Source: a virus. From it: 52,193 nt of DNA. Made by a program: the position numbers and the translations under genes. The stretch is taken from positions 1-52,193 of the IMG/VR virus record IMGVR_UViG_3300044568_005649. One strand, 5' to 3'. Each line of letters starts with the position of its first letter. Position 1 is the first letter of the stretch. The notes beneath the pieces are model-generated. The model searched no databases and was not told where the DNA came from. It saw only the letters and a program-made list of their open reading frames with translations. Below, one piece after another: positions 1-52,193 of the stretch.

Positions 1-280
1 GCGTCCCCTGCGGCGGCGCGTGCCGCGGCCCCTGCGGCGGCCCCTGCGGCGGCCCGTGCGGCGGCCCCTGCGGCGGCCCCTGCGGCGGCCCCTGCGGCGT
101 CCCATGCGGCGGCCCGTGCGGCGGCCCATGCGGCGTTCCCTGCGGCGGCCCGTGCGGCGGCCCATGCGGCGTTCCCTGCGGCGTTCCCTGCGGCGGCCCC
201 TGCGGCGTACCCTGCGGCGTTCCCTGCGGCGGCCCCTGCGGCGTACCCTGCGGCGTACCGTGCGGCGTACCCTGCGGCGT
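1..280. repeat. 12-bp tandem repeat, about 23 copies
   Basis: A 12-base unit close to CCTGCGGCGGCC (plus strand) repeats without phase loss from the left edge to about 280. Substitutions occur mainly at two positions of the unit (CCC/CCG/CCA and GGCC/GTAC/GTTC). It encodes the Ala-Ala-x-Gly/Arg/Trp tail of the edge protein. The constant phase in multiples of three implies selection on the reading frame. The contig may end here because the repeat is hard to assemble. Confidence 0.9.
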
Positions 281-710
281 CCACGACACCCCTTGCACTC
301 GTCGACGTCGCGCGCCCGACTACTTCGGGCAGCGCACGCAGCGCCTCGGCGTGCGAAGCCAGCGACGTCACAAGGTCGAGCCACGCAGGCGCATGTACAC
401 GGATGAGCCAGTCGAGCGCGAGGTATGCGCGCCGCTCCTCAGTCGCCGGGTCACCACGCGAGCCGACGAGGCGCGGCACCCACACCGCCGCAGGGAGCAG
501 ACGGTCACGGTCAGCGTCCGATAGCGCGTCGGTCCACGAGCGCAGGAACGCCGACACGACGGGAGACGCGCACGCAGGGCTGTCGCTCCACGGCTCACCA
601 GCGATGTACGCCACCGCCTCCATGATGCAGAGGTCACGGTCGCCTGAAGGCGCGTCAGTGCGTGGGTGCTTCCCGACGCCGAACAAAACAGTAGATAGAT
701 CCATGGTCAT
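1..710 (-). CDS. Ala/Gly-repeat hypothetical phage protein (C-terminus off the left edge)
   Basis: About 236 codons lie in the window and no stop is reached. The start is the ATG at 710, five bases after AGGAG, and it overlaps the upstream stop as ATGA. Residues 1-140 form a compact domain with Cys28-Ile-Met-Glu, then VAYIAGEPWSD and Cys47. This pattern is one I associate with a widespread hypothetical protein family of phages and bacteria. From about residue 141 the protein becomes a four-residue repeat, Ala-Ala-x-(Gly/Arg/Trp), with x being Ala, Tyr, Asn or Asp, and runs to the edge. Such tails are probably helical and of unknown function. The repeat also reads open on the plus strand, but that Arg/Pro frame has no ribosome site and no family resemblance. 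The gene is real with good confidence; its role is not known. Confidence 0.75.
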   Translation of the reverse strand, partial: MTMDLSTVLFGVGKHPRTDAPSGDRDLCIMEAVAYIAGEPWSDSPACASPVVSAFLRSWTDALSDADRDRLLPAAVWVPRLVGSRGDPATEERRAYLALDWLIRVHAPAWLDLVTSLASHAEALRALPEVVGRATSTSARGVVDAAGYAARYAAGYAAGAAAGNAAGYAAGAAAGNAAGNAAWAAARAAAGNAAWAAARAAAWDAAGAAAGAAAGAAARAAAGAAAGAAARAAAGD

Positions 711-1057
711 TCTTTCTCCTCGCGGCGGTGCTCGCCGCGTTCGATGGTGTCAACAACGGCGTCGAAAACTTGAGATACCCCCAACGGCAGACTTGCTTCG
801 GCCAGCACTTCGCGCAACCACGCCACCACGTTCTGGCGCTCCTCGGTCTTGCCTGTTTCGTAGCCTGTCAGTAAGTTGTCAGCACAACTTTCCCGATGCC
901 TGAGTAACCCCTCGATCTTCTTCTCACTTTCCCGAAGTTCCATTTGAGGCCGATTTAAAGCAGCCCACGCCCATTTTTTTGCATCTTCAAGACCTCTATC
1001 TTCGGTTATCTCTGCAAATGTTTCATAGAATTCTTTTTCATCTACATCCCAACTCAT
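707..1057 (-). CDS. Hypothetical protein with chimeric composition and WLR/RGEHRREE C-terminal module
   Basis: 116 residues. The ATG at 1057 overlaps the preceding stop as ATGA, and the stop overlaps the next start the same way. Residues 1-70 are acidic and helical (DEKEFYETFAEI) and are encoded by AT-rich DNA with codons such as GAA, AAA and ACA. Residues 71-116, after Gly-Lys-Thr-Glu-Glu-Arg, switch abruptly to GC-rich DNA. This second part matches the C-terminus of the 159-residue protein at 1805-2284: (D/E)ER..VV.WLR, then about 20 residues, then ERG(E/G)HRREE. The protein therefore looks like a recombinant of a transferred N-terminal segment and a local C-terminal module. No enzymatic motif is seen and the function is unknown. 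Confidence 0.8.
   Translation of the reverse strand: MSWDVDEKEFYETFAEITEDRGLEDAKKWAWAALNRPQMELRESEKKIEGLLRHRESCADNLLTGYETGKTEERQNVVAWLREVLAEASLPLGVSQVFDAVVDTIERGEHRREEKE
714..745 (-). repeat. Recurrent gene-end plus ribosome-site module (three copies)
   Basis: The same roughly 30-base block occurs at 714-745, 1431-1454 and 1810-1840. On the minus strand it reads approximately GGCGAGCACCGCCGCGAGGAG, directly before a start codon. In one frame it encodes the C-terminus (E/S)RG(E/G)HRREE, and its last bases are the Shine-Dalgarno sequence of the next gene. The three copies precede the starts at 710, 1425 and 1805. Confidence 0.8.
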
Positions 1058-1425
1058 GGCGCACTCTCCAACGCATAGATGAGGGCTTCGGCCTCGGTCT
1101 TGCCCTCCCCCACCGGCATCCAACGCACCGTCTCGACCGCGCGCCAGCCGACGATGTTGTGGCCCTGACAGCCCACCTCGTCCTCGTCGTAGTCGGGGGA
1201 GGTGACGACTACACACCCCCACGCCTCTCGCACCAGTGTGAGCAAACACCCCCGCGTGGCGGAGTCGGTCAGGTCGGGGAGTGCGGTGGTAGACGCCCAA
1301 GCGTCAGGCATCCCCACACGCACGCGTCGCCCGTCGTGCTCAAAGTGCGCCAGCATCCCCGGCATCCACCGCCACTTCGGGCAGGCGACGGCGCGGCGGG
1401 AGAGGGCGATCATCTCGTCGGTCAT
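1054..1425 (-). CDS. Hypothetical phage protein (WRWMPGM family)
   Basis: 123 residues from the ATG at 1425, which has GAGGAG a few bases upstream. The reading frame stays open upstream to 1551 because of an apparent frameshift in the preceding small gene, so a 165-residue fusion is formally possible. The internal start is preferred for its ribosome site and because it is where this protein type normally begins. The N-terminus (ALSRRAVACPKWRWMPGM) resembles a hypothetical family common in phages. It has a beta-rich look (RRVRVGMPDAW, TLVREAWGCVVVTSPDYDEDEVG) and a C-terminal KTEAEALIYAL helix. No catalytic motif is recognised and the role is unknown. Confidence 0.8.
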   Translation of the reverse strand: MTDEMIALSRRAVACPKWRWMPGMLAHFEHDGRRVRVGMPDAWASTTALPDLTDSATRGCLLTLVREAWGCVVVTSPDYDEDEVGCQGHNIVGWRAVETVRWMPVGEGKTEAEALIYALESAP

Positions 1426-1551
1426 TCCGTCTCCTCGCGGCGGTGCTCGCCGCTCTTGATTCGATCCGCACAGTGCGACATCCACGGATCGCCACCCGCC
1501 CCGGCTGACGGCGTACTTACAGGAGTTGGAGCCGCAGTCAGGCATGGTCAT
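1422..1551 (-). CDS. Small Cys-containing protein with an apparent +1 frameshift
   Basis: The start ATG at 1551 overlaps the upstream stop as ATGA, matching the local gene style. The first frame begins MTMPDCGSNSCKYAVSRGG, a start like that of small CGS(N/D)SC-type phage peptides. This frame has no stop and runs into the next gene. The +1 frame over the second half instead ends in RIKSGEHRREETE followed by TGA at 1424-1422. That stop overlaps the ATG at 1425 in the ATGA style, and the ending is the same C-terminal module as in the neighbours. A one-base change near the G-rich stretch around 1485-1500 would restore a protein of about 42 residues. A real mutation, a sequencing error and a genuine fusion with the next gene all remain possible. 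Confidence 0.55.
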
Positions 1552-1805
1552 GGGTTTTCCATCTCAGCCTTACGTTTCAGGATATTCTCTCGCTTCTTCT
1601 TGAGTGATTGAAGGTTTGAGCGGCAATTCTTCACGCTCATTAGAGCGCAATTAAGTCTGAACTCTTCCTCACGAATATCATCCTCGCAGACTCTCAAGAG
1701 AGTCGGTATGTTTTCCTTGAGAAAAGGTGTGTCTTTTGGAATCTTGGATTGAGAGACTCGTTCCTCACGCCATTCCTCAATTGTCTCTCGGCTAAAGTTT
1801 GGCAT
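1548..1805 (-). CDS. Small coiled-coil hypothetical protein
   Basis: 85 residues from the ATG at 1805, which shares a base with the upstream TGA (TGATG) and lies eight bases after GAGGAG. The open frame extends further upstream, but only through the coding end of the previous gene. The protein is strongly helical and charged, with heptad-like spacing over residues 35-83 (EEEFRLNCALMSVKNC, then SLKKKRENILKRKAEMENP). Its DNA is noticeably AT-richer than the genes on either side, except at the 5' end where the common ribosome-site module lies. This suggests acquisition from a lower-GC source. Function unknown. Confidence 0.75.
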   Translation of the reverse strand: MPNFSRETIEEWREERVSQSKIPKDTPFLKENIPTLLRVCEDDIREEEFRLNCALMSVKNCRSNLQSLKKKRENILKRKAEMENP

Positions 1806-2284
1806 CAGGTTGTCTCCTCGCGGCGGTGCCCGCCGCGTTCGACTTGGTTGGAAGCCCACGCCAACAGGCGTTTCGCGTCGGGCGACACACCCGCAACTCG
1901 GCTCTCCGCGCGAAGCCACTCCACCACGGCGGCACGCTCGTCCTTTGTCCCCTTGTCGGCCGCCTTGTGCAGCGACACGCCGAGGGCACGGGCCGACTCA
2001 ACCTGATTCCGGCAGGCGGCGATCTCCACGCGGATCTTGTCGTTGTCGCCCTGCTCTTGCAGATACGCGTGGGCGAGCGAGTCGGCCCGCTTGCGCTGGG
2101 CCGCAAGCGCCGCCCGCGCCTCATCCCGCTCGGCTTCGGCCGTGGCGGCTCGGGTGAGGGCGGTGTCGAGGTCGGCCGCAGCCTCGCGGTAGTGCGACAG
2201 GAGCGCCGCGTGCTCGGCCTCAACCTCACCGACGCGAGCCCGCAGCCCGGCGATGGTGGCGGTGAGGTCTTCAGCGATCAGCAT
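1805..2284 (-). CDS. Coiled-coil hypothetical protein with WLR/RGGHRREE C-terminal module
   Basis: 159 residues from the ATG at 2284 (GGAG upstream). Residues 5-95 are an almost continuous Ala/Glu/Arg-rich coiled coil (GLRARVGEVEAEHAALL, AEAERDEARAALAAQ). Residues 110-159 form the C-terminal module DERAAVVEWLR ... WASNQVERGGHRREE, shared with the protein at 707-1057. The open frame continues upstream to a GTG at 2374, but that part is low-complexity Pro/Arg/Ser sequence from another gene's frame. Small coiled-coil proteins of this kind are common phage accessory genes. No function is assigned. Confidence 0.8.
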   Translation of the reverse strand: MLIAEDLTATIAGLRARVGEVEAEHAALLSHYREAAADLDTALTRAATAEAERDEARAALAAQRKRADSLAHAYLQEQGDNDKIRVEIAACRNQVESARALGVSLHKAADKGTKDERAAVVEWLRAESRVAGVSPDAKRLLAWASNQVERGGHRREETT

Positions 2285-2381
2285 TAGTGTCTCCAGTGTC
2301 GAGGTTGCCCGCGCGCTGGAGCTGGAGGACCTCGCCCTCGGCCATCGCGGTGACGGCGGCGGCGAGGGGGTCACGACCCAC
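2271..2381 (-). CDS. Possible 36-residue small protein
   Basis: The frame reads VGRDPLAAAVTAMAEGEVLQ, then LQRAGNLDTGDTNADR and a stop at 2273-2271. It begins at a GTG (2381) inside the end of the upstream gene and overlaps the start of the next by 14 bases. It bridges two otherwise unlinked frames, and its composition is protein-like. No clear ribosome site is visible, so translation would have to be coupled. It could be a shadow of the neighbours. Confidence 0.4.
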   Translation of the reverse strand: MGRDPLAAAVTAMAEGEVLQLQRAGNLDTGDTNADR

Positions 2382-2736
2382 CCCCAGCCGCGAGCACCAG
2401 CAGCATCGCCAGCACCGCCGTCGAGGTCCGCCCCTTCGGCCGAGGCTTCGACGCACGCTCCGCTTCGATGCGGGCCCGCACCGCTTCCGCCTCAGCCGCC
2501 CGCGCGGGCCGCGCGGCCGCCCATCGCGCGTACTCCTCCCGACGGCGGGCCTCCCCCGCGCGGTCCTCCTCCGCACGACGGGCGGTCTCGGCCTCACGGG
2601 CGGCTACGCGCGCCTCGTCCAACCGGCGGAGGTCCTCGACGCGCGCCCCCTCGCGGCGGGCTCGCTCGGCCTTGCGGGCGTCGTAGGCGGCGCGGTCACG
2701 GAGGGCGCGCTCGGCTCGGGTGAGAGGGGCGCTCAC
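2371..2736 (-). CDS. Highly charged helical protein with C-terminal hydrophobic segment
   Basis: 121 residues starting at a GTG (2736) that overlaps the upstream stop as GTGA. Residues 5-98 are almost entirely Ala, Arg and Glu, predicting a single long charged helix or coiled coil (ERALRDRAAYDARKAERARR and similar). Residues 104-118 (TSTAVLAMLLVLAAG) form a short hydrophobic stretch that could be a tail anchor in the membrane. The combination recalls small phage membrane or spanin-like accessory proteins, but no lysis neighbours are present, so no role is assigned. Confidence 0.7.
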   Translation of the reverse strand: MSAPLTRAERALRDRAAYDARKAERARREGARVEDLRRLDEARVAAREAETARRAEEDRAGEARRREEYARWAAARPARAAEAEAVRARIEAERASKPRPKGRTSTAVLAMLLVLAAGGGS

Positions 2737-2813
2737 GACGACCCCCCAGCCTTGATCGCGTCGTCGGCTGCGAGTCGTGTGTTGATGCAGGCGTATCCAA
2801 GTCGTTGAGGCAT
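2733..2813 (-). CDS. 26-residue ORF resembling the N-terminus of UvdE
   Basis: ATG at 2813, preceded by AGGAG with an eight-base spacer and a promoter-like region. It is the first ORF of its operon. It encodes MPQRLGYACINTRLAADD followed by AIKAGGSS and a TGA that overlaps the next start as GTGA. Arg-Leu-Gly-Tyr-(Ala/Val)-x-Ile-Asn near residue 4 is how UvdE/UvsE UV-damage endonucleases typically begin. The rest of that roughly 300-residue TIM-barrel enzyme is absent. It could be a remnant, a leader peptide ORF or an independent micropeptide. The start signals are excellent; the family link rests on eight to ten residues. Confidence 0.6.
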   Translation of the reverse strand: MPQRLGYACINTRLAADDAIKAGGSS

Positions 2814-2819
2814 TTGATC

Positions 2820-2886
2820 TCCTGCCTCTAATATAATTACTTTATTATGGCATTGACATATTTATTATTGACTTTGTCCTGACAAA
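2820..2886 (-). promoter_or_regulatory. AT-rich promoter-like region with palindrome and direct repeat
   Basis: An AT-rich island in GC-rich DNA, just upstream of the start at 2813. Minus-strand TAATAAAG (to 2849) is followed by ATTATATTA and AGGCAGGAG. This is nearly the same as the element at 6132-6162. Upstream lie two GTCAAT hexamers 15 bases apart (plus-strand ATTGAC at 2852 and 2867), then the inverted repeat TTTGTC-CT-GACAAA at 2873-2886. This arrangement suggests a regulated promoter with operator-like sites; no start site is proven. Confidence 0.6.
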
Positions 2887-2938
2887 CGTCGCCCTCTCTA
2901 GTCGTCGCCTTGCAGGATGGCGTCACGCGTCGCTTGAC

Positions 2939-2974
2939 GGTAAAAAGAAAACGGCCACCCGTGTGGGTGGCCGT
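2939..2974 (-). terminator. Intrinsic terminator ending the 6.1-3.0 kb operon
   Basis: A perfect 10-bp stem, ACGGCCACCC at 2951-2960 with GGGTGGCCGT at 2965-2974, encloses the loop GTGT. On the minus strand the stem is followed by TTTCTTTTTACC. It lies 20 bases after the stop of the gene at 2995-3210, as expected for an operon end. Confidence 0.9.
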
Positions 2975-2994
2975 CTGTGTTGATCCCGTCAGGC

Positions 2995-3210
2995 TCAGCC
3001 GAGGATCTGGTCGACCTCGTGCCTCTTCAGGATGCCGCGGCTCGCCAGGATCGCGACGAGGGCAGCGAGGCCCTTGGCGGTCGGGGCGGCCTTGACAGCG
3101 GTGAGAGCCGGAGGGTCGGCCTTGGCCGCGTGAGTCTCGACGGAAGTGTCCACGTGTGTCTCGACGGAAGTGTCCACGGTGGACCCCTTCTTCGGTGTGA
3201 ATGATGCCAT
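2995..3210 (-). CDS. Small hypothetical protein with duplicated VDTSVETH motif
   Basis: 71 residues, ATG at 3210, with AAGGA about ten bases upstream. The N-terminus is basic (MASFTPKKGS). It is followed by a tandem duplication, VDTSVETHVDTSVETH (residues 12-27, a 24-base DNA repeat), an Ala/Pro-rich linker and a C-terminal helix-turn-helix-sized segment (GLAALVAILASRGILKRHEVDQIL). The last part looks like a small helical domain. It is the final gene before the terminator and follows a virion-type gene, so a minor structural role is possible. Unrecognised otherwise. Confidence 0.75.
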   Translation of the reverse strand: MASFTPKKGSTVDTSVETHVDTSVETHAAKADPPALTAVKAAPTAKGLAALVAILASRGILKRHEVDQILG

Positions 3211-3255
3211 GTTGTGAGCTTCCTTGTTCTTGGTGCAGCCCTTCAGCGAGGGCTA

Positions 3256-3690
3256 TTAGGCGAGCGTAGCGCCGTTGTTGGAGATGATGGCCCACTTGGT
3301 GCCGTTATACACAAGGGCCACGGTGTCACCCACGGAGTTGAATGTGAGAGTGATGCCGCCCTCGAGGGCAGTGGGTGTGAGCGTAGCGTCCCCAACTCTG
3401 GCGCGCAAGGTGATCACCTTGATCTGGCCCGTGGCACCGTTAGCAAGCGTGAGGGCATTCGCGCCCGTGGTGTCGAGGATCGTGGTCGTCGTGGTCAAGC
3501 TCACGGCGCCCGCACCCGTCAGAGAGTTGACGCTGGTGAGAAGGGCACCCGTGAGGGTGGTGTTGCCAGAGAGGGCGATGTTGCCAGTGAGGGAGGTGGT
3601 GCCAGAGACGGTGAGGTTGGACGCGATCTCGACGCCGTTGCCGGTTGACTGGACAAGACCGCGATCGTTGGTGATTGTGACCTTGGGCAT
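3256..3690 (-). CDS. Probable virion surface or fibre-like protein (Ser/Thr/Gly beta-repeat)
   Basis: 144 residues from the ATG at 3690, preceded by AGGAAAGCA. The start MPKVTITNDRGLVQSTGNGV is followed by short beta repeats in Thr, Ser and Gly (residues 25-60: LTVSGTTSLTGNIALSGNTT). Then comes a domain with TTTTTILDTTGANALTLANG, QIKVITLRARVGDATLTPT and a C-terminal VALVYNGTKWAIISNNGAT. This last pattern is common in phage tail-fibre and surface proteins, where it forms a beta-rich trimeric tip. Location in the particle is inferred from family resemblance only. The alternative ATG six codons upstream has a poorer ribosome site. Confidence 0.75.
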   Translation of the reverse strand: MPKVTITNDRGLVQSTGNGVEIASNLTVSGTTSLTGNIALSGNTTLTGALLTSVNSLTGAGAVSLTTTTTILDTTGANALTLANGATGQIKVITLRARVGDATLTPTALEGGITLTFNSVGDTVALVYNGTKWAIISNNGATLA

Positions 3691-3785
3691 TGCTTTCCTG
3701 TTTCCCATGCTTCCAGACTGCTGGGGATGTCAGCGTAAGAGTCTGGGCTTAAGCAGTACCTATGCCCCTCTCGCACCTCCTGCCG

Positions 3786-3947
3786 TCATCCCGCCGTCTG
3801 TCTTAGGAAAGGCCACCGGCCAGCGCCGTTGCGTCGCAGAAACGCGTCAGAGATCGACCATGGGTATTCATGCCTGCTGCATGTCATGACGATCTGCACT
3901 CCGTCAGCCCCTTCCCAGCGTGAGCTGCTCTGACCTGCGCAGTGCAT
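3786..3947 (-). CDS. Possible 53-residue hypothetical protein
   Basis: The ATG at 3947 shares a base with the stop of the upstream gene (TGATG), the coupling used throughout this phage. The protein begins MHCAGQSSSRWEGADG and ends GRWPFLRQTAG, with TGA at 3788-3786. Its balanced composition (three Trp, two Cys, a VQIVMTCSRHEYPW core) is protein-like, and it fills most of what would otherwise be a 256-base gap. No family is recognised. The 95 bases from 3785 to 3691 hold only the next gene's ribosome site and an inverted repeat (CCAGACT/AGTCTGG) without a T-tract. Confidence 0.5.
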   Translation of the reverse strand: MHCAGQSSSRWEGADGVQIVMTCSRHEYPWSISDAFLRRNGAGRWPFLRQTAG

Positions 3948-4204
3948 CACAGGAGCTCCACGTCGTCATCGTGGACCCAGATGTACATCGGCGTGCTGTC
4001 AACCAGAACGTAGACGACACACGCATCTCCCCAAGGCACTACTGAGGCTGATCGCCCAACTACACACTTGGCTTCTGACGCAGAACGCAGCAAGAGGCAG
4101 ATCCTGTTAAATCGCCCGTCCCAGCCTCCGTCATAAAAGTAGACCTCACTCTTTAGTAAGATGAGGCCGCCTTGATGAGTGCGAAGCTGGCAAGCAAAAT
4201 TCAC
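3947..4204 (-). CDS. Small 'WVW' family protein, copy 1
   Basis: 85 residues starting at a GTG (4204) that overlaps the previous stop as GTGA. It contains an aromatic segment (SEVYFYDGGWDGRFNRICLLL) and ends VLVDSTPMYIWVHDDDVELL. The same plan (early Trp/Phe-Asp-Gly-Trp-Asp segment, RI/RV-x-LLL strand, a VxxLI/VDS strand and a terminal (I/V)WV-x-(D/E)xx-V-x-(F/L)L) appears in the proteins at 4201-4464 and 4880-5167. It therefore belongs to a local paralogous family. It is small, probably a beta-barrel or SH3-like fold, of unknown function. Confidence 0.75.
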   Translation of the reverse strand: MNFACQLRTHQGGLILLKSEVYFYDGGWDGRFNRICLLLRSASEAKCVVGRSASVVPWGDACVVYVLVDSTPMYIWVHDDDVELL

Positions 4205-4464
4205 AGGAACACCACACAGCTCTCAGCGACCCAGACCCAGCGGAGATTTCCACTGATCAGCAGCTGGACAGATGCTCCAGGTAGTCCGAGAGACACTCTG
4301 CCGGTGGAACCATCTCGCAGCTGATGGTCTAGCGGCTTCGCGTCAAGCAGGACGCTGACCCTGTCGAGATCATTATCCCATCCCGACCCATCCACCAGCC
4401 AGAAGATGTTTGGCACTCTAACCAGGCTGCCGACACGTGCTTGAAGCTTTTCGTGCAGGCGCAT
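4201..4464 (-). CDS. Small 'WVW' family protein, copy 2
   Basis: 87 residues from the ATG at 4464, preceded by a strong GGGGGGAGGA ribosome site. It reads FWLVDGSGWDNDLDRVSVLL in the first half and ends LLISGNLRWVWVAESCVVFL, aligning with copies 1 and 3. It is coupled to copy 1 by GTGA. The arrangement in tandem, split only by one unrelated gene, points to duplication in place. No catalytic residues are conserved between copies, so a binding or regulatory role is more likely than enzymatic. The frame continues upstream past 4464 but without a ribosome site. Confidence 0.8.
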   Translation of the reverse strand: MRLHEKLQARVGSLVRVPNIFWLVDGSGWDNDLDRVSVLLDAKPLDHQLRDGSTGRVSLGLPGASVQLLISGNLRWVWVAESCVVFL

Positions 4465-4495
4465 CGGTCCTCCCCCCTCATCTTCTAGGGCCCAT

Positions 4496-4870
4496 TCACA
4501 CAGTCTTCTGACGTCGCAGTCTGAGCTCCTCGATGCACGGCTCACACCGAGTCACAAGCCAGAACTTTCCTGAGGTGATGGCTGGCTTCCCACACGTGTC
4601 ACAGATGTGGAAAGACGCCTTCTCCACCTCATTGATCGCCGCGCGGATCTCCTCGGTGGTCTGGCCCACGTAGAACCGAAGCCCTCCGAACTTCTCCTTC
4701 ACCTGGTGGACGCGCGTGTCGGGGTTCCTCTCGGCAATGAACACCAGAAGATCTTTCAGCAGAGAGTGCCACCCAGCGTCCACATCGAAGCTGATGCATT
4801 CCGCGTAGCACTCATCTGACAGGATGCCACGGAGCTCCTCAGGCAGATCTTGATTGCTCATTCGACTCAT
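4496..4870 (-). CDS. Conserved hypothetical phage protein with C-terminal zinc ribbon
   Basis: 124 residues, ATG at 4870 with GGGAG six bases upstream. The N-terminal part has CYAECISFDVDAGWHSLLKD. It is followed by the characteristic block VKEKFGGLRFYVG (about residues 60-72), an EEIRAAINEVEKAS helix, and a four-cysteine ribbon (CDTCG ... CEPC). The KEKFGGLRFY signature with a Cys ribbon is shared by a hypothetical family found in many phages and some bacteria. The ribbon probably binds zinc. Function is not established. It sits between WVW copies 2 and 3. Confidence 0.85.
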   Translation of the reverse strand: MSRMSNQDLPEELRGILSDECYAECISFDVDAGWHSLLKDLLVFIAERNPDTRVHQVKEKFGGLRFYVGQTTEEIRAAINEVEKASFHICDTCGKPAITSGKFWLVTRCEPCIEELRLRRQKTV

Positions 4871-4879
4871 TGTTTCTCC

Positions 4880-5167
4880 CTACAGGAATTCCACATAGCT
4901 TTCAGTGATCCACACCCAGTGTGGCGCACCATCGATCAGAAGCAGGGCATCAACCGTAGCTCCGCAATCTGCACGGAGAACTGTGGTCTGGTAGGCGCAA
5001 GGGTGTGGTACGTCACACTTTCCGTGACGGACGTCTAAAATGATGCAGGTCTGTTCGTGTCTGTCATCTCGACCGCGGCCCCCAAACCAGTAAAGCTCCC
5101 TGTGCAAGCGAATGAGACGATGCTTGTGACTCTGAAGTCGTTCAGAGAAAGTCTGTGTGCGTCTCAT
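4880..5167 (-). CDS. Small 'WVW' family protein, copy 3
   Basis: 95 residues from the ATG at 5167, overlapping the upstream gene by 26 bases. It has a basic N-terminal helix (FSERLQSHKHRLIRLHRELY), then WFGGRGRDDRHEQTCIILDV, and ends LLLIDGAPHWVWITESYVEFL. The C-terminal strand pattern matches copies 1 and 2. This copy carries the most regular ending and may be closest to the ancestral form. The frame is open further upstream to 5515, but only as a low-complexity shadow of other genes. Function unknown. Confidence 0.75.
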   Translation of the reverse strand: MRRTQTFSERLQSHKHRLIRLHRELYWFGGRGRDDRHEQTCIILDVRHGKCDVPHPCAYQTTVLRADCGATVDALLLIDGAPHWVWITESYVEFL

Positions 5168-5477
5168 CCTGCTTTGCCTCTGTGAGCACGTCAATGTCTC
5201 CCGCATCACACCAGAGGTCAGAATCCTCGACAGTACTTCCCTGCCCGAGGATAATCTCGAGTTGACAGCCCTCAGGTGTCTCTGGGTCGCTGGGATCGTA
5301 GATGATCTGCAGTCCCGTTTGGTCTCCATTCTCATCGTACTCGACCCACGAGTATTCCACCGTGGTGAAGAGGGGTTCAACGGATGAGTAGAATGACGAC
5401 GTCCTGAAGTAGAAGATCTCCTGGTCGTGATCAGGCCTCTTCTCAGCGAAGGTGTGGAGGGTGAGAGTGCGAGGCAT
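5142..5477 (-). CDS. Hypothetical acidic protein
   Basis: 111 residues from the ATG at 5477, with GGAG upstream. The TTG at 5492 is an alternative start. The protein is acidic and beta-rich with many aromatics (EIFYFRTSSFYSSVEPLF, TVEYSWVEYDENGDQTG, LQIIYDPSDPETPEGCQLEI) and a polar C-terminus. No motif is recognised. It is a member of the small-gene operon started near 6162. Confidence 0.75.
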   Translation of the reverse strand: MPRTLTLHTFAEKRPDHDQEIFYFRTSSFYSSVEPLFTTVEYSWVEYDENGDQTGLQIIYDPSDPETPEGCQLEIILGQGSTVEDSDLWCDAGDIDVLTEAKQDETHTDFL

Positions 5478-5495
5478 CTTGATCTTCTCCAATTG

Positions 5496-5738
5496 TCATG
5501 TGTTGAGCGGCTCATCGCACGCCACGCTTTCGAAGAGGAGCGAATTATTCCATGTCAAACGAACGACCACACCTGACACCAGGATCGACTCGTTGCCGTC
5601 CCTGTCTAAGACGGGAATGACGCACGTTCCTTTTGGGACCGTGGAGTATGCAGGCTGTCCCTCGTGAGTTCCTGTCAGGCGCAGGTCCCAGTTGAGGATG
5701 TACAGCTTTCCAGCTTCTAGACTTGTGTGCTCACTCAT
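5496..5738 (-). CDS. Small hypothetical protein, possibly SH3-like beta barrel
   Basis: 80 residues, ATG at 5738 preceded by GAGAAGAAGCG. Alternating hydrophobic strands (KLYILNWDLRLTG, STVPKGTCVIPVLDRDG, SILVSGVVVRLTW) with short turns suggest a single small beta barrel. The gene lies nine bases after the stop of the upstream gene and 18 bases before the next start. No family is recognised. Confidence 0.75.
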   Translation of the reverse strand: MSEHTSLEAGKLYILNWDLRLTGTHEGQPAYSTVPKGTCVIPVLDRDGNESILVSGVVVRLTWNNSLLFESVACDEPLNT

Positions 5739-5747
5739 CGCTTCTTC

Positions 5748-6125
5748 TCACAGTCCCGTGCTAGTGACCAGGTCCCACGGCCCGTAGGTGCCGTGGTCGA
5801 TTGCCCGCTGCTGGGACTCTTCCCAGGTGTACTGTCGCTCGTTGCCAATATTCTGGATCTGTCCGATCGCGTAGTACAGGAAGGCAGGCATCTCGATGCT
5901 CCTGCCGTTGGAGCTGTCGATCGCCGTCGCACTGTCACGGACGAGGAACGCGTGACCAAACCGGGCTCCGGCGAGGGGACCCTGGCCCTGCACCTCGGCG
6001 TGGACCAGGAGGTACCGGGGTGCCTCCTCCGGGGAGAAGAGGCACAGGTCCATTAGCATCTTGAAGGCTGCCTCGTAGCAGTCCCCTTTGCTGTCGGCGT
6101 TCTTCTTCTTTCTGACGCGTGGCAT
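5748..6125 (-). CDS. Conserved hypothetical phage protein with Cys/His arrangement like a papain-type fold
   Basis: 125 residues, ATG at 6125, first gene after the promoter-like element and behind a GGAGGG ribosome site. Residues 14-18 are GDCYE, residues 40-50 LVHAEVQGQGP, residues 56-60 FGHAF, then DSSNGR at about 70-75. A Cys at a helix start, a later Gly-His-Ala strand and an Asp/Asn after it recall NlpC/P60- or transglutaminase-like cysteine hydrolases. The order is right but the similarity is too weak to claim activity. Related sequences (CYEA ... HG.V.GQGPL.G..FGHAW) occur in other phages as hypotheticals. Confidence 0.8.
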   Translation of the reverse strand: MPRVRKKKNADSKGDCYEAAFKMLMDLCLFSPEEAPRYLLVHAEVQGQGPLAGARFGHAFLVRDSATAIDSSNGRSIEMPAFLYYAIGQIQNIGNERQYTWEESQQRAIDHGTYGPWDLVTSTGL

Positions 6126-6131
6126 GCCTCA

Positions 6132-6162
6132 CCCTCCTGCCTAATAATATAATCTTTATTAG
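6132..6162 (-). promoter_or_regulatory. Promoter-like AT element plus strong ribosome site
   Basis: The minus strand reads TAATAAAG, ATTATATTA, TT, AGGCAGGAGGG, then the ATG at 6125. It matches the 2820-2849 element almost exactly over 27 bases in an otherwise GC-rich genome, and both stand at the head of an operon. The TATATTA core could serve as a -10 or a phage late-type promoter. There is no clear -35. Confidence 0.6.
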
Positions 6163-6194
6163 AGTGGGCGGACACACTTGATGTGCGATGAACC

Positions 6195-7607
6195 TCAAAA
6201 ATGCCGTGTGAAGATCCTGCTTCCAGCGCCGTAGATCCGATAGACACCCGACTCACCAGCAACTTCCCGCTCTGACCTTCCCGACCTTGCTCGGTACCTG
6301 AACCTGTCGATCCTGTCGACGCCGTTGGTGTACCAGTACGATGGTCCGGTCTCGCCTATGAGCTCAAAGCCCGCCTTCAGGTACACACCGCCCGTTCCCG
6401 TGTCCAGGTCGGCGTAGCTGATCATTCCTCGGAAGCCGCGTCCTCTCGCCCACTCGACAGCGTGGGGCAGCATCTTCTGGAAGCCGCCCAGGACGACTGT
6501 GTTGGGTGCGGAGGCGAACCTCGCTATCTCTACGAGGCCCAGCGCCCTGTGTCGACGCTGTCGTGGAACTCGAAGTGTGACCACTGCAACCAGTGCGCCA
6601 TCGTGCATGAGGCCAAACGCCTTGCCGGCAGCGGTCGAGCCGTACATGTGCGACCTGTCCATGAAGCGTGCTGCCGTCTGCCCAGACACCTCAGCCACGG
6701 TGCACTGCCGCCCGTGGATCCTGTGCCTGCTGAGGCCCAGCCTGTGACGCACCATTGACTCGACGATGGGCCTCTTTGTCCTCCACTGGTCGGCGTACAC
6801 GCGAAGCAGGGCGATGCCCATCCTCTCGCACTCTCGAGTCTTGTGGAGGTGCGCGCTGGGCGCCTTGCCTCCGGCCTCGCTGTGCCAGAACAGGCCCTCA
6901 TACTCAAGACCGAAGCTCCTTTCCGCCACCAGGACGTCGATCTCCTTGGGAGAGATGACCCTGCGGTTGTTCCTGGACACCTCGAATCCGAGGGACTGAA
7001 TGAAGTCTCCGATCTCCAGCTCCGCCTGTGAGGACGAGTTGGGATGACACCTTCCGCAGAGAGATCCCCTCTCGAACGCCTGCAGCGTCTTCTCGGACGT
7101 CACGCCGCAGACGTCACACCTGAATGGTAGATACTGTCGCTGACGGGAGGTGTACTCACTGTAGTCGACATCAGACGTGAGGCCCGGTCGCGAGGTGATC
7201 CTCGCTGAGAGCTGATGGGGTGTGATCCGCTTGCCCACCCTGATCCTCTCAATTGAGGTCAGACTGTGCCGCCGTCCAAAGAAGGGATTTCCTGCGCCCG
7301 TGAACATAACGGCTTGCTGCTGGATCCTGTCGTCGGTCTCCTTTGTCTTTCCTCGATTCCAGGCGGGTGCCTTTCCACCCCGCCGTCCCCCAGCCGCAGC
7401 AGCCGCGTCCTTGCAGCCGGCACAGTACTCTCTGAAGCTGAAGGATGTGTATCTGGTCATCTCACCGCACGAAACGCACGTGGGTCGAACGCCGCCGTAG
7501 CAGCACTGGATCGTGTATTCCTCGCCTCGCAGGCTGTGAGCCTTCTTGATGTGGTCTGACAGGTGTTTTCCTGTCTCGAACTCTCCTCCGCAGACGCCAC
7601 ACACCAT
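6195..7607 (-). CDS. Free-standing homing endonuclease (Vsr/EDxHD-like) with zinc fingers and NUMOD3-like motif
   Basis: 470 residues from the ATG at 7607. The frame is open to 7721, but that stretch overlaps the upstream hairpin. In order: a C2H2-like finger (C3, C6, H19, H24), a second Cys cluster (C35-C65), a NUMOD3-like DNA-binding motif (GNPFFGRRHS, about 106-115), a CxxC...CxxC ribbon (C164, C167, C184, C187), and a nuclease domain (about 193-280) with SSQAELEIGDFIQSLGF, EIDV, GLEYEGLFWHS and LLRVYADQW. The last domain matches the very-short-patch-repair/EDxHD nuclease fold used by phage homing enzymes. Residues 300-440 form a GNAT-like domain seen behind such nucleases in other phages. 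The gene lies downstream of the capsid gene, a common insertion site for such elements. Confidence 0.88.
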   Translation of the reverse strand: MVCGVCGGEFETGKHLSDHIKKAHSLRGEEYTIQCCYGGVRPTCVSCGEMTRYTSFSFREYCAGCKDAAAAAGGRRGGKAPAWNRGKTKETDDRIQQQAVMFTGAGNPFFGRRHSLTSIERIRVGKRITPHQLSARITSRPGLTSDVDYSEYTSRQRQYLPFRCDVCGVTSEKTLQAFERGSLCGRCHPNSSSQAELEIGDFIQSLGFEVSRNNRRVISPKEIDVLVAERSFGLEYEGLFWHSEAGGKAPSAHLHKTRECERMGIALLRVYADQWRTKRPIVESMVRHRLGLSRHRIHGRQCTVAEVSGQTAARFMDRSHMYGSTAAGKAFGLMHDGALVAVVTLRVPRQRRHRALGLVEIARFASAPNTVVLGGFQKMLPHAVEWARGRGFRGMISYADLDTGTGGVYLKAGFELIGETGPSYWYTNGVDRIDRFRYRARSGRSEREVAGESGVYRIYGAGSRIFTRHF

Positions 7608-7660
7608 GTCATCACCAGCTTGTGTGGTGATTATACACTGGGCAGGACATGTTGTGGTGT

Positions 7661-7708
7661 CGGTGGGATCCAAAAATGGAAGTGGCGCCCCATTTTGTGA
7701 GGCGCCAC
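7661..7708 (-). terminator. Probable terminator after the capsid gene
   Basis: A perfect 8-bp inverted repeat (GTGGCGCC at 7682-7689, GGCGCCAC at 7701-7708) with an 11-base loop. On the minus strand it is followed by ACTTCCATTTTTGG. It lies about 45 bases past the capsid stop. A second small hairpin (TAACTC-GAAA-GAGTTA, 7724-7739) lies between them. The intergenic stretch 7608-7752 holds nothing else visible. Confidence 0.65.
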
Positions 7709-7752
7709 CTTGATTTAGCAACTTAACTCTTTCGAGTTAGATTACATTCAGC

Positions 7753-9663
7753 TCAGATGATACTCATGTCCAAGCAAGTGACAGTTCCGTAGAAATCGGA
7801 GCGCACCATCTTCTTGCCGTAGCGAGTCATAACGCCCTTGCGCGGGGTGAAATCCTCAGGCGCGAAGATCGTCGGGGTGACGATCAGGGGCACGTACGGG
7901 GCGTAGACGTAGCCGGTCTCGAGGTAGGAACCGCCCTTGTAGCCGACGAGGATCTTGTTCCGGGGGAAGTACGGATCCTTGTAGACCATGAAGCGGTTGC
8001 TGAGGGTGCCCATCTTCTCGGCGCCGATGGACATCGTGGACGCGACCTGACCGGAGCTGTCGATGCTGTACGTCGGCTTGTAGAACACCGAGGCCTCGAG
8101 CACCGTGGCGACGTCCGGGCCGACGACGATGAAGTTCGCCGCGCCGCGGAGAGTCTTGCGGTGGATCTCGTTGCCCACGTCGATGATCGTCTCGATGAGC
8201 GTCTCGTACCACTCGCGGACCGTGCCGGTGAAGGTCGGGCCGGGGTTGAGCGAGGAGGCGCGGGTGACCTCGAGGCCAGTCGACTTGTTGACGAACTTGC
8301 CCGGAGCGCGCGACCAGAAGAAGTTCGCGCCCTTCGCCTGCGTGAGGAGATCGTTGAGGATCTCCCTGTCGATCTCGAGCGCGATCTGCTCGGACAGGAT
8401 CTGAGTGAGCTCCACCTCAGCGTCGAGGCTGTGGTAGGCGTTCAGGTCCTGCGCGAGCTCCGGCGACCACTTGGCGCGCAGCTTGCGCGTGGTGGCTGTG
8501 ACCGCGATCGACTCGATCTTGATGTCGATCTCGGGGATGGTCGGCGACGGGGTCGAGCCGAAGTCGGACTCGAAGACCGGCACCGTGAGGGCAGAGCCGT
8601 CCGTCGCGTTCGCGCTGAAGGAGTCCGTCTTGGCGAAAGACGCGGTGAGGAGCGTCGCGGTGTCACCAGCACCGGCTGCCGGCGTGTAGGAGCCGGAGAC
8701 GACGGTGAGGACCGCAGCGTTCGTCGTGCCGAGCGCGATCAGCGGGTCGGGTGTGAAGACGCCGCCGCTGAACGTGCCGAGCTGGTTGAGACGACGGACG
8801 TTGAGGATCCCCGAGCCGCCCTGGATCGACTCCGGGAGGGGGCGAAGGCCGGAGAGCGCCGGGCCGGAATCAGAGAAGAGGCCGAGCGACTTCACGTTCG
8901 TCGTGTCCATGCCCGTCAGGTGGCCAGAGCTCGCGTCGAGGACGAGGATCTGGAAGCGGCCGGTGCTGTCGAGCGCGCCGTTGACCGAGGCGTCTTCCTC
9001 GATGAGGTTCGTGATCTGCGGGTCGAACTGGAGGAACTTCCCGTCAGAGCCCGTCGCGAAGGCGAGGCTGCCGTTGGTGAGGGCAGAGTTGCCAGCGAAG
9101 GCGCCGCGGAAGAGGACCGTGAGGCCGCTGCCCATGGACGTGGTGTGCACCTTCGAGAAGGAGGTGCCAACCAGGTCGTACTGGCCGCCGACCGCGAGGG
9201 AGCCGCTCTGGATGCCCTTGCCGGTGGGTGAGCTGTAGATCGACTGGCCCGCGGTGTACGTGGAGGCAGTGGTGCCGCCGTCGCCACCGACGCTGTTGCC
9301 GTAGGTGTAATCCAGGTAGAAGAGCAGCCCGGCGGGGAGGCTCATCGGCTGGATCGACACGAGCTCGTTGGCCACGAGGCCACCGAAGACGCGGCGGACG
9401 ATCGGGAACGCGATGTTGGTGAAGCCGCGGAGGTCGCCTGACTCCGAGCCGCTGCCGCCGCCCGTGCCGATCGAGGAGGCCTCGCGGAGGAGCTGGGAGG
9501 CCTGGTTCTCGAGAAGAGACGCCATGTTCTCACGGCGCTGGCCCTCGAGGCCGCGGAGGAGACCCGTGCGATTCCACTTCTCGACGAGACGCTTGTTGAC
9601 TGTGCCGAGGTGGCGCTGCTTGATGCCCTCTGAGAGCTGCTCGAGGGAAAATGCCCTGCTCAT
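7753..9663 (-). CDS. Major capsid protein (T4 gp23-like)
   Basis: 636 residues from the ATG at 9663, with AGGAG six bases upstream; the open frame further upstream has no ribosome site. The N-terminal arm has LVEKWNRTGLLRGLEGQRRENMASLLENQ, split here at a likely processing region. It is followed by FPIVRRVFGGLVANELVSIQPMSLPAGLLFYLDYTYG, a pattern typical of T4-type capsid proteins. The C-terminal half holds AKWSPELAQDLNAYHSL, IALEIDREILNDL and FIVVGPDVATVLE, also typical. It is longer than T4 gp23 (521), with an inserted Ser/Gly/Asp-rich region around residues 150-380. It forms the hexameric shell and follows the scaffold gene as in T4. Confidence 0.93.
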   Translation of the reverse strand: MSRAFSLEQLSEGIKQRHLGTVNKRLVEKWNRTGLLRGLEGQRRENMASLLENQASQLLREASSIGTGGGSGSESGDLRGFTNIAFPIVRRVFGGLVANELVSIQPMSLPAGLLFYLDYTYGNSVGGDGGTTASTYTAGQSIYSSPTGKGIQSGSLAVGGQYDLVGTSFSKVHTTSMGSGLTVLFRGAFAGNSALTNGSLAFATGSDGKFLQFDPQITNLIEEDASVNGALDSTGRFQILVLDASSGHLTGMDTTNVKSLGLFSDSGPALSGLRPLPESIQGGSGILNVRRLNQLGTFSGGVFTPDPLIALGTTNAAVLTVVSGSYTPAAGAGDTATLLTASFAKTDSFSANATDGSALTVPVFESDFGSTPSPTIPEIDIKIESIAVTATTRKLRAKWSPELAQDLNAYHSLDAEVELTQILSEQIALEIDREILNDLLTQAKGANFFWSRAPGKFVNKSTGLEVTRASSLNPGPTFTGTVREWYETLIETIIDVGNEIHRKTLRGAANFIVVGPDVATVLEASVFYKPTYSIDSSGQVASTMSIGAEKMGTLSNRFMVYKDPYFPRNKILVGYKGGSYLETGYVYAPYVPLIVTPTIFAPEDFTPRKGVMTRYGKKMVRSDFYGTVTCLDMSII

Positions 9664-9691
9664 AATAGACTCCTGACTGATTTGTGGGTGA

Positions 9692-11287
9692 TTAGGACTT
9701 CGAACCAATGCCCGCGAGCATGGCCCAACGGTGAACCTCGACTGCCTCATTCATGCGAACGCCTGAAGTTGAGAGCGGTCGAGAGGTGGGGCTGATCGCG
9801 CGGCTGCCTACAGACTCGCTGACCAATTCCGTCTTCCTAGCAGCCGGCTTGCGACCGATTGACTCGGAAAGACCCTTGTACAGCAGCTTCACCTCACGCA
9901 GGCTCCGGGCGCGATCGAGAGACTCGATGATATTCCGACGCTGAGAGTCGGAAAGCTCACGATCTTGGAGGAGCCTATTGACGTACAGAAGCTTAGCATT
10001 GAACAGGTTCATCTCGGTGAGCTGCCCACGGAGGCTTTCGACGGCCTCAGAGTGCTTCACCAAGTTGGCCTTGAGGTCACGATTTTCCTTCATGACCTTT
10101 GTCTTTGCCGCCTCCGAGAAGGGGGCGGAAACCTTGTGGTGCGGATTGAGCTTGCCCTTGCTTGAAGGGACGCCCTTTCCGACTGACTCGTTGGTGTCGT
10201 CACCGTCGAGCTCTTCTTCGCCCTCGTCGGTGTGAGCAAGTGCGCCCTTCTTGGCCTTCTTGCCCATGCCCATGCCCATGCCCATCTTGCCCTCGCGAAG
10301 AGCACGAAGCTCGCGGAGGAGCGCTGTCTCATCGACCCTGTACACCCTCTCAGAGGGGGAGGGCGCGGCGCCCGGAGGCATCTGGCCAGCGGGAGCGGGA
10401 GCAGCTTCTTCGGGCGCCTGAGCGCCAGCCATGCCGCCAGACACCAACTGGGCGAGCATCCCCTCGATCACTTCCAGCTTGTCCTTGATCTCCGCCATCT
10501 CTGCGGGAACTCCCATGTCAGAGGTGGCGTCGGCGCCGCCAGCGTCTCCTTCCTCTTCCTCTTCCTCTTCCTCTTCGCCTGTGGGCTGGATCGGCGGACC
10601 GTCTTCCTCTTCCGCGTCCTCCTCTTCCGCGTCCTCCTCTTCCGCGTCCTCCTCTTCCATGTCCTCCTCACCCTTCTCCTCGAAGAGCTCGGAAAGGGAC
10701 TCATAGAGGTCGGCCATCTCGTCCTCAGACTCCTCGTCGTAGGCAGACATTTCGTTGCCAGCATGCCCCATGTGCATGCCCTCATCCTCGGGTGACATCT
10801 CGTCCGACATGAGCTCGTCGAGATCGACCTCGTACATCTTGTTCTTGCCCTGCATGGCAGCATTCTCCTTGACGATGTGAGTGGATCTCACGTCAGACGG
10901 TACCACTTGAGAAATTCTAGCGGAACCAAACTTATTAAGCGCAGCGCTTCTCATCTTCTCCACCACGGGAATGAGAGTTGCGCTCTCCTCAGGCGTGAGT
11001 GACTCAACAATCTTGCTCATCGCGCGGAGGAGACCCACCCGCTCGGCAAGCCCTTCGGGAGAGGCAGCATCATCCACAGGCTCGTAGGAGTCCGTGGTGA
11101 GGTCGATTTCCTCTGATTCTTCCAGCTCTGGGTCTGCCTTCTTGGCGCCCTCCAGAAGCTGATCCTCGATGAACTTACGAATCTTTGGCGTCACTGCGTC
11201 AATGATCGCGTTCTTCGCGTTCTGCTCAGCGACTTCCTTGAGTTGCTTTGCGTCAGCAAGCGCCTCTTGGAACAGACTGCTAGTCAT
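9692..11287 (-). CDS. Prohead core scaffold protein (T4 gp22-like)
   Basis: 531 residues, ATG at 11287. The N-terminal third is helical. Residues about 160-265 are extremely acidic, including three EEDAEEEDAEEED-type repeats and a run of nine Glu. A Pro/Ala linker and a basic GMGMGMGKKAKKG stretch follow. The C-terminal domain (about 400-500) has KENRDLKANLVKHSEAVESL, RGQLTEMNLFNAKLLYVNRLL and LREVKLLYKGLSES. That last domain is the conserved part of T4-type prohead core proteins. Acidic scaffold proteins fill the prohead and are cleaved out by the gp21 protease. Its position just before the capsid gene fits. Confidence 0.88.
   Translation of the reverse strand: MTSSLFQEALADAKQLKEVAEQNAKNAIIDAVTPKIRKFIEDQLLEGAKKADPELEESEEIDLTTDSYEPVDDAASPEGLAERVGLLRAMSKIVESLTPEESATLIPVVEKMRSAALNKFGSARISQVVPSDVRSTHIVKENAAMQGKNKMYEVDLDELMSDEMSPEDEGMHMGHAGNEMSAYDEESEDEMADLYESLSELFEEKGEEDMEEEDAEEEDAEEEDAEEEDGPPIQPTGEEEEEEEEEGDAGGADATSDMGVPAEMAEIKDKLEVIEGMLAQLVSGGMAGAQAPEEAAPAPAGQMPPGAAPSPSERVYRVDETALLRELRALREGKMGMGMGMGKKAKKGALAHTDEGEEELDGDDTNESVGKGVPSSKGKLNPHHKVSAPFSEAAKTKVMKENRDLKANLVKHSEAVESLRGQLTEMNLFNAKLLYVNRLLQDRELSDSQRRNIIESLDRARSLREVKLLYKGLSESIGRKPAARKTELVSESVGSRAISPTSRPLSTSGVRMNEAVEVHRWAMLAGIGSKS
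10590..10665. repeat. Acidic codon repeat in the scaffold gene
   Basis: On the plus strand TCCTCTTCCGCG recurs three times in 15-base units, with an adjacent TCCTCT run at 10548-10577. They encode the Glu-Glu-Asp-Ala and poly-Glu stretches of the scaffold. All units are multiples of three bases. Such runs are prone to slippage length change. Confidence 0.8.
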
Positions 11288-11335
11288 CGATCAGTGCCTC
11301 GACTCGTAAATATCGCCACGCCACGCATTTTCAAG

Positions 11336-11995
11336 CTACTTCCACTCGCCAACGATGACGGGCCTGTGGGAGGACGACGAGTGCGCTGATCCGTACTTCT
11401 TTCTTTGAAGGTCATTGAACCTCTGGATCAACCGCGTGGCCTTGATCAGACCCCGCTCATCCCTGTTCGGGAGGACATCGCCCGCGCCCGGATTGAAGCT
11501 GAACTCCTCATCGCCTGCCAGGATGGAGGCATGACTGGTCCCGTACACGGTGCCAGTCCTGTTCTTTATGCCCGGACCTGAGGTGATGTTTGGGATCTCT
11601 GCAGGCGCGTTCAGATCCTGCGTCCTATTGGTCATTCTGTTGAAGTGGACCAGGGGAACGATGCTGTTCGACATGAAGCCGACACCGCCCTCCTCAAGCG
11701 GGTTGAAGGTTCCCGACGGCCCCAGGAAGTTTCCTGCGTCCGATCGGGTGTATCCCATGTCCCTTCTCGGCACGACAGAGCCGATGCGGGAGGCAAACCG
11801 CGAGGCGAAGTTCGCCCTGGGTCCAGCCAGCTCTTCTGACTCCTGCTCATCGGGCTCGTAGACGGACGGGTCAGCGTAGGGCCACTGTCCCTGCATGGGC
11901 CAGCTCATGCCTGCGCCACGCGGCTTGCCCGCGTTTCCACCCGGACCCGCGTCCATGGGTGGAACCAGGCCCGCAATTCCCTCCCTAAGGCGCAT
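11336..11995 (-). CDS. Hypothetical protein of the head block
   Basis: 219 residues. The ATG at 11995 shares a base with the upstream TGA. It is rich in Gly, Pro, Ser and Asn with little predicted regular structure (MRLREGIAGLVPPMDAGPGG, DEQESEELAGPRANFASRFA, GFMSNSIVPLVHFNRMTN), and has one C-terminal helix (ERGLIKATRLIQRFNDLQRK). The extended composition and the position between protease and scaffold suggest an internal or accessory virion protein. No family is recognised. Confidence 0.8.
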   Translation of the reverse strand: MRLREGIAGLVPPMDAGPGGNAGKPRGAGMSWPMQGQWPYADPSVYEPDEQESEELAGPRANFASRFASRIGSVVPRRDMGYTRSDAGNFLGPSGTFNPLEEGGVGFMSNSIVPLVHFNRMTNRTQDLNAPAEIPNITSGPGIKNRTGTVYGTSHASILAGDEEFSFNPGAGDVLPNRDERGLIKATRLIQRFNDLQRKKYGSAHSSSSHRPVIVGEWK

Positions 11996-12525
11996 CAGCC
12001 GCCCGAGCCGGCGTAGGATCTACCCTTGATGTACGACCCGATCTTCTGCGAGGCCACATTGACCGTGGTCTCGGACGGCCTTGCGAGGCCGCCCAGGCCG
12101 ACACCGTACTCGACGCCGGCATCCGGAAGTGTTCCAGCGAACACGGGCTGCTGCGTGGGTGAGATGTCGCCCGGAACCGTGGAGGACAGATTGGGGATGT
12201 ACCCAGAGGCAGGCAGGCCACCGCCACCCACAGTCACCTCATCTTGATTGGGCGCGTCGCTGTAGTTCAGGTCGTAGGACCCAAAAGTGTGGCCGCCGTC
12301 GTTAACAACACCATCAGTGACACCGATGTTGGGGATGGAGTCACCTGCACCCCCGTTGCCGTTCAGTGAGGAGATTCCCGCGTTGAGGACAGCGACTTCT
12401 GAGTACTCTGCGTAGAGGGGAGAGTACTTGAACGCAGCCTTGAGGTTGACGTCAGTGCGGTGTCCAAGCCCACCTGTTCCGGGTGGGCCAAAAGCAACCA
12501 CTGTCGCCTGCTTGTGTGATGGCAT
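11995..12525 (-). CDS. Gly/Asn-rich hypothetical protein of the head block
   Basis: 176 residues, ATG at 12525 with AGGAG eight bases upstream. The N-terminus reads VVAFGPPGTGGLGHRTDVNL, followed by KAAFKYSPLYAEYSEVAVLN and a long Gly/Ser/Asn/Pro-rich region to the end. GPPGTGG looks like a P-loop fragment, but no GK(T/S) follows, so it is not an ATPase site. It is coupled to the downstream gene by TGATG. Probably a minor virion component; function unknown. Confidence 0.8.
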   Translation of the reverse strand: MPSHKQATVVAFGPPGTGGLGHRTDVNLKAAFKYSPLYAEYSEVAVLNAGISSLNGNGGAGDSIPNIGVTDGVVNDGGHTFGSYDLNYSDAPNQDEVTVGGGGLPASGYIPNLSSTVPGDISPTQQPVFAGTLPDAGVEYGVGLGGLARPSETTVNVASQKIGSYIKGRSYAGSGG

Positions 12526-12554
12526 GTTCGCGCTCCTACCTCTTACCTATGAGA

Positions 12555-12914
12555 TCAAAGCAGTTTTGCGATGTCCTGCTTGAGGCCACCCTTCTTCTCC
12601 ATGACGATGCGAAGCTGATCGCGGATCCGCATCTCCATCTCGCTCATCTCGCGGAGGTGATCGACCTTCTTGGCGAGAGTGGAGGCAAGCTCATCAGGAC
12701 GGACCTCGGTCTCATCGAGGCTGAGCGCCTTCTTTGCCTTCTTGTTGGCAGCGTGGATCTTGGCAGGCACAGTGGACCGCTTGCCGCCGACCTTGGGCTC
12801 AGGCGGAACCACCTTGCCGAACTTCTGCTTCTTTGCCTCGAGCGTCAGCTTCTGGCGCTCTTCCTGGATGATGCGACGAAGTGTGTTCGCGTTGAGATCG
12901 ACGATGTTAGGCAT
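12555..12914 (-). CDS. Basic helical hypothetical protein of the head block
   Basis: 119 residues from the ATG at 12914, preceded by GGAGGA; an upstream in-frame start at 12932 has no ribosome site. It opens MPNIVDLNANTLRRIIQEER, then a Lys-rich middle (AKKQKFGKVVPPEPKVGGKR, AANKKAKKAL) and a C-terminal amphipathic helix (LAKKVDHLREMSEMEMRIRDQ). It could bind DNA or an acidic partner such as the scaffold. This is inference from charge only. Confidence 0.8.
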   Translation of the reverse strand: MPNIVDLNANTLRRIIQEERQKLTLEAKKQKFGKVVPPEPKVGGKRSTVPAKIHAANKKAKKALSLDETEVRPDELASTLAKKVDHLREMSEMEMRIRDQLRIVMEKKGGLKQDIAKLL

Positions 12915-12965
12915 GAGACAGTCCTCCGTCACTAACTATCGTCGATCCTCATCTTTATCAGATCC

Positions 12966-13463
12966 CTATCGGAAGGCGAGCGACGCCCACTTGTCCGCTG
13001 CGTCACCGAAGAGCTCAGAAGGCTCATGCTCAGCCACAGCCCGCGCGATCGGATCCATGGAGGTCTCGGGCCTCATCCTCTCGGCCGCCCGCTGCTCCTG
13101 GAGCGTCGTCGCTGCGGTGTCGGCGAAGATGGAGGAGAGGATGGGATCGGAAGTGATCTTGCTCGCCAGACTGCGGTGCTCCTGCTGGGCTGCAGGACGC
13201 TGGACGACCTCCCGCTGCAGTGCAGGACGATCGAGGTTCATCCCACCGATCGTCTTTCTCCTGGGGGGATCCTGGATGCCGTCAGCTGCAGGCCTGCTGC
13301 CTGCGTTCCCACGCAGCTTGTTCCTGGTCGCCTCCTGGATCGGGTCCCTGCCAGAGGCGAGACTCGCACTCATAGACCGCGGAGACTGCTGGGCGTTCAC
13401 GCCCTCGGTGAGGATCTCCACAAGGCACTCGCGGATAAGAGTCTTCAGATCAGATCGTGTCAC
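12966..13463 (-). CDS. Hypothetical protein of the head block
   Basis: 165 residues starting at the GTG at 13463, which overlaps the protease stop as GTGA and has GGGAG five bases upstream. A TTG four codons earlier is less likely. The N-terminal helix TRSDLKTLIRECLVEILTEG resembles the short amphipathic N-terminal helix found in several T4-type prohead core proteins. The remainder is Arg/Ala/Pro/Gln-rich and disordered-looking, with a SKITSDPILSSIFADTA segment. Placed directly after the protease, it may be a core or internal protein; unproven. Confidence 0.75.
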   Translation of the reverse strand: MTRSDLKTLIRECLVEILTEGVNAQQSPRSMSASLASGRDPIQEATRNKLRGNAGSRPAADGIQDPPRRKTIGGMNLDRPALQREVVQRPAAQQEHRSLASKITSDPILSSIFADTAATTLQEQRAAERMRPETSMDPIARAVAEHEPSELFGDAADKWASLAFR

Positions 13464-14068
13464 TTCGTCTCCCAACTGAGGATGTCGTTGAAGATCCTAT
13501 TGACGCGATCTGATCTGTTAAAGACGCGGCGGAGATCAGACTCCACAATCTTGGACTCTCTCATCATGAAAGCGCCGGGCGTCGAGGGCTCGCTCACGAA
13601 ATCGAAGCAGATCAGCTGAAAGTCCTCCTGCACGACATCGTGGTCACCCTGCTTTCGCGTGGAGCCCACACCTCGTGAGGAGATTCCCAGCGTGACGCCC
13701 GACTCCACCAAGCTCTGGAGGATCTTTCCGGAGGGCGTGTTGAGAAGCTCCACTGTGCCTGTCACGACGCCCCGCTCGATCTTGGCAGAGCGAACGATGT
13801 GCGAGGCGTTCTTCAGCTCGACGACAGACGCGGCCGGATGGTCGCACTCTCCCAGCGCCCTGTTCTCCCTGATGAACTTCTGGTAGTTCTGGATCTCTCG
13901 CTCCAGGATCTGCTGGGGGTAGATCCTGCCGTTCTGGTTCAGAGTGTTCGCCTTCTGCAGGATCCCACGCATGATGATCTTGCCGCCGTTCTCGGCACGG
14001 GACTGCTCGACGAGCAGGGGCGTGTACTCGAACGGCGTCCACTCAGTGAGCAGCCTCTTGTCGCTCAT
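13460..14068 (-). CDS. Prohead maturation protease (T4 gp21-like)
   Basis: 202 residues, ATG at 14068 overlapping the upstream stop as ATGA. The hallmarks are NQNGRIYP (45-51), ALGECDHP with His77, a NASH segment (87-90), and GISSRG (129-133) holding the nucleophilic Ser. FVSEPSTPGAFM follows. This is the herpesvirus/T4 gp21 assemblin-type serine protease arrangement, and the length is close to T4 gp21 (212). It cleaves scaffold and capsid arms during maturation. A cleavable N-terminus cannot be delimited by eye. Confidence 0.92.
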   Translation of the reverse strand: MSDKRLLTEWTPFEYTPLLVEQSRAENGGKIIMRGILQKANTLNQNGRIYPQQILEREIQNYQKFIRENRALGECDHPAASVVELKNASHIVRSAKIERGVVTGTVELLNTPSGKILQSLVESGVTLGISSRGVGSTRKQGDHDVVQEDFQLICFDFVSEPSTPGAFMMRESKIVESDLRRVFNRSDRVNRIFNDILSWETK

Positions 14069-14922
14069 GTCTCGCTCCCGCTTATTTCTTGACTCAACTT
14101 GGAGGCAGTGAGGAACTTGACGACTGCCTCATCGTCTATCACGTCAGCGTCGAGCGACTCCAGCATGAGCTTGACATCGCCCGCCCGTGAGGTGATGTAC
14201 TCATTCATCTCGCGGCTAGTGTAGTCATCAAGGTCACGCACCGCCTGACGCTTGATCTCCGACATGATCTTCTTCAGCGAGGTCTGGTCGGAGCCGGGAG
14301 GCGAGAAGACGTACTCCTTGATGATCTGGCGCTGCTGATCGGTGAGCGTGGTGGAGAACTTGCTGTTGAGCTTCTCCGTCATAATGCTTACGACCAACGA
14401 GCTGATATCCCCCTGGTGCTCCGGGCTGATCTCTTCTGGGCGGACTGTCTTCTTCTCCTGCAGCATGCCAGACACAAGCTTGCGCTCGTAGTCGAACACA
14501 GCGCTCAGATCAGTGTTGGGCGTCCGCCATGAGTTGAGGAGCACCTGGATCGTGGCGTACTCTCGGTACCGATCGAAGTGCGTGTCGTAGAAGTCCTGCC
14601 CAAGGCTGCGGTTGATCTCCGCTATGAGACGGCCCTTCTCTGACTCGAGCTGGCCCCGATCTGCCTGCCTTGCAGCGTCACGGGCCTCGGTGATGATGAC
14701 CGCGGCGACCGGAGATGAGCTGATCTCAGCGTTAGCGAGGGCATTGAAGAGGCGGAACTCCCTGTAGAGCTCCGTTCCCTGCCTGAAGTGCCTCTCGATG
14801 ATGTTGAGACAGACTTGGGCTCTCTTTCTGTCTCCTTCGACGAGGCACTTGGAGACGCTCTTGAGGAGCTGCTCGTAGATGACACCCGTGTTCCGCTTCT
14901 TGTTGTGAGGACGAGCAGACAT
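14065..14922 (-). CDS. Conserved hypothetical protein of T4-like head clusters
   Basis: 285 residues. The ATG at 14922 immediately follows the portal stop (TAG-ATG). It begins with a basic stretch (MSARPHNKKRNTGVIYEQLL) and then is almost wholly helical. It includes RKRAQVCLNIIERHFRQGTE, LYREFRLFNALANAEISSS, EYATIQVLLNSWRTPN and DDYTSREMNEYI. The pattern 'NTG-(V/L)-IYE-LL ... HF.GTEL..E..LFNAL' is familiar from T4-like environmental phages next to the portal and protease genes. Role unknown; an assembly or packaging accessory function is plausible from position. Confidence 0.82.
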   Translation of the reverse strand: MSARPHNKKRNTGVIYEQLLKSVSKCLVEGDRKRAQVCLNIIERHFRQGTELYREFRLFNALANAEISSSPVAAVIITEARDAARQADRGQLESEKGRLIAEINRSLGQDFYDTHFDRYREYATIQVLLNSWRTPNTDLSAVFDYERKLVSGMLQEKKTVRPEEISPEHQGDISSLVVSIMTEKLNSKFSTTLTDQQRQIIKEYVFSPPGSDQTSLKKIMSEIKRQAVRDLDDYTSREMNEYITSRAGDVKLMLESLDADVIDDEAVVKFLTASKLSQEISGSET

Positions 14923-17900
14923 CTACTCCTTCTCCTCCCCTCTAGGTAGGCCCGCCCTGAGAGACCTCAGGGTCGCATTTAGGTCATTAGAGGAGGCGGT
15001 CGTGTACTTGTTGACCAGCTCATCTATGTCCTGAGCTGAGTCCTCGTCGACCGTCGGAGTGAGGTCCTTCAGGCTGGGAGCGTAGTCAGACTTCTGTCCG
15101 TAGGGGTGCCTGATGGCGTCCCTCTTGTCGCCTGGGTCGTGGCTGACCAGCTCATTGTGATCCACCGAGGCTCTCATGACGCCTCCCGGCTTTCGACGCT
15201 TGGCGTTGTAGCGAAGGCGGTCCGCGTGGTCCTCGGCCGTCTCCCCCTTCTTCATGGCGCGAGCCCTGCTCGCCTCACTGAGGACGACCGGGAGGGACTC
15301 TAGACTCCTGACGCTTCGGTCGATGACCCTCTGTGCCCTGACAGGTGCCTCCTCGTCGCTGATCTTGTACTGGAGCTCGTCCAGCGGCGCCGGGCCACCG
15401 GGAGGTGGGCCTCCAGGCACCGGAGCGCCTGCAGCGGGTGGGCCAGCGGTCACAGGAGTCTCTGTCGGTGGCGGAGGCGGCGGCGGCGAGTCGTCTCCCG
15501 CGCCGATCTCTCCACCCGTGGATGCCTCGGGCTCGTCGGTCATGCCGCCGCCCTCTGCCTCCGCCTGCACCTTCTCCAGCTCCAGCTCGCGGAGCTTGTC
15601 CTTGATCCTGCCCTCCTCGATCTCCTCGATCTGCTCGTCAGTGAGCCCGAGGAGGTTCTTTCGAAGCCACCGCTTGTCGAAGTAGCCCTCGGGCGCCTTG
15701 GAGACGATGTCGAAGCGTGTGCCGTAGAGGTCCAGCTTCTGCTGCTGAGCGATGGTGGACGGATTGGGAAGCTGGAGGGTGAAGTCCAGCAGGTCATCCC
15801 CCTCGAAGCCGTTGGAGTACAGGTGGATGATCGCCAGCTTGTTCAGCTCCGCGATCACCGTCCGCTGGATGCGGGCGATCGTGCGGGAGAAGCGGATGTC
15901 CTCCTGCGAGAGGGTAGCTTTCGAACCTATCGACTCGTCGTATCCGAGGTACGCCTTAGGGATCTTCAGCGCAGCAAAAAGTTTCTTCTGGATGTACTGG
16001 ACGTCCTCGATCGCCGCGGCATTCGTGCCGCCCGAGAGGGTGTCGATCTTGGTACCGGACTCGCCGCCGCGGACGGGGATAAAATAATCTTCGTCAACTG
16101 AGTTATGTATAAAAATCAAGGACTTGGCAACCATGTCTTCATTATGAAGATGAAGTGCAGGTCCTGCTGCAAAGTTGTGATACTTCTCCACGGTAATGCA
16201 GCCCGTGTCCTCACGCGCCTCAAGTTTTTCGACGCGGACAACCTTGTGATTCATGTAGCCGATGTGCTCAGAATCGGCAGCGCGCTGAACATATTGCTGG
16301 TTGAACGCCTGGAAGGTCCCACATGCTTGCGAAGCAAGCCACTGGTAGGAAGACCTGTTCATGTTAAAGTGGCGCAGGATGTCCTGACGCTTTACCTGAC
16401 CTCTTCGTGCCTCGCAGAACTTGACCAGCTGATCTGTCCCAACCCTGCTGAGCAGCCACTTCCGCTTAAGATCTTCGATCGGCTTTTTGAAGCCGAACAT
16501 CCGGAGGTGTTTCTGGAGGGAGCTCCTCGTGACTCTGTCATTGAATCCGTTCTTGAAGTCTGGATTGAGTGCCTGGAGGTAAGAGGCGAACTCTTTGCTG
16601 CTGTTGAGCTCGCTGATCAGATCACACTCTCGTGTGGAAATGCCAGTCCCGAGCTTGTCGAGCGCTGTCATGCAGTGATCAATGAACATCGCATCTACAC
16701 GAAGAGAAAGCTTCTCCACTCTCTTCTGTCTGATGTCGTCTCTCTTCCACAGATCGACGAAGGTCTTTGCCTCGATCTTTCCGCTCTCCCATGTCTTTTT
16801 CATCCGACTACGGGAGTTTGCCCTTCCCCTGTCTGACTTGTTGTACTCAACAATCATGTTTCCGTGGAGATCGTGATGATCTTTCCAGGTCATGGGAGCA
16901 AGGTTTTCCGGGTTGTTGTTCCTCTTGTCAAAGTCTGCGTGGTGAATAACCTTTCCGACTATTGCATCAAAGCCTGCAGTTGCAATGACGTTGCATCGGT
17001 GTGTGTAGCTGTATGTCTGAGCAAAAGGATCGTAGATCTTCTCGTACCCCGTCAGCTTGCTACCGTCTTCAGCAGCTGACGTCTTCGAATACAAGGGCAT
17101 GAGAGCATCGTCCGGCTGGAGCTGTGAAGCCTCACGATAGGATCCATCTCTCAGCATGAACCTGTGGTCGGGCGTGCAGTCAAAGTACACTCCGCTATCG
17201 ATGTGCACTCTCACCATCTCTGCGTCGCGACGAGTGACGCCGGCCCATACGACCTTTCCCGGGACAAGACACTTTCCATCAAGGTCCACAGAGTAGACCC
17301 ACTGGTCCTGCTTTCCGCCCTCCCACTCCTTGATGAAATCACCGAGTGATGTCATCCGACCATCTTGAAGCTTGATCGACGTGTTAAGCGAGTTACACAT
17401 CGGATTGTAGCGCATATCAACGCGCCCTGTGTTCTTGTCCACCACCTGGCTTTTCTTGAGCGCCGCCTGCGCCTGCTCCATGTACATCGGCACCTCCTCG
17501 GGAGGCACGTTGCCGACGTCGATGTAGAACACGCGGCGATCAGGTGATCTCACAACGCGATACACCAGCATCGCGTCCTCGGCGAGGACCAGCTGCCTCC
17601 ACACGCGACGCGCGCCCTCCAGCACAGATGACCCGTACGGAAGGAAAGCGTCGTTCCCGAGGAGGCGGAAGTGGGTCACCTGCCAGTTCTCGAGGGGCGT
17701 GTTGCCCTGTGTGATCCAGCGGTACCGGACCGCCATCGGGTCCTTGGGGTCGTAGTTCTCCTCCCGCTCGATCTCGTTCACCGGGATGGGAATGACGTTT
17801 CTCACGCCGTTTCCCGGGTGGACGTCATTAAAAAGTACAAAATCGCCGTACTTACAAAGGTTTCTCACCCACGCAGTCAGGTTGAAGTTGACGTTGAGAG

Positions 17901-18267
17901 TGTCGAAGAGCAGCTCGTTGAGGAGCCGCTCGATATCCTTGTTTTCCGAGTAAATGGAGAGAATCAGACCATCCACACCGGGAGACGCGACCTCCTCAGA
18001 GTAGATGTCCAGGGCGCTGTTGATCTCGGGGTAGTAGTCCATCTCCGAGAAGTCGCTGTATCTGGCGAGACGATCGTATGTCCCGTAGGCACTCATTGCG
18101 CTGCTGTACGCGGAGCTGTGGTTCTTTCGGAACATCTCGTACGCGGACAGCGACTGCCCGGGACCCGTCTGGGCCTTGAAGTCCTTGACGGTCCTCTTGA
18201 TGACTGGGCCGCTTCTGAAGAGGCTTGTCAGCCGCGAGAAGAGATTAGGATTCGAGTCCTTTGCCAT
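14923..18267 (-). CDS. Portal protein (T4 gp20-like) interrupted by an intein
   Basis: 1114 residues as translated, about 682 after removal of a 432-residue intein (residues 291-722). Extein features typical of gp20: SDFSEMDYYPEINSALDIYS (71-90), LLFDTLNVNFN, YGDFVLFNDVH, then after the intein SVDEDYFIPVRGGESGTKI and DTLSGGTNAAAIEDVQYIQK. Exact joining gives RVDMRYNPM-SVDEDYF, the expected uninterrupted core. The spliced length exceeds T4 gp20 (524) because of a C-terminal Glu/Lys-rich helix and a Pro/Gly tail (PPPPPPPTETP). The portal is the 12-mer at the head vertex that docks the terminase, whose gene lies 28 bases upstream. Confidence 0.93.
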   Translation of the reverse strand: MAKDSNPNLFSRLTSLFRSGPVIKRTVKDFKAQTGPGQSLSAYEMFRKNHSSAYSSAMSAYGTYDRLARYSDFSEMDYYPEINSALDIYSEEVASPGVDGLILSIYSENKDIERLLNELLFDTLNVNFNLTAWVRNLCKYGDFVLFNDVHPGNGVRNVIPIPVNEIEREENYDPKDPMAVRYRWITQGNTPLENWQVTHFRLLGNDAFLPYGSSVLEGARRVWRQLVLAEDAMLVYRVVRSPDRRVFYIDVGNVPPEEVPMYMEQAQAALKKSQVVDKNTGRVDMRYNPMCNSLNTSIKLQDGRMTSLGDFIKEWEGGKQDQWVYSVDLDGKCLVPGKVVWAGVTRRDAEMVRVHIDSGVYFDCTPDHRFMLRDGSYREASQLQPDDALMPLYSKTSAAEDGSKLTGYEKIYDPFAQTYSYTHRCNVIATAGFDAIVGKVIHHADFDKRNNNPENLAPMTWKDHHDLHGNMIVEYNKSDRGRANSRSRMKKTWESGKIEAKTFVDLWKRDDIRQKRVEKLSLRVDAMFIDHCMTALDKLGTGISTRECDLISELNSSKEFASYLQALNPDFKNGFNDRVTRSSLQKHLRMFGFKKPIEDLKRKWLLSRVGTDQLVKFCEARRGQVKRQDILRHFNMNRSSYQWLASQACGTFQAFNQQYVQRAADSEHIGYMNHKVVRVEKLEAREDTGCITVEKYHNFAAGPALHLHNEDMVAKSLIFIHNSVDEDYFIPVRGGESGTKIDTLSGGTNAAAIEDVQYIQKKLFAALKIPKAYLGYDESIGSKATLSQEDIRFSRTIARIQRTVIAELNKLAIIHLYSNGFEGDDLLDFTLQLPNPSTIAQQQKLDLYGTRFDIVSKAPEGYFDKRWLRKNLLGLTDEQIEEIEEGRIKDKLRELELEKVQAEAEGGGMTDEPEASTGGEIGAGDDSPPPPPPPTETPVTAGPPAAGAPVPGGPPPGGPAPLDELQYKISDEEAPVRAQRVIDRSVRSLESLPVVLSEASRARAMKKGETAEDHADRLRYNAKRRKPGGVMRASVDHNELVSHDPGDKRDAIRHPYGQKSDYAPSLKDLTPTVDEDSAQDIDELVNKYTTASSNDLNATLRSLRAGLPRGEEKE
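16102..17397 (-). mobile_element. Intein with HNH homing endonuclease domain, inserted in the portal gene
   Basis: 432 residues in frame. It begins with Cys1 (codon 17397-17395) in CNSLNTSIKLQDGRM, the block A pattern. Block B includes YFDCTPDHRFML with the T-x-x-H motif (His78). An HNH domain lies at about 150-179 (VIHHADFDKRNNNPENLAPM, then HHDLHG). DNA-binding-like helical repeats follow. The block F/G region includes ITVEKYHNFAAGPALHLHN and ends IFIHN, with Ser as the next extein residue. The C-terminal block is unusual: a second His-Asn pair (HLHN) precedes the final one by 13 residues. The true splice is placed at IFIHN/S because that restores the portal core. Confidence 0.92.
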
Positions 18268-18295
18268 TACGTCTCCGCGCGCCTATTGTAGGCAG

Positions 18296-19918
18296 CTACT
18301 TGAACAGCCAGACGAGATCCTGGTGGATCTTTCCCGACCTGAGGTCTGCAACCATGCGCATGTCCCCAGCGGGATGAGAGGCGAGCTGTGCAGACGTGTA
18401 GATGTTTTGAGTCTGTCCAGGCAACAGTCCGGCCGTTGATCCTGCTGTCCTCTTCATGGAGCTGAACATCACTGTGTTGAGGTTCACCGCACTTCGGCTG
18501 TACTCCGAGTTGACGTCGTACAGCCACGCGCCGATCGCGAGGGACATGACGAGGTCGTCATTGTGCCCCTTCATCGCCTCTGCCTTGCTGTTGTTCGACC
18601 AGACGAAGGTCTTCAGCTCCTGGTAGAAGCGTGTGGAGTACGACACCAGCTGACGGTTTCTGATCAGCTCCTCCAGCTTCGTCAGGATGAGGGTCCTGGT
18701 CTTGCCGGTGGTGGCGAACCCCGCGTGCGCGAGGTCGAGCGACTGGACGTAGTCGCCGATCAATGCGACCTTGGCACCCTGCGTGTAGATCCGTGGGTAG
18801 TCCAGGTCCTTGAGGCGAAGCAGGCACGCGTACCCGTAGGAGTTGTTCTCCGGGCAGACGATTGCCTTGTTGTACTTGAGGCCCCACTCGTTGATCAGCT
18901 CCGCCAGGCGATCCGGCGGGATCTTCCCGCGGTACTCAGCCACGACCTCGCCCGTCATGCAGTCCACTATGTGGAAGGTGGAGTAGTCCGACGAGTCGCC
19001 GCGGGCCACGTCTCCCGTGAGGATGTACTTGTGCTCCGACAGGGGGATCTTCCAGACCCAGACGTTCATGTCTGGACCTCCCCTCATCACCGGAGGCCGA
19101 GTCATCCCGTTCACCCAGGCGATGTCCGCGTCTGTGAGGAAGGTCTCACCTGACGCCGCAAAGTCGCACAGGAACTCTTGAGCGATCTGCCTCTCCGAGT
19201 AGTTCTTGGACTCCTTCTCGAACCACTCCTGGTCGTGCTCCGGGTGCACCGTCCACGGGAGCTTGACATGATTGAACTCGTTGACACAGGACTCCGCGTC
19301 AGAGTAGAGCTTGTAGAACTGGCCTCCGACACCGTTGGGCGTGGAGAGGAGGATCGCCTGTCCACCGGTGGTGAGCGTGGGGCCGATTCCGGTCCAGATC
19401 TCGTCGAAGTTCCTTACGAACGCCGCCTCGTCGATGATGAGGAGTGTCAAGGACTCGGAGCGGCCAGCGTCCTCAGAGGTGGGAATCGCCTTGATGGACG
19501 AGCCGTTGCTGAACTCGATCTGCTGCTTGTTATTGACAGTGATCTGCGGGAGGATGAGCCAGGGAGGCATGTTGTTCAGGATGGTCTTCACCTTCCTGAT
19601 GAACGTCTGCGCGACAGCAAGCTTGGTCGCGATGATGAGGATGTTCTTCTCTTTCTGATAGAGCGCCATCCAGGTCGCGTACGCGGCAGTGGTGGTCGAC
19701 AGTCCCAGCTGACGGGACTTGACCACGATGTTGAACCTGTGCTTCCTGAACTGTACGACGCAGTCGTCCTGGAATGGGAACGTCCTGAAGGGCAGGAGGC
19801 CCTTCGTCGGGTGCTGGATCTTACAGTAGGTGTTGAAGAAGTAGATTGGATCTCGTCCGCATCGGATGATCTCCTCTACCTGCTTCTTCTTGGGAACTAC
19901 AGCTGGGCTGGTTCCCAT
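18296..19918 (-). CDS. Terminase large subunit (T4 gp17-like)
   Basis: 540 residues. The ATG at 19918 shares a base with the upstream TAA. ATPase domain: Walker A-like SRQLGLST (68-75), Walker B LTLLIIDEA (157-165) and a coupling motif LLSTPNG (190-196). Nuclease domain (RNase H fold): TGDVARGDSSD with Asp303, CPENNS with Glu357, and GHNDDLVMSLAIG with Asp454/455. It translocates DNA into the prohead through the portal and cuts concatemers. The Walker A variant lacks the usual GKT, which is normal for T4-like terminases (deviant P-loop). Length is slightly below T4 gp17 (610). Confidence 0.95.
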   Translation of the reverse strand: MGTSPAVVPKKKQVEEIIRCGRDPIYFFNTYCKIQHPTKGLLPFRTFPFQDDCVVQFRKHRFNIVVKSRQLGLSTTTAAYATWMALYQKEKNILIIATKLAVAQTFIRKVKTILNNMPPWLILPQITVNNKQQIEFSNGSSIKAIPTSEDAGRSESLTLLIIDEAAFVRNFDEIWTGIGPTLTTGGQAILLSTPNGVGGQFYKLYSDAESCVNEFNHVKLPWTVHPEHDQEWFEKESKNYSERQIAQEFLCDFAASGETFLTDADIAWVNGMTRPPVMRGGPDMNVWVWKIPLSEHKYILTGDVARGDSSDYSTFHIVDCMTGEVVAEYRGKIPPDRLAELINEWGLKYNKAIVCPENNSYGYACLLRLKDLDYPRIYTQGAKVALIGDYVQSLDLAHAGFATTGKTRTLILTKLEELIRNRQLVSYSTRFYQELKTFVWSNNSKAEAMKGHNDDLVMSLAIGAWLYDVNSEYSRSAVNLNTVMFSSMKRTAGSTAGLLPGQTQNIYTSAQLASHPAGDMRMVADLRSGKIHQDLVWLFK

Positions 19919-20295
19919 TACTCGACCGTGTAGGTCGACGTGAACCTGTACAGAGAGGGCAGCACTGGGCTGTTGAAGTTGTAGCCCAGCGCCTCAAGCT
20001 CCGCGTTATCAGTGAGAAACTTGGTCGAAAGCTTCTTCTTTGCGGCCTTTGAGAACTCCTTCTCGACGAACTTCAGGTGCTCCTTGACACACTTCTTCGC
20101 CCGATCGCGGACAGGCTCCAGCTGCTGGTGCTTGTCCTGATCCTTCGCGATGTTCACCACCTCGTGGTAGGTGATGAGGAGCTTCTCTCCGACAAGCTTA
20201 GTTCGGACTGCAGTGCTCCCTGACTGGGATGACTGTCGTCCAAAGGTGACGTCGATCAGGGATCCGAGAACATTGATGTCATTGATGCTGAGCAT
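19918..20295 (-). CDS. Hypothetical protein upstream of the large terminase
   Basis: 125 residues, ATG at 20295. It begins MLSINDINVLGSLIDVTFGR, has a strand GEKLLITYHEVVNIAKD, a long basic helix (RDRAKKCVKEHLKFVEKEFSK), KAAKKKLSTKFL and an aromatic C-terminus (SLYRFTSTYTVE). Its position is where T4 encodes the small terminase gp16. The sequence does not show an obvious helix-turn-helix, and proteins of this type are known to me only as hypotheticals of T4-like environmental phages. The 74 bases upstream (20296-20369) hold no visible site. Confidence 0.75.
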   Translation of the reverse strand: MLSINDINVLGSLIDVTFGRQSSQSGSTAVRTKLVGEKLLITYHEVVNIAKDQDKHQQLEPVRDRAKKCVKEHLKFVEKEFSKAAKKKLSTKFLTDNAELEALGYNFNSPVLPSLYRFTSTYTVE

Positions 20296-20369
20296 TCTCT
20301 AAGTATTACTGGACGACGCTCTTCCCCGACCAGACTCTGTGATGCGGCAGTTGCCCCATCGAAAGGAGG

Positions 20370-20573
20370 CTACGCTTCCTCCTTCCGCTCACTGGTGGGC
20401 CTTCCTCCTCTGGCCTCATCCACGCTCGGCCGCCACCCATCAGACCAATCCTTTCTCCTCACCTCTGCGAAGTTGACAGCGCACTCGTCGCAGCACCCGT
20501 GGAGGCGAAACTGGTCGGGGTCGTGCGGGCTGGACATCGCCCTCCTGCAGACCGGGCAGAAGAGTGGGATCAT
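20370..20573 (-). CDS. Small zinc-finger protein
   Basis: 67 residues, ATG at 20573 overlapping the upstream stop as ATGA. Cys6-x2-Cys9 (FCPVCRRAMSSPHDPDQF) and Cys27/Cys28-x2-Cys31 (LHGCCDECAVNFAEVRR) form a four-Cys zinc site. Then KDWSDGWRPSVDEARGG and a charged tail follow. Similar short proteins (CPVC ... GCC..CA.NFA) occur next to recombination genes in T4-like phages. It may assist protein or nucleic-acid contacts; unproven. Confidence 0.8.
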   Translation of the reverse strand: MIPLFCPVCRRAMSSPHDPDQFRLHGCCDECAVNFAEVRRKDWSDGWRPSVDEARGGRPTSERKEEA

Positions 20574-23500
20574 GCCACCACTCTCGAGGCGCCGCCCACC
20601 TGCGTGATCTCGATCACCTGATCGACCGCGTCCTTGACACCGTCGACGTGTGAGATGACAAGGATGAACCTGTAGATTCGTCTCAGGGACCTGATGAGGT
20701 TGATGCACGCGGCGAGCTGCGTCTCGTCCAGAGAACCGAATCCCTCGTCGATCACGATGAAGTCCGGCTTGGGGAGGGTCGTGATCCTGGTGAGGGCGAC
20801 CCTGATAGCCAACGAGGAGATCATCTTCTCCATCCCGGATCCGAGCTCCACGATCCGTCGACTGTCACCGTAGTCGATGTAGATCTCCAGTGAGTTGGTC
20901 TCCTGGTCTATCTCCAGCTGCACCTGGAAGGACACAACGTCGCTGAGGATGCTGCTCAGCTCCGCGTTGATTGCGGGAAGGAGCTTGTCGAGGATCTGGC
21001 TGGGGAGGCCCTTCTTGGCGTACGAGCTGACCAACGTCTCGTAGACTCGCCACTGACGCTTGAGGACCTTGAACTCTGACTGCGCTGTGAGGAGGCCCTC
21101 CACCTCCAGCTGTCGCTTGACCAGACCCGCGTTCTTGTCTCCGCGCAGCAGCCCCAGCTTGTCGATCTGTCTGTTGATTCCATCGAGATCGTCACGAAGT
21201 GTCTGAAACGCGCGTGAGGTCTCCTCAGACGCCTTCTTGACCGCCTCGTCCAGCGCGACCTGTGCAGCCTCGCGTGCCTCCTTCGACCGCTTGCAGGAGA
21301 CCAAAGCTGTGGCACGCTCCTCCTTGGCCGTCTTGAGTGCACTCAGGACGTCTGACTCACGTGCGACTGCTGACGTGTAGCTGGTGATCTTGGCTTCCGT
21401 CCCAAGGGTTGACACCATCGTGTACGCCTTCTTGCACCCATCCAGACTGACCTCAGCCTTTGACACAGCTGCTTCTAGGTCGGAGAGCTTGTCGCGGGAC
21501 TCAAAGGAGCGCTTGATGAACTTGCACGTGGGATGTGAGTCACCGCACGGAATCTGGCTGAGGACCTCAACATCGCCTGCTGCGGTGCTGAGGCTGACCC
21601 TCTCCAGGCGCACGGTAGCGGTGAGGTCGTTGATCTGCTTCTCGAGATCTCTCTGCGACTTGAGCTGGGACCTGAGGCTTTCAATGTCTGTCGCCTTCTT
21701 GAGCGACTCGATCGCGTCGATCTTCCTCTGTGCTGCCTCGATCCTGGCCACAGCAGCTGATTCCCGTGTCAGGTCCTCATCATGCTCTTTCTTTCGTCTG
21801 GCAGACATGCCTGTCAGTCGTGTGACGTCCTCCTCGGTCACCACCTGTGACCCAGACTCTGACACGATCTGTGCCTGGACGTCGGATCGGGCCTTGTGGA
21901 GGCCAGCAACCTCCTGATCGATCTGGTCGATCTCGTCGAGGAGGGCCTGCTGGGCCTGCTCAGCGGCCGTGATCAGGGCGGACCAGTCCCGATCAGGCAG
22001 GAGCTTGAGCCTGCTCTTGACTGCGTTCGCCTCAGGCTTGATCGCCTCGAGGACACGATCGAAGATGTCCAGGTCGAGGAATCTTCCGAGGTATGTCTTG
22101 CGGGAGGTGGCACCCTCATCGATGAACCTGTTCATGGTCCCCTGCGCTGAGAGTGCGGTCATGAAAAAGTCCTCAGCCGTGCCGATCGTCCTTCGGATGG
22201 TCTTCTCAGTGTCAGACCTCTGCTCTCCCGACGCGTTGTCGGTTTTTTCCATCAGGGTGAGAGAGGTGGGAGCCCAGACACGTCCGCTCCTTTCGTGCTT
22301 GAGAGTGGATTCCCTCTCGATCTGGATCTGCCGATCTCCGACAGAGATGTCCATCTTTGCTCGGCAGGACTGCTGCCCCGACCGAATGACGTGGATGTTC
22401 TTCATCGACCCACGATCGGTCGTGTTGAACATGCAGTACACCATGGCACCGATGATGGAGGACTTGCCGATCCTGTTGGGACCGAAGATGCCTGTCACGC
22501 CCTTCATCTCTGAGAAGTCAATAGAGTTGCTGCCGGCGTAGGTAAAGAGGTCGTCGAACTCCAGCGACTTGATGGTCCAGGTAACACCCCTGGCGTCCTC
22601 CGACCGTTCTCCTGCATCATCCAGAGCCTTGTAGACGATTCCCTGCACCAGCTCCCACTCCTCATCAGTGTGTGTAGTGGGGCCCACCAGCTCCTTGATC
22701 AGCTTGACGTGTGTGTCGGGTGAGTGAAGATCCTCACTCACTACGTCTGTGACAAGGATCGCAGAGTCCTTCCGCTCACGCTTGGAGACGAACTCCCTGA
22801 TCCCGTGCGAGAGCCGCATCTCAGACTGGAGCTGTCTCTCATCCTGCGGCGTGCAGGTGTCGTCACAGACCAGCCTGATTCTGGCGCCTTGCTGGATCCC
22901 AGACGCGGCGAGCGTTGTCGTGATATTCTTTTGCCACTTGACAGTGATGTACGGGTCGGGTGTCTCAACCTCCTCGAACCACACTCGGTGGCTGTTCGGG
23001 CCGAAGACCTCCCAGACCAGGAATCCCTTCGGAAGGGCCTCACCGAAGTTCTGCTGGAGGAGACCACCGCTGTATCCCACCCAAGGCATCTGCACTGTGA
23101 CCTCCAGGAGCCCATCTCGCTCTCCGATCACACGGGATCCGGGATGCCTGTGGAGGTCTGCGGGCGGGATCCGGAGACACACCTCCCGCTGGTCCAGGAA
23201 CTGCATCCTGTGAATGTCACCCAGCAGGGCGATGTCGTAGCCAGTGAAGAGGTCGAGGGATGTGTCTGACTCGTACGCCATGTCAGAGTCGAGAAGGCAC
23301 CCAGCGATGCCGCCGTGGAAGGCCGCTATGTTGACCTTCCCCTCCTCCGGCTTGACGTTCGACCATCCCTCCTCGTCGAAGCAGGAGAAGACGCAGAGGT
23401 TGTACGCGGGATCGTGCATCGGGTAGACGCCCGACTTCTTGCACAGGATGATGGGGTACGTCGAGCCTGATCCGATCGCCGTGAGAATGGGGCTGATCGC

Positions 23501-23782
23501 GTCGAGGCGTGAGGAGTTGCTCAGGATGCCGTCGTGGTTGCCCAGTGTCACGTAGACGTGAGCGATCTCTGATGCTGTCCTGAAGAAGTGCGTGATGAGC
23601 TGCACGGCCTCGGGCGTGATTCCCTGCGTCTTCGTGTGCCAGATATCTCCGCCCACAAAGATCGCGTCGACCTGGAGCTCTCTGCATCGAGCGAAGAAGG
23701 AGTCAAACGCCTTTCTGTACTCTTCGTGTCGCTGGAGTCCGCGGATGTGGATGTCACTTACGTGTGCAATCTTGAGGCTCAT
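20570..23782 (-). CDS. SbcD-SbcC (gp47-gp46) fused recombination nuclease
   Basis: 1070 residues in one frame. Residues 1-345 are a Mre11/SbcD-type metallophosphoesterase: DIH (Asp10, His12), GGDIW (44-48), GNHDG (81-85), AFHGG (His156), LLGDIH (187-191). Residues 405-1070 are Rad50/SbcC-like: GPNRIGKSS P-loop (433-441), a long coiled coil, a hook-like CGDSHPTC (C-x6-C), signature ELGSGMEKMISSLAIR and Walker B FIVIDEGFG (about 1008-1016). In T4 the two are separate genes, 47 and 46. The complex resects DNA ends for recombination-dependent replication. The ATG at 23782 overlaps the primase stop as ATGA. The fusion enforces one-to-one stoichiometry. Confidence 0.93.
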   Translation of the reverse strand: MSLKIAHVSDIHIRGLQRHEEYRKAFDSFFARCRELQVDAIFVGGDIWHTKTQGITPEAVQLITHFFRTASEIAHVYVTLGNHDGILSNSSRLDAISPILTAIGSGSTYPIILCKKSGVYPMHDPAYNLCVFSCFDEEGWSNVKPEEGKVNIAAFHGGIAGCLLDSDMAYESDTSLDLFTGYDIALLGDIHRMQFLDQREVCLRIPPADLHRHPGSRVIGERDGLLEVTVQMPWVGYSGGLLQQNFGEALPKGFLVWEVFGPNSHRVWFEEVETPDPYITVKWQKNITTTLAASGIQQGARIRLVCDDTCTPQDERQLQSEMRLSHGIREFVSKRERKDSAILVTDVVSEDLHSPDTHVKLIKELVGPTTHTDEEWELVQGIVYKALDDAGERSEDARGVTWTIKSLEFDDLFTYAGSNSIDFSEMKGVTGIFGPNRIGKSSIIGAMVYCMFNTTDRGSMKNIHVIRSGQQSCRAKMDISVGDRQIQIERESTLKHERSGRVWAPTSLTLMEKTDNASGEQRSDTEKTIRRTIGTAEDFFMTALSAQGTMNRFIDEGATSRKTYLGRFLDLDIFDRVLEAIKPEANAVKSRLKLLPDRDWSALITAAEQAQQALLDEIDQIDQEVAGLHKARSDVQAQIVSESGSQVVTEEDVTRLTGMSARRKKEHDEDLTRESAAVARIEAAQRKIDAIESLKKATDIESLRSQLKSQRDLEKQINDLTATVRLERVSLSTAAGDVEVLSQIPCGDSHPTCKFIKRSFESRDKLSDLEAAVSKAEVSLDGCKKAYTMVSTLGTEAKITSYTSAVARESDVLSALKTAKEERATALVSCKRSKEAREAAQVALDEAVKKASEETSRAFQTLRDDLDGINRQIDKLGLLRGDKNAGLVKRQLEVEGLLTAQSEFKVLKRQWRVYETLVSSYAKKGLPSQILDKLLPAINAELSSILSDVVSFQVQLEIDQETNSLEIYIDYGDSRRIVELGSGMEKMISSLAIRVALTRITTLPKPDFIVIDEGFGSLDETQLAACINLIRSLRRIYRFILVISHVDGVKDAVDQVIEITQVGGASRVVA

Positions 23783-24750
23783 ATTGTGGAACCGCTCCGG
23801 ATGTTTGAGATGGAGAAGAGTAGCTTGTCGAGCGGCCTCCAGCGCTGCGCTCGGTCAATGATCTCTAACGCTGTGGCGTAGGTGAGGTCGCCCATGTCCT
23901 TTCCCTCTCTGGGAGACTCTGCGATCCGAACGTCACAGTCGTAGGAGTAGAGAAGCTCTGCGATCCGCTGGGCCTTCGCTTTCATGTCTGAATCTAGAGC
24001 GAGCACGACCGGTGTCCTGTGAGTGACGATCCGCTGGAAGAGGAGGTGACCCATTCCCAAGCTAGAACCCAGGACGCAGGTCGAGTTGTCTGGGCATCGC
24101 ATTAGGTCAAAAGGTCCCTCTACGACGGTAAGGGGACGCTTCCAATCGATGTTCAGCTCATTGAAGACAATGTCTGACTTCTTGACCCTGCAGTTGGTGT
24201 AGCGAAGAGTGGTGTCAGGATCGATCGCACGGGAGGTGAAGAAGTTCAGCCCACCCTCAGCGTCGAATGACGGGATCACTACCCGTCGCCTGACTGACTG
24301 CGCGACTCCCAGACGAAAGCGGATGATGTCATCGACAGAGAAGCCACGCTGGACCAGATAGCGGGCGGCTGCCCTGGCATCTGGATTTCTCTCGGAGGAC
24401 CGAGAGAAGATGGGCGTAAAGTCCTCCGGCAACTGCAAGGGAGGAGGCGCCTGCTCCTTGTCCTCGTCCTCGTCGTCCAGCTGCCTGCCGCCGCCCTCAC
24501 ACTGCTGCCGGTATTCCGCAGCCACGTCTCGTGAGATGTGCTTGTAGATGATGGATGAGACGCGGCTCGAGCGGAGGCCACACACCCAGCAGTGGCACCT
24601 GCCTGTCTCCAGGTGGATGGAGAGCTTCTTCTTGCTCGACTTGCCTCCGCAGGCTGGGCACGCAACAGCAATGTTGGTGCCACGTACGTCAAGACTCCCC
24701 CCGCCGAAGATCGCCTTGATCTGACGAATCTTGTCGGTAGATGTGATCAT
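23779..24750 (-). CDS. DNA primase (DnaG/T4 gp61-like)
   Basis: 323 residues, ATG at 24750. The N-terminal zinc-binding domain has CPACGGKSSKKKLSIHLETG (C31, C34) and CHCWVCG (C52-C57). An acidic/proline linker (DDEDEDKEQAPPP) follows. The catalytic part has FRLGVAQSVRRRVVIPSFDA, and a TOPRIM core with VVEGPFDLM (Glu211) and LALDSD (Asp253, Asp255). It is shorter than bacterial DnaG and lacks a helicase-interaction domain, as is usual for phage primases. It makes RNA primers for lagging-strand synthesis. No helicase gene is in the window. Confidence 0.88.
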   Translation of the reverse strand: MITSTDKIRQIKAIFGGGSLDVRGTNIAVACPACGGKSSKKKLSIHLETGRCHCWVCGLRSSRVSSIIYKHISRDVAAEYRQQCEGGGRQLDDEDEDKEQAPPPLQLPEDFTPIFSRSSERNPDARAAARYLVQRGFSVDDIIRFRLGVAQSVRRRVVIPSFDAEGGLNFFTSRAIDPDTTLRYTNCRVKKSDIVFNELNIDWKRPLTVVEGPFDLMRCPDNSTCVLGSSLGMGHLLFQRIVTHRTPVVLALDSDMKAKAQRIAELLYSYDCDVRIAESPREGKDMGDLTYATALEIIDRAQRWRPLDKLLFSISNIRSGSTI

Positions 24751-24760
24751 GCTCGAGATC

Positions 24761-25321
24761 TTAGACGCTCACCCTTGACTTTACACGTCCGCCGTGCGCT
24801 GCCTTTGCCATCACGTACGCATCCGCGACGTCGTAGCAGTAGGGCTCAAAGACAGTCTCACCCTTTCTCTTGCCTCTCGCGATCACCTTTGTCGGCCAGA
24901 CGTAGTCAGCAACGTCTCCTGCCACCCAGGTCATCACCACGTCCTTGATGTTCTCTCCCTTGTTCTTCTTGATCCCGAGACTGCGTCGGGCAAAGATGAC
25001 ATTGAGGTGACGAGGCTTGATCCTGAGGTCGCGCCAGCAGGCATATGTGACCATCCCATTGAATCTGTTGAGAGTGAGAAGCGTCGACGCGGAGGACATT
25101 CCCCTGGCAAAGCTCAGGAGGGGCTCCTCAATCACGACCTCGTAGTCCTCTCTGAGGTGCGCTGTCTCTTCCATGATCGCCTTGATCAGGATCTCTGCTT
25201 TCTCGAACAGGTCGTGTGCGGATGTCAGGTCCACACAGCCCATCTTCTCAAGGCTGCCATTGCTGTCCATCAGGCACCAACCCGTCTTGCTCGTGGAGAC
25301 GTCCAGGCCGAGGATCCTCAT
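24761..25321 (-). CDS. RuvC-like Holliday-junction resolvase
   Basis: 186 residues. The ATG at 25321 shares its base with the upstream TAA. RNase H-fold acidic residues are in place: GLDVSTSKTGW (Asp7), VVIEEPL (Glu65/66) and YCYDVADAYVMAKA (Asp164 and Asp167). A basic stretch (ARRSLGIKKNKGENIKDVV) lies where RuvC contacts DNA. Length is close to RuvC (about 170). In the T4 system branch resolution is done by gp49, a different fold, so this is a functional substitute rather than an orthologue. It likely clears junctions before packaging. Confidence 0.87.
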   Translation of the reverse strand: MRILGLDVSTSKTGWCLMDSNGSLEKMGCVDLTSAHDLFEKAEILIKAIMEETAHLREDYEVVIEEPLLSFARGMSSASTLLTLNRFNGMVTYACWRDLRIKPRHLNVIFARRSLGIKKNKGENIKDVVMTWVAGDVADYVWPTKVIARGKRKGETVFEPYCYDVADAYVMAKAAHGGRVKSRVSV

Positions 25322-27657
25322 TAGAAGTCCAATTTGAGCCTGAAGAGGAACTTCTCGTCGGGCCGCTTGAAGATGGGTTGGGCGAGGGTGGCCCGTGCCA
25401 CCACGTTCAGATTGTTGTCGTGGAGGTTGATGGTGTCAATGTAGACGAAGTTGGATCCGGTGTCGTCGGAGGACGTCGTCGGCGGGAAGCTCTTATAGGT
25501 GGGATTCTGAGACACGTTGGCGACGTAGGGAGGAACCACCACATCAAGGGTGAGGACGTGGATGCTGGAGTCAGTTTCGAACTTCATATCCCAGGCGTGC
25601 TTCCCGAAGAACGGAACGGTGGGTGAGAGGATGAGGCCCACACCCTCGTTGCTGTACATGAGACCCTGTGTGTTCCATCGGGCGTGAGCTGTCTCGGAGT
25701 TCGCCCGATACAGGCCGTTCCTTCCATCGTCCTTGTAGGTGATTGCCACCTTCCTACAGGATCCAGTGATCGCAGGATCGCTGACTTGGAAGGATGTCGG
25801 CTTGATCTTGTGACCGTAGTGGATGGTGGAGACGTCAATCAGAGATCCAAAGATGAAGTACTCCTCCTGGTCCTCATATTGGACGTGGTAGTAACCACCA
25901 CCGTCCTTCAGCAGGCTCTCTCCGCCCGGATCCTTTCGAGTCCCGCACACGGGTATGGGAGAAGTGGCAGGGTAGGGCTCGACCATTCCCGTCAGGTCTA
26001 TCTGAGCGTAGTCAAGTCCTCCCCCATACGACTTGAACAGGTCCTGCGCGGGGGCAGAGAGAGAGCCGATGCAGGAATAGGTGGGCCTGAACAGCCCGTC
26101 GTCGCAGGGCAGGACAGTGAGATTCCTCTTCCTGTTGATCATGTTGTAGTAGTAGATCGTATTAAAGTTCCTCTCACTATCCGGATAGGAACTCGGAAGG
26201 GAGGACGTCAGATTGAAGAGCCGTGGGTAGGTCGCCTCGCTCCCAAACAGGGACAGGTTCCTGACGAAGTTCTCCACGTTCGTGTCCCTGCCGCCACAGC
26301 CGAACATCAGGTCGATGTTGACCGGACTGTTTGTAGACATCAGACGCTTGTCGAACATCGACACGGGTGCAAGCCTGGTTGGGCTCTCATGAAGGAAGAT
26401 GGGCGGCACATAGAGGAGGAGACCGTCGACGTCATGTCGTGTGTCCTCAAGCTCGTTCTGGACTCGCTCCTCGGGAGAAATCGCTCGAGAGTAGACTCGC
26501 AGTGAGTGAATCTCGGCGTTCAGCGGGCACAGGAGGCTGAGCGTGGGGTCGCCTGACGCGTAGGAACTGTTGGGGAGCAGACCCTCCGCGTTGGCAGCAG
26601 CTATATTGAACAGCCTTCCGACATCCGCCGAGCTTGAGACATGGTTGCCCACAATCAGCGCACCCGGTGCTGTGCTCCTGGCGATGGTGGGAAGTGTGAT
26701 GCTGAACTTTCCGCTTTCCTGCCCGTTGACGTAGAAGACACCCGATCCGTTGTTTGTCTGGGACGACCAAGTGACGGACACATGGTTCCATGTGTTCCTT
26801 GCCAGCGCGTTGTCATCGCTGACGAAGATGTACTGCTGCGCTCCCACCCGTGTGCCGTTTGATGCAGTGAGGTCAATCGTCTGGGGATTCACATCGGCAC
26901 TGTGTGTCAGTGCGAGAACGAGCCTGTATGCATCAGGCAGGCCATCTGGCCCCCTGCTCGACCCAGTCACGAGTGACAGGGCGTAGCATCCCGGAAGGTG
27001 GAGGATCGACCCAGCGTTGAAGCTCGCACCCACACTGTCTGATGTGTACCGGGGGTTGATGTGAAGGTCGACTGTCAGACCCCTTGTGACCCGGTACGAC
27101 CTGCTGTCGCCAAAGTCGGGAAAGGCGATCGCCGTGTCGCTCCGCACATCTGAGCCTGTGTAGAAGTTCAGAGAGAAGTAGTTTCCTACGGCAAAATACC
27201 TGCCCTGGTTCTCTGACACGTAGTACGGCACTAGAGAGCCCGAGATGGTCCTCCTCACATACTTCTTGAGTGTGTACTCACTTTCGAGGACATCGTCTCC
27301 GGCCGCTGGGTCGAAGCTGTAGACTTTCGGCGAGAAGACGATTGTTCCTCGCTGGTCCTCACGTGTGAGAGTCCTCGCAGAGTCGAGGTAGGCGTTGGCG
27401 AAGTTGCTGACATCAGTCTGAGTGGCACGGGATGATGACATCTTCAGCAGGATGTTGTCGAGTGTGACTGTGACTGAAGAGTCGTTGAAATTCACGACCG
27501 TGGAGTAGTCGCCCATGTCCCGAAGGCAGCTGGAGTGCCTTGCCCCCAGGGTCTCAGACCCAGTCACTCCTCCGCTGCCAGAGATGAAGCGCTTCTGTGT
27601 GCTCAGGAGAAGTGTTCTTCCATCCTGACGCAGCTTGTCGATGCTGATTGTTGACAT
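25321..27657 (-). CDS. Virion protein with LamG/concanavalin-like domain
   Basis: 778 residues, ATG at 27657. A LamG-like beta sandwich spans about 190-410. It shows ARNTWNHVSVTWSSQTNNGS, then GVFYVNGQESGKFSI, and closes with AEIHSLRVYSRAISPEERVQ. These strands are typical of carbohydrate-binding domains on phage tails. The flanking regions are beta-rich and not recognised. The C-terminal part has LTLDVVVPPYVANVSQNPTY and ends FLFRLKLDF. Probably a tail or baseplate protein involved in host surface contact. It is the last gene of the right-hand leftward block to precede the DNA-metabolism genes. Confidence 0.8.
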   Translation of the reverse strand: MSTISIDKLRQDGRTLLLSTQKRFISGSGGVTGSETLGARHSSCLRDMGDYSTVVNFNDSSVTVTLDNILLKMSSSRATQTDVSNFANAYLDSARTLTREDQRGTIVFSPKVYSFDPAAGDDVLESEYTLKKYVRRTISGSLVPYYVSENQGRYFAVGNYFSLNFYTGSDVRSDTAIAFPDFGDSRSYRVTRGLTVDLHINPRYTSDSVGASFNAGSILHLPGCYALSLVTGSSRGPDGLPDAYRLVLALTHSADVNPQTIDLTASNGTRVGAQQYIFVSDDNALARNTWNHVSVTWSSQTNNGSGVFYVNGQESGKFSITLPTIARSTAPGALIVGNHVSSSADVGRLFNIAAANAEGLLPNSSYASGDPTLSLLCPLNAEIHSLRVYSRAISPEERVQNELEDTRHDVDGLLLYVPPIFLHESPTRLAPVSMFDKRLMSTNSPVNIDLMFGCGGRDTNVENFVRNLSLFGSEATYPRLFNLTSSLPSSYPDSERNFNTIYYYNMINRKRNLTVLPCDDGLFRPTYSCIGSLSAPAQDLFKSYGGGLDYAQIDLTGMVEPYPATSPIPVCGTRKDPGGESLLKDGGGYYHVQYEDQEEYFIFGSLIDVSTIHYGHKIKPTSFQVSDPAITGSCRKVAITYKDDGRNGLYRANSETAHARWNTQGLMYSNEGVGLILSPTVPFFGKHAWDMKFETDSSIHVLTLDVVVPPYVANVSQNPTYKSFPPTTSSDDTGSNFVYIDTINLHDNNLNVVARATLAQPIFKRPDEKFLFRLKLDF

Positions 27658-27733
27658 GTTGGTCTAAGTAGAAGGATGCAGTTGGTTCGATCCTCTGTAC
27701 AATACACGGCGCGATCAACGAGGAATCTGAGTC
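27658..27733. promoter_or_regulatory. Divergent intergenic region at the strand switch
   Basis: The 76 bases separate the leftward gene starting at 27657 from the rightward gene starting at 27734. TGTACAAT at about 27699 could be a plus-strand -10 box. GAGG lies ten bases before the plus-strand ATG. No good -35 is seen. It must carry start signals for both directions, since both transcripts begin near here. Confidence 0.45.
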
Positions 27734-29686
27734 ATGGCTGATACCACTGCCCTGTTCGAGACAAGCACATCAGGCGCACGGGCAAAAGTATTCTCTTCGG
27801 ATCCTCTCGCCTCAGTGGATGCCCCTGAGCCCCAGCTTTGCAAGGGGACGTTCGTCTACAACTACTTTGTCAAGAATGAGCGGGTTGAGTTCACGGGCGG
27901 GGAGGGCTTCATCACACCGGGATTTGCGGCAACTAACGGCGTTCCGTCTGAGGATGAGGCGCGATCCCGCTACATCGCTCTCAGCTTCAAGAAGCCGTTC
28001 GCAGAGTACGAGGCTGCGACTCTGTCCGAGGTGTCCGCCTACCTCAGCAGCAACTCATTGATGACCCTCGTGGAGCAGGGCTACCTCCATGTGGAGGACA
28101 GCGTGACCTCCACAAAGTTCCAGCGGATCCAGATCTCGGGCGACGGGATCAACCTGCGAATGGTGACTTCACTCTCCGGATCGAGCACTTACGTCACTTC
28201 CGACGAGGGCACAGCTGCCCAGTCGAACTCGGACCTCTCTCGAAAGGTAGCGGCGAGCATCGCTGGCTATCGCGGCACGATTCCAAGCGATCTGGCGACC
28301 TCTGTCGCTGCCGCAGAGTCAGACCAGGAGATCAGCGGCGCGATCATCAAGTACATCAACGCGAGCGGCCAACCCACACAGAGAATCAGCTACTACCGTG
28401 AGCAGGCGCAGGCAGCAGAAAGAGCCGACATTATCACGAGCAGGCAGGAGACACTGGGCATCAACCTGCTGGTGTTCAACAGCGTGATGAGGGCATCAGC
28501 TCATAACACGAGCCACCTTCTCAACCCAGAAGTGGCTGAGTATCTGGAGGCGAGCGCAACGATCCAAGCCACAGCTAGAGCGGAGTCAGCTGTCCTGGGC
28601 ATCAACCCCTCGGGATACGACATCTCTGTTACACCCTTCTACACGACTGAGAGTTCATCCTCTTCCTACCGCTCTGTCCTTGTCGGATACATCATCGAGA
28701 AGTACGAGGTGAACAACGAGGAGATCACGTCCTACCCCTCCATCTTGGTGACAGGGGCAAACATCACCTCTATTCGCGACATACAGGTCAACTACGGCGC
28801 GATGTACAAGTACAGAGTTCGCGCTGTCTTCATGCGCGAGATTCCGGCAGTGTTCTCGGAGTCTGGACGAACCGGGACGATCAGATTCCTGGTAGCTAGC
28901 TCAGGAGAGAGTGCCGAGACCTTCGTCGCGTGTGTGGACGAGGTCCCACCTCCTCCTCCGGAGGACTTTCGGGTGTCCTACGACTACGAGTTGAGCCTTG
29001 TGAGGCTCACATGGTCACTTCCCGTGAACAGTCAGAAGGACATCAAGTACTTCCAAGTGTTCAGGCGGAGCGATGAGGATGTAGCCTTTCAGCTGCTGCA
29101 GGTGATCGACTTCGATGACTCAGGCATCAAGGAAGTGCAGAGTGAAAGCTATCCGAAGAAGATCATCACAGAGACAGAGATCGTCCGCGCTTTCTATTAC
29201 GACGCAGTCCAGAAAGAGAAAGAGTACATCTATGCAGTGGTCTCTGTGGACGCTCACGGCCTCAGCTCAGGATACTCAGTCCAGCTGGGTGCAGTGTTCA
29301 GGAGGGCCCGGAACGCGCTCTCAGTGAGAATGGTCTCTCGGGCCGGCGCGCCTAAGCCGTACCCCAACCTCTATATCAACGAGGACACATTCGCAGACGT
29401 GGTCCGTGTGTCGGGCTCAAAGAAGCTCGTCACCTTCTTGGATGCGGAGCTGCTCACACTGGAACACACCTCAGGCTTCAAGGAGAACCTCGTTGAGGAC
29501 GCGAGCTTCACCATCTCTCTGATCAACGAAGACTCATGCTTGGCGGAGAAGATCGTCCTGACAACTTCGAAGTACGCAGCCGCAGGCGCGCTGTATCTGT
29601 CCTCGAGCCTTCTCGCCGACCCCGCGACCGCCCTGGAGGCAGAACCGGATGAGGTCTCATACTCAGGGTTCTTCACGTCGCTCTGA
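27734..29686 (+). CDS. Virion protein with fibronectin-III-like domains
   Basis: 650 residues, ATG at 27734 after GAGG. It is the first of three plus-strand genes. The N-terminal half is mixed helix (DLSRKVAASIAGYRGTIPSD, EYLEASATIQATARAES). Residues 320-390 form one beta domain (VGYIIEKYEVNNEEI, MYKYRVRAVFMREI). After PPPPPEDFRVSYDYELSLVR comes a clear FN3-like domain (LTWSLPVNSQKDIKYFQVFR ... YIYAVVSVDAHGLSSGYS). The block SVDAHG followed by GAPKPYPNLYINEDTF is one I associate with a virion family of T4-like environmental phages. Likely a long tail or baseplate component. Exact place in the particle unknown. Confidence 0.85.
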   Translation: MADTTALFETSTSGARAKVFSSDPLASVDAPEPQLCKGTFVYNYFVKNERVEFTGGEGFITPGFAATNGVPSEDEARSRYIALSFKKPFAEYEAATLSEVSAYLSSNSLMTLVEQGYLHVEDSVTSTKFQRIQISGDGINLRMVTSLSGSSTYVTSDEGTAAQSNSDLSRKVAASIAGYRGTIPSDLATSVAAAESDQEISGAIIKYINASGQPTQRISYYREQAQAAERADIITSRQETLGINLLVFNSVMRASAHNTSHLLNPEVAEYLEASATIQATARAESAVLGINPSGYDISVTPFYTTESSSSSYRSVLVGYIIEKYEVNNEEITSYPSILVTGANITSIRDIQVNYGAMYKYRVRAVFMREIPAVFSESGRTGTIRFLVASSGESAETFVACVDEVPPPPPEDFRVSYDYELSLVRLTWSLPVNSQKDIKYFQVFRRSDEDVAFQLLQVIDFDDSGIKEVQSESYPKKIITETEIVRAFYYDAVQKEKEYIYAVVSVDAHGLSSGYSVQLGAVFRRARNALSVRMVSRAGAPKPYPNLYINEDTFADVVRVSGSKKLVTFLDAELLTLEHTSGFKENLVEDASFTISLINEDSCLAEKIVLTTSKYAAAGALYLSSSLLADPATALEAEPDEVSYSGFFTSL

Positions 29687-29732
29687 GCTTTCTTCGGCGA
29701 TCCAGACAGCTGATAATTAGCAGGAGGTCACT

Positions 29733-30428
29733 ATGGGAACTCTCCCTCACGATACCGCAAACATCTCCATCGACTGCGTCCTGACCAAGAAGGGACGTGA
29801 GTTCCTGTCAAAGAACGACGGCTCTTTCTCCATCGTCAAGTTCGCTCTGAGCGACGATGAGGTCGACTACACCATCATCAAGCAGTACGGGATCGACGTA
29901 GGCAAGGAAAAGATCGAGAAGAACACACCTGTCCTCGAGGCGATCACTGCAGAGAGCATCGCCCAGAAGTACAAGATCGTATCCGTTTCCAACCAGAATC
30001 TCACATACGTTCCGAGGCTGACACTTGTCAGCTCTCTGACGAGCAACGTGCTCAGCCTCCTCACGTCGGGGACATCCACGGTTGTAGTCCAACAGACGAT
30101 CGTCTCAGGGGAGAGCATCGACCCTGAGCTGATCGATCAGGTGTACGAGGTCACACTGAACAATCGCTTCCTGACGCTGTCTGGGAAGACTCCCGACATC
30201 ATCGGCTCGGGCGACACTGTGACCTACTTCATCACACAGACCGGCACAGTGAGCTCCTCCGGTGGTTCCACCGCGCAGTTCACGGTTGCAGCTCGTGCGA
30301 TCTCGACCTCAGTCTTCGACATCTACGGCACGAAGAACGACAAGACCCTAATCCGCACTTTCATTAGCGTGAGGGGAGCGCAATCTGGCGCTGCTTACGA
30401 TATTGAAGTGAACATCTCGCAGACCTAA
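29733..30428 (+). CDS. Conserved virion protein with N-terminal 'LTxxGR' motif
   Basis: 231 residues, ATG at 29733 behind a strong AGGAGG. The opening ISIDCVLTKKGREFLSKNDG leads into SFSIVKFALSDDEVDYTII, a signature found in structural genes of many T4-like phages. The remainder is a beta-rich Ser/Thr domain. The N-terminus matches the protein at 37964-38806 on the other strand (VIDFALTPQGRRQLANSRL followed by F-x5-SD), so the two are paralogues. Its place beside the FN3 protein suggests a tail or baseplate role. The upstream gap (29687-29732) holds only the ribosome site and GATAAT. Confidence 0.85.
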   Translation: MGTLPHDTANISIDCVLTKKGREFLSKNDGSFSIVKFALSDDEVDYTIIKQYGIDVGKEKIEKNTPVLEAITAESIAQKYKIVSVSNQNLTYVPRLTLVSSLTSNVLSLLTSGTSTVVVQQTIVSGESIDPELIDQVYEVTLNNRFLTLSGKTPDIIGSGDTVTYFITQTGTVSSSGGSTAQFTVAARAISTSVFDIYGTKNDKTLIRTFISVRGAQSGAAYDIEVNISQT

Positions 30429-30437
30429 GAGAGAGAC

Positions 30438-31664
30438 ATGTCGACATTCAAGGAACTGAACGCTGCAAGCATCGGCTCGTCCGCCACCACGCTGTCTCAG
30501 CTGGTCGATGTTGTCGGTGCGGACATCAGCGGCTCGGCAAACAGAAAGACCTATGAGGTCTTTTCGACTGGCGGCGTGGGCCCAGGTGTGGTCTCAAGCA
30601 TCTTCCAGACTGTGTATGACCAGGACAGCACACTCGTGACAGCGAACGCTGTCATGGACATGACCATCGGTATCTTCTCTGGAAGCAACACGGTCCTGTC
30701 GAGCACCCTTGGGTCTGACGCCTTTGGCAAGCTCCTCTTTCCGTCGACATCGCTGATGATGCGAGAGAAGATCAACAACTATCGTCAGTACGCTCAGCTC
30801 TGTCTGGGTGACGCTGACAACCAGTTCGTTGCTCCCTTCGGCAGCACTTCGACCACGAGCACGATCGATGAGGCCATCATCATCAGCTTCAAGCGCTTGT
30901 TCTCGAGGGACGGGATCAAGCGCGAGACGTTCGCAATGCGGATGTTCGCGACGGGCGTCCTCGACGGCAGGGACATAGGTCAGCCCGACTACTCCAACAT
31001 TGATCGGACCTCGACATCAGGCTCCATGACGATGATCGACATCGGCTCCTCGACGGCACGTGAGGGATCACTGTTTGGAGGCGTGGGAAGCATCGTCAGC
31101 TCTGCAGACGTCAACAACACTGTGGGCCTGATCTTCTACGAGCCTGGGATCGTCATCCTGGACGCAAAGAAGGTGATGAGTGCATCACAGCACGTCTCGG
31201 GCGTGATCAATGGCATGTCGTCTGTCACCTACAAGGACGCTGTAGCGGGCAAGACTATCATCGGCGATCCTGTCGTCGGGAATCCCCATGCGAAGTTCAT
31301 TCCTGACCTCTTCACCTCCGCGTCAATCGACGACATTGTGAAACACATCGCCAGCACGCGGTTCAACTCAAGCGCGCTGACGTCGATGATCACGTTCCAG
31401 AACGCGACCTCGATCAACTCGACGATCATCAACGTGAACGCTGACGCGTCCTCCTTCAACCTGAGCTCGAACCCTACGTTCACGGACGAGAACGGGCAGA
31501 TCATCATGTCGCTGGTGGACGAGACTGCAAAGCCCTTCACGATGATCACCGGCGTCGGCTTGTACGATGCCAACAACAACCTTCTCGCCGTCGGCAAGCT
31601 GAGCAGGCCGATTGAGAAGAACGGAGAGAAGGCGATCAATCTCCGGCTGAGGATCGACTACTAG
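30438..31664 (+). CDS. Conserved hypothetical virion protein
   Basis: 408 residues, ATG at 30438, nine bases after the previous stop, preceded by AGAGAGA. It has an N-terminal helical region, a MMREKINNYRQYAQLCLGD segment, and a clear C-terminal block: TRFNSSALTSMITFQNATSI, then NVNADASSFNLSSNPTFTDE and KPFTMITGVGLYDANNNLLA, ending INLRLRIDY. The last block resembles structural proteins of large T4-like environmental phages. It ends only eight bases from the convergent stop of the 1340-residue gene, with no terminator hairpin visible between. Confidence 0.82.
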   Translation: MSTFKELNAASIGSSATTLSQLVDVVGADISGSANRKTYEVFSTGGVGPGVVSSIFQTVYDQDSTLVTANAVMDMTIGIFSGSNTVLSSTLGSDAFGKLLFPSTSLMMREKINNYRQYAQLCLGDADNQFVAPFGSTSTTSTIDEAIIISFKRLFSRDGIKRETFAMRMFATGVLDGRDIGQPDYSNIDRTSTSGSMTMIDIGSSTAREGSLFGGVGSIVSSADVNNTVGLIFYEPGIVILDAKKVMSASQHVSGVINGMSSVTYKDAVAGKTIIGDPVVGNPHAKFIPDLFTSASIDDIVKHIASTRFNSSALTSMITFQNATSINSTIINVNADASSFNLSSNPTFTDENGQIIMSLVDETAKPFTMITGVGLYDANNNLLAVGKLSRPIEKNGEKAINLRLRIDY

Positions 31665-31672
31665 CGTCGAGA

Positions 31673-34600
31673 CTACACAGTCCGCGTGAACTGGGTGATG
31701 CTGACCGGGATGGCAAACACTCGATCAAAGTAGGTTGGGCTGACGCAGAGGTCTGCGTACTCACTCGACCGAATGATCGGCGTCTTGCTCAGCATATCCA
31801 GGTGCTTTATCGATGCCTCGAGGTCAGTTCCACCCGTTGATCGGGGGTTCAAGAACTCGACAGCACAGATATTGAGGATGTAGGACTGCGCAGTTCCCAG
31901 CACGGTGGACGAGTTGGGGTTGAACGCAGACTCTGCAGTTGTGAACGTAGCCTCGGTCATGTCAATGCCCGAGGAGTTCTTCATGTGTGTCTTGAGCAGG
32001 AAGTCGACGAAGTGGTTCCCCACGATCTTCTTGCTGTTGGCAAGCTGTGTGGAAGAGATCCCGAGTTCGGAGGCTGCAGCTGTCTCATCCATGAACTCGA
32101 CGTCCACTATGAAGTCGCTCACCGTGACCTGCCTAGCTGCTACCTCGTCCTCCAGAGACGCTATGGATGAGGCGTAGTCAGTTTCTCGAGAGACTGGTCC
32201 GCTGGATGAAGTGTCGGTGTCCTCAGCAGACGAGGTCGTGCTGCTCTCAAAGGAGAGAGCAACATTCTTGCAAGTGAGGCTCTTCAGGTTCCCCATCCCA
32301 GACTCGCTGGCCTTACCGATCCTGAAGTAGTTGATGTCCTCGACATCGGTCAGCTTTCCCTCGCTGGATGTCGCCCAGGGTGTGTTGCCGAAAGCACGAC
32401 TTGTATCAGGCGAGATGTATGTGAACATGTCGAACATGTAGGAGATGGGCGCGTAGACAGCTTCCACGTCGGCCTGATCTCGCCGAGTGAGCGTGACCTT
32501 GGCATACCTCAGGCCCAGACCCATGACGTGCTGGATTCCTGCGGGAAGTCCGACGACAAGAACTCGTGTGTCAGGAAGCTGCATCAAGTCCGACCTGTAG
32601 AGCGATCTGATGGCTGATCTCTCCAGCGCTCTAGCGATGGATGTCTCATCGTACTTCGGACAGTGAAACGGTGCCTTCTTCTTCCTGTAGAGGTGCTCAT
32701 ACCTCCGGATAGTCATGCCGGCCGACTGGCAGGGCGTGTAGATCAGGTCGAACGTCCCATCCGTCAGCAGATCTCCGCTGGCGATCTTGTCCAGCCCAGC
32801 AGACGCAGATCGCATCTGTGCGCTCAGAATTCCCAGGCAGAGACGCGCGTCGTCGTAGCTGATGGGTGCGTGAGATGCGATCTCATCCACGATCTCTTCA
32901 GCTGCATCCTTGAACTTCGTGTATGGGCTGACTTTGTCAGCTTGAACATTCTTCACTCGATCAAAGAGGCTCTGCATGTGGTGCGATGCAAAGAGTGTGA
33001 GGAGAATGCAGATCTCCTTGAACTCATAAGTCGTGCTTCCGTCCGCGTGCGGATTGAGGGAGGCATAAGTCGGCAGGGAGGCGGGTGTGCCGCTGCGGGT
33101 TCTTCCGAACGTGACATTCGTTCCAAAGAGGGCGTAGGCTGTGTTTATTGACCAGGTGACGAGCCTGTCAATCGCCGGGGAGGCAAAGTTGGTACGACCA
33201 GCGGCTATTTTTGACAGGTAGCTGTCAAGGCCGTAGTAGTTGCTGAACTTCTCTTGTGCCTCAGCGTTATCTAATGCACCGAATAAAAGATCGTATAACA
33301 AATCGCTGGGAGGTTCGTCTTGAGTGCCCGTCTCAAAGTCGAACCTCTCGGACCAGTAGTTCATCAGGAAACTGACAAATTTCTGTAGCCAATCAGCTGT
33401 TATTCCAGCAAACGGATGACTCAGTGTCAGCATTCTGATGATCTCGTGGTCAGCGTAGACTGGAAGTAAGTTAAACGCCTCTGCGAGCTCCTCGGTGCGA
33501 TCTCGTGAGTCAACATCCTCTTTGAACAGCTCGAAGATGTCTAAGTTCGACACGTTGAGTGTCTCAGACCGTGTGAAGCTCGATTGGTTGGTGCCTGCGA
33601 CTTTCAAGTAGCTGAGGTAGGCGTCCTTGAATCCCGACTTGCCGCTTCTAGAGTAATCATCCGCGAAGGTCTCACTGTCCCACTGGGCCTCGAGGAGGTC
33701 TGCAAAGTTCTTAAGAAGAAGCTTTCCGAGGTCCGCTGGCTTGTACGTCGCTCGGTCAAGAGTGATGTTGGACGCCAGGATCTTGCTAGTGATCGTGGTG
33801 TGAGCGTCTGCGGCAGAGGACATGCGGCTGGATAGGTCAGAGGCTGTGCCGGCGGGATCGCTGGTGATGCCAAACAGCCTTGTGTATCCATGTGTGTAAC
33901 CACTAGGAAGTCCTGGATTGTGACTTCTGTCGAAGAAGATCAGCTTCTGCGTGGGGCTAGCGAGGCTCGGTGTCTGAAATAGGAGACCTGCCGCAGATGT
34001 GCTGTCTGCCTTCTCAAAGTCTGAGATCGGACTGCCAGATCCCACACTATCGTCAGACAGACCGACAGGCAGACCGATGTTCTCATTAAAGACATCGAGC
34101 GCTGTCTTATTCGCGTTGTACAGCGCTGATGACTTGTAGGCTGCAAGGCTGGAGATCCTTAGCAGGAGGGCCTTTGCGATGTCTCGAGATGAGAGTGCCG
34201 ATGTGAGCTCAGCTGTGTCCTCAGCGAACTTAAACTCAGAAAGATCGGTGAAGGTTGACTTCTGGACGAGCTTAGCGAGCGGACCTGTGGTGATGCTGTA
34301 CTTGTATGCGGACTGTGGGTCGGCCTCGTCCCTGGTGCGGGTCAACATCTCTGGGACAGTGCTGTCTCGCGGGGACCCAAACGCGAATGAGAAGTACGCC
34401 TGCTGCAGCAGGGAGTGCATCAGGGTGTAGCTCCTGAACCCTGCATCGATCTCAGTGTCTGTATTGAGGAGGCTAGAGATGAACTTAGAGCCGTCGTCTG
34501 TGTTCCTCAAGTAGCCATGGAGATCGTACAACCTGACGAGCGTGCCGAAGCCCTCGTCCGTGTACTGCGCGGCTGTGGGATCTGCGTTCAGCTCCTGAAC

Positions 34601-35695
34601 AGACGCGTCTATCAGGGACTTGAGGGACGCGAAAGCGTACTGGTCGTCAGTTGAGTTGCTAGACATGTTTGCAATGTCGAGCGTGGAGGCGATGTCCTGC
34701 GCCGTGATCGACTTCTCAGCTGCTGTCGCCTCAAACGACAGTGTGGCGCTGTAGTCTGCATCCCACCGAGAGAGTCCTTGCTCGAACAGCGAGACCCCGG
34801 CACTCTCACCAGCCGTGGCCGGTTCCAAAGGCTGCAGGTCGCTCTCAGTAAATCCCAAAGACGGAAGGTAGCTTAGGCTGCTCAGCAGCTTTCTTGTCCT
34901 TCGATATGATGCCTCCTGGATGCTTTTTGCGTAGGCGAACTGCATCGACAGAAAGTCATTTGCGCCTGTTGAGATCTCATTCTCGAACAACGGGTCGCTG
35001 TCAAAGAGTGTGATGATCTCCGGCCGCAGAAGGTAGAGACCGTAGGGATAGACCTGGTCCTCTACGTTGAGATTCACTATTGGTGTGGGAGCGGGTGCGG
35101 GAGCGGGAGTTGCCCATTCTGAGGTGAAAGAACCCGACCTCCTGCGAGAGACTCCGGACGACACTGACCTTCCGGATGTGGTTATTGCTGCACCCATGCT
35201 GGTCAGCGAGGCCGCGCTGTCTAGCACTGTCGCCAGAGAGCCAGCTGAAGCTCGTCTTCCCCGCTGTGTCAGGACAGAGTTCAAGTCCGACCCGGACACG
35301 CTCCTCGCGTCCCTTGCTGACTTCACCAGGCTCTGGGCAGCTTCCCTGACTCTTGATGCTGACGGCGTCGACTTGGACCCTACTTCCTTCTTCACACTCT
35401 CGGCGGCCTTGCCCAATGAGATCGCACTAGACGTCTTCTTGACCTGCGTCTGAGTGACAGTCGGCTTCGCGTCCTCCCTTCGGGACTTGGAGCTCTGGTC
35501 GGCTGACTTCGAGGACGAGGCAGACTTAGAGGCGACAGATGACCCTGCGCTCTTTGAAGTGACACTCACGACAGTGAGGTCAGTGTCCTGGCCTGCGCCG
35601 ACAGCAGTCGCTTCAGTGTCTGCGGTGTTACCAGACGGCCTGGCAATCGACTGGAAGCTGACGCTAGATGCGCTCTTTCCGACCTTGACGGGCAT
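31673..35695 (-). CDS. Very large virion-associated hypothetical protein (1340 residues)
   Basis: ATG at 35695, four bases after the upstream stop, with GAGAGG. Residues 1-200 are Ser/Lys/Ala/Thr-rich and disordered-looking (SKSAGSSVASKSASSSKSAD and similar). From residue 210 onward it is helical with many aromatic residues and repeated YLPSLGF- and DTRVLVVGLPAGIQH-type segments. It has no signal peptide, no transmembrane segment and no recognised catalytic motif. Its size equals that of tape-measure or internal virion proteins, but it lacks the long heptad or hydrophobic pattern of a tape measure. Position between FN3 and LTxxGR genes implies a tail or baseplate role. Confidence 0.75.
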   Translation of the reverse strand: MPVKVGKSASSVSFQSIARPSGNTADTEATAVGAGQDTDLTVVSVTSKSAGSSVASKSASSSKSADQSSKSRREDAKPTVTQTQVKKTSSAISLGKAAESVKKEVGSKSTPSASRVREAAQSLVKSARDARSVSGSDLNSVLTQRGRRASAGSLATVLDSAASLTSMGAAITTSGRSVSSGVSRRRSGSFTSEWATPAPAPAPTPIVNLNVEDQVYPYGLYLLRPEIITLFDSDPLFENEISTGANDFLSMQFAYAKSIQEASYRRTRKLLSSLSYLPSLGFTESDLQPLEPATAGESAGVSLFEQGLSRWDADYSATLSFEATAAEKSITAQDIASTLDIANMSSNSTDDQYAFASLKSLIDASVQELNADPTAAQYTDEGFGTLVRLYDLHGYLRNTDDGSKFISSLLNTDTEIDAGFRSYTLMHSLLQQAYFSFAFGSPRDSTVPEMLTRTRDEADPQSAYKYSITTGPLAKLVQKSTFTDLSEFKFAEDTAELTSALSSRDIAKALLLRISSLAAYKSSALYNANKTALDVFNENIGLPVGLSDDSVGSGSPISDFEKADSTSAAGLLFQTPSLASPTQKLIFFDRSHNPGLPSGYTHGYTRLFGITSDPAGTASDLSSRMSSAADAHTTITSKILASNITLDRATYKPADLGKLLLKNFADLLEAQWDSETFADDYSRSGKSGFKDAYLSYLKVAGTNQSSFTRSETLNVSNLDIFELFKEDVDSRDRTEELAEAFNLLPVYADHEIIRMLTLSHPFAGITADWLQKFVSFLMNYWSERFDFETGTQDEPPSDLLYDLLFGALDNAEAQEKFSNYYGLDSYLSKIAAGRTNFASPAIDRLVTWSINTAYALFGTNVTFGRTRSGTPASLPTYASLNPHADGSTTYEFKEICILLTLFASHHMQSLFDRVKNVQADKVSPYTKFKDAAEEIVDEIASHAPISYDDARLCLGILSAQMRSASAGLDKIASGDLLTDGTFDLIYTPCQSAGMTIRRYEHLYRKKKAPFHCPKYDETSIARALERSAIRSLYRSDLMQLPDTRVLVVGLPAGIQHVMGLGLRYAKVTLTRRDQADVEAVYAPISYMFDMFTYISPDTSRAFGNTPWATSSEGKLTDVEDINYFRIGKASESGMGNLKSLTCKNVALSFESSTTSSAEDTDTSSSGPVSRETDYASSIASLEDEVAARQVTVSDFIVDVEFMDETAAASELGISSTQLANSKKIVGNHFVDFLLKTHMKNSSGIDMTEATFTTAESAFNPNSSTVLGTAQSYILNICAVEFLNPRSTGGTDLEASIKHLDMLSKTPIIRSSEYADLCVSPTYFDRVFAIPVSITQFTRTV

Positions 35696-35696
35696 T

Positions 35697-37967
35697 TTAG
35701 ACCTCTCGGATGCGTTCTATGAGAACGGGTCCTGCTGAGACTGTCGCACCTGTCCGACCATCGAGGTAGACAGGGTACACAGAGTAAGTGATGTATCTCG
35801 GAAGTGTGTGAGGCAGCGCGTCTGTCACCTGGAGCGACGCTGCTGCGCCTATGTTTCCAGCCGGCGCAACAGTCCAGGTGGAACCGCTGGATGTGCCTGT
35901 CACCACATACCTGTCGATGAGTTGCGTGTCACCTGACGCCTTCCAGAAGATGACGGGAAGGCTTCTGACAGTCTGCACCTGAACTGAGCTGACTGTGGGA
36001 AGGGCAGGCACCACTGTCACCCGCGAGGTGAAAATGTCTCCCGTCCTTCCATCCTGGAACCCGTCAGAAGATGCCTGGCTGGGCATCGTTCCTGTCTCAA
36101 AGTTGGATCGAGAGAAGAACCTCCTGGCAACAGAGAGGTCAGTCTTGTTGGACCCTTTCTCGGTCTCTGCCTTAGTGACATGAAGTCCGAGCCTCGTTAC
36201 CTTGGGATTGGACCCGACTGGCTTGTTCGCGCGGTCATTGATCACGTCCGCGAGCTGCGAAGGCGATCTCACGAAGGCATCAAAGACATAGAGGAAATTG
36301 GAAGTGATCTTGACATCATCAATGTCATCTTCCAGCGTGCTGCTTGTCTGACCGACGTACTTGACCTCACCCGTCTGGAGGTCGATCCGCGTGACGTCGA
36401 ACTTCACGCAGTCTAGAAGGCTCTTCTTGAGATTCTCGAGATCAGACTGGAAGGTTGCTTCCAGACCGAGAGCCTTGATGTAGTCGATCAGGAAGTTGAT
36501 ATCGTTCTTCTTGATAGTGGGTGTAATGCTGATCTTGACCATCTGGTTTCCAGCGGTCACGACGCTTGTGACTATGTCAGCGGCGACAATCTGCCTTGGC
36601 TCCAGGCGCGTGATGGGCTCACTGACAGCTGCCCGCTTGATCACGTCACCGTTCGACCTGTACAGGTCGACCTCGTATCTCACACTTGCGAGGTCCTCGA
36701 CCTCGCTGTCAGTCAGGCCCTTGACTGAGGAGATGGGAACTGGTGCAGCTGTGAGGACGGTCTGGATCCCTGACCTGATGTCGAGACGCCGTAGGAGTGC
36801 AGCATCAGCCTGCTTCTCATTTGTCAGAAGGTCAATGGCGATGCCGTCAGCTGTGTTGACTGCAATCAGCGCTGAAGTTGCAGTGCAGGAGAACCCCTCC
36901 TGGCCTCGCCTGACTCTTCCCAGCACCGTGCTTCCAAAGATGGATGAGATCAGGTCACCCCTAGTGGGATGAACTCGAACGATCGACGGGGCCGCGAGAT
37001 TCAGCTCAAGGGTGATCGTTCGTCCTGCTGGGCACGAAGCATTCTCCACCACAGTGGCGAAGCCTGACGTCGGCAGGCTGTAGTCCTTGACAGATCTTGC
37101 TGTGACTGTGAACCCATCCGCGCGTGGGTCTCTTTGGGTGACTGTGATTCTGGCCCTTCCCAACTGGTTGAAGTTTCCCGTGACAGTTGGAGGAACTGTC
37201 GGCAAGTCACTGACCTCAAGCAGAGAGGCGACGGAAAGACGCAGCGTGATCACCTGCGACTCCACATCCCGAGATCGAACTGTGATCCTGAGCTTTGCAC
37301 CTGAGAGGTCCTTTGAGGATCCCGAGTACCCTATCCGCAACCTCACATTCGTCTGTGTGGGATCTGCAAGCACAATTCGTGTCTTAGGCTCACCAACAGG
37401 AAGCACGTTGACTCCTCGCTCTGAGTCAAACGACCTGCCTGTTATTGCTGCGACTGTGTCAAGTGGAAGCGACCCTGTCCGCTTGTATGCGGGATCCTGG
37501 AATTGGGACGCGAACTTCTTGTCCGTCCCTTTCAGACTGTCACCGCGCAGTGCCACTGACTCAATCTGACTGGGGATGACTCTCGTCCTCGTGGGTAGAA
37601 GCGAGGCGATCTCTTCCCTTGATGTCGTGAGGAAAGACCTTCCTCGACCGATGGAGTTTGTGATGAGTGTGGTGATGTCCACGTTCTTTGAGGCAAGGAC
37701 TGTGGTTGCGCTCGCGATTGAGAAACTTTCTGCGCTTCCAGACTTGAGCTTTTGGTTGATCTGACTGATCGTTTTTGCCGAGCCGGTCGGCTGATCTGCC
37801 TGACGCAGGATCTGGACGTTGATGGTGCTGATGCCTGCTTTGAGGCATGCGGCGATGTCAATCGTGGCAGGCACAGCTATCTCGATCTTTCCCTCGACTG
37901 TGTATGCCTCAATCTGTGTCTCTTTGCAGGTGAGGAACTTCTCTGTGGACGCTGAGACAGCTATCAT
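35697..37967 (-). CDS. Virion protein with C-terminal fibronectin-III-like domain
   Basis: 756 residues, ATG at 37967 overlapping the upstream stop as ATGA. It is beta-rich throughout, with LRITVRSRDVESQVITLRLS and RARITVTQRDPRADGFTVTA. A central helical segment, INFLIDYIKALGLEATFQSD, follows. The C-terminal 100 residues have VSSVQVQTVRSLPVIFWKAS, DRYVVTGTSSGSTWTVAPAG and YITYSVYPVYLDGRTGATVS, an FN3 fold. The plus-strand gene at 27734 also has FN3-like domains. Such domains decorate phage tails and may stick weakly to cell surfaces. Confidence 0.78.
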   Translation of the reverse strand: MIAVSASTEKFLTCKETQIEAYTVEGKIEIAVPATIDIAACLKAGISTINVQILRQADQPTGSAKTISQINQKLKSGSAESFSIASATTVLASKNVDITTLITNSIGRGRSFLTTSREEIASLLPTRTRVIPSQIESVALRGDSLKGTDKKFASQFQDPAYKRTGSLPLDTVAAITGRSFDSERGVNVLPVGEPKTRIVLADPTQTNVRLRIGYSGSSKDLSGAKLRITVRSRDVESQVITLRLSVASLLEVSDLPTVPPTVTGNFNQLGRARITVTQRDPRADGFTVTARSVKDYSLPTSGFATVVENASCPAGRTITLELNLAAPSIVRVHPTRGDLISSIFGSTVLGRVRRGQEGFSCTATSALIAVNTADGIAIDLLTNEKQADAALLRRLDIRSGIQTVLTAAPVPISSVKGLTDSEVEDLASVRYEVDLYRSNGDVIKRAAVSEPITRLEPRQIVAADIVTSVVTAGNQMVKISITPTIKKNDINFLIDYIKALGLEATFQSDLENLKKSLLDCVKFDVTRIDLQTGEVKYVGQTSSTLEDDIDDVKITSNFLYVFDAFVRSPSQLADVINDRANKPVGSNPKVTRLGLHVTKAETEKGSNKTDLSVARRFFSRSNFETGTMPSQASSDGFQDGRTGDIFTSRVTVVPALPTVSSVQVQTVRSLPVIFWKASGDTQLIDRYVVTGTSSGSTWTVAPAGNIGAAASLQVTDALPHTLPRYITYSVYPVYLDGRTGATVSAGPVLIERIREV

Positions 37968-38806
37968 GCCAACACCAGCGTCAGGAGGTTGATGAACACG
38001 GGGAACTCATACGAGTTGTTGACCACCCTTCCCGCGAAGATGACGTGTCCCCTCCTGCCTGCGAAAGAGGCCAGCCCAAAATCGATGAGGTCAAGCTTCT
38101 TGAGACCAGACTCACCGTGATTCTGCTGGAACACCTGAATGTTCAGTGTGTTCTGCGGCGATGTCTCAATGAATCTGCTGGTGAAGGCCTGGTACTTGGT
38201 CCCACTTTTCGCAGTCATGAGGCTTTCCACCTCGTCATCGACGAGAGCCTGCCGAATGTCCGTGTAGTGTCCCAGTCTACTTCCGTCCAGATTGGTGGGA
38301 GGAAGATAGGCGAAGTTTCGCTTCCGCCTCAGGCGCTTGTCGAACAGCACAGACTCAATCGTGTCCACACTCGCCTCGGCCTCTCTCGACAGGTCCGGGA
38401 TGGTGGGATAGAAGATGAAGCTCTTCCCCTTGACGGTGAAGCTGGTCTTCTCAGGATCATCAGGGTCATCCGTGAGAAGGACCTTGAGGCTGGAGAAGTT
38501 CTCACCCGAGGTGGTCGCTACGTCTCCGGCAAGAGACGAGAAGCGGAGGTTCCTCCCACCGTAGGGGATGATCTGTCCACTGTCGTCCGTCTCAACTGTG
38601 ATCTGGTCGACATCAGCCGAGTACGTCTCAAAGTACACTCGACTCGTGGCATCATCTGCGTCTGTGCCGTCCTTCACGTAGGAGGACGATCTGTCTGAGA
38701 CGGTGGCCTTCTCAAAGACAAGTCGACTATTTGCTAACTGCCGCCTACCCTGGGGTGTCAGCGCAAAGTCTATGACACGACTCTTGCTGTCAAGAATTCC
38801 CGCCAC
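37964..38806 (-). CDS. Conserved virion protein with N-terminal 'LTxxGR' motif (minus-strand paralogue)
   Basis: 280 residues from the GTG at 38806, five bases after AAGGAGG. The N-terminus is (V)AGILDSKSRVIDFALTPQG, RRQLANSRLVFEKATVSDRS, aligned with the plus-strand protein at 29733 by I-D-x2-LT-x2-GR-x2-L, then F-x5-SD. The middle contains PYGGRNLRFSSLAGD and DDPDDPEKTSFTVKGKSF, and the C-terminus has a beta strand pattern (GHVIFAGRVVNNSYEFPVFI). Proteins starting GILDSK-(S/T)R are regular members of T4-like environmental phage structural clusters. Role in the particle unproven. Confidence 0.82.
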   Translation of the reverse strand: MAGILDSKSRVIDFALTPQGRRQLANSRLVFEKATVSDRSSSYVKDGTDADDATSRVYFETYSADVDQITVETDDSGQIIPYGGRNLRFSSLAGDVATTSGENFSSLKVLLTDDPDDPEKTSFTVKGKSFIFYPTIPDLSREAEASVDTIESVLFDKRLRRKRNFAYLPPTNLDGSRLGHYTDIRQALVDDEVESLMTAKSGTKYQAFTSRFIETSPQNTLNIQVFQQNHGESGLKKLDLIDFGLASFAGRRGHVIFAGRVVNNSYEFPVFINLLTLVLA

Positions 38807-38832
38807 TCTCCCCTCCTTGGTAGGTAGGACCG

Positions 38833-41385
38833 CTACTCACTATCACTAAAGGGAACCGAGGATGTCGCATGAAGCGACGTGTTCCCAGAGAAGGAGGTGG
38901 ACCCGGTGAAGACGTTCGTGACTGGGTAGGAGTTGAGCATTGTCCCGCCCTTCTTGCTTCCTGGCAGTTTTGTAGCTTTGGCTGTCTTGGTAGCGAGAGC
39001 TTGCGACGCCTGGAGCATGTGAGCCGGCTGTCCGAACTTGTCATTGCGGAAGACGAAGCGTGGGTACACCCCGTCGTCGATCGGGAAAGACCTATCGTCC
39101 AACATCACCACCTGACGGGGGTACTTCCACCAGTCTACGTAGTCGTCTGTAAGCTTGTAGTTGGTCACAAAGCTGCTAGTGGACTGTCGTGTCCTGTCCG
39201 GAAAGCTTCCTGTCGCGAGCGGCGCGTGGTAGTTCCGCATCGTCGTCTGGAGGGGATCCAGCAGGAACTCATCTAAGATGGGATCATCCGAATCCGGCCG
39301 AAAGACGGCATTGGACTTGCTCTGCTGGGACCTCACGTTCTGGCGTCGCTCACCGTTGACAACTTGACTTCCGTAGAGAGTCAAAGTTGCTCTGCCATTC
39401 TCGATCTTGAGGAAGGAGCCGGTGATGCTGCTGGAATCTCTCATGAAGGGTGCTATGCCTGCATCGATTCCAAGGATCAGCTCATCGCCTGGAAGCAGAA
39501 TGATCGGCGTCTCCTTGACAGACTCACCTGCGATCTGAGCAGCGCCGCCGATGAATCTCGGATTGCCCGTGGTGCTTGGTTTCACGAGGGGTGTGTAGAG
39601 ACTTTTTTGGGACTTGCCCGCCTGCGGTGTGGGTCCGAAGATCGACATGAAAGATCTGGGGTCGGGATTGAACAGGCTGTTTTGTGTCTGTGTGGGATCA
39701 AAGAACCGCACTCTTGAGCGACTTCGCTCTAGATCAACTGTTGTCCACAGGTAGTCAGTTACATTCAGGAGCGTCGTGTAGGAGCTTGTCAGCGGAGAAA
39801 GGGAGGAAGTGGACTCGTATGTCTTGAACTGGGCCCTCGCAGTCCCCGCGAGATTGCCAGTCGTCTTGCCGGAGTAGTCAGCGGATCCTGCATATGCGCT
39901 GTCACCGATTGCAAGCGATCCAGCAGATCCGGGCCATGCGTGCTGGATGTAGTTGATCCTCCATCCATCCCTGCTTGTGATGCTCCCCACAGACTCGCTG
40001 TTCGACATAGTGGATGGGAAATAAGAAGCGCCACCAAGGCCACTTGTGTAGATGGACGGTGTGATCTCGAGTGTTACAGACCCCGTGTAGAGCATCGTCA
40101 CGGTGGGTGGGTTGGATCCCAGGCCCGATGCTACGCTCGTGTTGAAGTCGTGCTTGAACGCGGGTGTGTGGAACGGAAAGCCATTCGCCGTCGTCGTCCC
40201 AGCTGTGCCGAACAGCCCACTCTCGTAGGAGGGAGAGTTGTAGAAGCAGATAGAAGCCGACCCGATCAGGAATCTGTCTGACCCAGACACATCCGCTGGG
40301 CTGTCTCGAAAGAGGCTTCCCGACTGGTAGGCTATCGGCTGAGCGTTCCTCACCTGTCGGTACAAGAACACGACGTAGTTGTCCATGTCCCTGCAGTGCA
40401 GGTCATTTGCTGCGTAGGAGTCAGCTGCAGGATTGTAGTAGGAGGAAGAGCCGTGCATCCTCCTCGCGATAATCGGAATCTCTATCTTGATCTTCTCGAG
40501 GAGAAACGGCTGTGTGATGTAGTCGGACATCCGCAGCACGTTGTCAGACTTGGCGTGGTACTTGGAGGCACCGGGTGCCAGAAAGGTGGCGGTGGGTGTT
40601 CCGATCTTCGTGATCCCGAATCCGAGCTGCTGGACCTGTGTGAAGGCGAGGCTTCCTCCCATCCCACGCTGGTTGACATGGTTGGGAGGGATGAACTGAC
40701 CCGTGTAGTACACAGAGGACGTGATCGTGTTGACGTCGATCGGTGGGTATTCTCCAACGCTGCTAGTGAACGCATTGGCTGCTTGATCAGTCTTTAGGGC
40801 TGCACCCGTCTCAGGATCCACATTTCCGACCCCGTCCCAGCTGCCATCCTCAAAATTGTAGTAGTAGAAGCCCGTTCCTTCCTGCGAGAACTCTGTTGGA
40901 TCAGAGTTGATGTGACGCTGTGGGCACCTGTACATGTACGTCCCCGTCAGCGACGTGATGTCGACGCGAATGGACATGCGTGAGGAGAGGGGGCCTCGAA
41001 AGCTCTGCGGCATCCCAGGCGTGGGATCCAGGTAGAAGGACGTGGAATGGGATGATGCCACATCCAGGAAGGGTAGACTGGGAACTGCGCTGATGTTCTC
41101 GTGGATGTCTGATGATCCCGGTGTGGGTCGTCCCAGCGTCACAATGCCCGTTGTATTGACGTGAGGATGTCCCTGTGGAAGCATCACTGGGTAGAGAATG
41201 TCATTCGCCTGATCGAAGACGATCGTGCTGGTGTCCCTGAACGGCGACATCTTTGCGGCAGTGGACCTGATTCCGCGTTGAGGAGCCGGAAGAAGCCCAT
41301 CATTCACAGATAAAGGACGTGTGCTGTTCACGTCGACATCCCGGATTCTGATCCGAGGAGAGATCTTTGTTCGCGTTGAGCTCAT
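38833..41385 (-). CDS. Large hypothetical virion protein
   Basis: 850 residues, ATG at 41385 overlapping the next upstream gene's stop as ATGA. The sequence is rich in Ser, Thr, Gly, Tyr and Pro with many short beta segments (MSIRVDITSLTGTYMYRCPQ, GTGFYYYNFEDGSWDGVGNV, HCRDMDNYVVFLYRQVRNAQ). There is one conserved-looking region, ETPIILLPGDELILGIDAG. No family is named. The composition is that of an extended fibre or decoration protein. It lies in a row of baseplate and fibre genes. Confidence 0.75.
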   Translation of the reverse strand: MSSTRTKISPRIRIRDVDVNSTRPLSVNDGLLPAPQRGIRSTAAKMSPFRDTSTIVFDQANDILYPVMLPQGHPHVNTTGIVTLGRPTPGSSDIHENISAVPSLPFLDVASSHSTSFYLDPTPGMPQSFRGPLSSRMSIRVDITSLTGTYMYRCPQRHINSDPTEFSQEGTGFYYYNFEDGSWDGVGNVDPETGAALKTDQAANAFTSSVGEYPPIDVNTITSSVYYTGQFIPPNHVNQRGMGGSLAFTQVQQLGFGITKIGTPTATFLAPGASKYHAKSDNVLRMSDYITQPFLLEKIKIEIPIIARRMHGSSSYYNPAADSYAANDLHCRDMDNYVVFLYRQVRNAQPIAYQSGSLFRDSPADVSGSDRFLIGSASICFYNSPSYESGLFGTAGTTTANGFPFHTPAFKHDFNTSVASGLGSNPPTVTMLYTGSVTLEITPSIYTSGLGGASYFPSTMSNSESVGSITSRDGWRINYIQHAWPGSAGSLAIGDSAYAGSADYSGKTTGNLAGTARAQFKTYESTSSLSPLTSSYTTLLNVTDYLWTTVDLERSRSRVRFFDPTQTQNSLFNPDPRSFMSIFGPTPQAGKSQKSLYTPLVKPSTTGNPRFIGGAAQIAGESVKETPIILLPGDELILGIDAGIAPFMRDSSSITGSFLKIENGRATLTLYGSQVVNGERRQNVRSQQSKSNAVFRPDSDDPILDEFLLDPLQTTMRNYHAPLATGSFPDRTRQSTSSFVTNYKLTDDYVDWWKYPRQVVMLDDRSFPIDDGVYPRFVFRNDKFGQPAHMLQASQALATKTAKATKLPGSKKGGTMLNSYPVTNVFTGSTSFSGNTSLHATSSVPFSDSE

Positions 41386-42098
41386 CTCTTCAGACCGCCG
41401 TATGCTATTGAGTCCGTACCCACATCACAATTATCGTATGTGAAACCCCTCCCACGAGACCTTCTGCTGTCACCGAACTCACTTCCCTCTCGAAAGTACC
41501 TTCCAGTGTAGAAGACGCTATTCACGGGCTGAGAGTCTCTGAACGGCGCGGGCTGGGGTGCACTCAGCCCGGAGTAGCCCGTCACCGGGATCCCAAAGAA
41601 CTGGTCCTGTGAGTCGACGAAGGCATTTCCTGACGACCCCTGCTCTAGCACGTCGTACCAGTCTTCCTGCACGGGCGATGGGCGGCTGTTGACAGATAGG
41701 AATCCTATGTCACCCTTGATTGTCCGCTGGCCGGGAAGCTCGCCGTTGTCAGAGGTGAGAAGCGACCGTATTGCCAGAGGCTCAATCGCCCCGTTCCGCG
41801 TGGAGATGTCCTCACTGTGATAGGACTGGATCTCCTCGAAGGTCTGCCATCCCACATCGAGGATCTCAGCGGGCAGGATCCTCCCACGCTTGTCACTGAA
41901 GGGTGTGAGCGCGTCCTCCTGAGCGACAATCCCAAAGTCCTGGGTCTCAATGTAGAAGTCTTCCCTTCCCGAGAAGATGATTGGAAGGGAAGAAATAGCC
42001 CTCCGGCGTGAGATGTTCCTGATCTCCACACCCTGTGTGAAGCACTCGATGTCCTCGTACGTGACGGGTGTCTGCGAGTAGTCAATCTCACAGGACAT
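41382..42098 (-). CDS. Hypothetical virion protein
   Basis: 238 residues, ATG at 42098, three bases after the upstream stop. It begins MSCEIDYSQTPVTYEDIECF, then has ISSLPIIFSGREDFYIETQD, KRGRILPAEILDVGWQTFEE and a Gly/Ser/Arg-rich C-terminus (DSRRSRGRGFTYDNCDVGTD). No domain is recognised. Its tight coupling to the 850-residue protein downstream suggests that they work together, for example as partner and chaperone or as two fibre segments. Confidence 0.75.
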   Translation of the reverse strand: MSCEIDYSQTPVTYEDIECFTQGVEIRNISRRRAISSLPIIFSGREDFYIETQDFGIVAQEDALTPFSDKRGRILPAEILDVGWQTFEEIQSYHSEDISTRNGAIEPLAIRSLLTSDNGELPGQRTIKGDIGFLSVNSRPSPVQEDWYDVLEQGSSGNAFVDSQDQFFGIPVTGYSGLSAPQPAPFRDSQPVNSVFYTGRYFREGSEFGDSRRSRGRGFTYDNCDVGTDSIAYGGLKR

Positions 42099-42101
42099 TT
42101 C

Positions 42102-45100
42102 TTACCCCTTTGCGGATTTGGTTGGCGTGGTAGGCTTGCTTGCGGTGCTTCCTGTCGGATCTTTCACCTGGGCACTTGACTGCTGCGAGGAGGTCTTCTG
42201 CTTGTAGACATCATCGAAGTAGTACCTGACCCTTGCTCTCTCTGCCACGTGTGACTCAATGATGTAGGAGATCCCAAGAAACGTGCTGTTCATGGGTACA
42301 AGCTGAACGATCAGATCTCCGAGAGCGTCGCTGACCCACCTGAAGACTTCGTACATCGCCCTGAGGTCTGGCTTCGCGACCAGCCGGTTGAAGTAGATCC
42401 TCCGGAGCTGCTCCAAGTCCGGATAATCGTCCTCATTCAGCACACGGGGATCTCCGAGTGCAGCCTCAAAAAACTCCAAAGAGGATACCAGCTTGATGAT
42501 GTCGTCGTTGAGCGCGTCCACAGAAGATGCCTCAACTGAGAGGCGGTTGTCTGAGGTGGCGGTCTCGCTCCTTGTCTGCTCGTACAGCGGCGCCGGCAGC
42601 GAATCTGGGAAGTCAATGAGGTTCTCTGCCTCAGTGAAGGACCTGACCCTCACTTTCTCTGAGGTCTGCCTCACGTCGAATCTCGTTGAGACCTGTGTGA
42701 ATCTGTGAGGCTCTGGCTTTATGACCATCCTGCTCGGCTCGAACCCAAGTCCGAGTGCGTTCCTTCCCTGCTGGCTCATGTCGGTGATCAGGATGCTTCC
42801 TGTGACGTCCGATCCTGTCACGTCCTGGTCGAACGAGAGGTCCATCCGCAGCTTCTGGAAGGACCCAGAAGAAGTCGTGTTGAAACCGAAGTTGACGATG
42901 GGTGAGTCCACGCCGAGTGACCTGTAGCTTCTCGCGTGCTCTCTGAACTCTTCCGCAGACAGCGCCTTGGACCAGAATCTGGAGGAGTGCACTCTGCCCG
43001 AGAGCTGCGTGGTCAGGGGACTGCCCGTGTGGGCGTTGAGGAAGCTAGCTCCCACCCCAAGACTCTGGGACCCGAACACCACGAATGAACCGCTAGTGTT
43101 GTATTCTGACAAGTTTTGGAGGACGTTGTTGGAGTCATTTCCCTCGTCGAAGTATCCCGCGGTGTTGAAGTACGCGACGCTTCCTCCCGCAGTGACACGG
43201 GCACACCTCAGTGAGTATGAGGAGCTCGCAACGCGAGACTCATTGATGGGATCGTCGTCTCGCACTCTAGACAGAGCAACATGCCATCTGTTGCCGTCGA
43301 ACACATTCGCTCCGGTCAGGTGGAGGCTGATAGGCGATGCAGCTCCCGTCTTGTCGACTGCGACATATGCACTCACAGCCGGCGAGCTGCCGCCAGTCGC
43401 TGTGATGTTGAAGATCACACCGTGGCTCACGCTGGGCGACTGTGTACCGGTGACGTGAAGTCTGGCGAGGCTCTCTTCACCCCTGACTGTGGTCGTATTG
43501 AATCTGTACGAGGACTCGAATGTCCAGGATCCGGAAGTCAGGAGGCCATCTGAGCTTTGATTAGAGACACCGTGATAGAGGTTCGGTGCCTGCACCAGAG
43601 AGCCTGAGGGTTGTGGATATCCCACTTCTGTCCGTGATCCGCTCAGGTAGCTGCTGACCACATAGGGACGTGCAGTGGAGAATCCCTGCGGCGTGACCTG
43701 GCCTGCAGTCGATGCAAGACTTCCCGACATGTCGAGCGCTGCTGCGATCTCTATGACCTCATCCCGTATGAGGCTGAGCGGGATCTCAGCAGCGCCACCG
43801 TACTCTCGGATCCGAAAGAATGAGTTCGGAGCGATGCCAGCAGAGTTGAGAAGGGCCTTGATTCCTGCGTGCGTGCCCTTCGATGTCACAATCTCACGAA
43901 TGTTTGTCAGGACCCGCCGAAAGATGCTGTTCTGGACGGACTTCAGAGCCTGCTCTGCGGGCCTGTCCGTCCTCATCATCTCACCCAGCAGGTACTGGTC
44001 CAGGTCGCTTCCCTTGAAGAGATTCGGTAGCTGGATGCCGTAGTAGTTCGCCAGGAACGGGAGGAACTGGCTGGAGACGGAGTTGTTTGGGTCGTAATCG
44101 ACAAATGTCAGGCGAGAGAAGTGATCGTGAAAGATCTTGATCTCATCGAACACCTTGGCGTAGATCAGGAGCATCGCGGTCATTATTTGGACTGGGCTCA
44201 TCGTGCCCGATCCTGGGATGCTCAGCCCCTGGATCACGTCGCCTATCTCACCCTGCACGTCCTGGAAGCTGAGGGCCTGCTGTCCTTCCAGGAAGTAGTG
44301 CTGCGGGATGAGGCGAATGATGTAGTTGGGATTCTCCTCATCGTAGAGCGATCCCGATGTGAGAAGATCCTGGTTCATGTCCTGTGTGGGACCAAAGTCA
44401 GGAAAGAGGACAGGAGAGAACCTCGTGGTCTCTCTGGAGAGGGGTGATGATCCTGTCACTCTCTGCGCGTTGGTGTATCCTGTGATCTTGCCGTGCAGGC
44501 AGTTTCCCGAGCTGTCAAGTGTGACAGAGGCCTGTGCGTGTCCTCCTGGAGGCTCGTTGAGCTTGTAATAGAGGACCAACCCATCGGAATTGACATCGTC
44601 ATCGGCAAATGCCGGATAGGACTCATCGTACCTGAGATCCTCAGGTGTCCGAATTGAATGGTAGACCCGAAAGTCATCAACAGCAGCATTCAGTGTCTGA
44701 GTGGGTGTGACCACACCTCCCAAGAAGTTGAAGGAGGACCCAGAGGCGATGGTGAATGTGCTTGCCTCGAGTGCAGTTCCCAGCCAGACTGCTTCTGAGG
44801 AGGTCGCAGCCAGTGCGCCGTTGTCGTAGATCTCGATCGAGGAGGTGATTCCTGACGGGAGGTAGACTGCAGCCAGATGGTGAAACTTTCCCTTCTCGAT
44901 CGCAGTCTGCGCGGAGGAGCTCACTGATCCTGAGCAGATAGTGAAGCAGAGACTAGAGGATGTCGACGAGCTGCTCTGGCTGAGGAACAGCGTCAGGCTG
45001 CAGGCTTGATTCCTGTAGTATTGGGCTACAACCTGGTTGCTATTTGCAGTTGCAGACGGATTGAGGTACAACTGGAATGAGAACGGCCCACCGGCAGGAT

Positions 45101-45572
45101 CGAGGACAGCATTTCCAGCCCGATTTGAGGAGAAGTCAGGGAACTCCGCGCCGGTGGAATCCTTGATCTTGATGTGAGAGGTTCCAGCAAAGTCGTAGTA
45201 TCCCACAGACTTAGGGAACTTGTCGTACACATACTTCTCGAATCCGCTCAGACGCGACATGTACGTCCGAAGGTCCATCTTCGTCCCATCAAATGGGAAC
45301 TCGTTCACGATGTGGAGGAAGGCGGCATTCACTTTGGAGGCGCCTGAGTCGAAGAACGTGTGGTTCTCGAACAGCGACCAGTCGATGTCGAGGTCCTGGG
45401 ACGTCCTAGCAGCCCCCTCAGCGAGCTGGGATAGGGCTTCCTGCGAGTCGGTCGGTGTCCCGCCGCCATCAGCGTTCCGGTGTCTTACTCTCGACTCGCT
45501 TTGGTCCAGCGACTCTCGCATTCCAATCTGGAGACTTGGCCTCGGAACAGAGGTCGCCGGTCGCTTGAGCAT
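42102..45572 (-). CDS. Large tail/baseplate protein with two LamG-like domains
   Basis: 1156 residues. The ATG at 45572 shares a base with the upstream TGA. LamG-like region 1 (about 150-360) has GGPFSFQLYLNPSATANSNQ, KGKFHHLAAVYLPSGITSSI, and AAVDDFRVYHSIRTPEDLRY. Region 2 (about 680-920) has GSWTFESSYRFNTTTVRGEE, GNRWHVALSRVRDDDPINES, and SGRVHSSRFWSKALSAEEFR. Between them a helical stretch (about 440-600) has GTMSPVQIMTAMLLIYAKVF and LDQYLLGEMMRTDRPAEQAL. The C-terminal part reads LEQLRRIYFNRLVAKPDLRA and AMYEVFRWVSDALGDLIVQL. LamG domains often bind sugars, so adsorption to host surface glycans is the likely role. Confidence 0.82.
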   Translation of the reverse strand: MLKRPATSVPRPSLQIGMRESLDQSESRVRHRNADGGGTPTDSQEALSQLAEGAARTSQDLDIDWSLFENHTFFDSGASKVNAAFLHIVNEFPFDGTKMDLRTYMSRLSGFEKYVYDKFPKSVGYYDFAGTSHIKIKDSTGAEFPDFSSNRAGNAVLDPAGGPFSFQLYLNPSATANSNQVVAQYYRNQACSLTLFLSQSSSSTSSSLCFTICSGSVSSSAQTAIEKGKFHHLAAVYLPSGITSSIEIYDNGALAATSSEAVWLGTALEASTFTIASGSSFNFLGGVVTPTQTLNAAVDDFRVYHSIRTPEDLRYDESYPAFADDDVNSDGLVLYYKLNEPPGGHAQASVTLDSSGNCLHGKITGYTNAQRVTGSSPLSRETTRFSPVLFPDFGPTQDMNQDLLTSGSLYDEENPNYIIRLIPQHYFLEGQQALSFQDVQGEIGDVIQGLSIPGSGTMSPVQIMTAMLLIYAKVFDEIKIFHDHFSRLTFVDYDPNNSVSSQFLPFLANYYGIQLPNLFKGSDLDQYLLGEMMRTDRPAEQALKSVQNSIFRRVLTNIREIVTSKGTHAGIKALLNSAGIAPNSFFRIREYGGAAEIPLSLIRDEVIEIAAALDMSGSLASTAGQVTPQGFSTARPYVVSSYLSGSRTEVGYPQPSGSLVQAPNLYHGVSNQSSDGLLTSGSWTFESSYRFNTTTVRGEESLARLHVTGTQSPSVSHGVIFNITATGGSSPAVSAYVAVDKTGAASPISLHLTGANVFDGNRWHVALSRVRDDDPINESRVASSSYSLRCARVTAGGSVAYFNTAGYFDEGNDSNNVLQNLSEYNTSGSFVVFGSQSLGVGASFLNAHTGSPLTTQLSGRVHSSRFWSKALSAEEFREHARSYRSLGVDSPIVNFGFNTTSSGSFQKLRMDLSFDQDVTGSDVTGSILITDMSQQGRNALGLGFEPSRMVIKPEPHRFTQVSTRFDVRQTSEKVRVRSFTEAENLIDFPDSLPAPLYEQTRSETATSDNRLSVEASSVDALNDDIIKLVSSLEFFEAALGDPRVLNEDDYPDLEQLRRIYFNRLVAKPDLRAMYEVFRWVSDALGDLIVQLVPMNSTFLGISYIIESHVAERARVRYYFDDVYKQKTSSQQSSAQVKDPTGSTASKPTTPTKSAKG

Positions 45573-47077
45573 CAGGACACCCTGAACTTGGGTGAGACGC
45601 CATCGAGGACCAGCTCCTCACCGAGGTCTCTCACCAGGACTCGAAACTCATAGGTCTTCCCCGCAGTCAGGGCGTCCATGTGAAAGTCGAAGTACATGCC
45701 GTCTTCAGCCGATGAAACTCTCGTCGCATCATTGCTGGTCATGAAGGGAATCACAACATCGCCTGAGACCGCGTCCTTGACACTGTAGTGGACATTTGGG
45801 TACACACTCCCGTTGTTCTCTCGTGGGTACCTGCTAAAGACCACCTTCTCGTCCAGATCCTCGATGAAGAGGATGAATCGAGGTGTCTCCTCGTGTGTGT
45901 ACTCTGCCTTGCAGTTTGTGACCCGAGCGTACAGCGATCTAGTCTGGGGCTTGTAAGAGTTTGCTTCCGGCGTGTTGATGATGAGCGTGCCGGTGTGATA
46001 GCCGACCGTGCCGTCGTTCGATCCCCACACCTCAGTGAAAGAGGCAGAAGTGGTGGTCTTGAGGTGCGAGAAGAGTGGCGCGGTGAACCTGTCAACGGCG
46101 AGAGAGGCGACATACAGCCCAGTCCTCGGTATGCTGCCGATGGTGGCCTGCGAGACGTTGTACGACCGTGTGTAGGATCCCGATGTGAGCTTCAGCGTCA
46201 TGCAGTTGCTGCCGGTGATAGCCACCGCGGCAGATCCTGACACGATGTTTGCCAGTGTTCCCCTGGAGATCGAACTGAGGAAGAGGGACCCAGAGGTGTT
46301 GAAGACCATGTTGGCGTGGTTGTCCCGCACGGAGTCGTCGATCGACACCTCCAACTGCGGTCTCTTGCTGGGGGATGAGGCGTGCCGTGAGGCGAACCTT
46401 TTCACGAATCGTGTTCGATCATCAGTCTCTTCCGAGCCGCTGAACGCGATCCTGAAGCCGCAATCAGGCAGAAACCCAGCCAATGTAGCAGAGACGATCT
46501 TGGTGACATCAATCACCAGATCCTCAGGTCCAGTGAGCGTCTGTTTTGCCACCACAGACTCTAGGCCAGATCCAAAGTTCGCTGTGCTAATGATGTCGAT
46601 CGCCGCTGAGCCTGCAGCTCCCACCGCGCTGGCACCGATCCCGCTCCAGAGGAGTGGACCGCCACTCCCGTAGGATGCAGTCAGAAAGTTTGCGACATCG
46701 ATGTCGTCGAACCTGATGATGTCCCTTCCCACACCCTCGTCGAACGACTTGGAGAGTGGGTGAAGGTCAAGCGTGAAGTTGGTGGGAGTTGGGCTGCCGC
46801 CGTAGACATCCTTCAGCTTGAGCTTGCACTTGAAGCTTGCGCTTCCCGGATCGATCAGGCTTCCTGTCAGCTTCCTAATGGGCTCGAGGTCGAACTTCAG
46901 CAAGATTCGAGTCAGCTCAATCGGCGTCGGATCTCCGGAGAGTGTAGACTCGTTGTAGAGCTTGAAGAGGTCAAGGGTTCCCGCAGCTCCAACATTGGCG
47001 TCGGTCGCCCGAAGCTGTGTGCTGATCACGCGATTCGTGATGTACGTGTCTGCAGAGGCAGAGATGATTTTGATCAC
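45572..47077 (-). CDS. Virion protein with DNRLRE-like N-terminal domain
   Basis: 501 residues from a GTG at 47077 that overlaps the gp6-like gene's stop as GTGA; the open frame upstream to 47140 lies inside that gene. It starts VIKIISASADTYITNRVIST, followed by NVGAAGTLDLFKLYNE and RILLKFDLEPI. This is the pattern of DNRLRE/disaggregatase-related beta domains found on surface and tail proteins. The rest is beta-rich, with KTYEFRVLVRDLGEELVLDG near the end. It sits between the wedge protein and the LamG protein and may link fibre to baseplate. Confidence 0.75.
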   Translation of the reverse strand: MIKIISASADTYITNRVISTQLRATDANVGAAGTLDLFKLYNESTLSGDPTPIELTRILLKFDLEPIRKLTGSLIDPGSASFKCKLKLKDVYGGSPTPTNFTLDLHPLSKSFDEGVGRDIIRFDDIDVANFLTASYGSGGPLLWSGIGASAVGAAGSAAIDIISTANFGSGLESVVAKQTLTGPEDLVIDVTKIVSATLAGFLPDCGFRIAFSGSEETDDRTRFVKRFASRHASSPSKRPQLEVSIDDSVRDNHANMVFNTSGSLFLSSISRGTLANIVSGSAAVAITGSNCMTLKLTSGSYTRSYNVSQATIGSIPRTGLYVASLAVDRFTAPLFSHLKTTTSASFTEVWGSNDGTVGYHTGTLIINTPEANSYKPQTRSLYARVTNCKAEYTHEETPRFILFIEDLDEKVVFSRYPRENNGSVYPNVHYSVKDAVSGDVVIPFMTSNDATRVSSAEDGMYFDFHMDALTAGKTYEFRVLVRDLGEELVLDGVSPKFRVS

Positions 47078-48909
47078 TGCGTGTTCCCTGTAATGTCGTA
47101 GTCTGGGTATTTCAGCTCGAAGATCGACCCCTGTGGGCATCTGACGACACCCTTCGACGTCTGGTACGAGGGGTTGAAAGAGCTTGAGCTGTACTCACGT
47201 CCGGAGACAGTGCCAGAGATCGACTTTATCTGGACGTTGCTCAGGTTCGAGACACCCGACGTGTTGACGATCACGTTCATGAGGTCACCGAGCACAATGG
47301 GCTGGCTGATCTGGAAGTTAGTGGTTGCCAGGAGGGTCTTGAGGCGCGTGTTGATAGCCTGGAGGACAGTGCGCTTGTTCTGGTCGTACTCCACAGTGAC
47401 TGTGTAGTCGACTGTGTAGTTGATGATCCGCGCATCGAGAATGTCGATGTTGTCTGAGATCAGCCTGAACTGGTTCAGGTAAGTCCTGAGGTTCTTCTTG
47501 TGCGTGTCCGGCGAGACGATGATCTTGCTCTCAGCGTCCCTGCTGCAGATGTAGAGGTTGGTCACAGCCGGATCCACACGGCTCGGTGCGACACCCGCCC
47601 TGTAGGCTCTTCCGTAGGAGGCGGGCATCGTGTACACGCGCGAGAGGAGATCTGGCACGCTCACGATTCGATTCTGAGCGTTCCTGGCAGCCGGCACTCT
47701 AATCTTGAGGTCGTCTATCGTGGGAGCGGAGTCTCCGCCCCTCGCGCCTTCCTCGTTAGTGACAGAGATCGAGGCCCTAACGCGCGAGTTTGTCGCCTGG
47801 CTGGACGTGTTGGGGAACCTGAGGCTGAGCCGCGTGAACTCAGTGACGGTGTCAGCATCGACATTGTGATCGACGCCTCCTCCGTACCTGTACTTGATTG
47901 TGAGAGTCGTGCCTGTGGGAGAGTAGCCCAGTGTGCTCGTTCCCAGGATGGAGCTGGGATCAATTGCCACACGGGACACCTGCTTCCTCCCAAAGAGGGG
48001 CAGGGCGACCTGCCCCGGATCGGGAATGATGTCATTGTCCAGCGACTGGGCATCTCCCGATCCGAACTGGAGAGTGGTGATACCGCTTCCCAGCGACATA
48101 GTCGCGGTGAACCTGTAGGGCGCTGGAATGAGCTCTAGGACGTACGGGGCCAAGTCCTGGTCGGGACCAGAGTTGAGGACAGAGCTGAAGACGGAGTCCT
48201 GTGAGAGGGCGTCCACCTCGTAGTACCTGTTCCCCTCTGTGTCGAAGACGGAGATGATCTCGGTCACGTTAGAGTTTGAGAGCGAGATGGTGCGAAACGG
48301 CGTGAAGGCGCTGTCAACTGTGAAGTTCTCAGATGTCTGGCGTCCTGAGAGACATGTTGCTGTCCGGGACACGATGTAGGTGGCAGGATTCTGTGAGGAA
48401 TCTCTTGTTCCCACCTCGTAGGTCGACACGAGCTTTCTGTTGAGCTTCTTGGCGTAATCGATATCGTCGTCAATCTCAAACGGAATCCCACTCTTGCTGA
48501 CGGCTGCAGATCCACCGATGAGAACAGGCAGGTAGTTCTCATCGGGTGAGTAGGACCCATCGGTGACTGCGGCAGGAACGACGAATGAGATCTGGATGTC
48601 TACGATGGCAGGCGAAGCGCCCACTACCTTCACGCCTGCCATACGCAGCAGGTTCTGGATGTTCTTCGTCTCAACTGCTGTGTCTACACTCAGCTCGCGA
48701 AACTGGTGATCCAGATAGTAGGCGGATACATCGCCTGCGTAGGCTGCCATGTCGAGGAACATTCCTCCGACAGACGCCTCGGAGAAGTCCTGGATTCGAT
48801 CGGGAAAGTAAGACTTGACGTACCGAAGTAGATCAGCACGCAGGGAGTCAAAGTCCTTGTTGAGATAGGACCTTGTCTTCACCGACCTGAGGTTGTTTTT
48901 GATTGACAC
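47074..48909 (-). CDS. Baseplate wedge protein (T4 gp6-like)
   Basis: 611 residues, ATG at 48909, four bases after the gp25-like gene. The N-terminal region LNKDFDSLRADLLRYVKSYF, PDRIQDFSEASVGGMFLDMA, AYAGDVSAYYLDHQFRELSV is the typical start of gp6/baseplate J-like wedge proteins of T4-type phages. It continues ETKNIQNLLRMAGVKVVGAS. The C-terminal part (about 480-590) shows VDYTVTVEYDQNKRTVLQAI, NTRLKTLLATTNFQISQPIV and LGDLMNVIVNTSGVSNLSNV, which fits the J-type dimerisation domain. T4 gp6 has 660 residues. It forms the inner ring of the baseplate. Confidence 0.9.
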   Translation of the reverse strand: MSIKNNLRSVKTRSYLNKDFDSLRADLLRYVKSYFPDRIQDFSEASVGGMFLDMAAYAGDVSAYYLDHQFRELSVDTAVETKNIQNLLRMAGVKVVGASPAIVDIQISFVVPAAVTDGSYSPDENYLPVLIGGSAAVSKSGIPFEIDDDIDYAKKLNRKLVSTYEVGTRDSSQNPATYIVSRTATCLSGRQTSENFTVDSAFTPFRTISLSNSNVTEIISVFDTEGNRYYEVDALSQDSVFSSVLNSGPDQDLAPYVLELIPAPYRFTATMSLGSGITTLQFGSGDAQSLDNDIIPDPGQVALPLFGRKQVSRVAIDPSSILGTSTLGYSPTGTTLTIKYRYGGGVDHNVDADTVTEFTRLSLRFPNTSSQATNSRVRASISVTNEEGARGGDSAPTIDDLKIRVPAARNAQNRIVSVPDLLSRVYTMPASYGRAYRAGVAPSRVDPAVTNLYICSRDAESKIIVSPDTHKKNLRTYLNQFRLISDNIDILDARIINYTVDYTVTVEYDQNKRTVLQAINTRLKTLLATTNFQISQPIVLGDLMNVIVNTSGVSNLSNVQIKSISGTVSGREYSSSSFNPSYQTSKGVVRCPQGSIFELKYPDYDITGNTQ

Positions 48910-48912
48910 GAA

Positions 48913-49383
48913 CTACCCCGCAACGTTCATTATGACTTCTAGGGCCCGCTCTACGACCTGCACGTTCTGCACGGTGTAGGTCATTCGGATCGCTATCTTT
49001 GCTACAGATTGAAACTCTGGATCGATGTGCTTTATCTCGAATGTGCGCAGCTCCACGTAGGGCATGAACTTGGACACGGCCGTCTTGATCCTCACCATGG
49101 CCTCCTCCTCCCAGATGGGCTGTGCTAGCTCATGGGTGAGGGGACTAAGGTTCGCACCAAAGTCATAGATGCCGACTCTCTCGCCATGGTTCGTCATGAC
49201 AAGATTCCTAAGATTGTCAGCTATTTGGTCGGCCAGACTGAAGTGCATCGATAGGAGGCCGCTTCCCGTATCGCCCAGCGTGAGGGGGGTCCGGATGCCG
49301 ATTGGGAGCTGTGGCGCGGATGACGTTCGATCTTGAACGCCGTCCTCCCTTCGAACGCCTACACTCTTGAAGTCTCTTGCCAC
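48913..49383 (-). CDS. Baseplate wedge protein (T4 gp25-like)
   Basis: 156 residues, ATG at 49383. The core IRTPLTLGDTGSGLLSMHFS, QIADNLRNLVMTNHGERVGI, YDFGANLSPLTHELAQPIWE and MVRIKTAVSKFMPYVELRTF match gp25/Gp W-type wedge proteins, including the GER...-FG-L pattern. It is slightly longer than T4 gp25 (132), mostly at the N-terminus. With gp6 it starts sheath assembly; adjacency of the two genes is the rule in T4-like phages. Confidence 0.92.
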   Translation of the reverse strand: MARDFKSVGVRREDGVQDRTSSAPQLPIGIRTPLTLGDTGSGLLSMHFSLADQIADNLRNLVMTNHGERVGIYDFGANLSPLTHELAQPIWEEEAMVRIKTAVSKFMPYVELRTFEIKHIDPEFQSVAKIAIRMTYTVQNVQVVERALEVIMNVAG

Positions 49384-49386
49384 GCT

Positions 49387-49650
49387 CTAACTAGCCACAA
49401 GAGAAACTCTGGGCATCATGTGACGCTGTTTCACAATCCGCTGCAAGGCCAGTCGACGCACGAATCTCTCGTTCTCGGCGCACCCGCTCGAGACGAAGAT
49501 GTATGTGCTCAAGCACAAGATCGTCGGCGCAAGGGGTGATCTGGACACTGTCGGGTTTGAGTGAACCGGTGTGCTGGCGGTACATGCGCTGGTCATGACG
49601 AAGGCACGATCTGTGGCATTGCTGTCTTTTACTGAGGTGTCACTCTTCAA
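49387..49650 (-). CDS. Small hypothetical protein upstream of gp25-like
   Basis: 87 residues if started at TTG 49650 (AAGG upstream). An ATG at 49596 would give 69 residues. The middle reads TVSRSPLAPTILCLSTYIFV and the C-terminus SSGCAENERFVRRLALQRIV, KQRHMMPRVSLVAS, which is a regular amphipathic, basic ending. The gene ends four bases before the gp25-like start. The ribosome site and start are uncertain. Role unknown; position suggests a minor baseplate component. Confidence 0.6.
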   Translation of the reverse strand: MKSDTSVKDSNATDRAFVMTSACTASTPVHSNPTVSRSPLAPTILCLSTYIFVSSGCAENERFVRRLALQRIVKQRHMMPRVSLVAS

Positions 49651-49660
49651 CGATGCCTTG

Positions 49661-49864
49661 TCACCACGTCTCCGGTAGGTTCGCCGCCCACTCGGCGCCG
49701 TTCGCGTCCGTGACGACGATGTGGCCTGGGCGGTCGGCGCGCTCGGGCTCGGGCGCGTACCCGGCCGCGACGAGGTCCGCGTGATGGACGAGCGGCGCTT
49801 CGATGCGGGTAGGGCTGTGCCCCTCGGCGGCGAGGGCTGCTACCCAGGCGACGGCGGGGCTCAC
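49661..49864 (-). CDS. Small hypothetical protein of the fibre module
   Basis: 67 residues starting at a GTG (49864) overlapping the upstream stop as GTGA. It reads SPAVAWVAALAAEGHSPTRI, with YAPEPERADRPGHIVVTDAN and GAEWAANLPETW at the end. The composition is GC-rich like the fibre genes and unlike the neighbouring baseplate genes. It could be a fibre assembly chaperone because of its place directly after fibre genes. This is inference only. Confidence 0.65.
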   Translation of the reverse strand: MSPAVAWVAALAAEGHSPTRIEAPLVHHADLVAAGYAPEPERADRPGHIVVTDANGAEWAANLPETW

Positions 49865-50835
49865 GCGTGCGCCAGAAAGATAGCGTCTTGGTCGGCTGAA
49901 GCCGAGCCGCTCACGAGGTAGCCGATGGTCGTCGCGCCCGAGATCAGCCGAGTCCCCGTCTTGCCGTCCGCAAACATGCTGACCTCTCGAAGGCGGCCGA
50001 GTGACGCGTCGTTGGGTGCGGCGGCCGTCGACCTGTAGTCGTAGGGGGCGCGGACGTACCGGCCCGAGCGCGTCTTGAGCGAGGTTGTCGTCAGCCCCAC
50101 AGTGGGGACAGCGCGACGGTTCATGGGGAGAAGCGCGCTCCCGCCGGGCGTAAAGATACCAGCGTGGTGCTGAGATGCGGTGACCGAATGGTCCAGGAAC
50201 GTGGAGGCCGTGTTCATCGCGCTACCGATGGCGCTGGTCGGGCCTGTAGTGATCATCCCGTAGATCTTGCCATCGCTCTCGGCATCGCTCGTTACGTCGG
50301 GGCTCTCGGGGTCGAGCAGGGCGCCTAAGAACACGCCGTAGATGCTGCCGCCGCCCGTCGAGATCAGCACGAGGACCGCCTCGGTCCCCTCGTACAGCCG
50401 GACGGTGCCAGCCCCGGACGCCGAGGCCCACACGCGCCAATACCCAAACGTCTGCCCTGACGTGAACGGGGAAGCGGCGTTCCACGAAGCAAACGAGCCC
50501 GCGTTCTTTACGACGTTCGCGTGAAGCGTGCCCGCGGCGGCCACATCAGGCACCGCCATCGTCTGTACCGGCACGGGGGCCACGGCTACACCCGCGAGGA
50601 TGACGCGAAGGTTGAGGGTATCGGTCGGCGGCGATGCGTAGCAGGCCTCCGTGACGCCGACGTTCTGATAGCGACTCCACGTCCAAGCGGACCCGCTACC
50701 CGGCGTCCGCGTCGTCGCGTCGTCGTAGGTGACCGCAAGCCCGAGGGTGTAGAGCGCGTCGAGGGCAGACGCCACGGTACCGGACGCGAAGGCCTGCGCT
50801 CCGACGTAGCGCCATGCGAGAGGGGCGAGACTCAT
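49861..50835 (-). CDS. Tail-fibre-module structural protein
   Basis: 324 residues from the ATG at 50835, which overlaps the fibre stop as ATGA; the frame is open to 50967 but through the fibre gene. It begins MSLAPLAWRYVGAQAFASGT, then has GSAWTWSRYQNVGVTEACYA, NVVKNAGSFASWNAASPFTS and SGQTFGYWRVWASASGAGTV, a beta-rich pattern. LLPMNRRAVPTVGLTTTSLK and RYVRAPYDYRSTAAAPNDAS follow. It is probably a distal fibre or tip protein. The type is familiar from phages as an unnamed structural protein following a collagen-like fibre. Confidence 0.75.
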   Translation of the reverse strand: MSLAPLAWRYVGAQAFASGTVASALDALYTLGLAVTYDDATTRTPGSGSAWTWSRYQNVGVTEACYASPPTDTLNLRVILAGVAVAPVPVQTMAVPDVAAAGTLHANVVKNAGSFASWNAASPFTSGQTFGYWRVWASASGAGTVRLYEGTEAVLVLISTGGGSIYGVFLGALLDPESPDVTSDAESDGKIYGMITTGPTSAIGSAMNTASTFLDHSVTASQHHAGIFTPGGSALLPMNRRAVPTVGLTTTSLKTRSGRYVRAPYDYRSTAAAPNDASLGRLREVSMFADGKTGTRLISGATTIGYLVSGSASADQDAIFLAHA

Positions 50836-52193
50836 ACGACGGTACCTGCCGAGGAGATGATGTTGGTGTAGGCGATGGAGAGGCCTTCGAGCGCGACGTA
50901 GGCGCCGTCCGGGGACACGACGAGGGCGAGCGAGAGGTAGGCGCCGACGACCGTGCTCCCGACGCACTTGAGCACTTGACCATCGGAGATCGCACCGAAG
51001 GTGAGCGTCGTCGGCCCACTCGTCTCACGTACGGCGGACGCGTAGGCGAGATCGATCGTGGGGTTGCCGGAGACGCCGGAGCCGTTGGAAACGGTGAGCT
51101 GCGCTGAGCCTACGGTGAGAGTGCGGGCGGCTGCGGTGCCCGAGCCGGTGCGCGCGACGAGACCGGTGGACGAGAGGGCTGCGTATCCGTCGAGGTCGGT
51201 GTCCCATGCCTGGACGTTGGTGCCGATCGCGAGGCCGAGCGTCGTCTGCGCTGTAGCAGCGTCTGTATCATCAAGAATGGTGCGCGCGAAGCTGGTGATT
51301 ACACTTTCTGCCCAAGTATCCAACGCCGTCGAGTAGATGAAGCGATCTGCAACTGTCCCGAGGGCAGCCAGGCTGGTGAGACCGGCGTCGTAGGCCTGAA
51401 CGTTGGTTCCGATGACGACACCGAGTGTGGTGCGTGCAGTGGCTGCGTCAGCGTCGTCGAGGAGGGTGCGAGCGAAGCTGGTGATCGTGCTTTCTGCCCA
51501 AGTGTCGACGCCTGTGGTGTAGACGATTCGATCTGCAGCCGTGCCGAGGAGCGAGAGCGATGCGAGAGTCGCGTCGTAGGCCTGGACGTTGGTTCCAATG
51601 GTGAGACCGATCGTGGTTCGTGCTGTGGCTGCATCGCTGTCATCGAGGAGTGATCGACCGAAGCTTGTGATCGTGCTTTCGGCCCAGGTGTCGATTCCAG
51701 TGGTGTAGACAATTCGGTCGGCGGTGGTGCCTAAGGCGGCAAGGCTGGTGAGGGTCGCGTCGTAGGCCTGGACGTTGGTGCCGATCGTGAGACCGAGCGT
51801 GGTGCGTGCGGTGGCTGCGTCAGCGTCGTCGAGGAGTGACCGCCCGAAGCTTGTGATCGTGCTTTCGGCCCAGGTGTCGATCCCGGTGGTGTACACGATC
51901 CGGTCTGCAGCCGTTCCAAGCGCTGAGAGGCTGGCAAGGGTCGCGTCGTAGGCCTGGACGTTCGTGCCGATGACGACGCCGAGAGTGGTTCGGGCGGTAG
52001 CTGCGTCAGCGTCGTCGAGGAGTGTGAGACCGTAGGCACTGGGTGTGACTCCTGCGACTTTGGCGACTGTCGGGTTTGGATACGTGCCACTAAGGTCACC
52101 TGCCGCAGCCCCGCTCGGAGCACCTCCCGATCCACCGCCTGCTGGTCCTGTTGGTCCTGTTGGACCTGTTGGACCTGTTGGACCTGTTGGACC
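50832..52193 (-). CDS. Collagen-like tail fibre protein (N-terminus off the right edge)
   Basis: 453 residues in the window. The open frame reaches the edge in GPT triplets. The order seen is six collagen-type triplets (GPT x5, GPA), a Gly/Ser linker, AAAGDLSGTYPNPTVAKVAG (a motif common after collagen in phage fibres), and five 62-residue repeats (LLDDADAATARTTLG, IGTNVQAYDATLASL, LGTAADRIVYTTGIDTWAES). The C-terminal domain contains TLTVGSAQLTVSNGSGVSGN and PTTLTFGAISDGQVLKCVGS. Collagen-like segments form trimers and the repeats build the shaft. It is most likely the receptor-binding fibre. Its real start lies beyond 52193. Confidence 0.9.
   Translation of the reverse strand, partial: GPTGPTGPTGPTGPTGPAGGGSGGAPSGAAAGDLSGTYPNPTVAKVAGVTPSAYGLTLLDDADAATARTTLGVVIGTNVQAYDATLASLSALGTAADRIVYTTGIDTWAESTITSFGRSLLDDADAATARTTLGLTIGTNVQAYDATLTSLAALGTTADRIVYTTGIDTWAESTITSFGRSLLDDSDAATARTTIGLTIGTNVQAYDATLASLSLLGTAADRIVYTTGVDTWAESTITSFARTLLDDADAATARTTLGVVIGTNVQAYDAGLTSLAALGTVADRFIYSTALDTWAESVITSFARTILDDTDAATAQTTLGLAIGTNVQAWDTDLDGYAALSSTGLVARTGSGTAAARTLTVGSAQLTVSNGSGVSGNPTIDLAYASAVRETSGPTTLTFGAISDGQVLKCVGSTVVGAYLSLALVVSPDGAYVALEGLSIAYTNIISSAGTVV
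51190..52050. repeat. 186-bp tandem repeats in the tail fibre gene
   Basis: The landmark ACGTT(G/C)(G/T)T recurs at 51214, 51400, 51586, 51772 and 51958, exactly 186 bases apart. Each unit encodes 62 residues of fibre shaft. Units differ by scattered silent and conservative changes; the one at 51214 (the most C-terminal) is the most diverged. Confidence 0.92.
52139..52193. repeat. 9-bp collagen-codon repeats at the right edge
   Basis: On the plus strand GGACCTGTT and GGTCCTGTT alternate to the end of the window. The minus strand encodes Gly-Pro-Thr triplets. The contig ends inside this repeat. Confidence 0.9.

Follow-up and report, generated by a model that had tools for sequence, protein, structure and literature searches.

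A predicted HNH-carrying intein in the clip domain of a T4-like phage portal protein, and related inteins across the gp20 gene

Introduction

Does a T4-like portal gene whose reading frame spans 1114 amino acids encode a protein with an extra domain, or a precursor that splices? The question is raised by the window analyzed here, by which we mean the whole stretch of DNA, a virus record of 52,193 bp. A preliminary description had proposed that 432 residues of the portal frame, starting at a Cys after YNPM and ending in HN before SVDEDYF, form an intein with an HNH domain. We find that the insertion is very probably a mobile HNH intein that sits in the portal clip domain and removes itself by splicing, with splicing and homing both predicted from sequence.

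Results and Discussion

The portal gene and its insertion

The portal gene and its surroundings contain the following features.

14923..18267 (-): portal (gp20) precursor gene, intein included; 1114 aa; Portal_T4 (PF07230) 8e-70, phrog_213 portal
17398..18267 (-): N-extein, 290 aa, last residues ...RVDMRYNPM; full length matched at 93% identity by the intein-free portals L007/L008
16102..17397 (-): intein, 432 aa, Cys1 to Asn432; PF14890, TIGR01445, Foldseek matches to Hint/intein structures, precise empty sites
14923..16101 (-): C-extein, 392 aa plus stop; best Portal_T4 stretch at residues 722-885
18296..19918 (-): terminase large subunit gene (terL), upstream of portal; Terminase_6N 2.6e-16
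13460..14068 (-): prohead protease gene (gp21), downstream of portal; Peptidase_S77 2e-24

Both outer parts of the portal ORF match the T4 portal family, the gp20 structures 3ja7/6uzc are matched as well, and terL and the prohead protease gene are the neighbors, as in a T4-type gp20 locus. The gp23 gene lies farther downstream than the prohead protease gene, and terL is uninterrupted. The insert occupies residues 291-722 of the ORF with junctions VDMRYNPM / CNSLN and LIFIHN / SVDEDYF, and the ends first proposed for it are exact. Within and next to it we distinguish the following parts.

17086..17397 (-): Hint splicing domain, N-terminal half (blocks A and B; TPDH, His78 at B:10); TIGR01445 at residues 3-81
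16876..16956 (-): HNH nuclease motif, intein residues 148-174; HNH_3 (PF13392) 4e-6, phrog_7545 HNH endonuclease 1e-12
16252..16830 (-): intein residues 190-382, mainly helical in the AlphaFold2 model
16102..16251 (-): Hint domain, C-terminal half (blocks F and G), residues 383-432; alignment with related inteins
16198..16200 (-): Cys400, block F position 4 (F:4), second candidate nucleophile; shared with the Pro1 portal inteins described below
16099..16101 (-): Ser+1, first C-extein residue, predicted transesterification nucleophile; +1 is Ser in 24/25 non-redundant inteins at this site

A database search bore out the intein assignment. Pfam returned Intein_splicing (PF14890, 5e-13) along with HNH_3, and NCBIfam returned TIGR01445 intein_Nterm (1.3e-8), all three above cut-off. 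The C-terminal model TIGR01443 matched weakly (0.08), probably because blocks F and G are farther apart than usual, as they are in same-site relatives; the long F-G spacer is common to the sister inteins L161 and L162. NCBIfam also related the window intein to an RtcB-family protein intein (NF052663, 4e-34), and PHROGs gave portal and HNH endonuclease matches for the precursor ORF. Supplied with the intein plus 6-residue flanks, together with 41 related inteins, AlphaFold2 produced a model with a mean pLDDT of 88.5 and a pTM of 0.63. Foldseek comparison of this model with the PDB yielded PI-PfuI (6e-9) and NrdJ-1 (3e-6), as well as Ssp DnaB, DnaE (Npu DnaE) and RecA inteins and others, and a sequence profile search matched NrdJ-1 and DnaE inteins.

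The catalytic positions are all intact: Cys1, TxxH (TPDH) with His78, Cys400, His431-Asn432 and Ser+1. The column of His78 is His in 154/154 aligned portal inteins. L005, a 55% identical sibling of the same type, terminates in KN rather than HN, suggesting that this His is not essential to the intein group. The HNH domain does lie mid-intein, with HHADF...NNPENL at residues 152-166, and H152, H153, N165 and H174 are all present. Based on the model, the helical region that follows probably serves the homing endonuclease in recognizing DNA. GC content is 51% and GC3 63% in the intein, compared to 58-63% and 80% in the exteins.

Two other readings of the insert were rejected. If the C-terminal end were placed at an earlier HLHN in the F-G spacer, the next residue would be Glu, not Cys, Ser or Thr, and the extein would not be restored. 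For a group I/II intron or other RNA element, the window contains no Rfam match, and the insert reads as an open frame encoding a Hint domain.

Empty sites and position in the portal structure

We mapped the site by aligning the intein-free L007 portal with T4 gp20 (3ja7, with 6uzc for full-length numbering). The insertion falls between T4 gp20 Met328 and Ser329, within the clip domain (279-358), where terminase and neck attach (PMC4493910). As a check on the numbering, the inner clip loop residues R338 and K342 (PMC4493910) land where expected.

A search of IMG/VR with the window C-extein gave 80 portal loci. In most related portals recovered by the extein searches, RYNPM or RYNPL runs straight into S/AVDEDYF with no insert. 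L007/L008 have their empty site exactly at YNPM / SVDEDYF, and L010 and many others are also empty exactly at the junction. Removal of the insert thus restores a contiguous gp20-like core, as the preliminary description had held. The exact DNA pattern of the window junction without the intein revealed no intein-free sister closer than L007/L008; it occurs in nine other contigs, all more distant phages that are 57-66% identical upstream. The same intein, in the same position, is found in four more IMG/VR contigs (L001=L142, L002, L003=L087 and L004=L006), where the intein has 98.8-100% amino acid identity to that of the window, indicating that it is neither a chance reading nor an assembly artifact. 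At this position, L009 and L194 carry inteins of a different type.

These comparisons bear on whether the 432 residues might be an ordinary, lineage-specific portal domain that is kept in the mature protein. As would be true of such a domain, the insertion is in frame and leaves the gene open. However, the Hint family and fold matches, the canonical intein ends, the precise absence of the insert from 93% identical portals, and the presence of other intein types here and at about 20 other positions all argue against it, and 12 copies of a 49-kDa domain would crowd the face of the clip where terminase and neck dock. We consider an ordinary domain so improbable as to be negligible.

gp20 as an intein hotspot

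Our IMG/VR scans used the N-extein and the alignments of two groups of inteins as queries, and a spliced-alignment program was then run on all portal ORFs to locate inteins. As the program rewards typical intein ends, the end residues are partly guided; at the main sites, the ends are fixed by the extein motifs on either side. The 300 portal-bearing loci (some contigs counted twice) included 112 with one located intein, 25 with two, 19 with three and 2 with four, totals that give no frequency, most of the loci having been picked by intein match. L146 and L254 are one contig, whose intein count was corrected by hand to three.

The resulting set comprises 154 non-redundant gp20 inteins (90% identity) in IMG/VR contigs, at about 20 positions and with up to four per portal. 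In portal profile numbering, these positions are 62, 65, 68, 72/73, 78, 84, 87/88, 132, 203/208, 221, 233/235, 285 (the site of the window intein), 310-314 and 343-349; as neighboring positions may blur in the most divergent portals, a cautious count is 11 clusters. By the structural alignment described above, the sites at 310-314 and 343-349 map to the channel and tunnel loops, which in T4 gp20 (350-359 and 374-398) contact DNA (PMC4493910). Tight packing is illustrated by L146 (nt 2052-5100; IMGVR_UViG_3300008255_000136), in which three consecutive portal inteins of 149, 438 and 367 aa are separated by extein segments of just SRYSDF (6 residues) and SEMEY (5 residues), the middle intein ending in Gln. 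Judging from these contig sequences, gp20 of this T4-like group is a heavily invaded intein hotspot.

The preliminary description had called the portal a less familiar intein host. That it is a host holds, but it was already a known one: portal inteins were tabulated in 2016 from six cluster C1 mycobacteriophages (PMC5050341), and in the T4-like group the gene is heavily invaded. The window intein taken alone is a good but ordinary example. We found no account of a gp20 intein hotspot in the open-licence literature, the part covered by our search. A tblastn search of 50,697 phage records with three different portal inteins gave none in an annotated portal, and our searches turned up no related gp20 intein in any annotated phage isolate; the record LR756508 is unannotated. 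For specialists, the hotspot and the Pro1/Cys-F:4 series described below are of more interest than the single intein. With so many inteins crowded into one essential virion gene, gp20 also lends itself to studies of how inteins compete and home from phage to phage. For annotation, a portal ORF of 1000-2450 aa in a contig of this kind probably encodes a precursor that undergoes splicing.

Several individual loci deserve mention. The portal ORFs of L172 (2453 aa) and L224 (2208 aa), from nt 2 onwards, each contain four inteins; both ORFs are open at the start of the locus, and further inteins are possible. L158 (LR756508.1, 146234-149947), from a 484-kb uncultured phage record, has portal inteins of 150, 141 and 458 aa. 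In L060, the prohead protease is interrupted at nt 7085-7567 by an insertion of 161 aa that resembles a mini-intein (GE / CVDAET...FWTGN / CDHPES), and the same phage has an intein in its portal too.

Predicted splicing and its role in portal maturation

After translation, the Met-Cys bond would be attacked by Cys1, possibly aided or replaced by Cys400. The N-extein would be handed to Ser+1, and cyclization of Asn432 would free the intein. YNPM would thereby be ligated to SVDEDYF, giving a 682-aa portal for the 12-mer, with RYNPMSVDEDYF as the predicted ligated junction peptide. Since an unspliced intein would occupy the docking face of the clip domain, portal splicing should be required for DNA packaging.

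This position also raises the idea that the intein does more than propagate itself and acts as a conditional switch controlling portal maturation: it would block terminase docking until spliced, and conditional splicing is known in other inteins, according to work cited in PMC7156551. However, its distribution is patchy, as the program located inteins in 3/80 and 12/73 portals in the extein-aimed searches, which were not directed at inteins. Close relatives have a different intein or none, and the HNH domain in most of the inteins is the pattern of a selfish element. A regulatory switch is in our view very unlikely, and we favor the reading of a selfish, mobile intein.

A footprint consistent with recent homing

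In a mixed infection, the HNH domain would cut an empty portal allele at the insertion site, and repair would copy the intein together with a short flank. The conserved, essential portal sequence would in this way be a recurrent target of many related inteins. One of the contigs that share the window intein, L142, bears on this model. Across terL and most of the N-extein, L142 is 63-85% identical to the window (200-bp steps) and is therefore clearly a different phage. Within the intein, the two differ at only 2/1296 nt. In the upstream flank there are 0/63 differences nearest the insertion, compared to 67/459 nt overall. Downstream, the first 11 nt are identical and the first difference is at nt 12; L142 differs at 16/191 nt there, and the intein-free L088, L089 and L010 differ at 34-40/190 nt. 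Upstream, the nearest difference in these intein-free loci is 4-13 nt from the junction. We infer recent homing with short co-conversion from the near-identical intein and flank in a divergent phage, although ordinary recombination could also have produced them.

An alternative is that the intein still splices while its endonuclease is no longer active and the element descends vertically. HNH activity is not readable from sequence, and the smallest portal inteins (141-175 aa) have no room for the nuclease domain. Against this, the HNH residues of the window intein are intact, and its near-identity to that of L142, with an identical upstream flank despite 63-85% identical surroundings, implies recent spread, which could nevertheless have used the nuclease of another phage or ordinary recombination. 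We judge an inactive nuclease unlikely and retain the reading of a putatively homing-competent element.

L143 (IMGVR_UViG_3300010885_078585) differs from L142 at 4 positions in 5459 nt, and the final base of its contig is the one immediately preceding the site of intein insertion. This end is suggestive of intein-plus and intein-minus alleles in one population, and it may be an assembly fork.

Cys400, the Pro1 inteins and splicing class

Many of the inteins at two main sites, 132 and 285, start with Pro, for example RNL / PVHKDT...SQN / CKYGDF (132) and YNPM / PIKHDT...LRN / SVDEDYF (285). Across the 154 aligned inteins, F:4 is Cys in 33/33 Pro1 inteins and in 12/121 Cys1 inteins (Fisher 7e-24, kinship of the inteins ignored). 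The window intein is among the 12, with Cys1 at position 1 and Cys400 at F:4 in place of the usual Asp.

The F:4 Cys is the branch point in class 3 inteins (PMC3196547, PMC7891396), and class 3 inteins such as MP-Be DnaB, MchDnaB1 and AceL NrdHF share it with the window intein and the Pro1 portal inteins. A second mark of the class, the absence of a nucleophile at position 1, is seen in the 33 Pro1 inteins but not in the window intein, which keeps Cys1. The third is the WCT triplet, in which the Trp at B:12 deviates in 6.1% and the Thr at G:5 in 4.6% of 1701 surveyed class 3 inteins (PMC7891396). Among the Pro1 portal inteins, Trp B:12 occurs in 4/33, Cys F:4 in 33/33 and Thr G:5 in 1/33; the L009 intein, for example, has Phe at B:12 and lacks Thr at G:5. 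The window intein has Phe80, Cys400 and Ile430. We therefore rejected class 3 membership for the window intein, with its retained Cys1 and missing Trp and Thr. The Pro1 portal inteins are not class 3 by the WCT criterion either, yet they may work in a class-3-like manner.

Could splicing of the window intein nonetheless start at Cys400 as in class 3, with Cys1 vestigial? This variant of the intein reading draws on the class 3 branch position of Cys400 and on the retention of that Cys by all 33 Pro1 relatives. Yet Cys1 is still present, neither B:12 nor G:5 has the class 3 residue, and an F:4 Cys has already been described in class 1 inteins (PMC3196547). We regard a start at Cys400 as possible but doubtful, and a start at Cys1 as the preferred reading. 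Even so, Cys1 might be dispensable, given Cys400 at F:4 and the same Cys in every Pro1 relative. For the same reason, a Cys1-less mutant that still gave mature portal, suggested in the preliminary description as evidence against an intein, is not a valid test.

We built a quick, unrooted tree from just 139 columns of the splicing blocks, leaving out positions 1 and F:4 and including no established class 3 intein. It places 32/33 Pro1 inteins in one group with two inteins that have both Cys1 and Cys F:4 (SH-aLRT 97). The window intein groups with L005, L161 and L162 of the same site (97), near inteins with Cys1 and Asp at F:4. Within the limits of so few columns, this topology fits a history in which the F:4 Cys was gained first and Cys1 was lost later, and a reversal is also possible. 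In an engineering study, a direct evolutionary step from class 1 or 2 to class 3 was judged unlikely (PMC7664689). Cys1 and Pro1 inteins that share a site offer natural states for the evolution of an internal-cysteine splicing start. We find the case evenly balanced for the combined proposal that the portal inteins represent an independent, stepwise class-3-like origin (F:4 Cys gained, Cys1 changed to Pro, WCT never acquired) and that few known genes match gp20 in the extent of intein invasion, the inteins being 5-6 extein residues apart in one case.

Comparison with known inteins

The portal inteins of the cluster C1 mycobacteriophages (PMC5050341) resemble the window intein in residing in a phage portal protein; these six belong to another phage lineage and a single subcluster. 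The nearest full-length non-phage relatives that we found are cellular GyrA and RtcB-like HNH inteins (bacterial and archaeal), with both hosts named only from the residues flanking the intein. They end in HN / S like the window intein and are of similar length where measured, but they occupy other genes and sites and have Asp at F:4 instead of Cys. Inteins in a packaging gene of tailed phages are also present in phiCbK, Mic1 and Salmonella phage Maynard, although these sit in the terminase (TerL) and that of the window in the portal. Haloarchaeal MCM inteins (PMC10643990) parallel those of gp20 in using several nearby sites in an essential gene, often with several occupied. MCM has four sites, with LAGLIDADG in the studied inteins, whereas gp20 has about 20 positions and mostly HNH inteins.

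Other features of the window

Directly 3′ of the major capsid gene is a homing-endonuclease-like ORF with a TTG start (6195-7721, -; phrog_3339, 1e-68). The major capsid protein gp23 itself (7753-9750, -) is 665 aa long, with its best Gp23 match at residues 371-655; its first half contains a long additional sequence with no intein or nuclease matches. A single 1070-aa ORF (20570-23782, -) fuses SbcD/gp47-like and SbcC/gp46-like parts, with Metallophos at residues 3-192 and the SbcC-like part at 404-1069.
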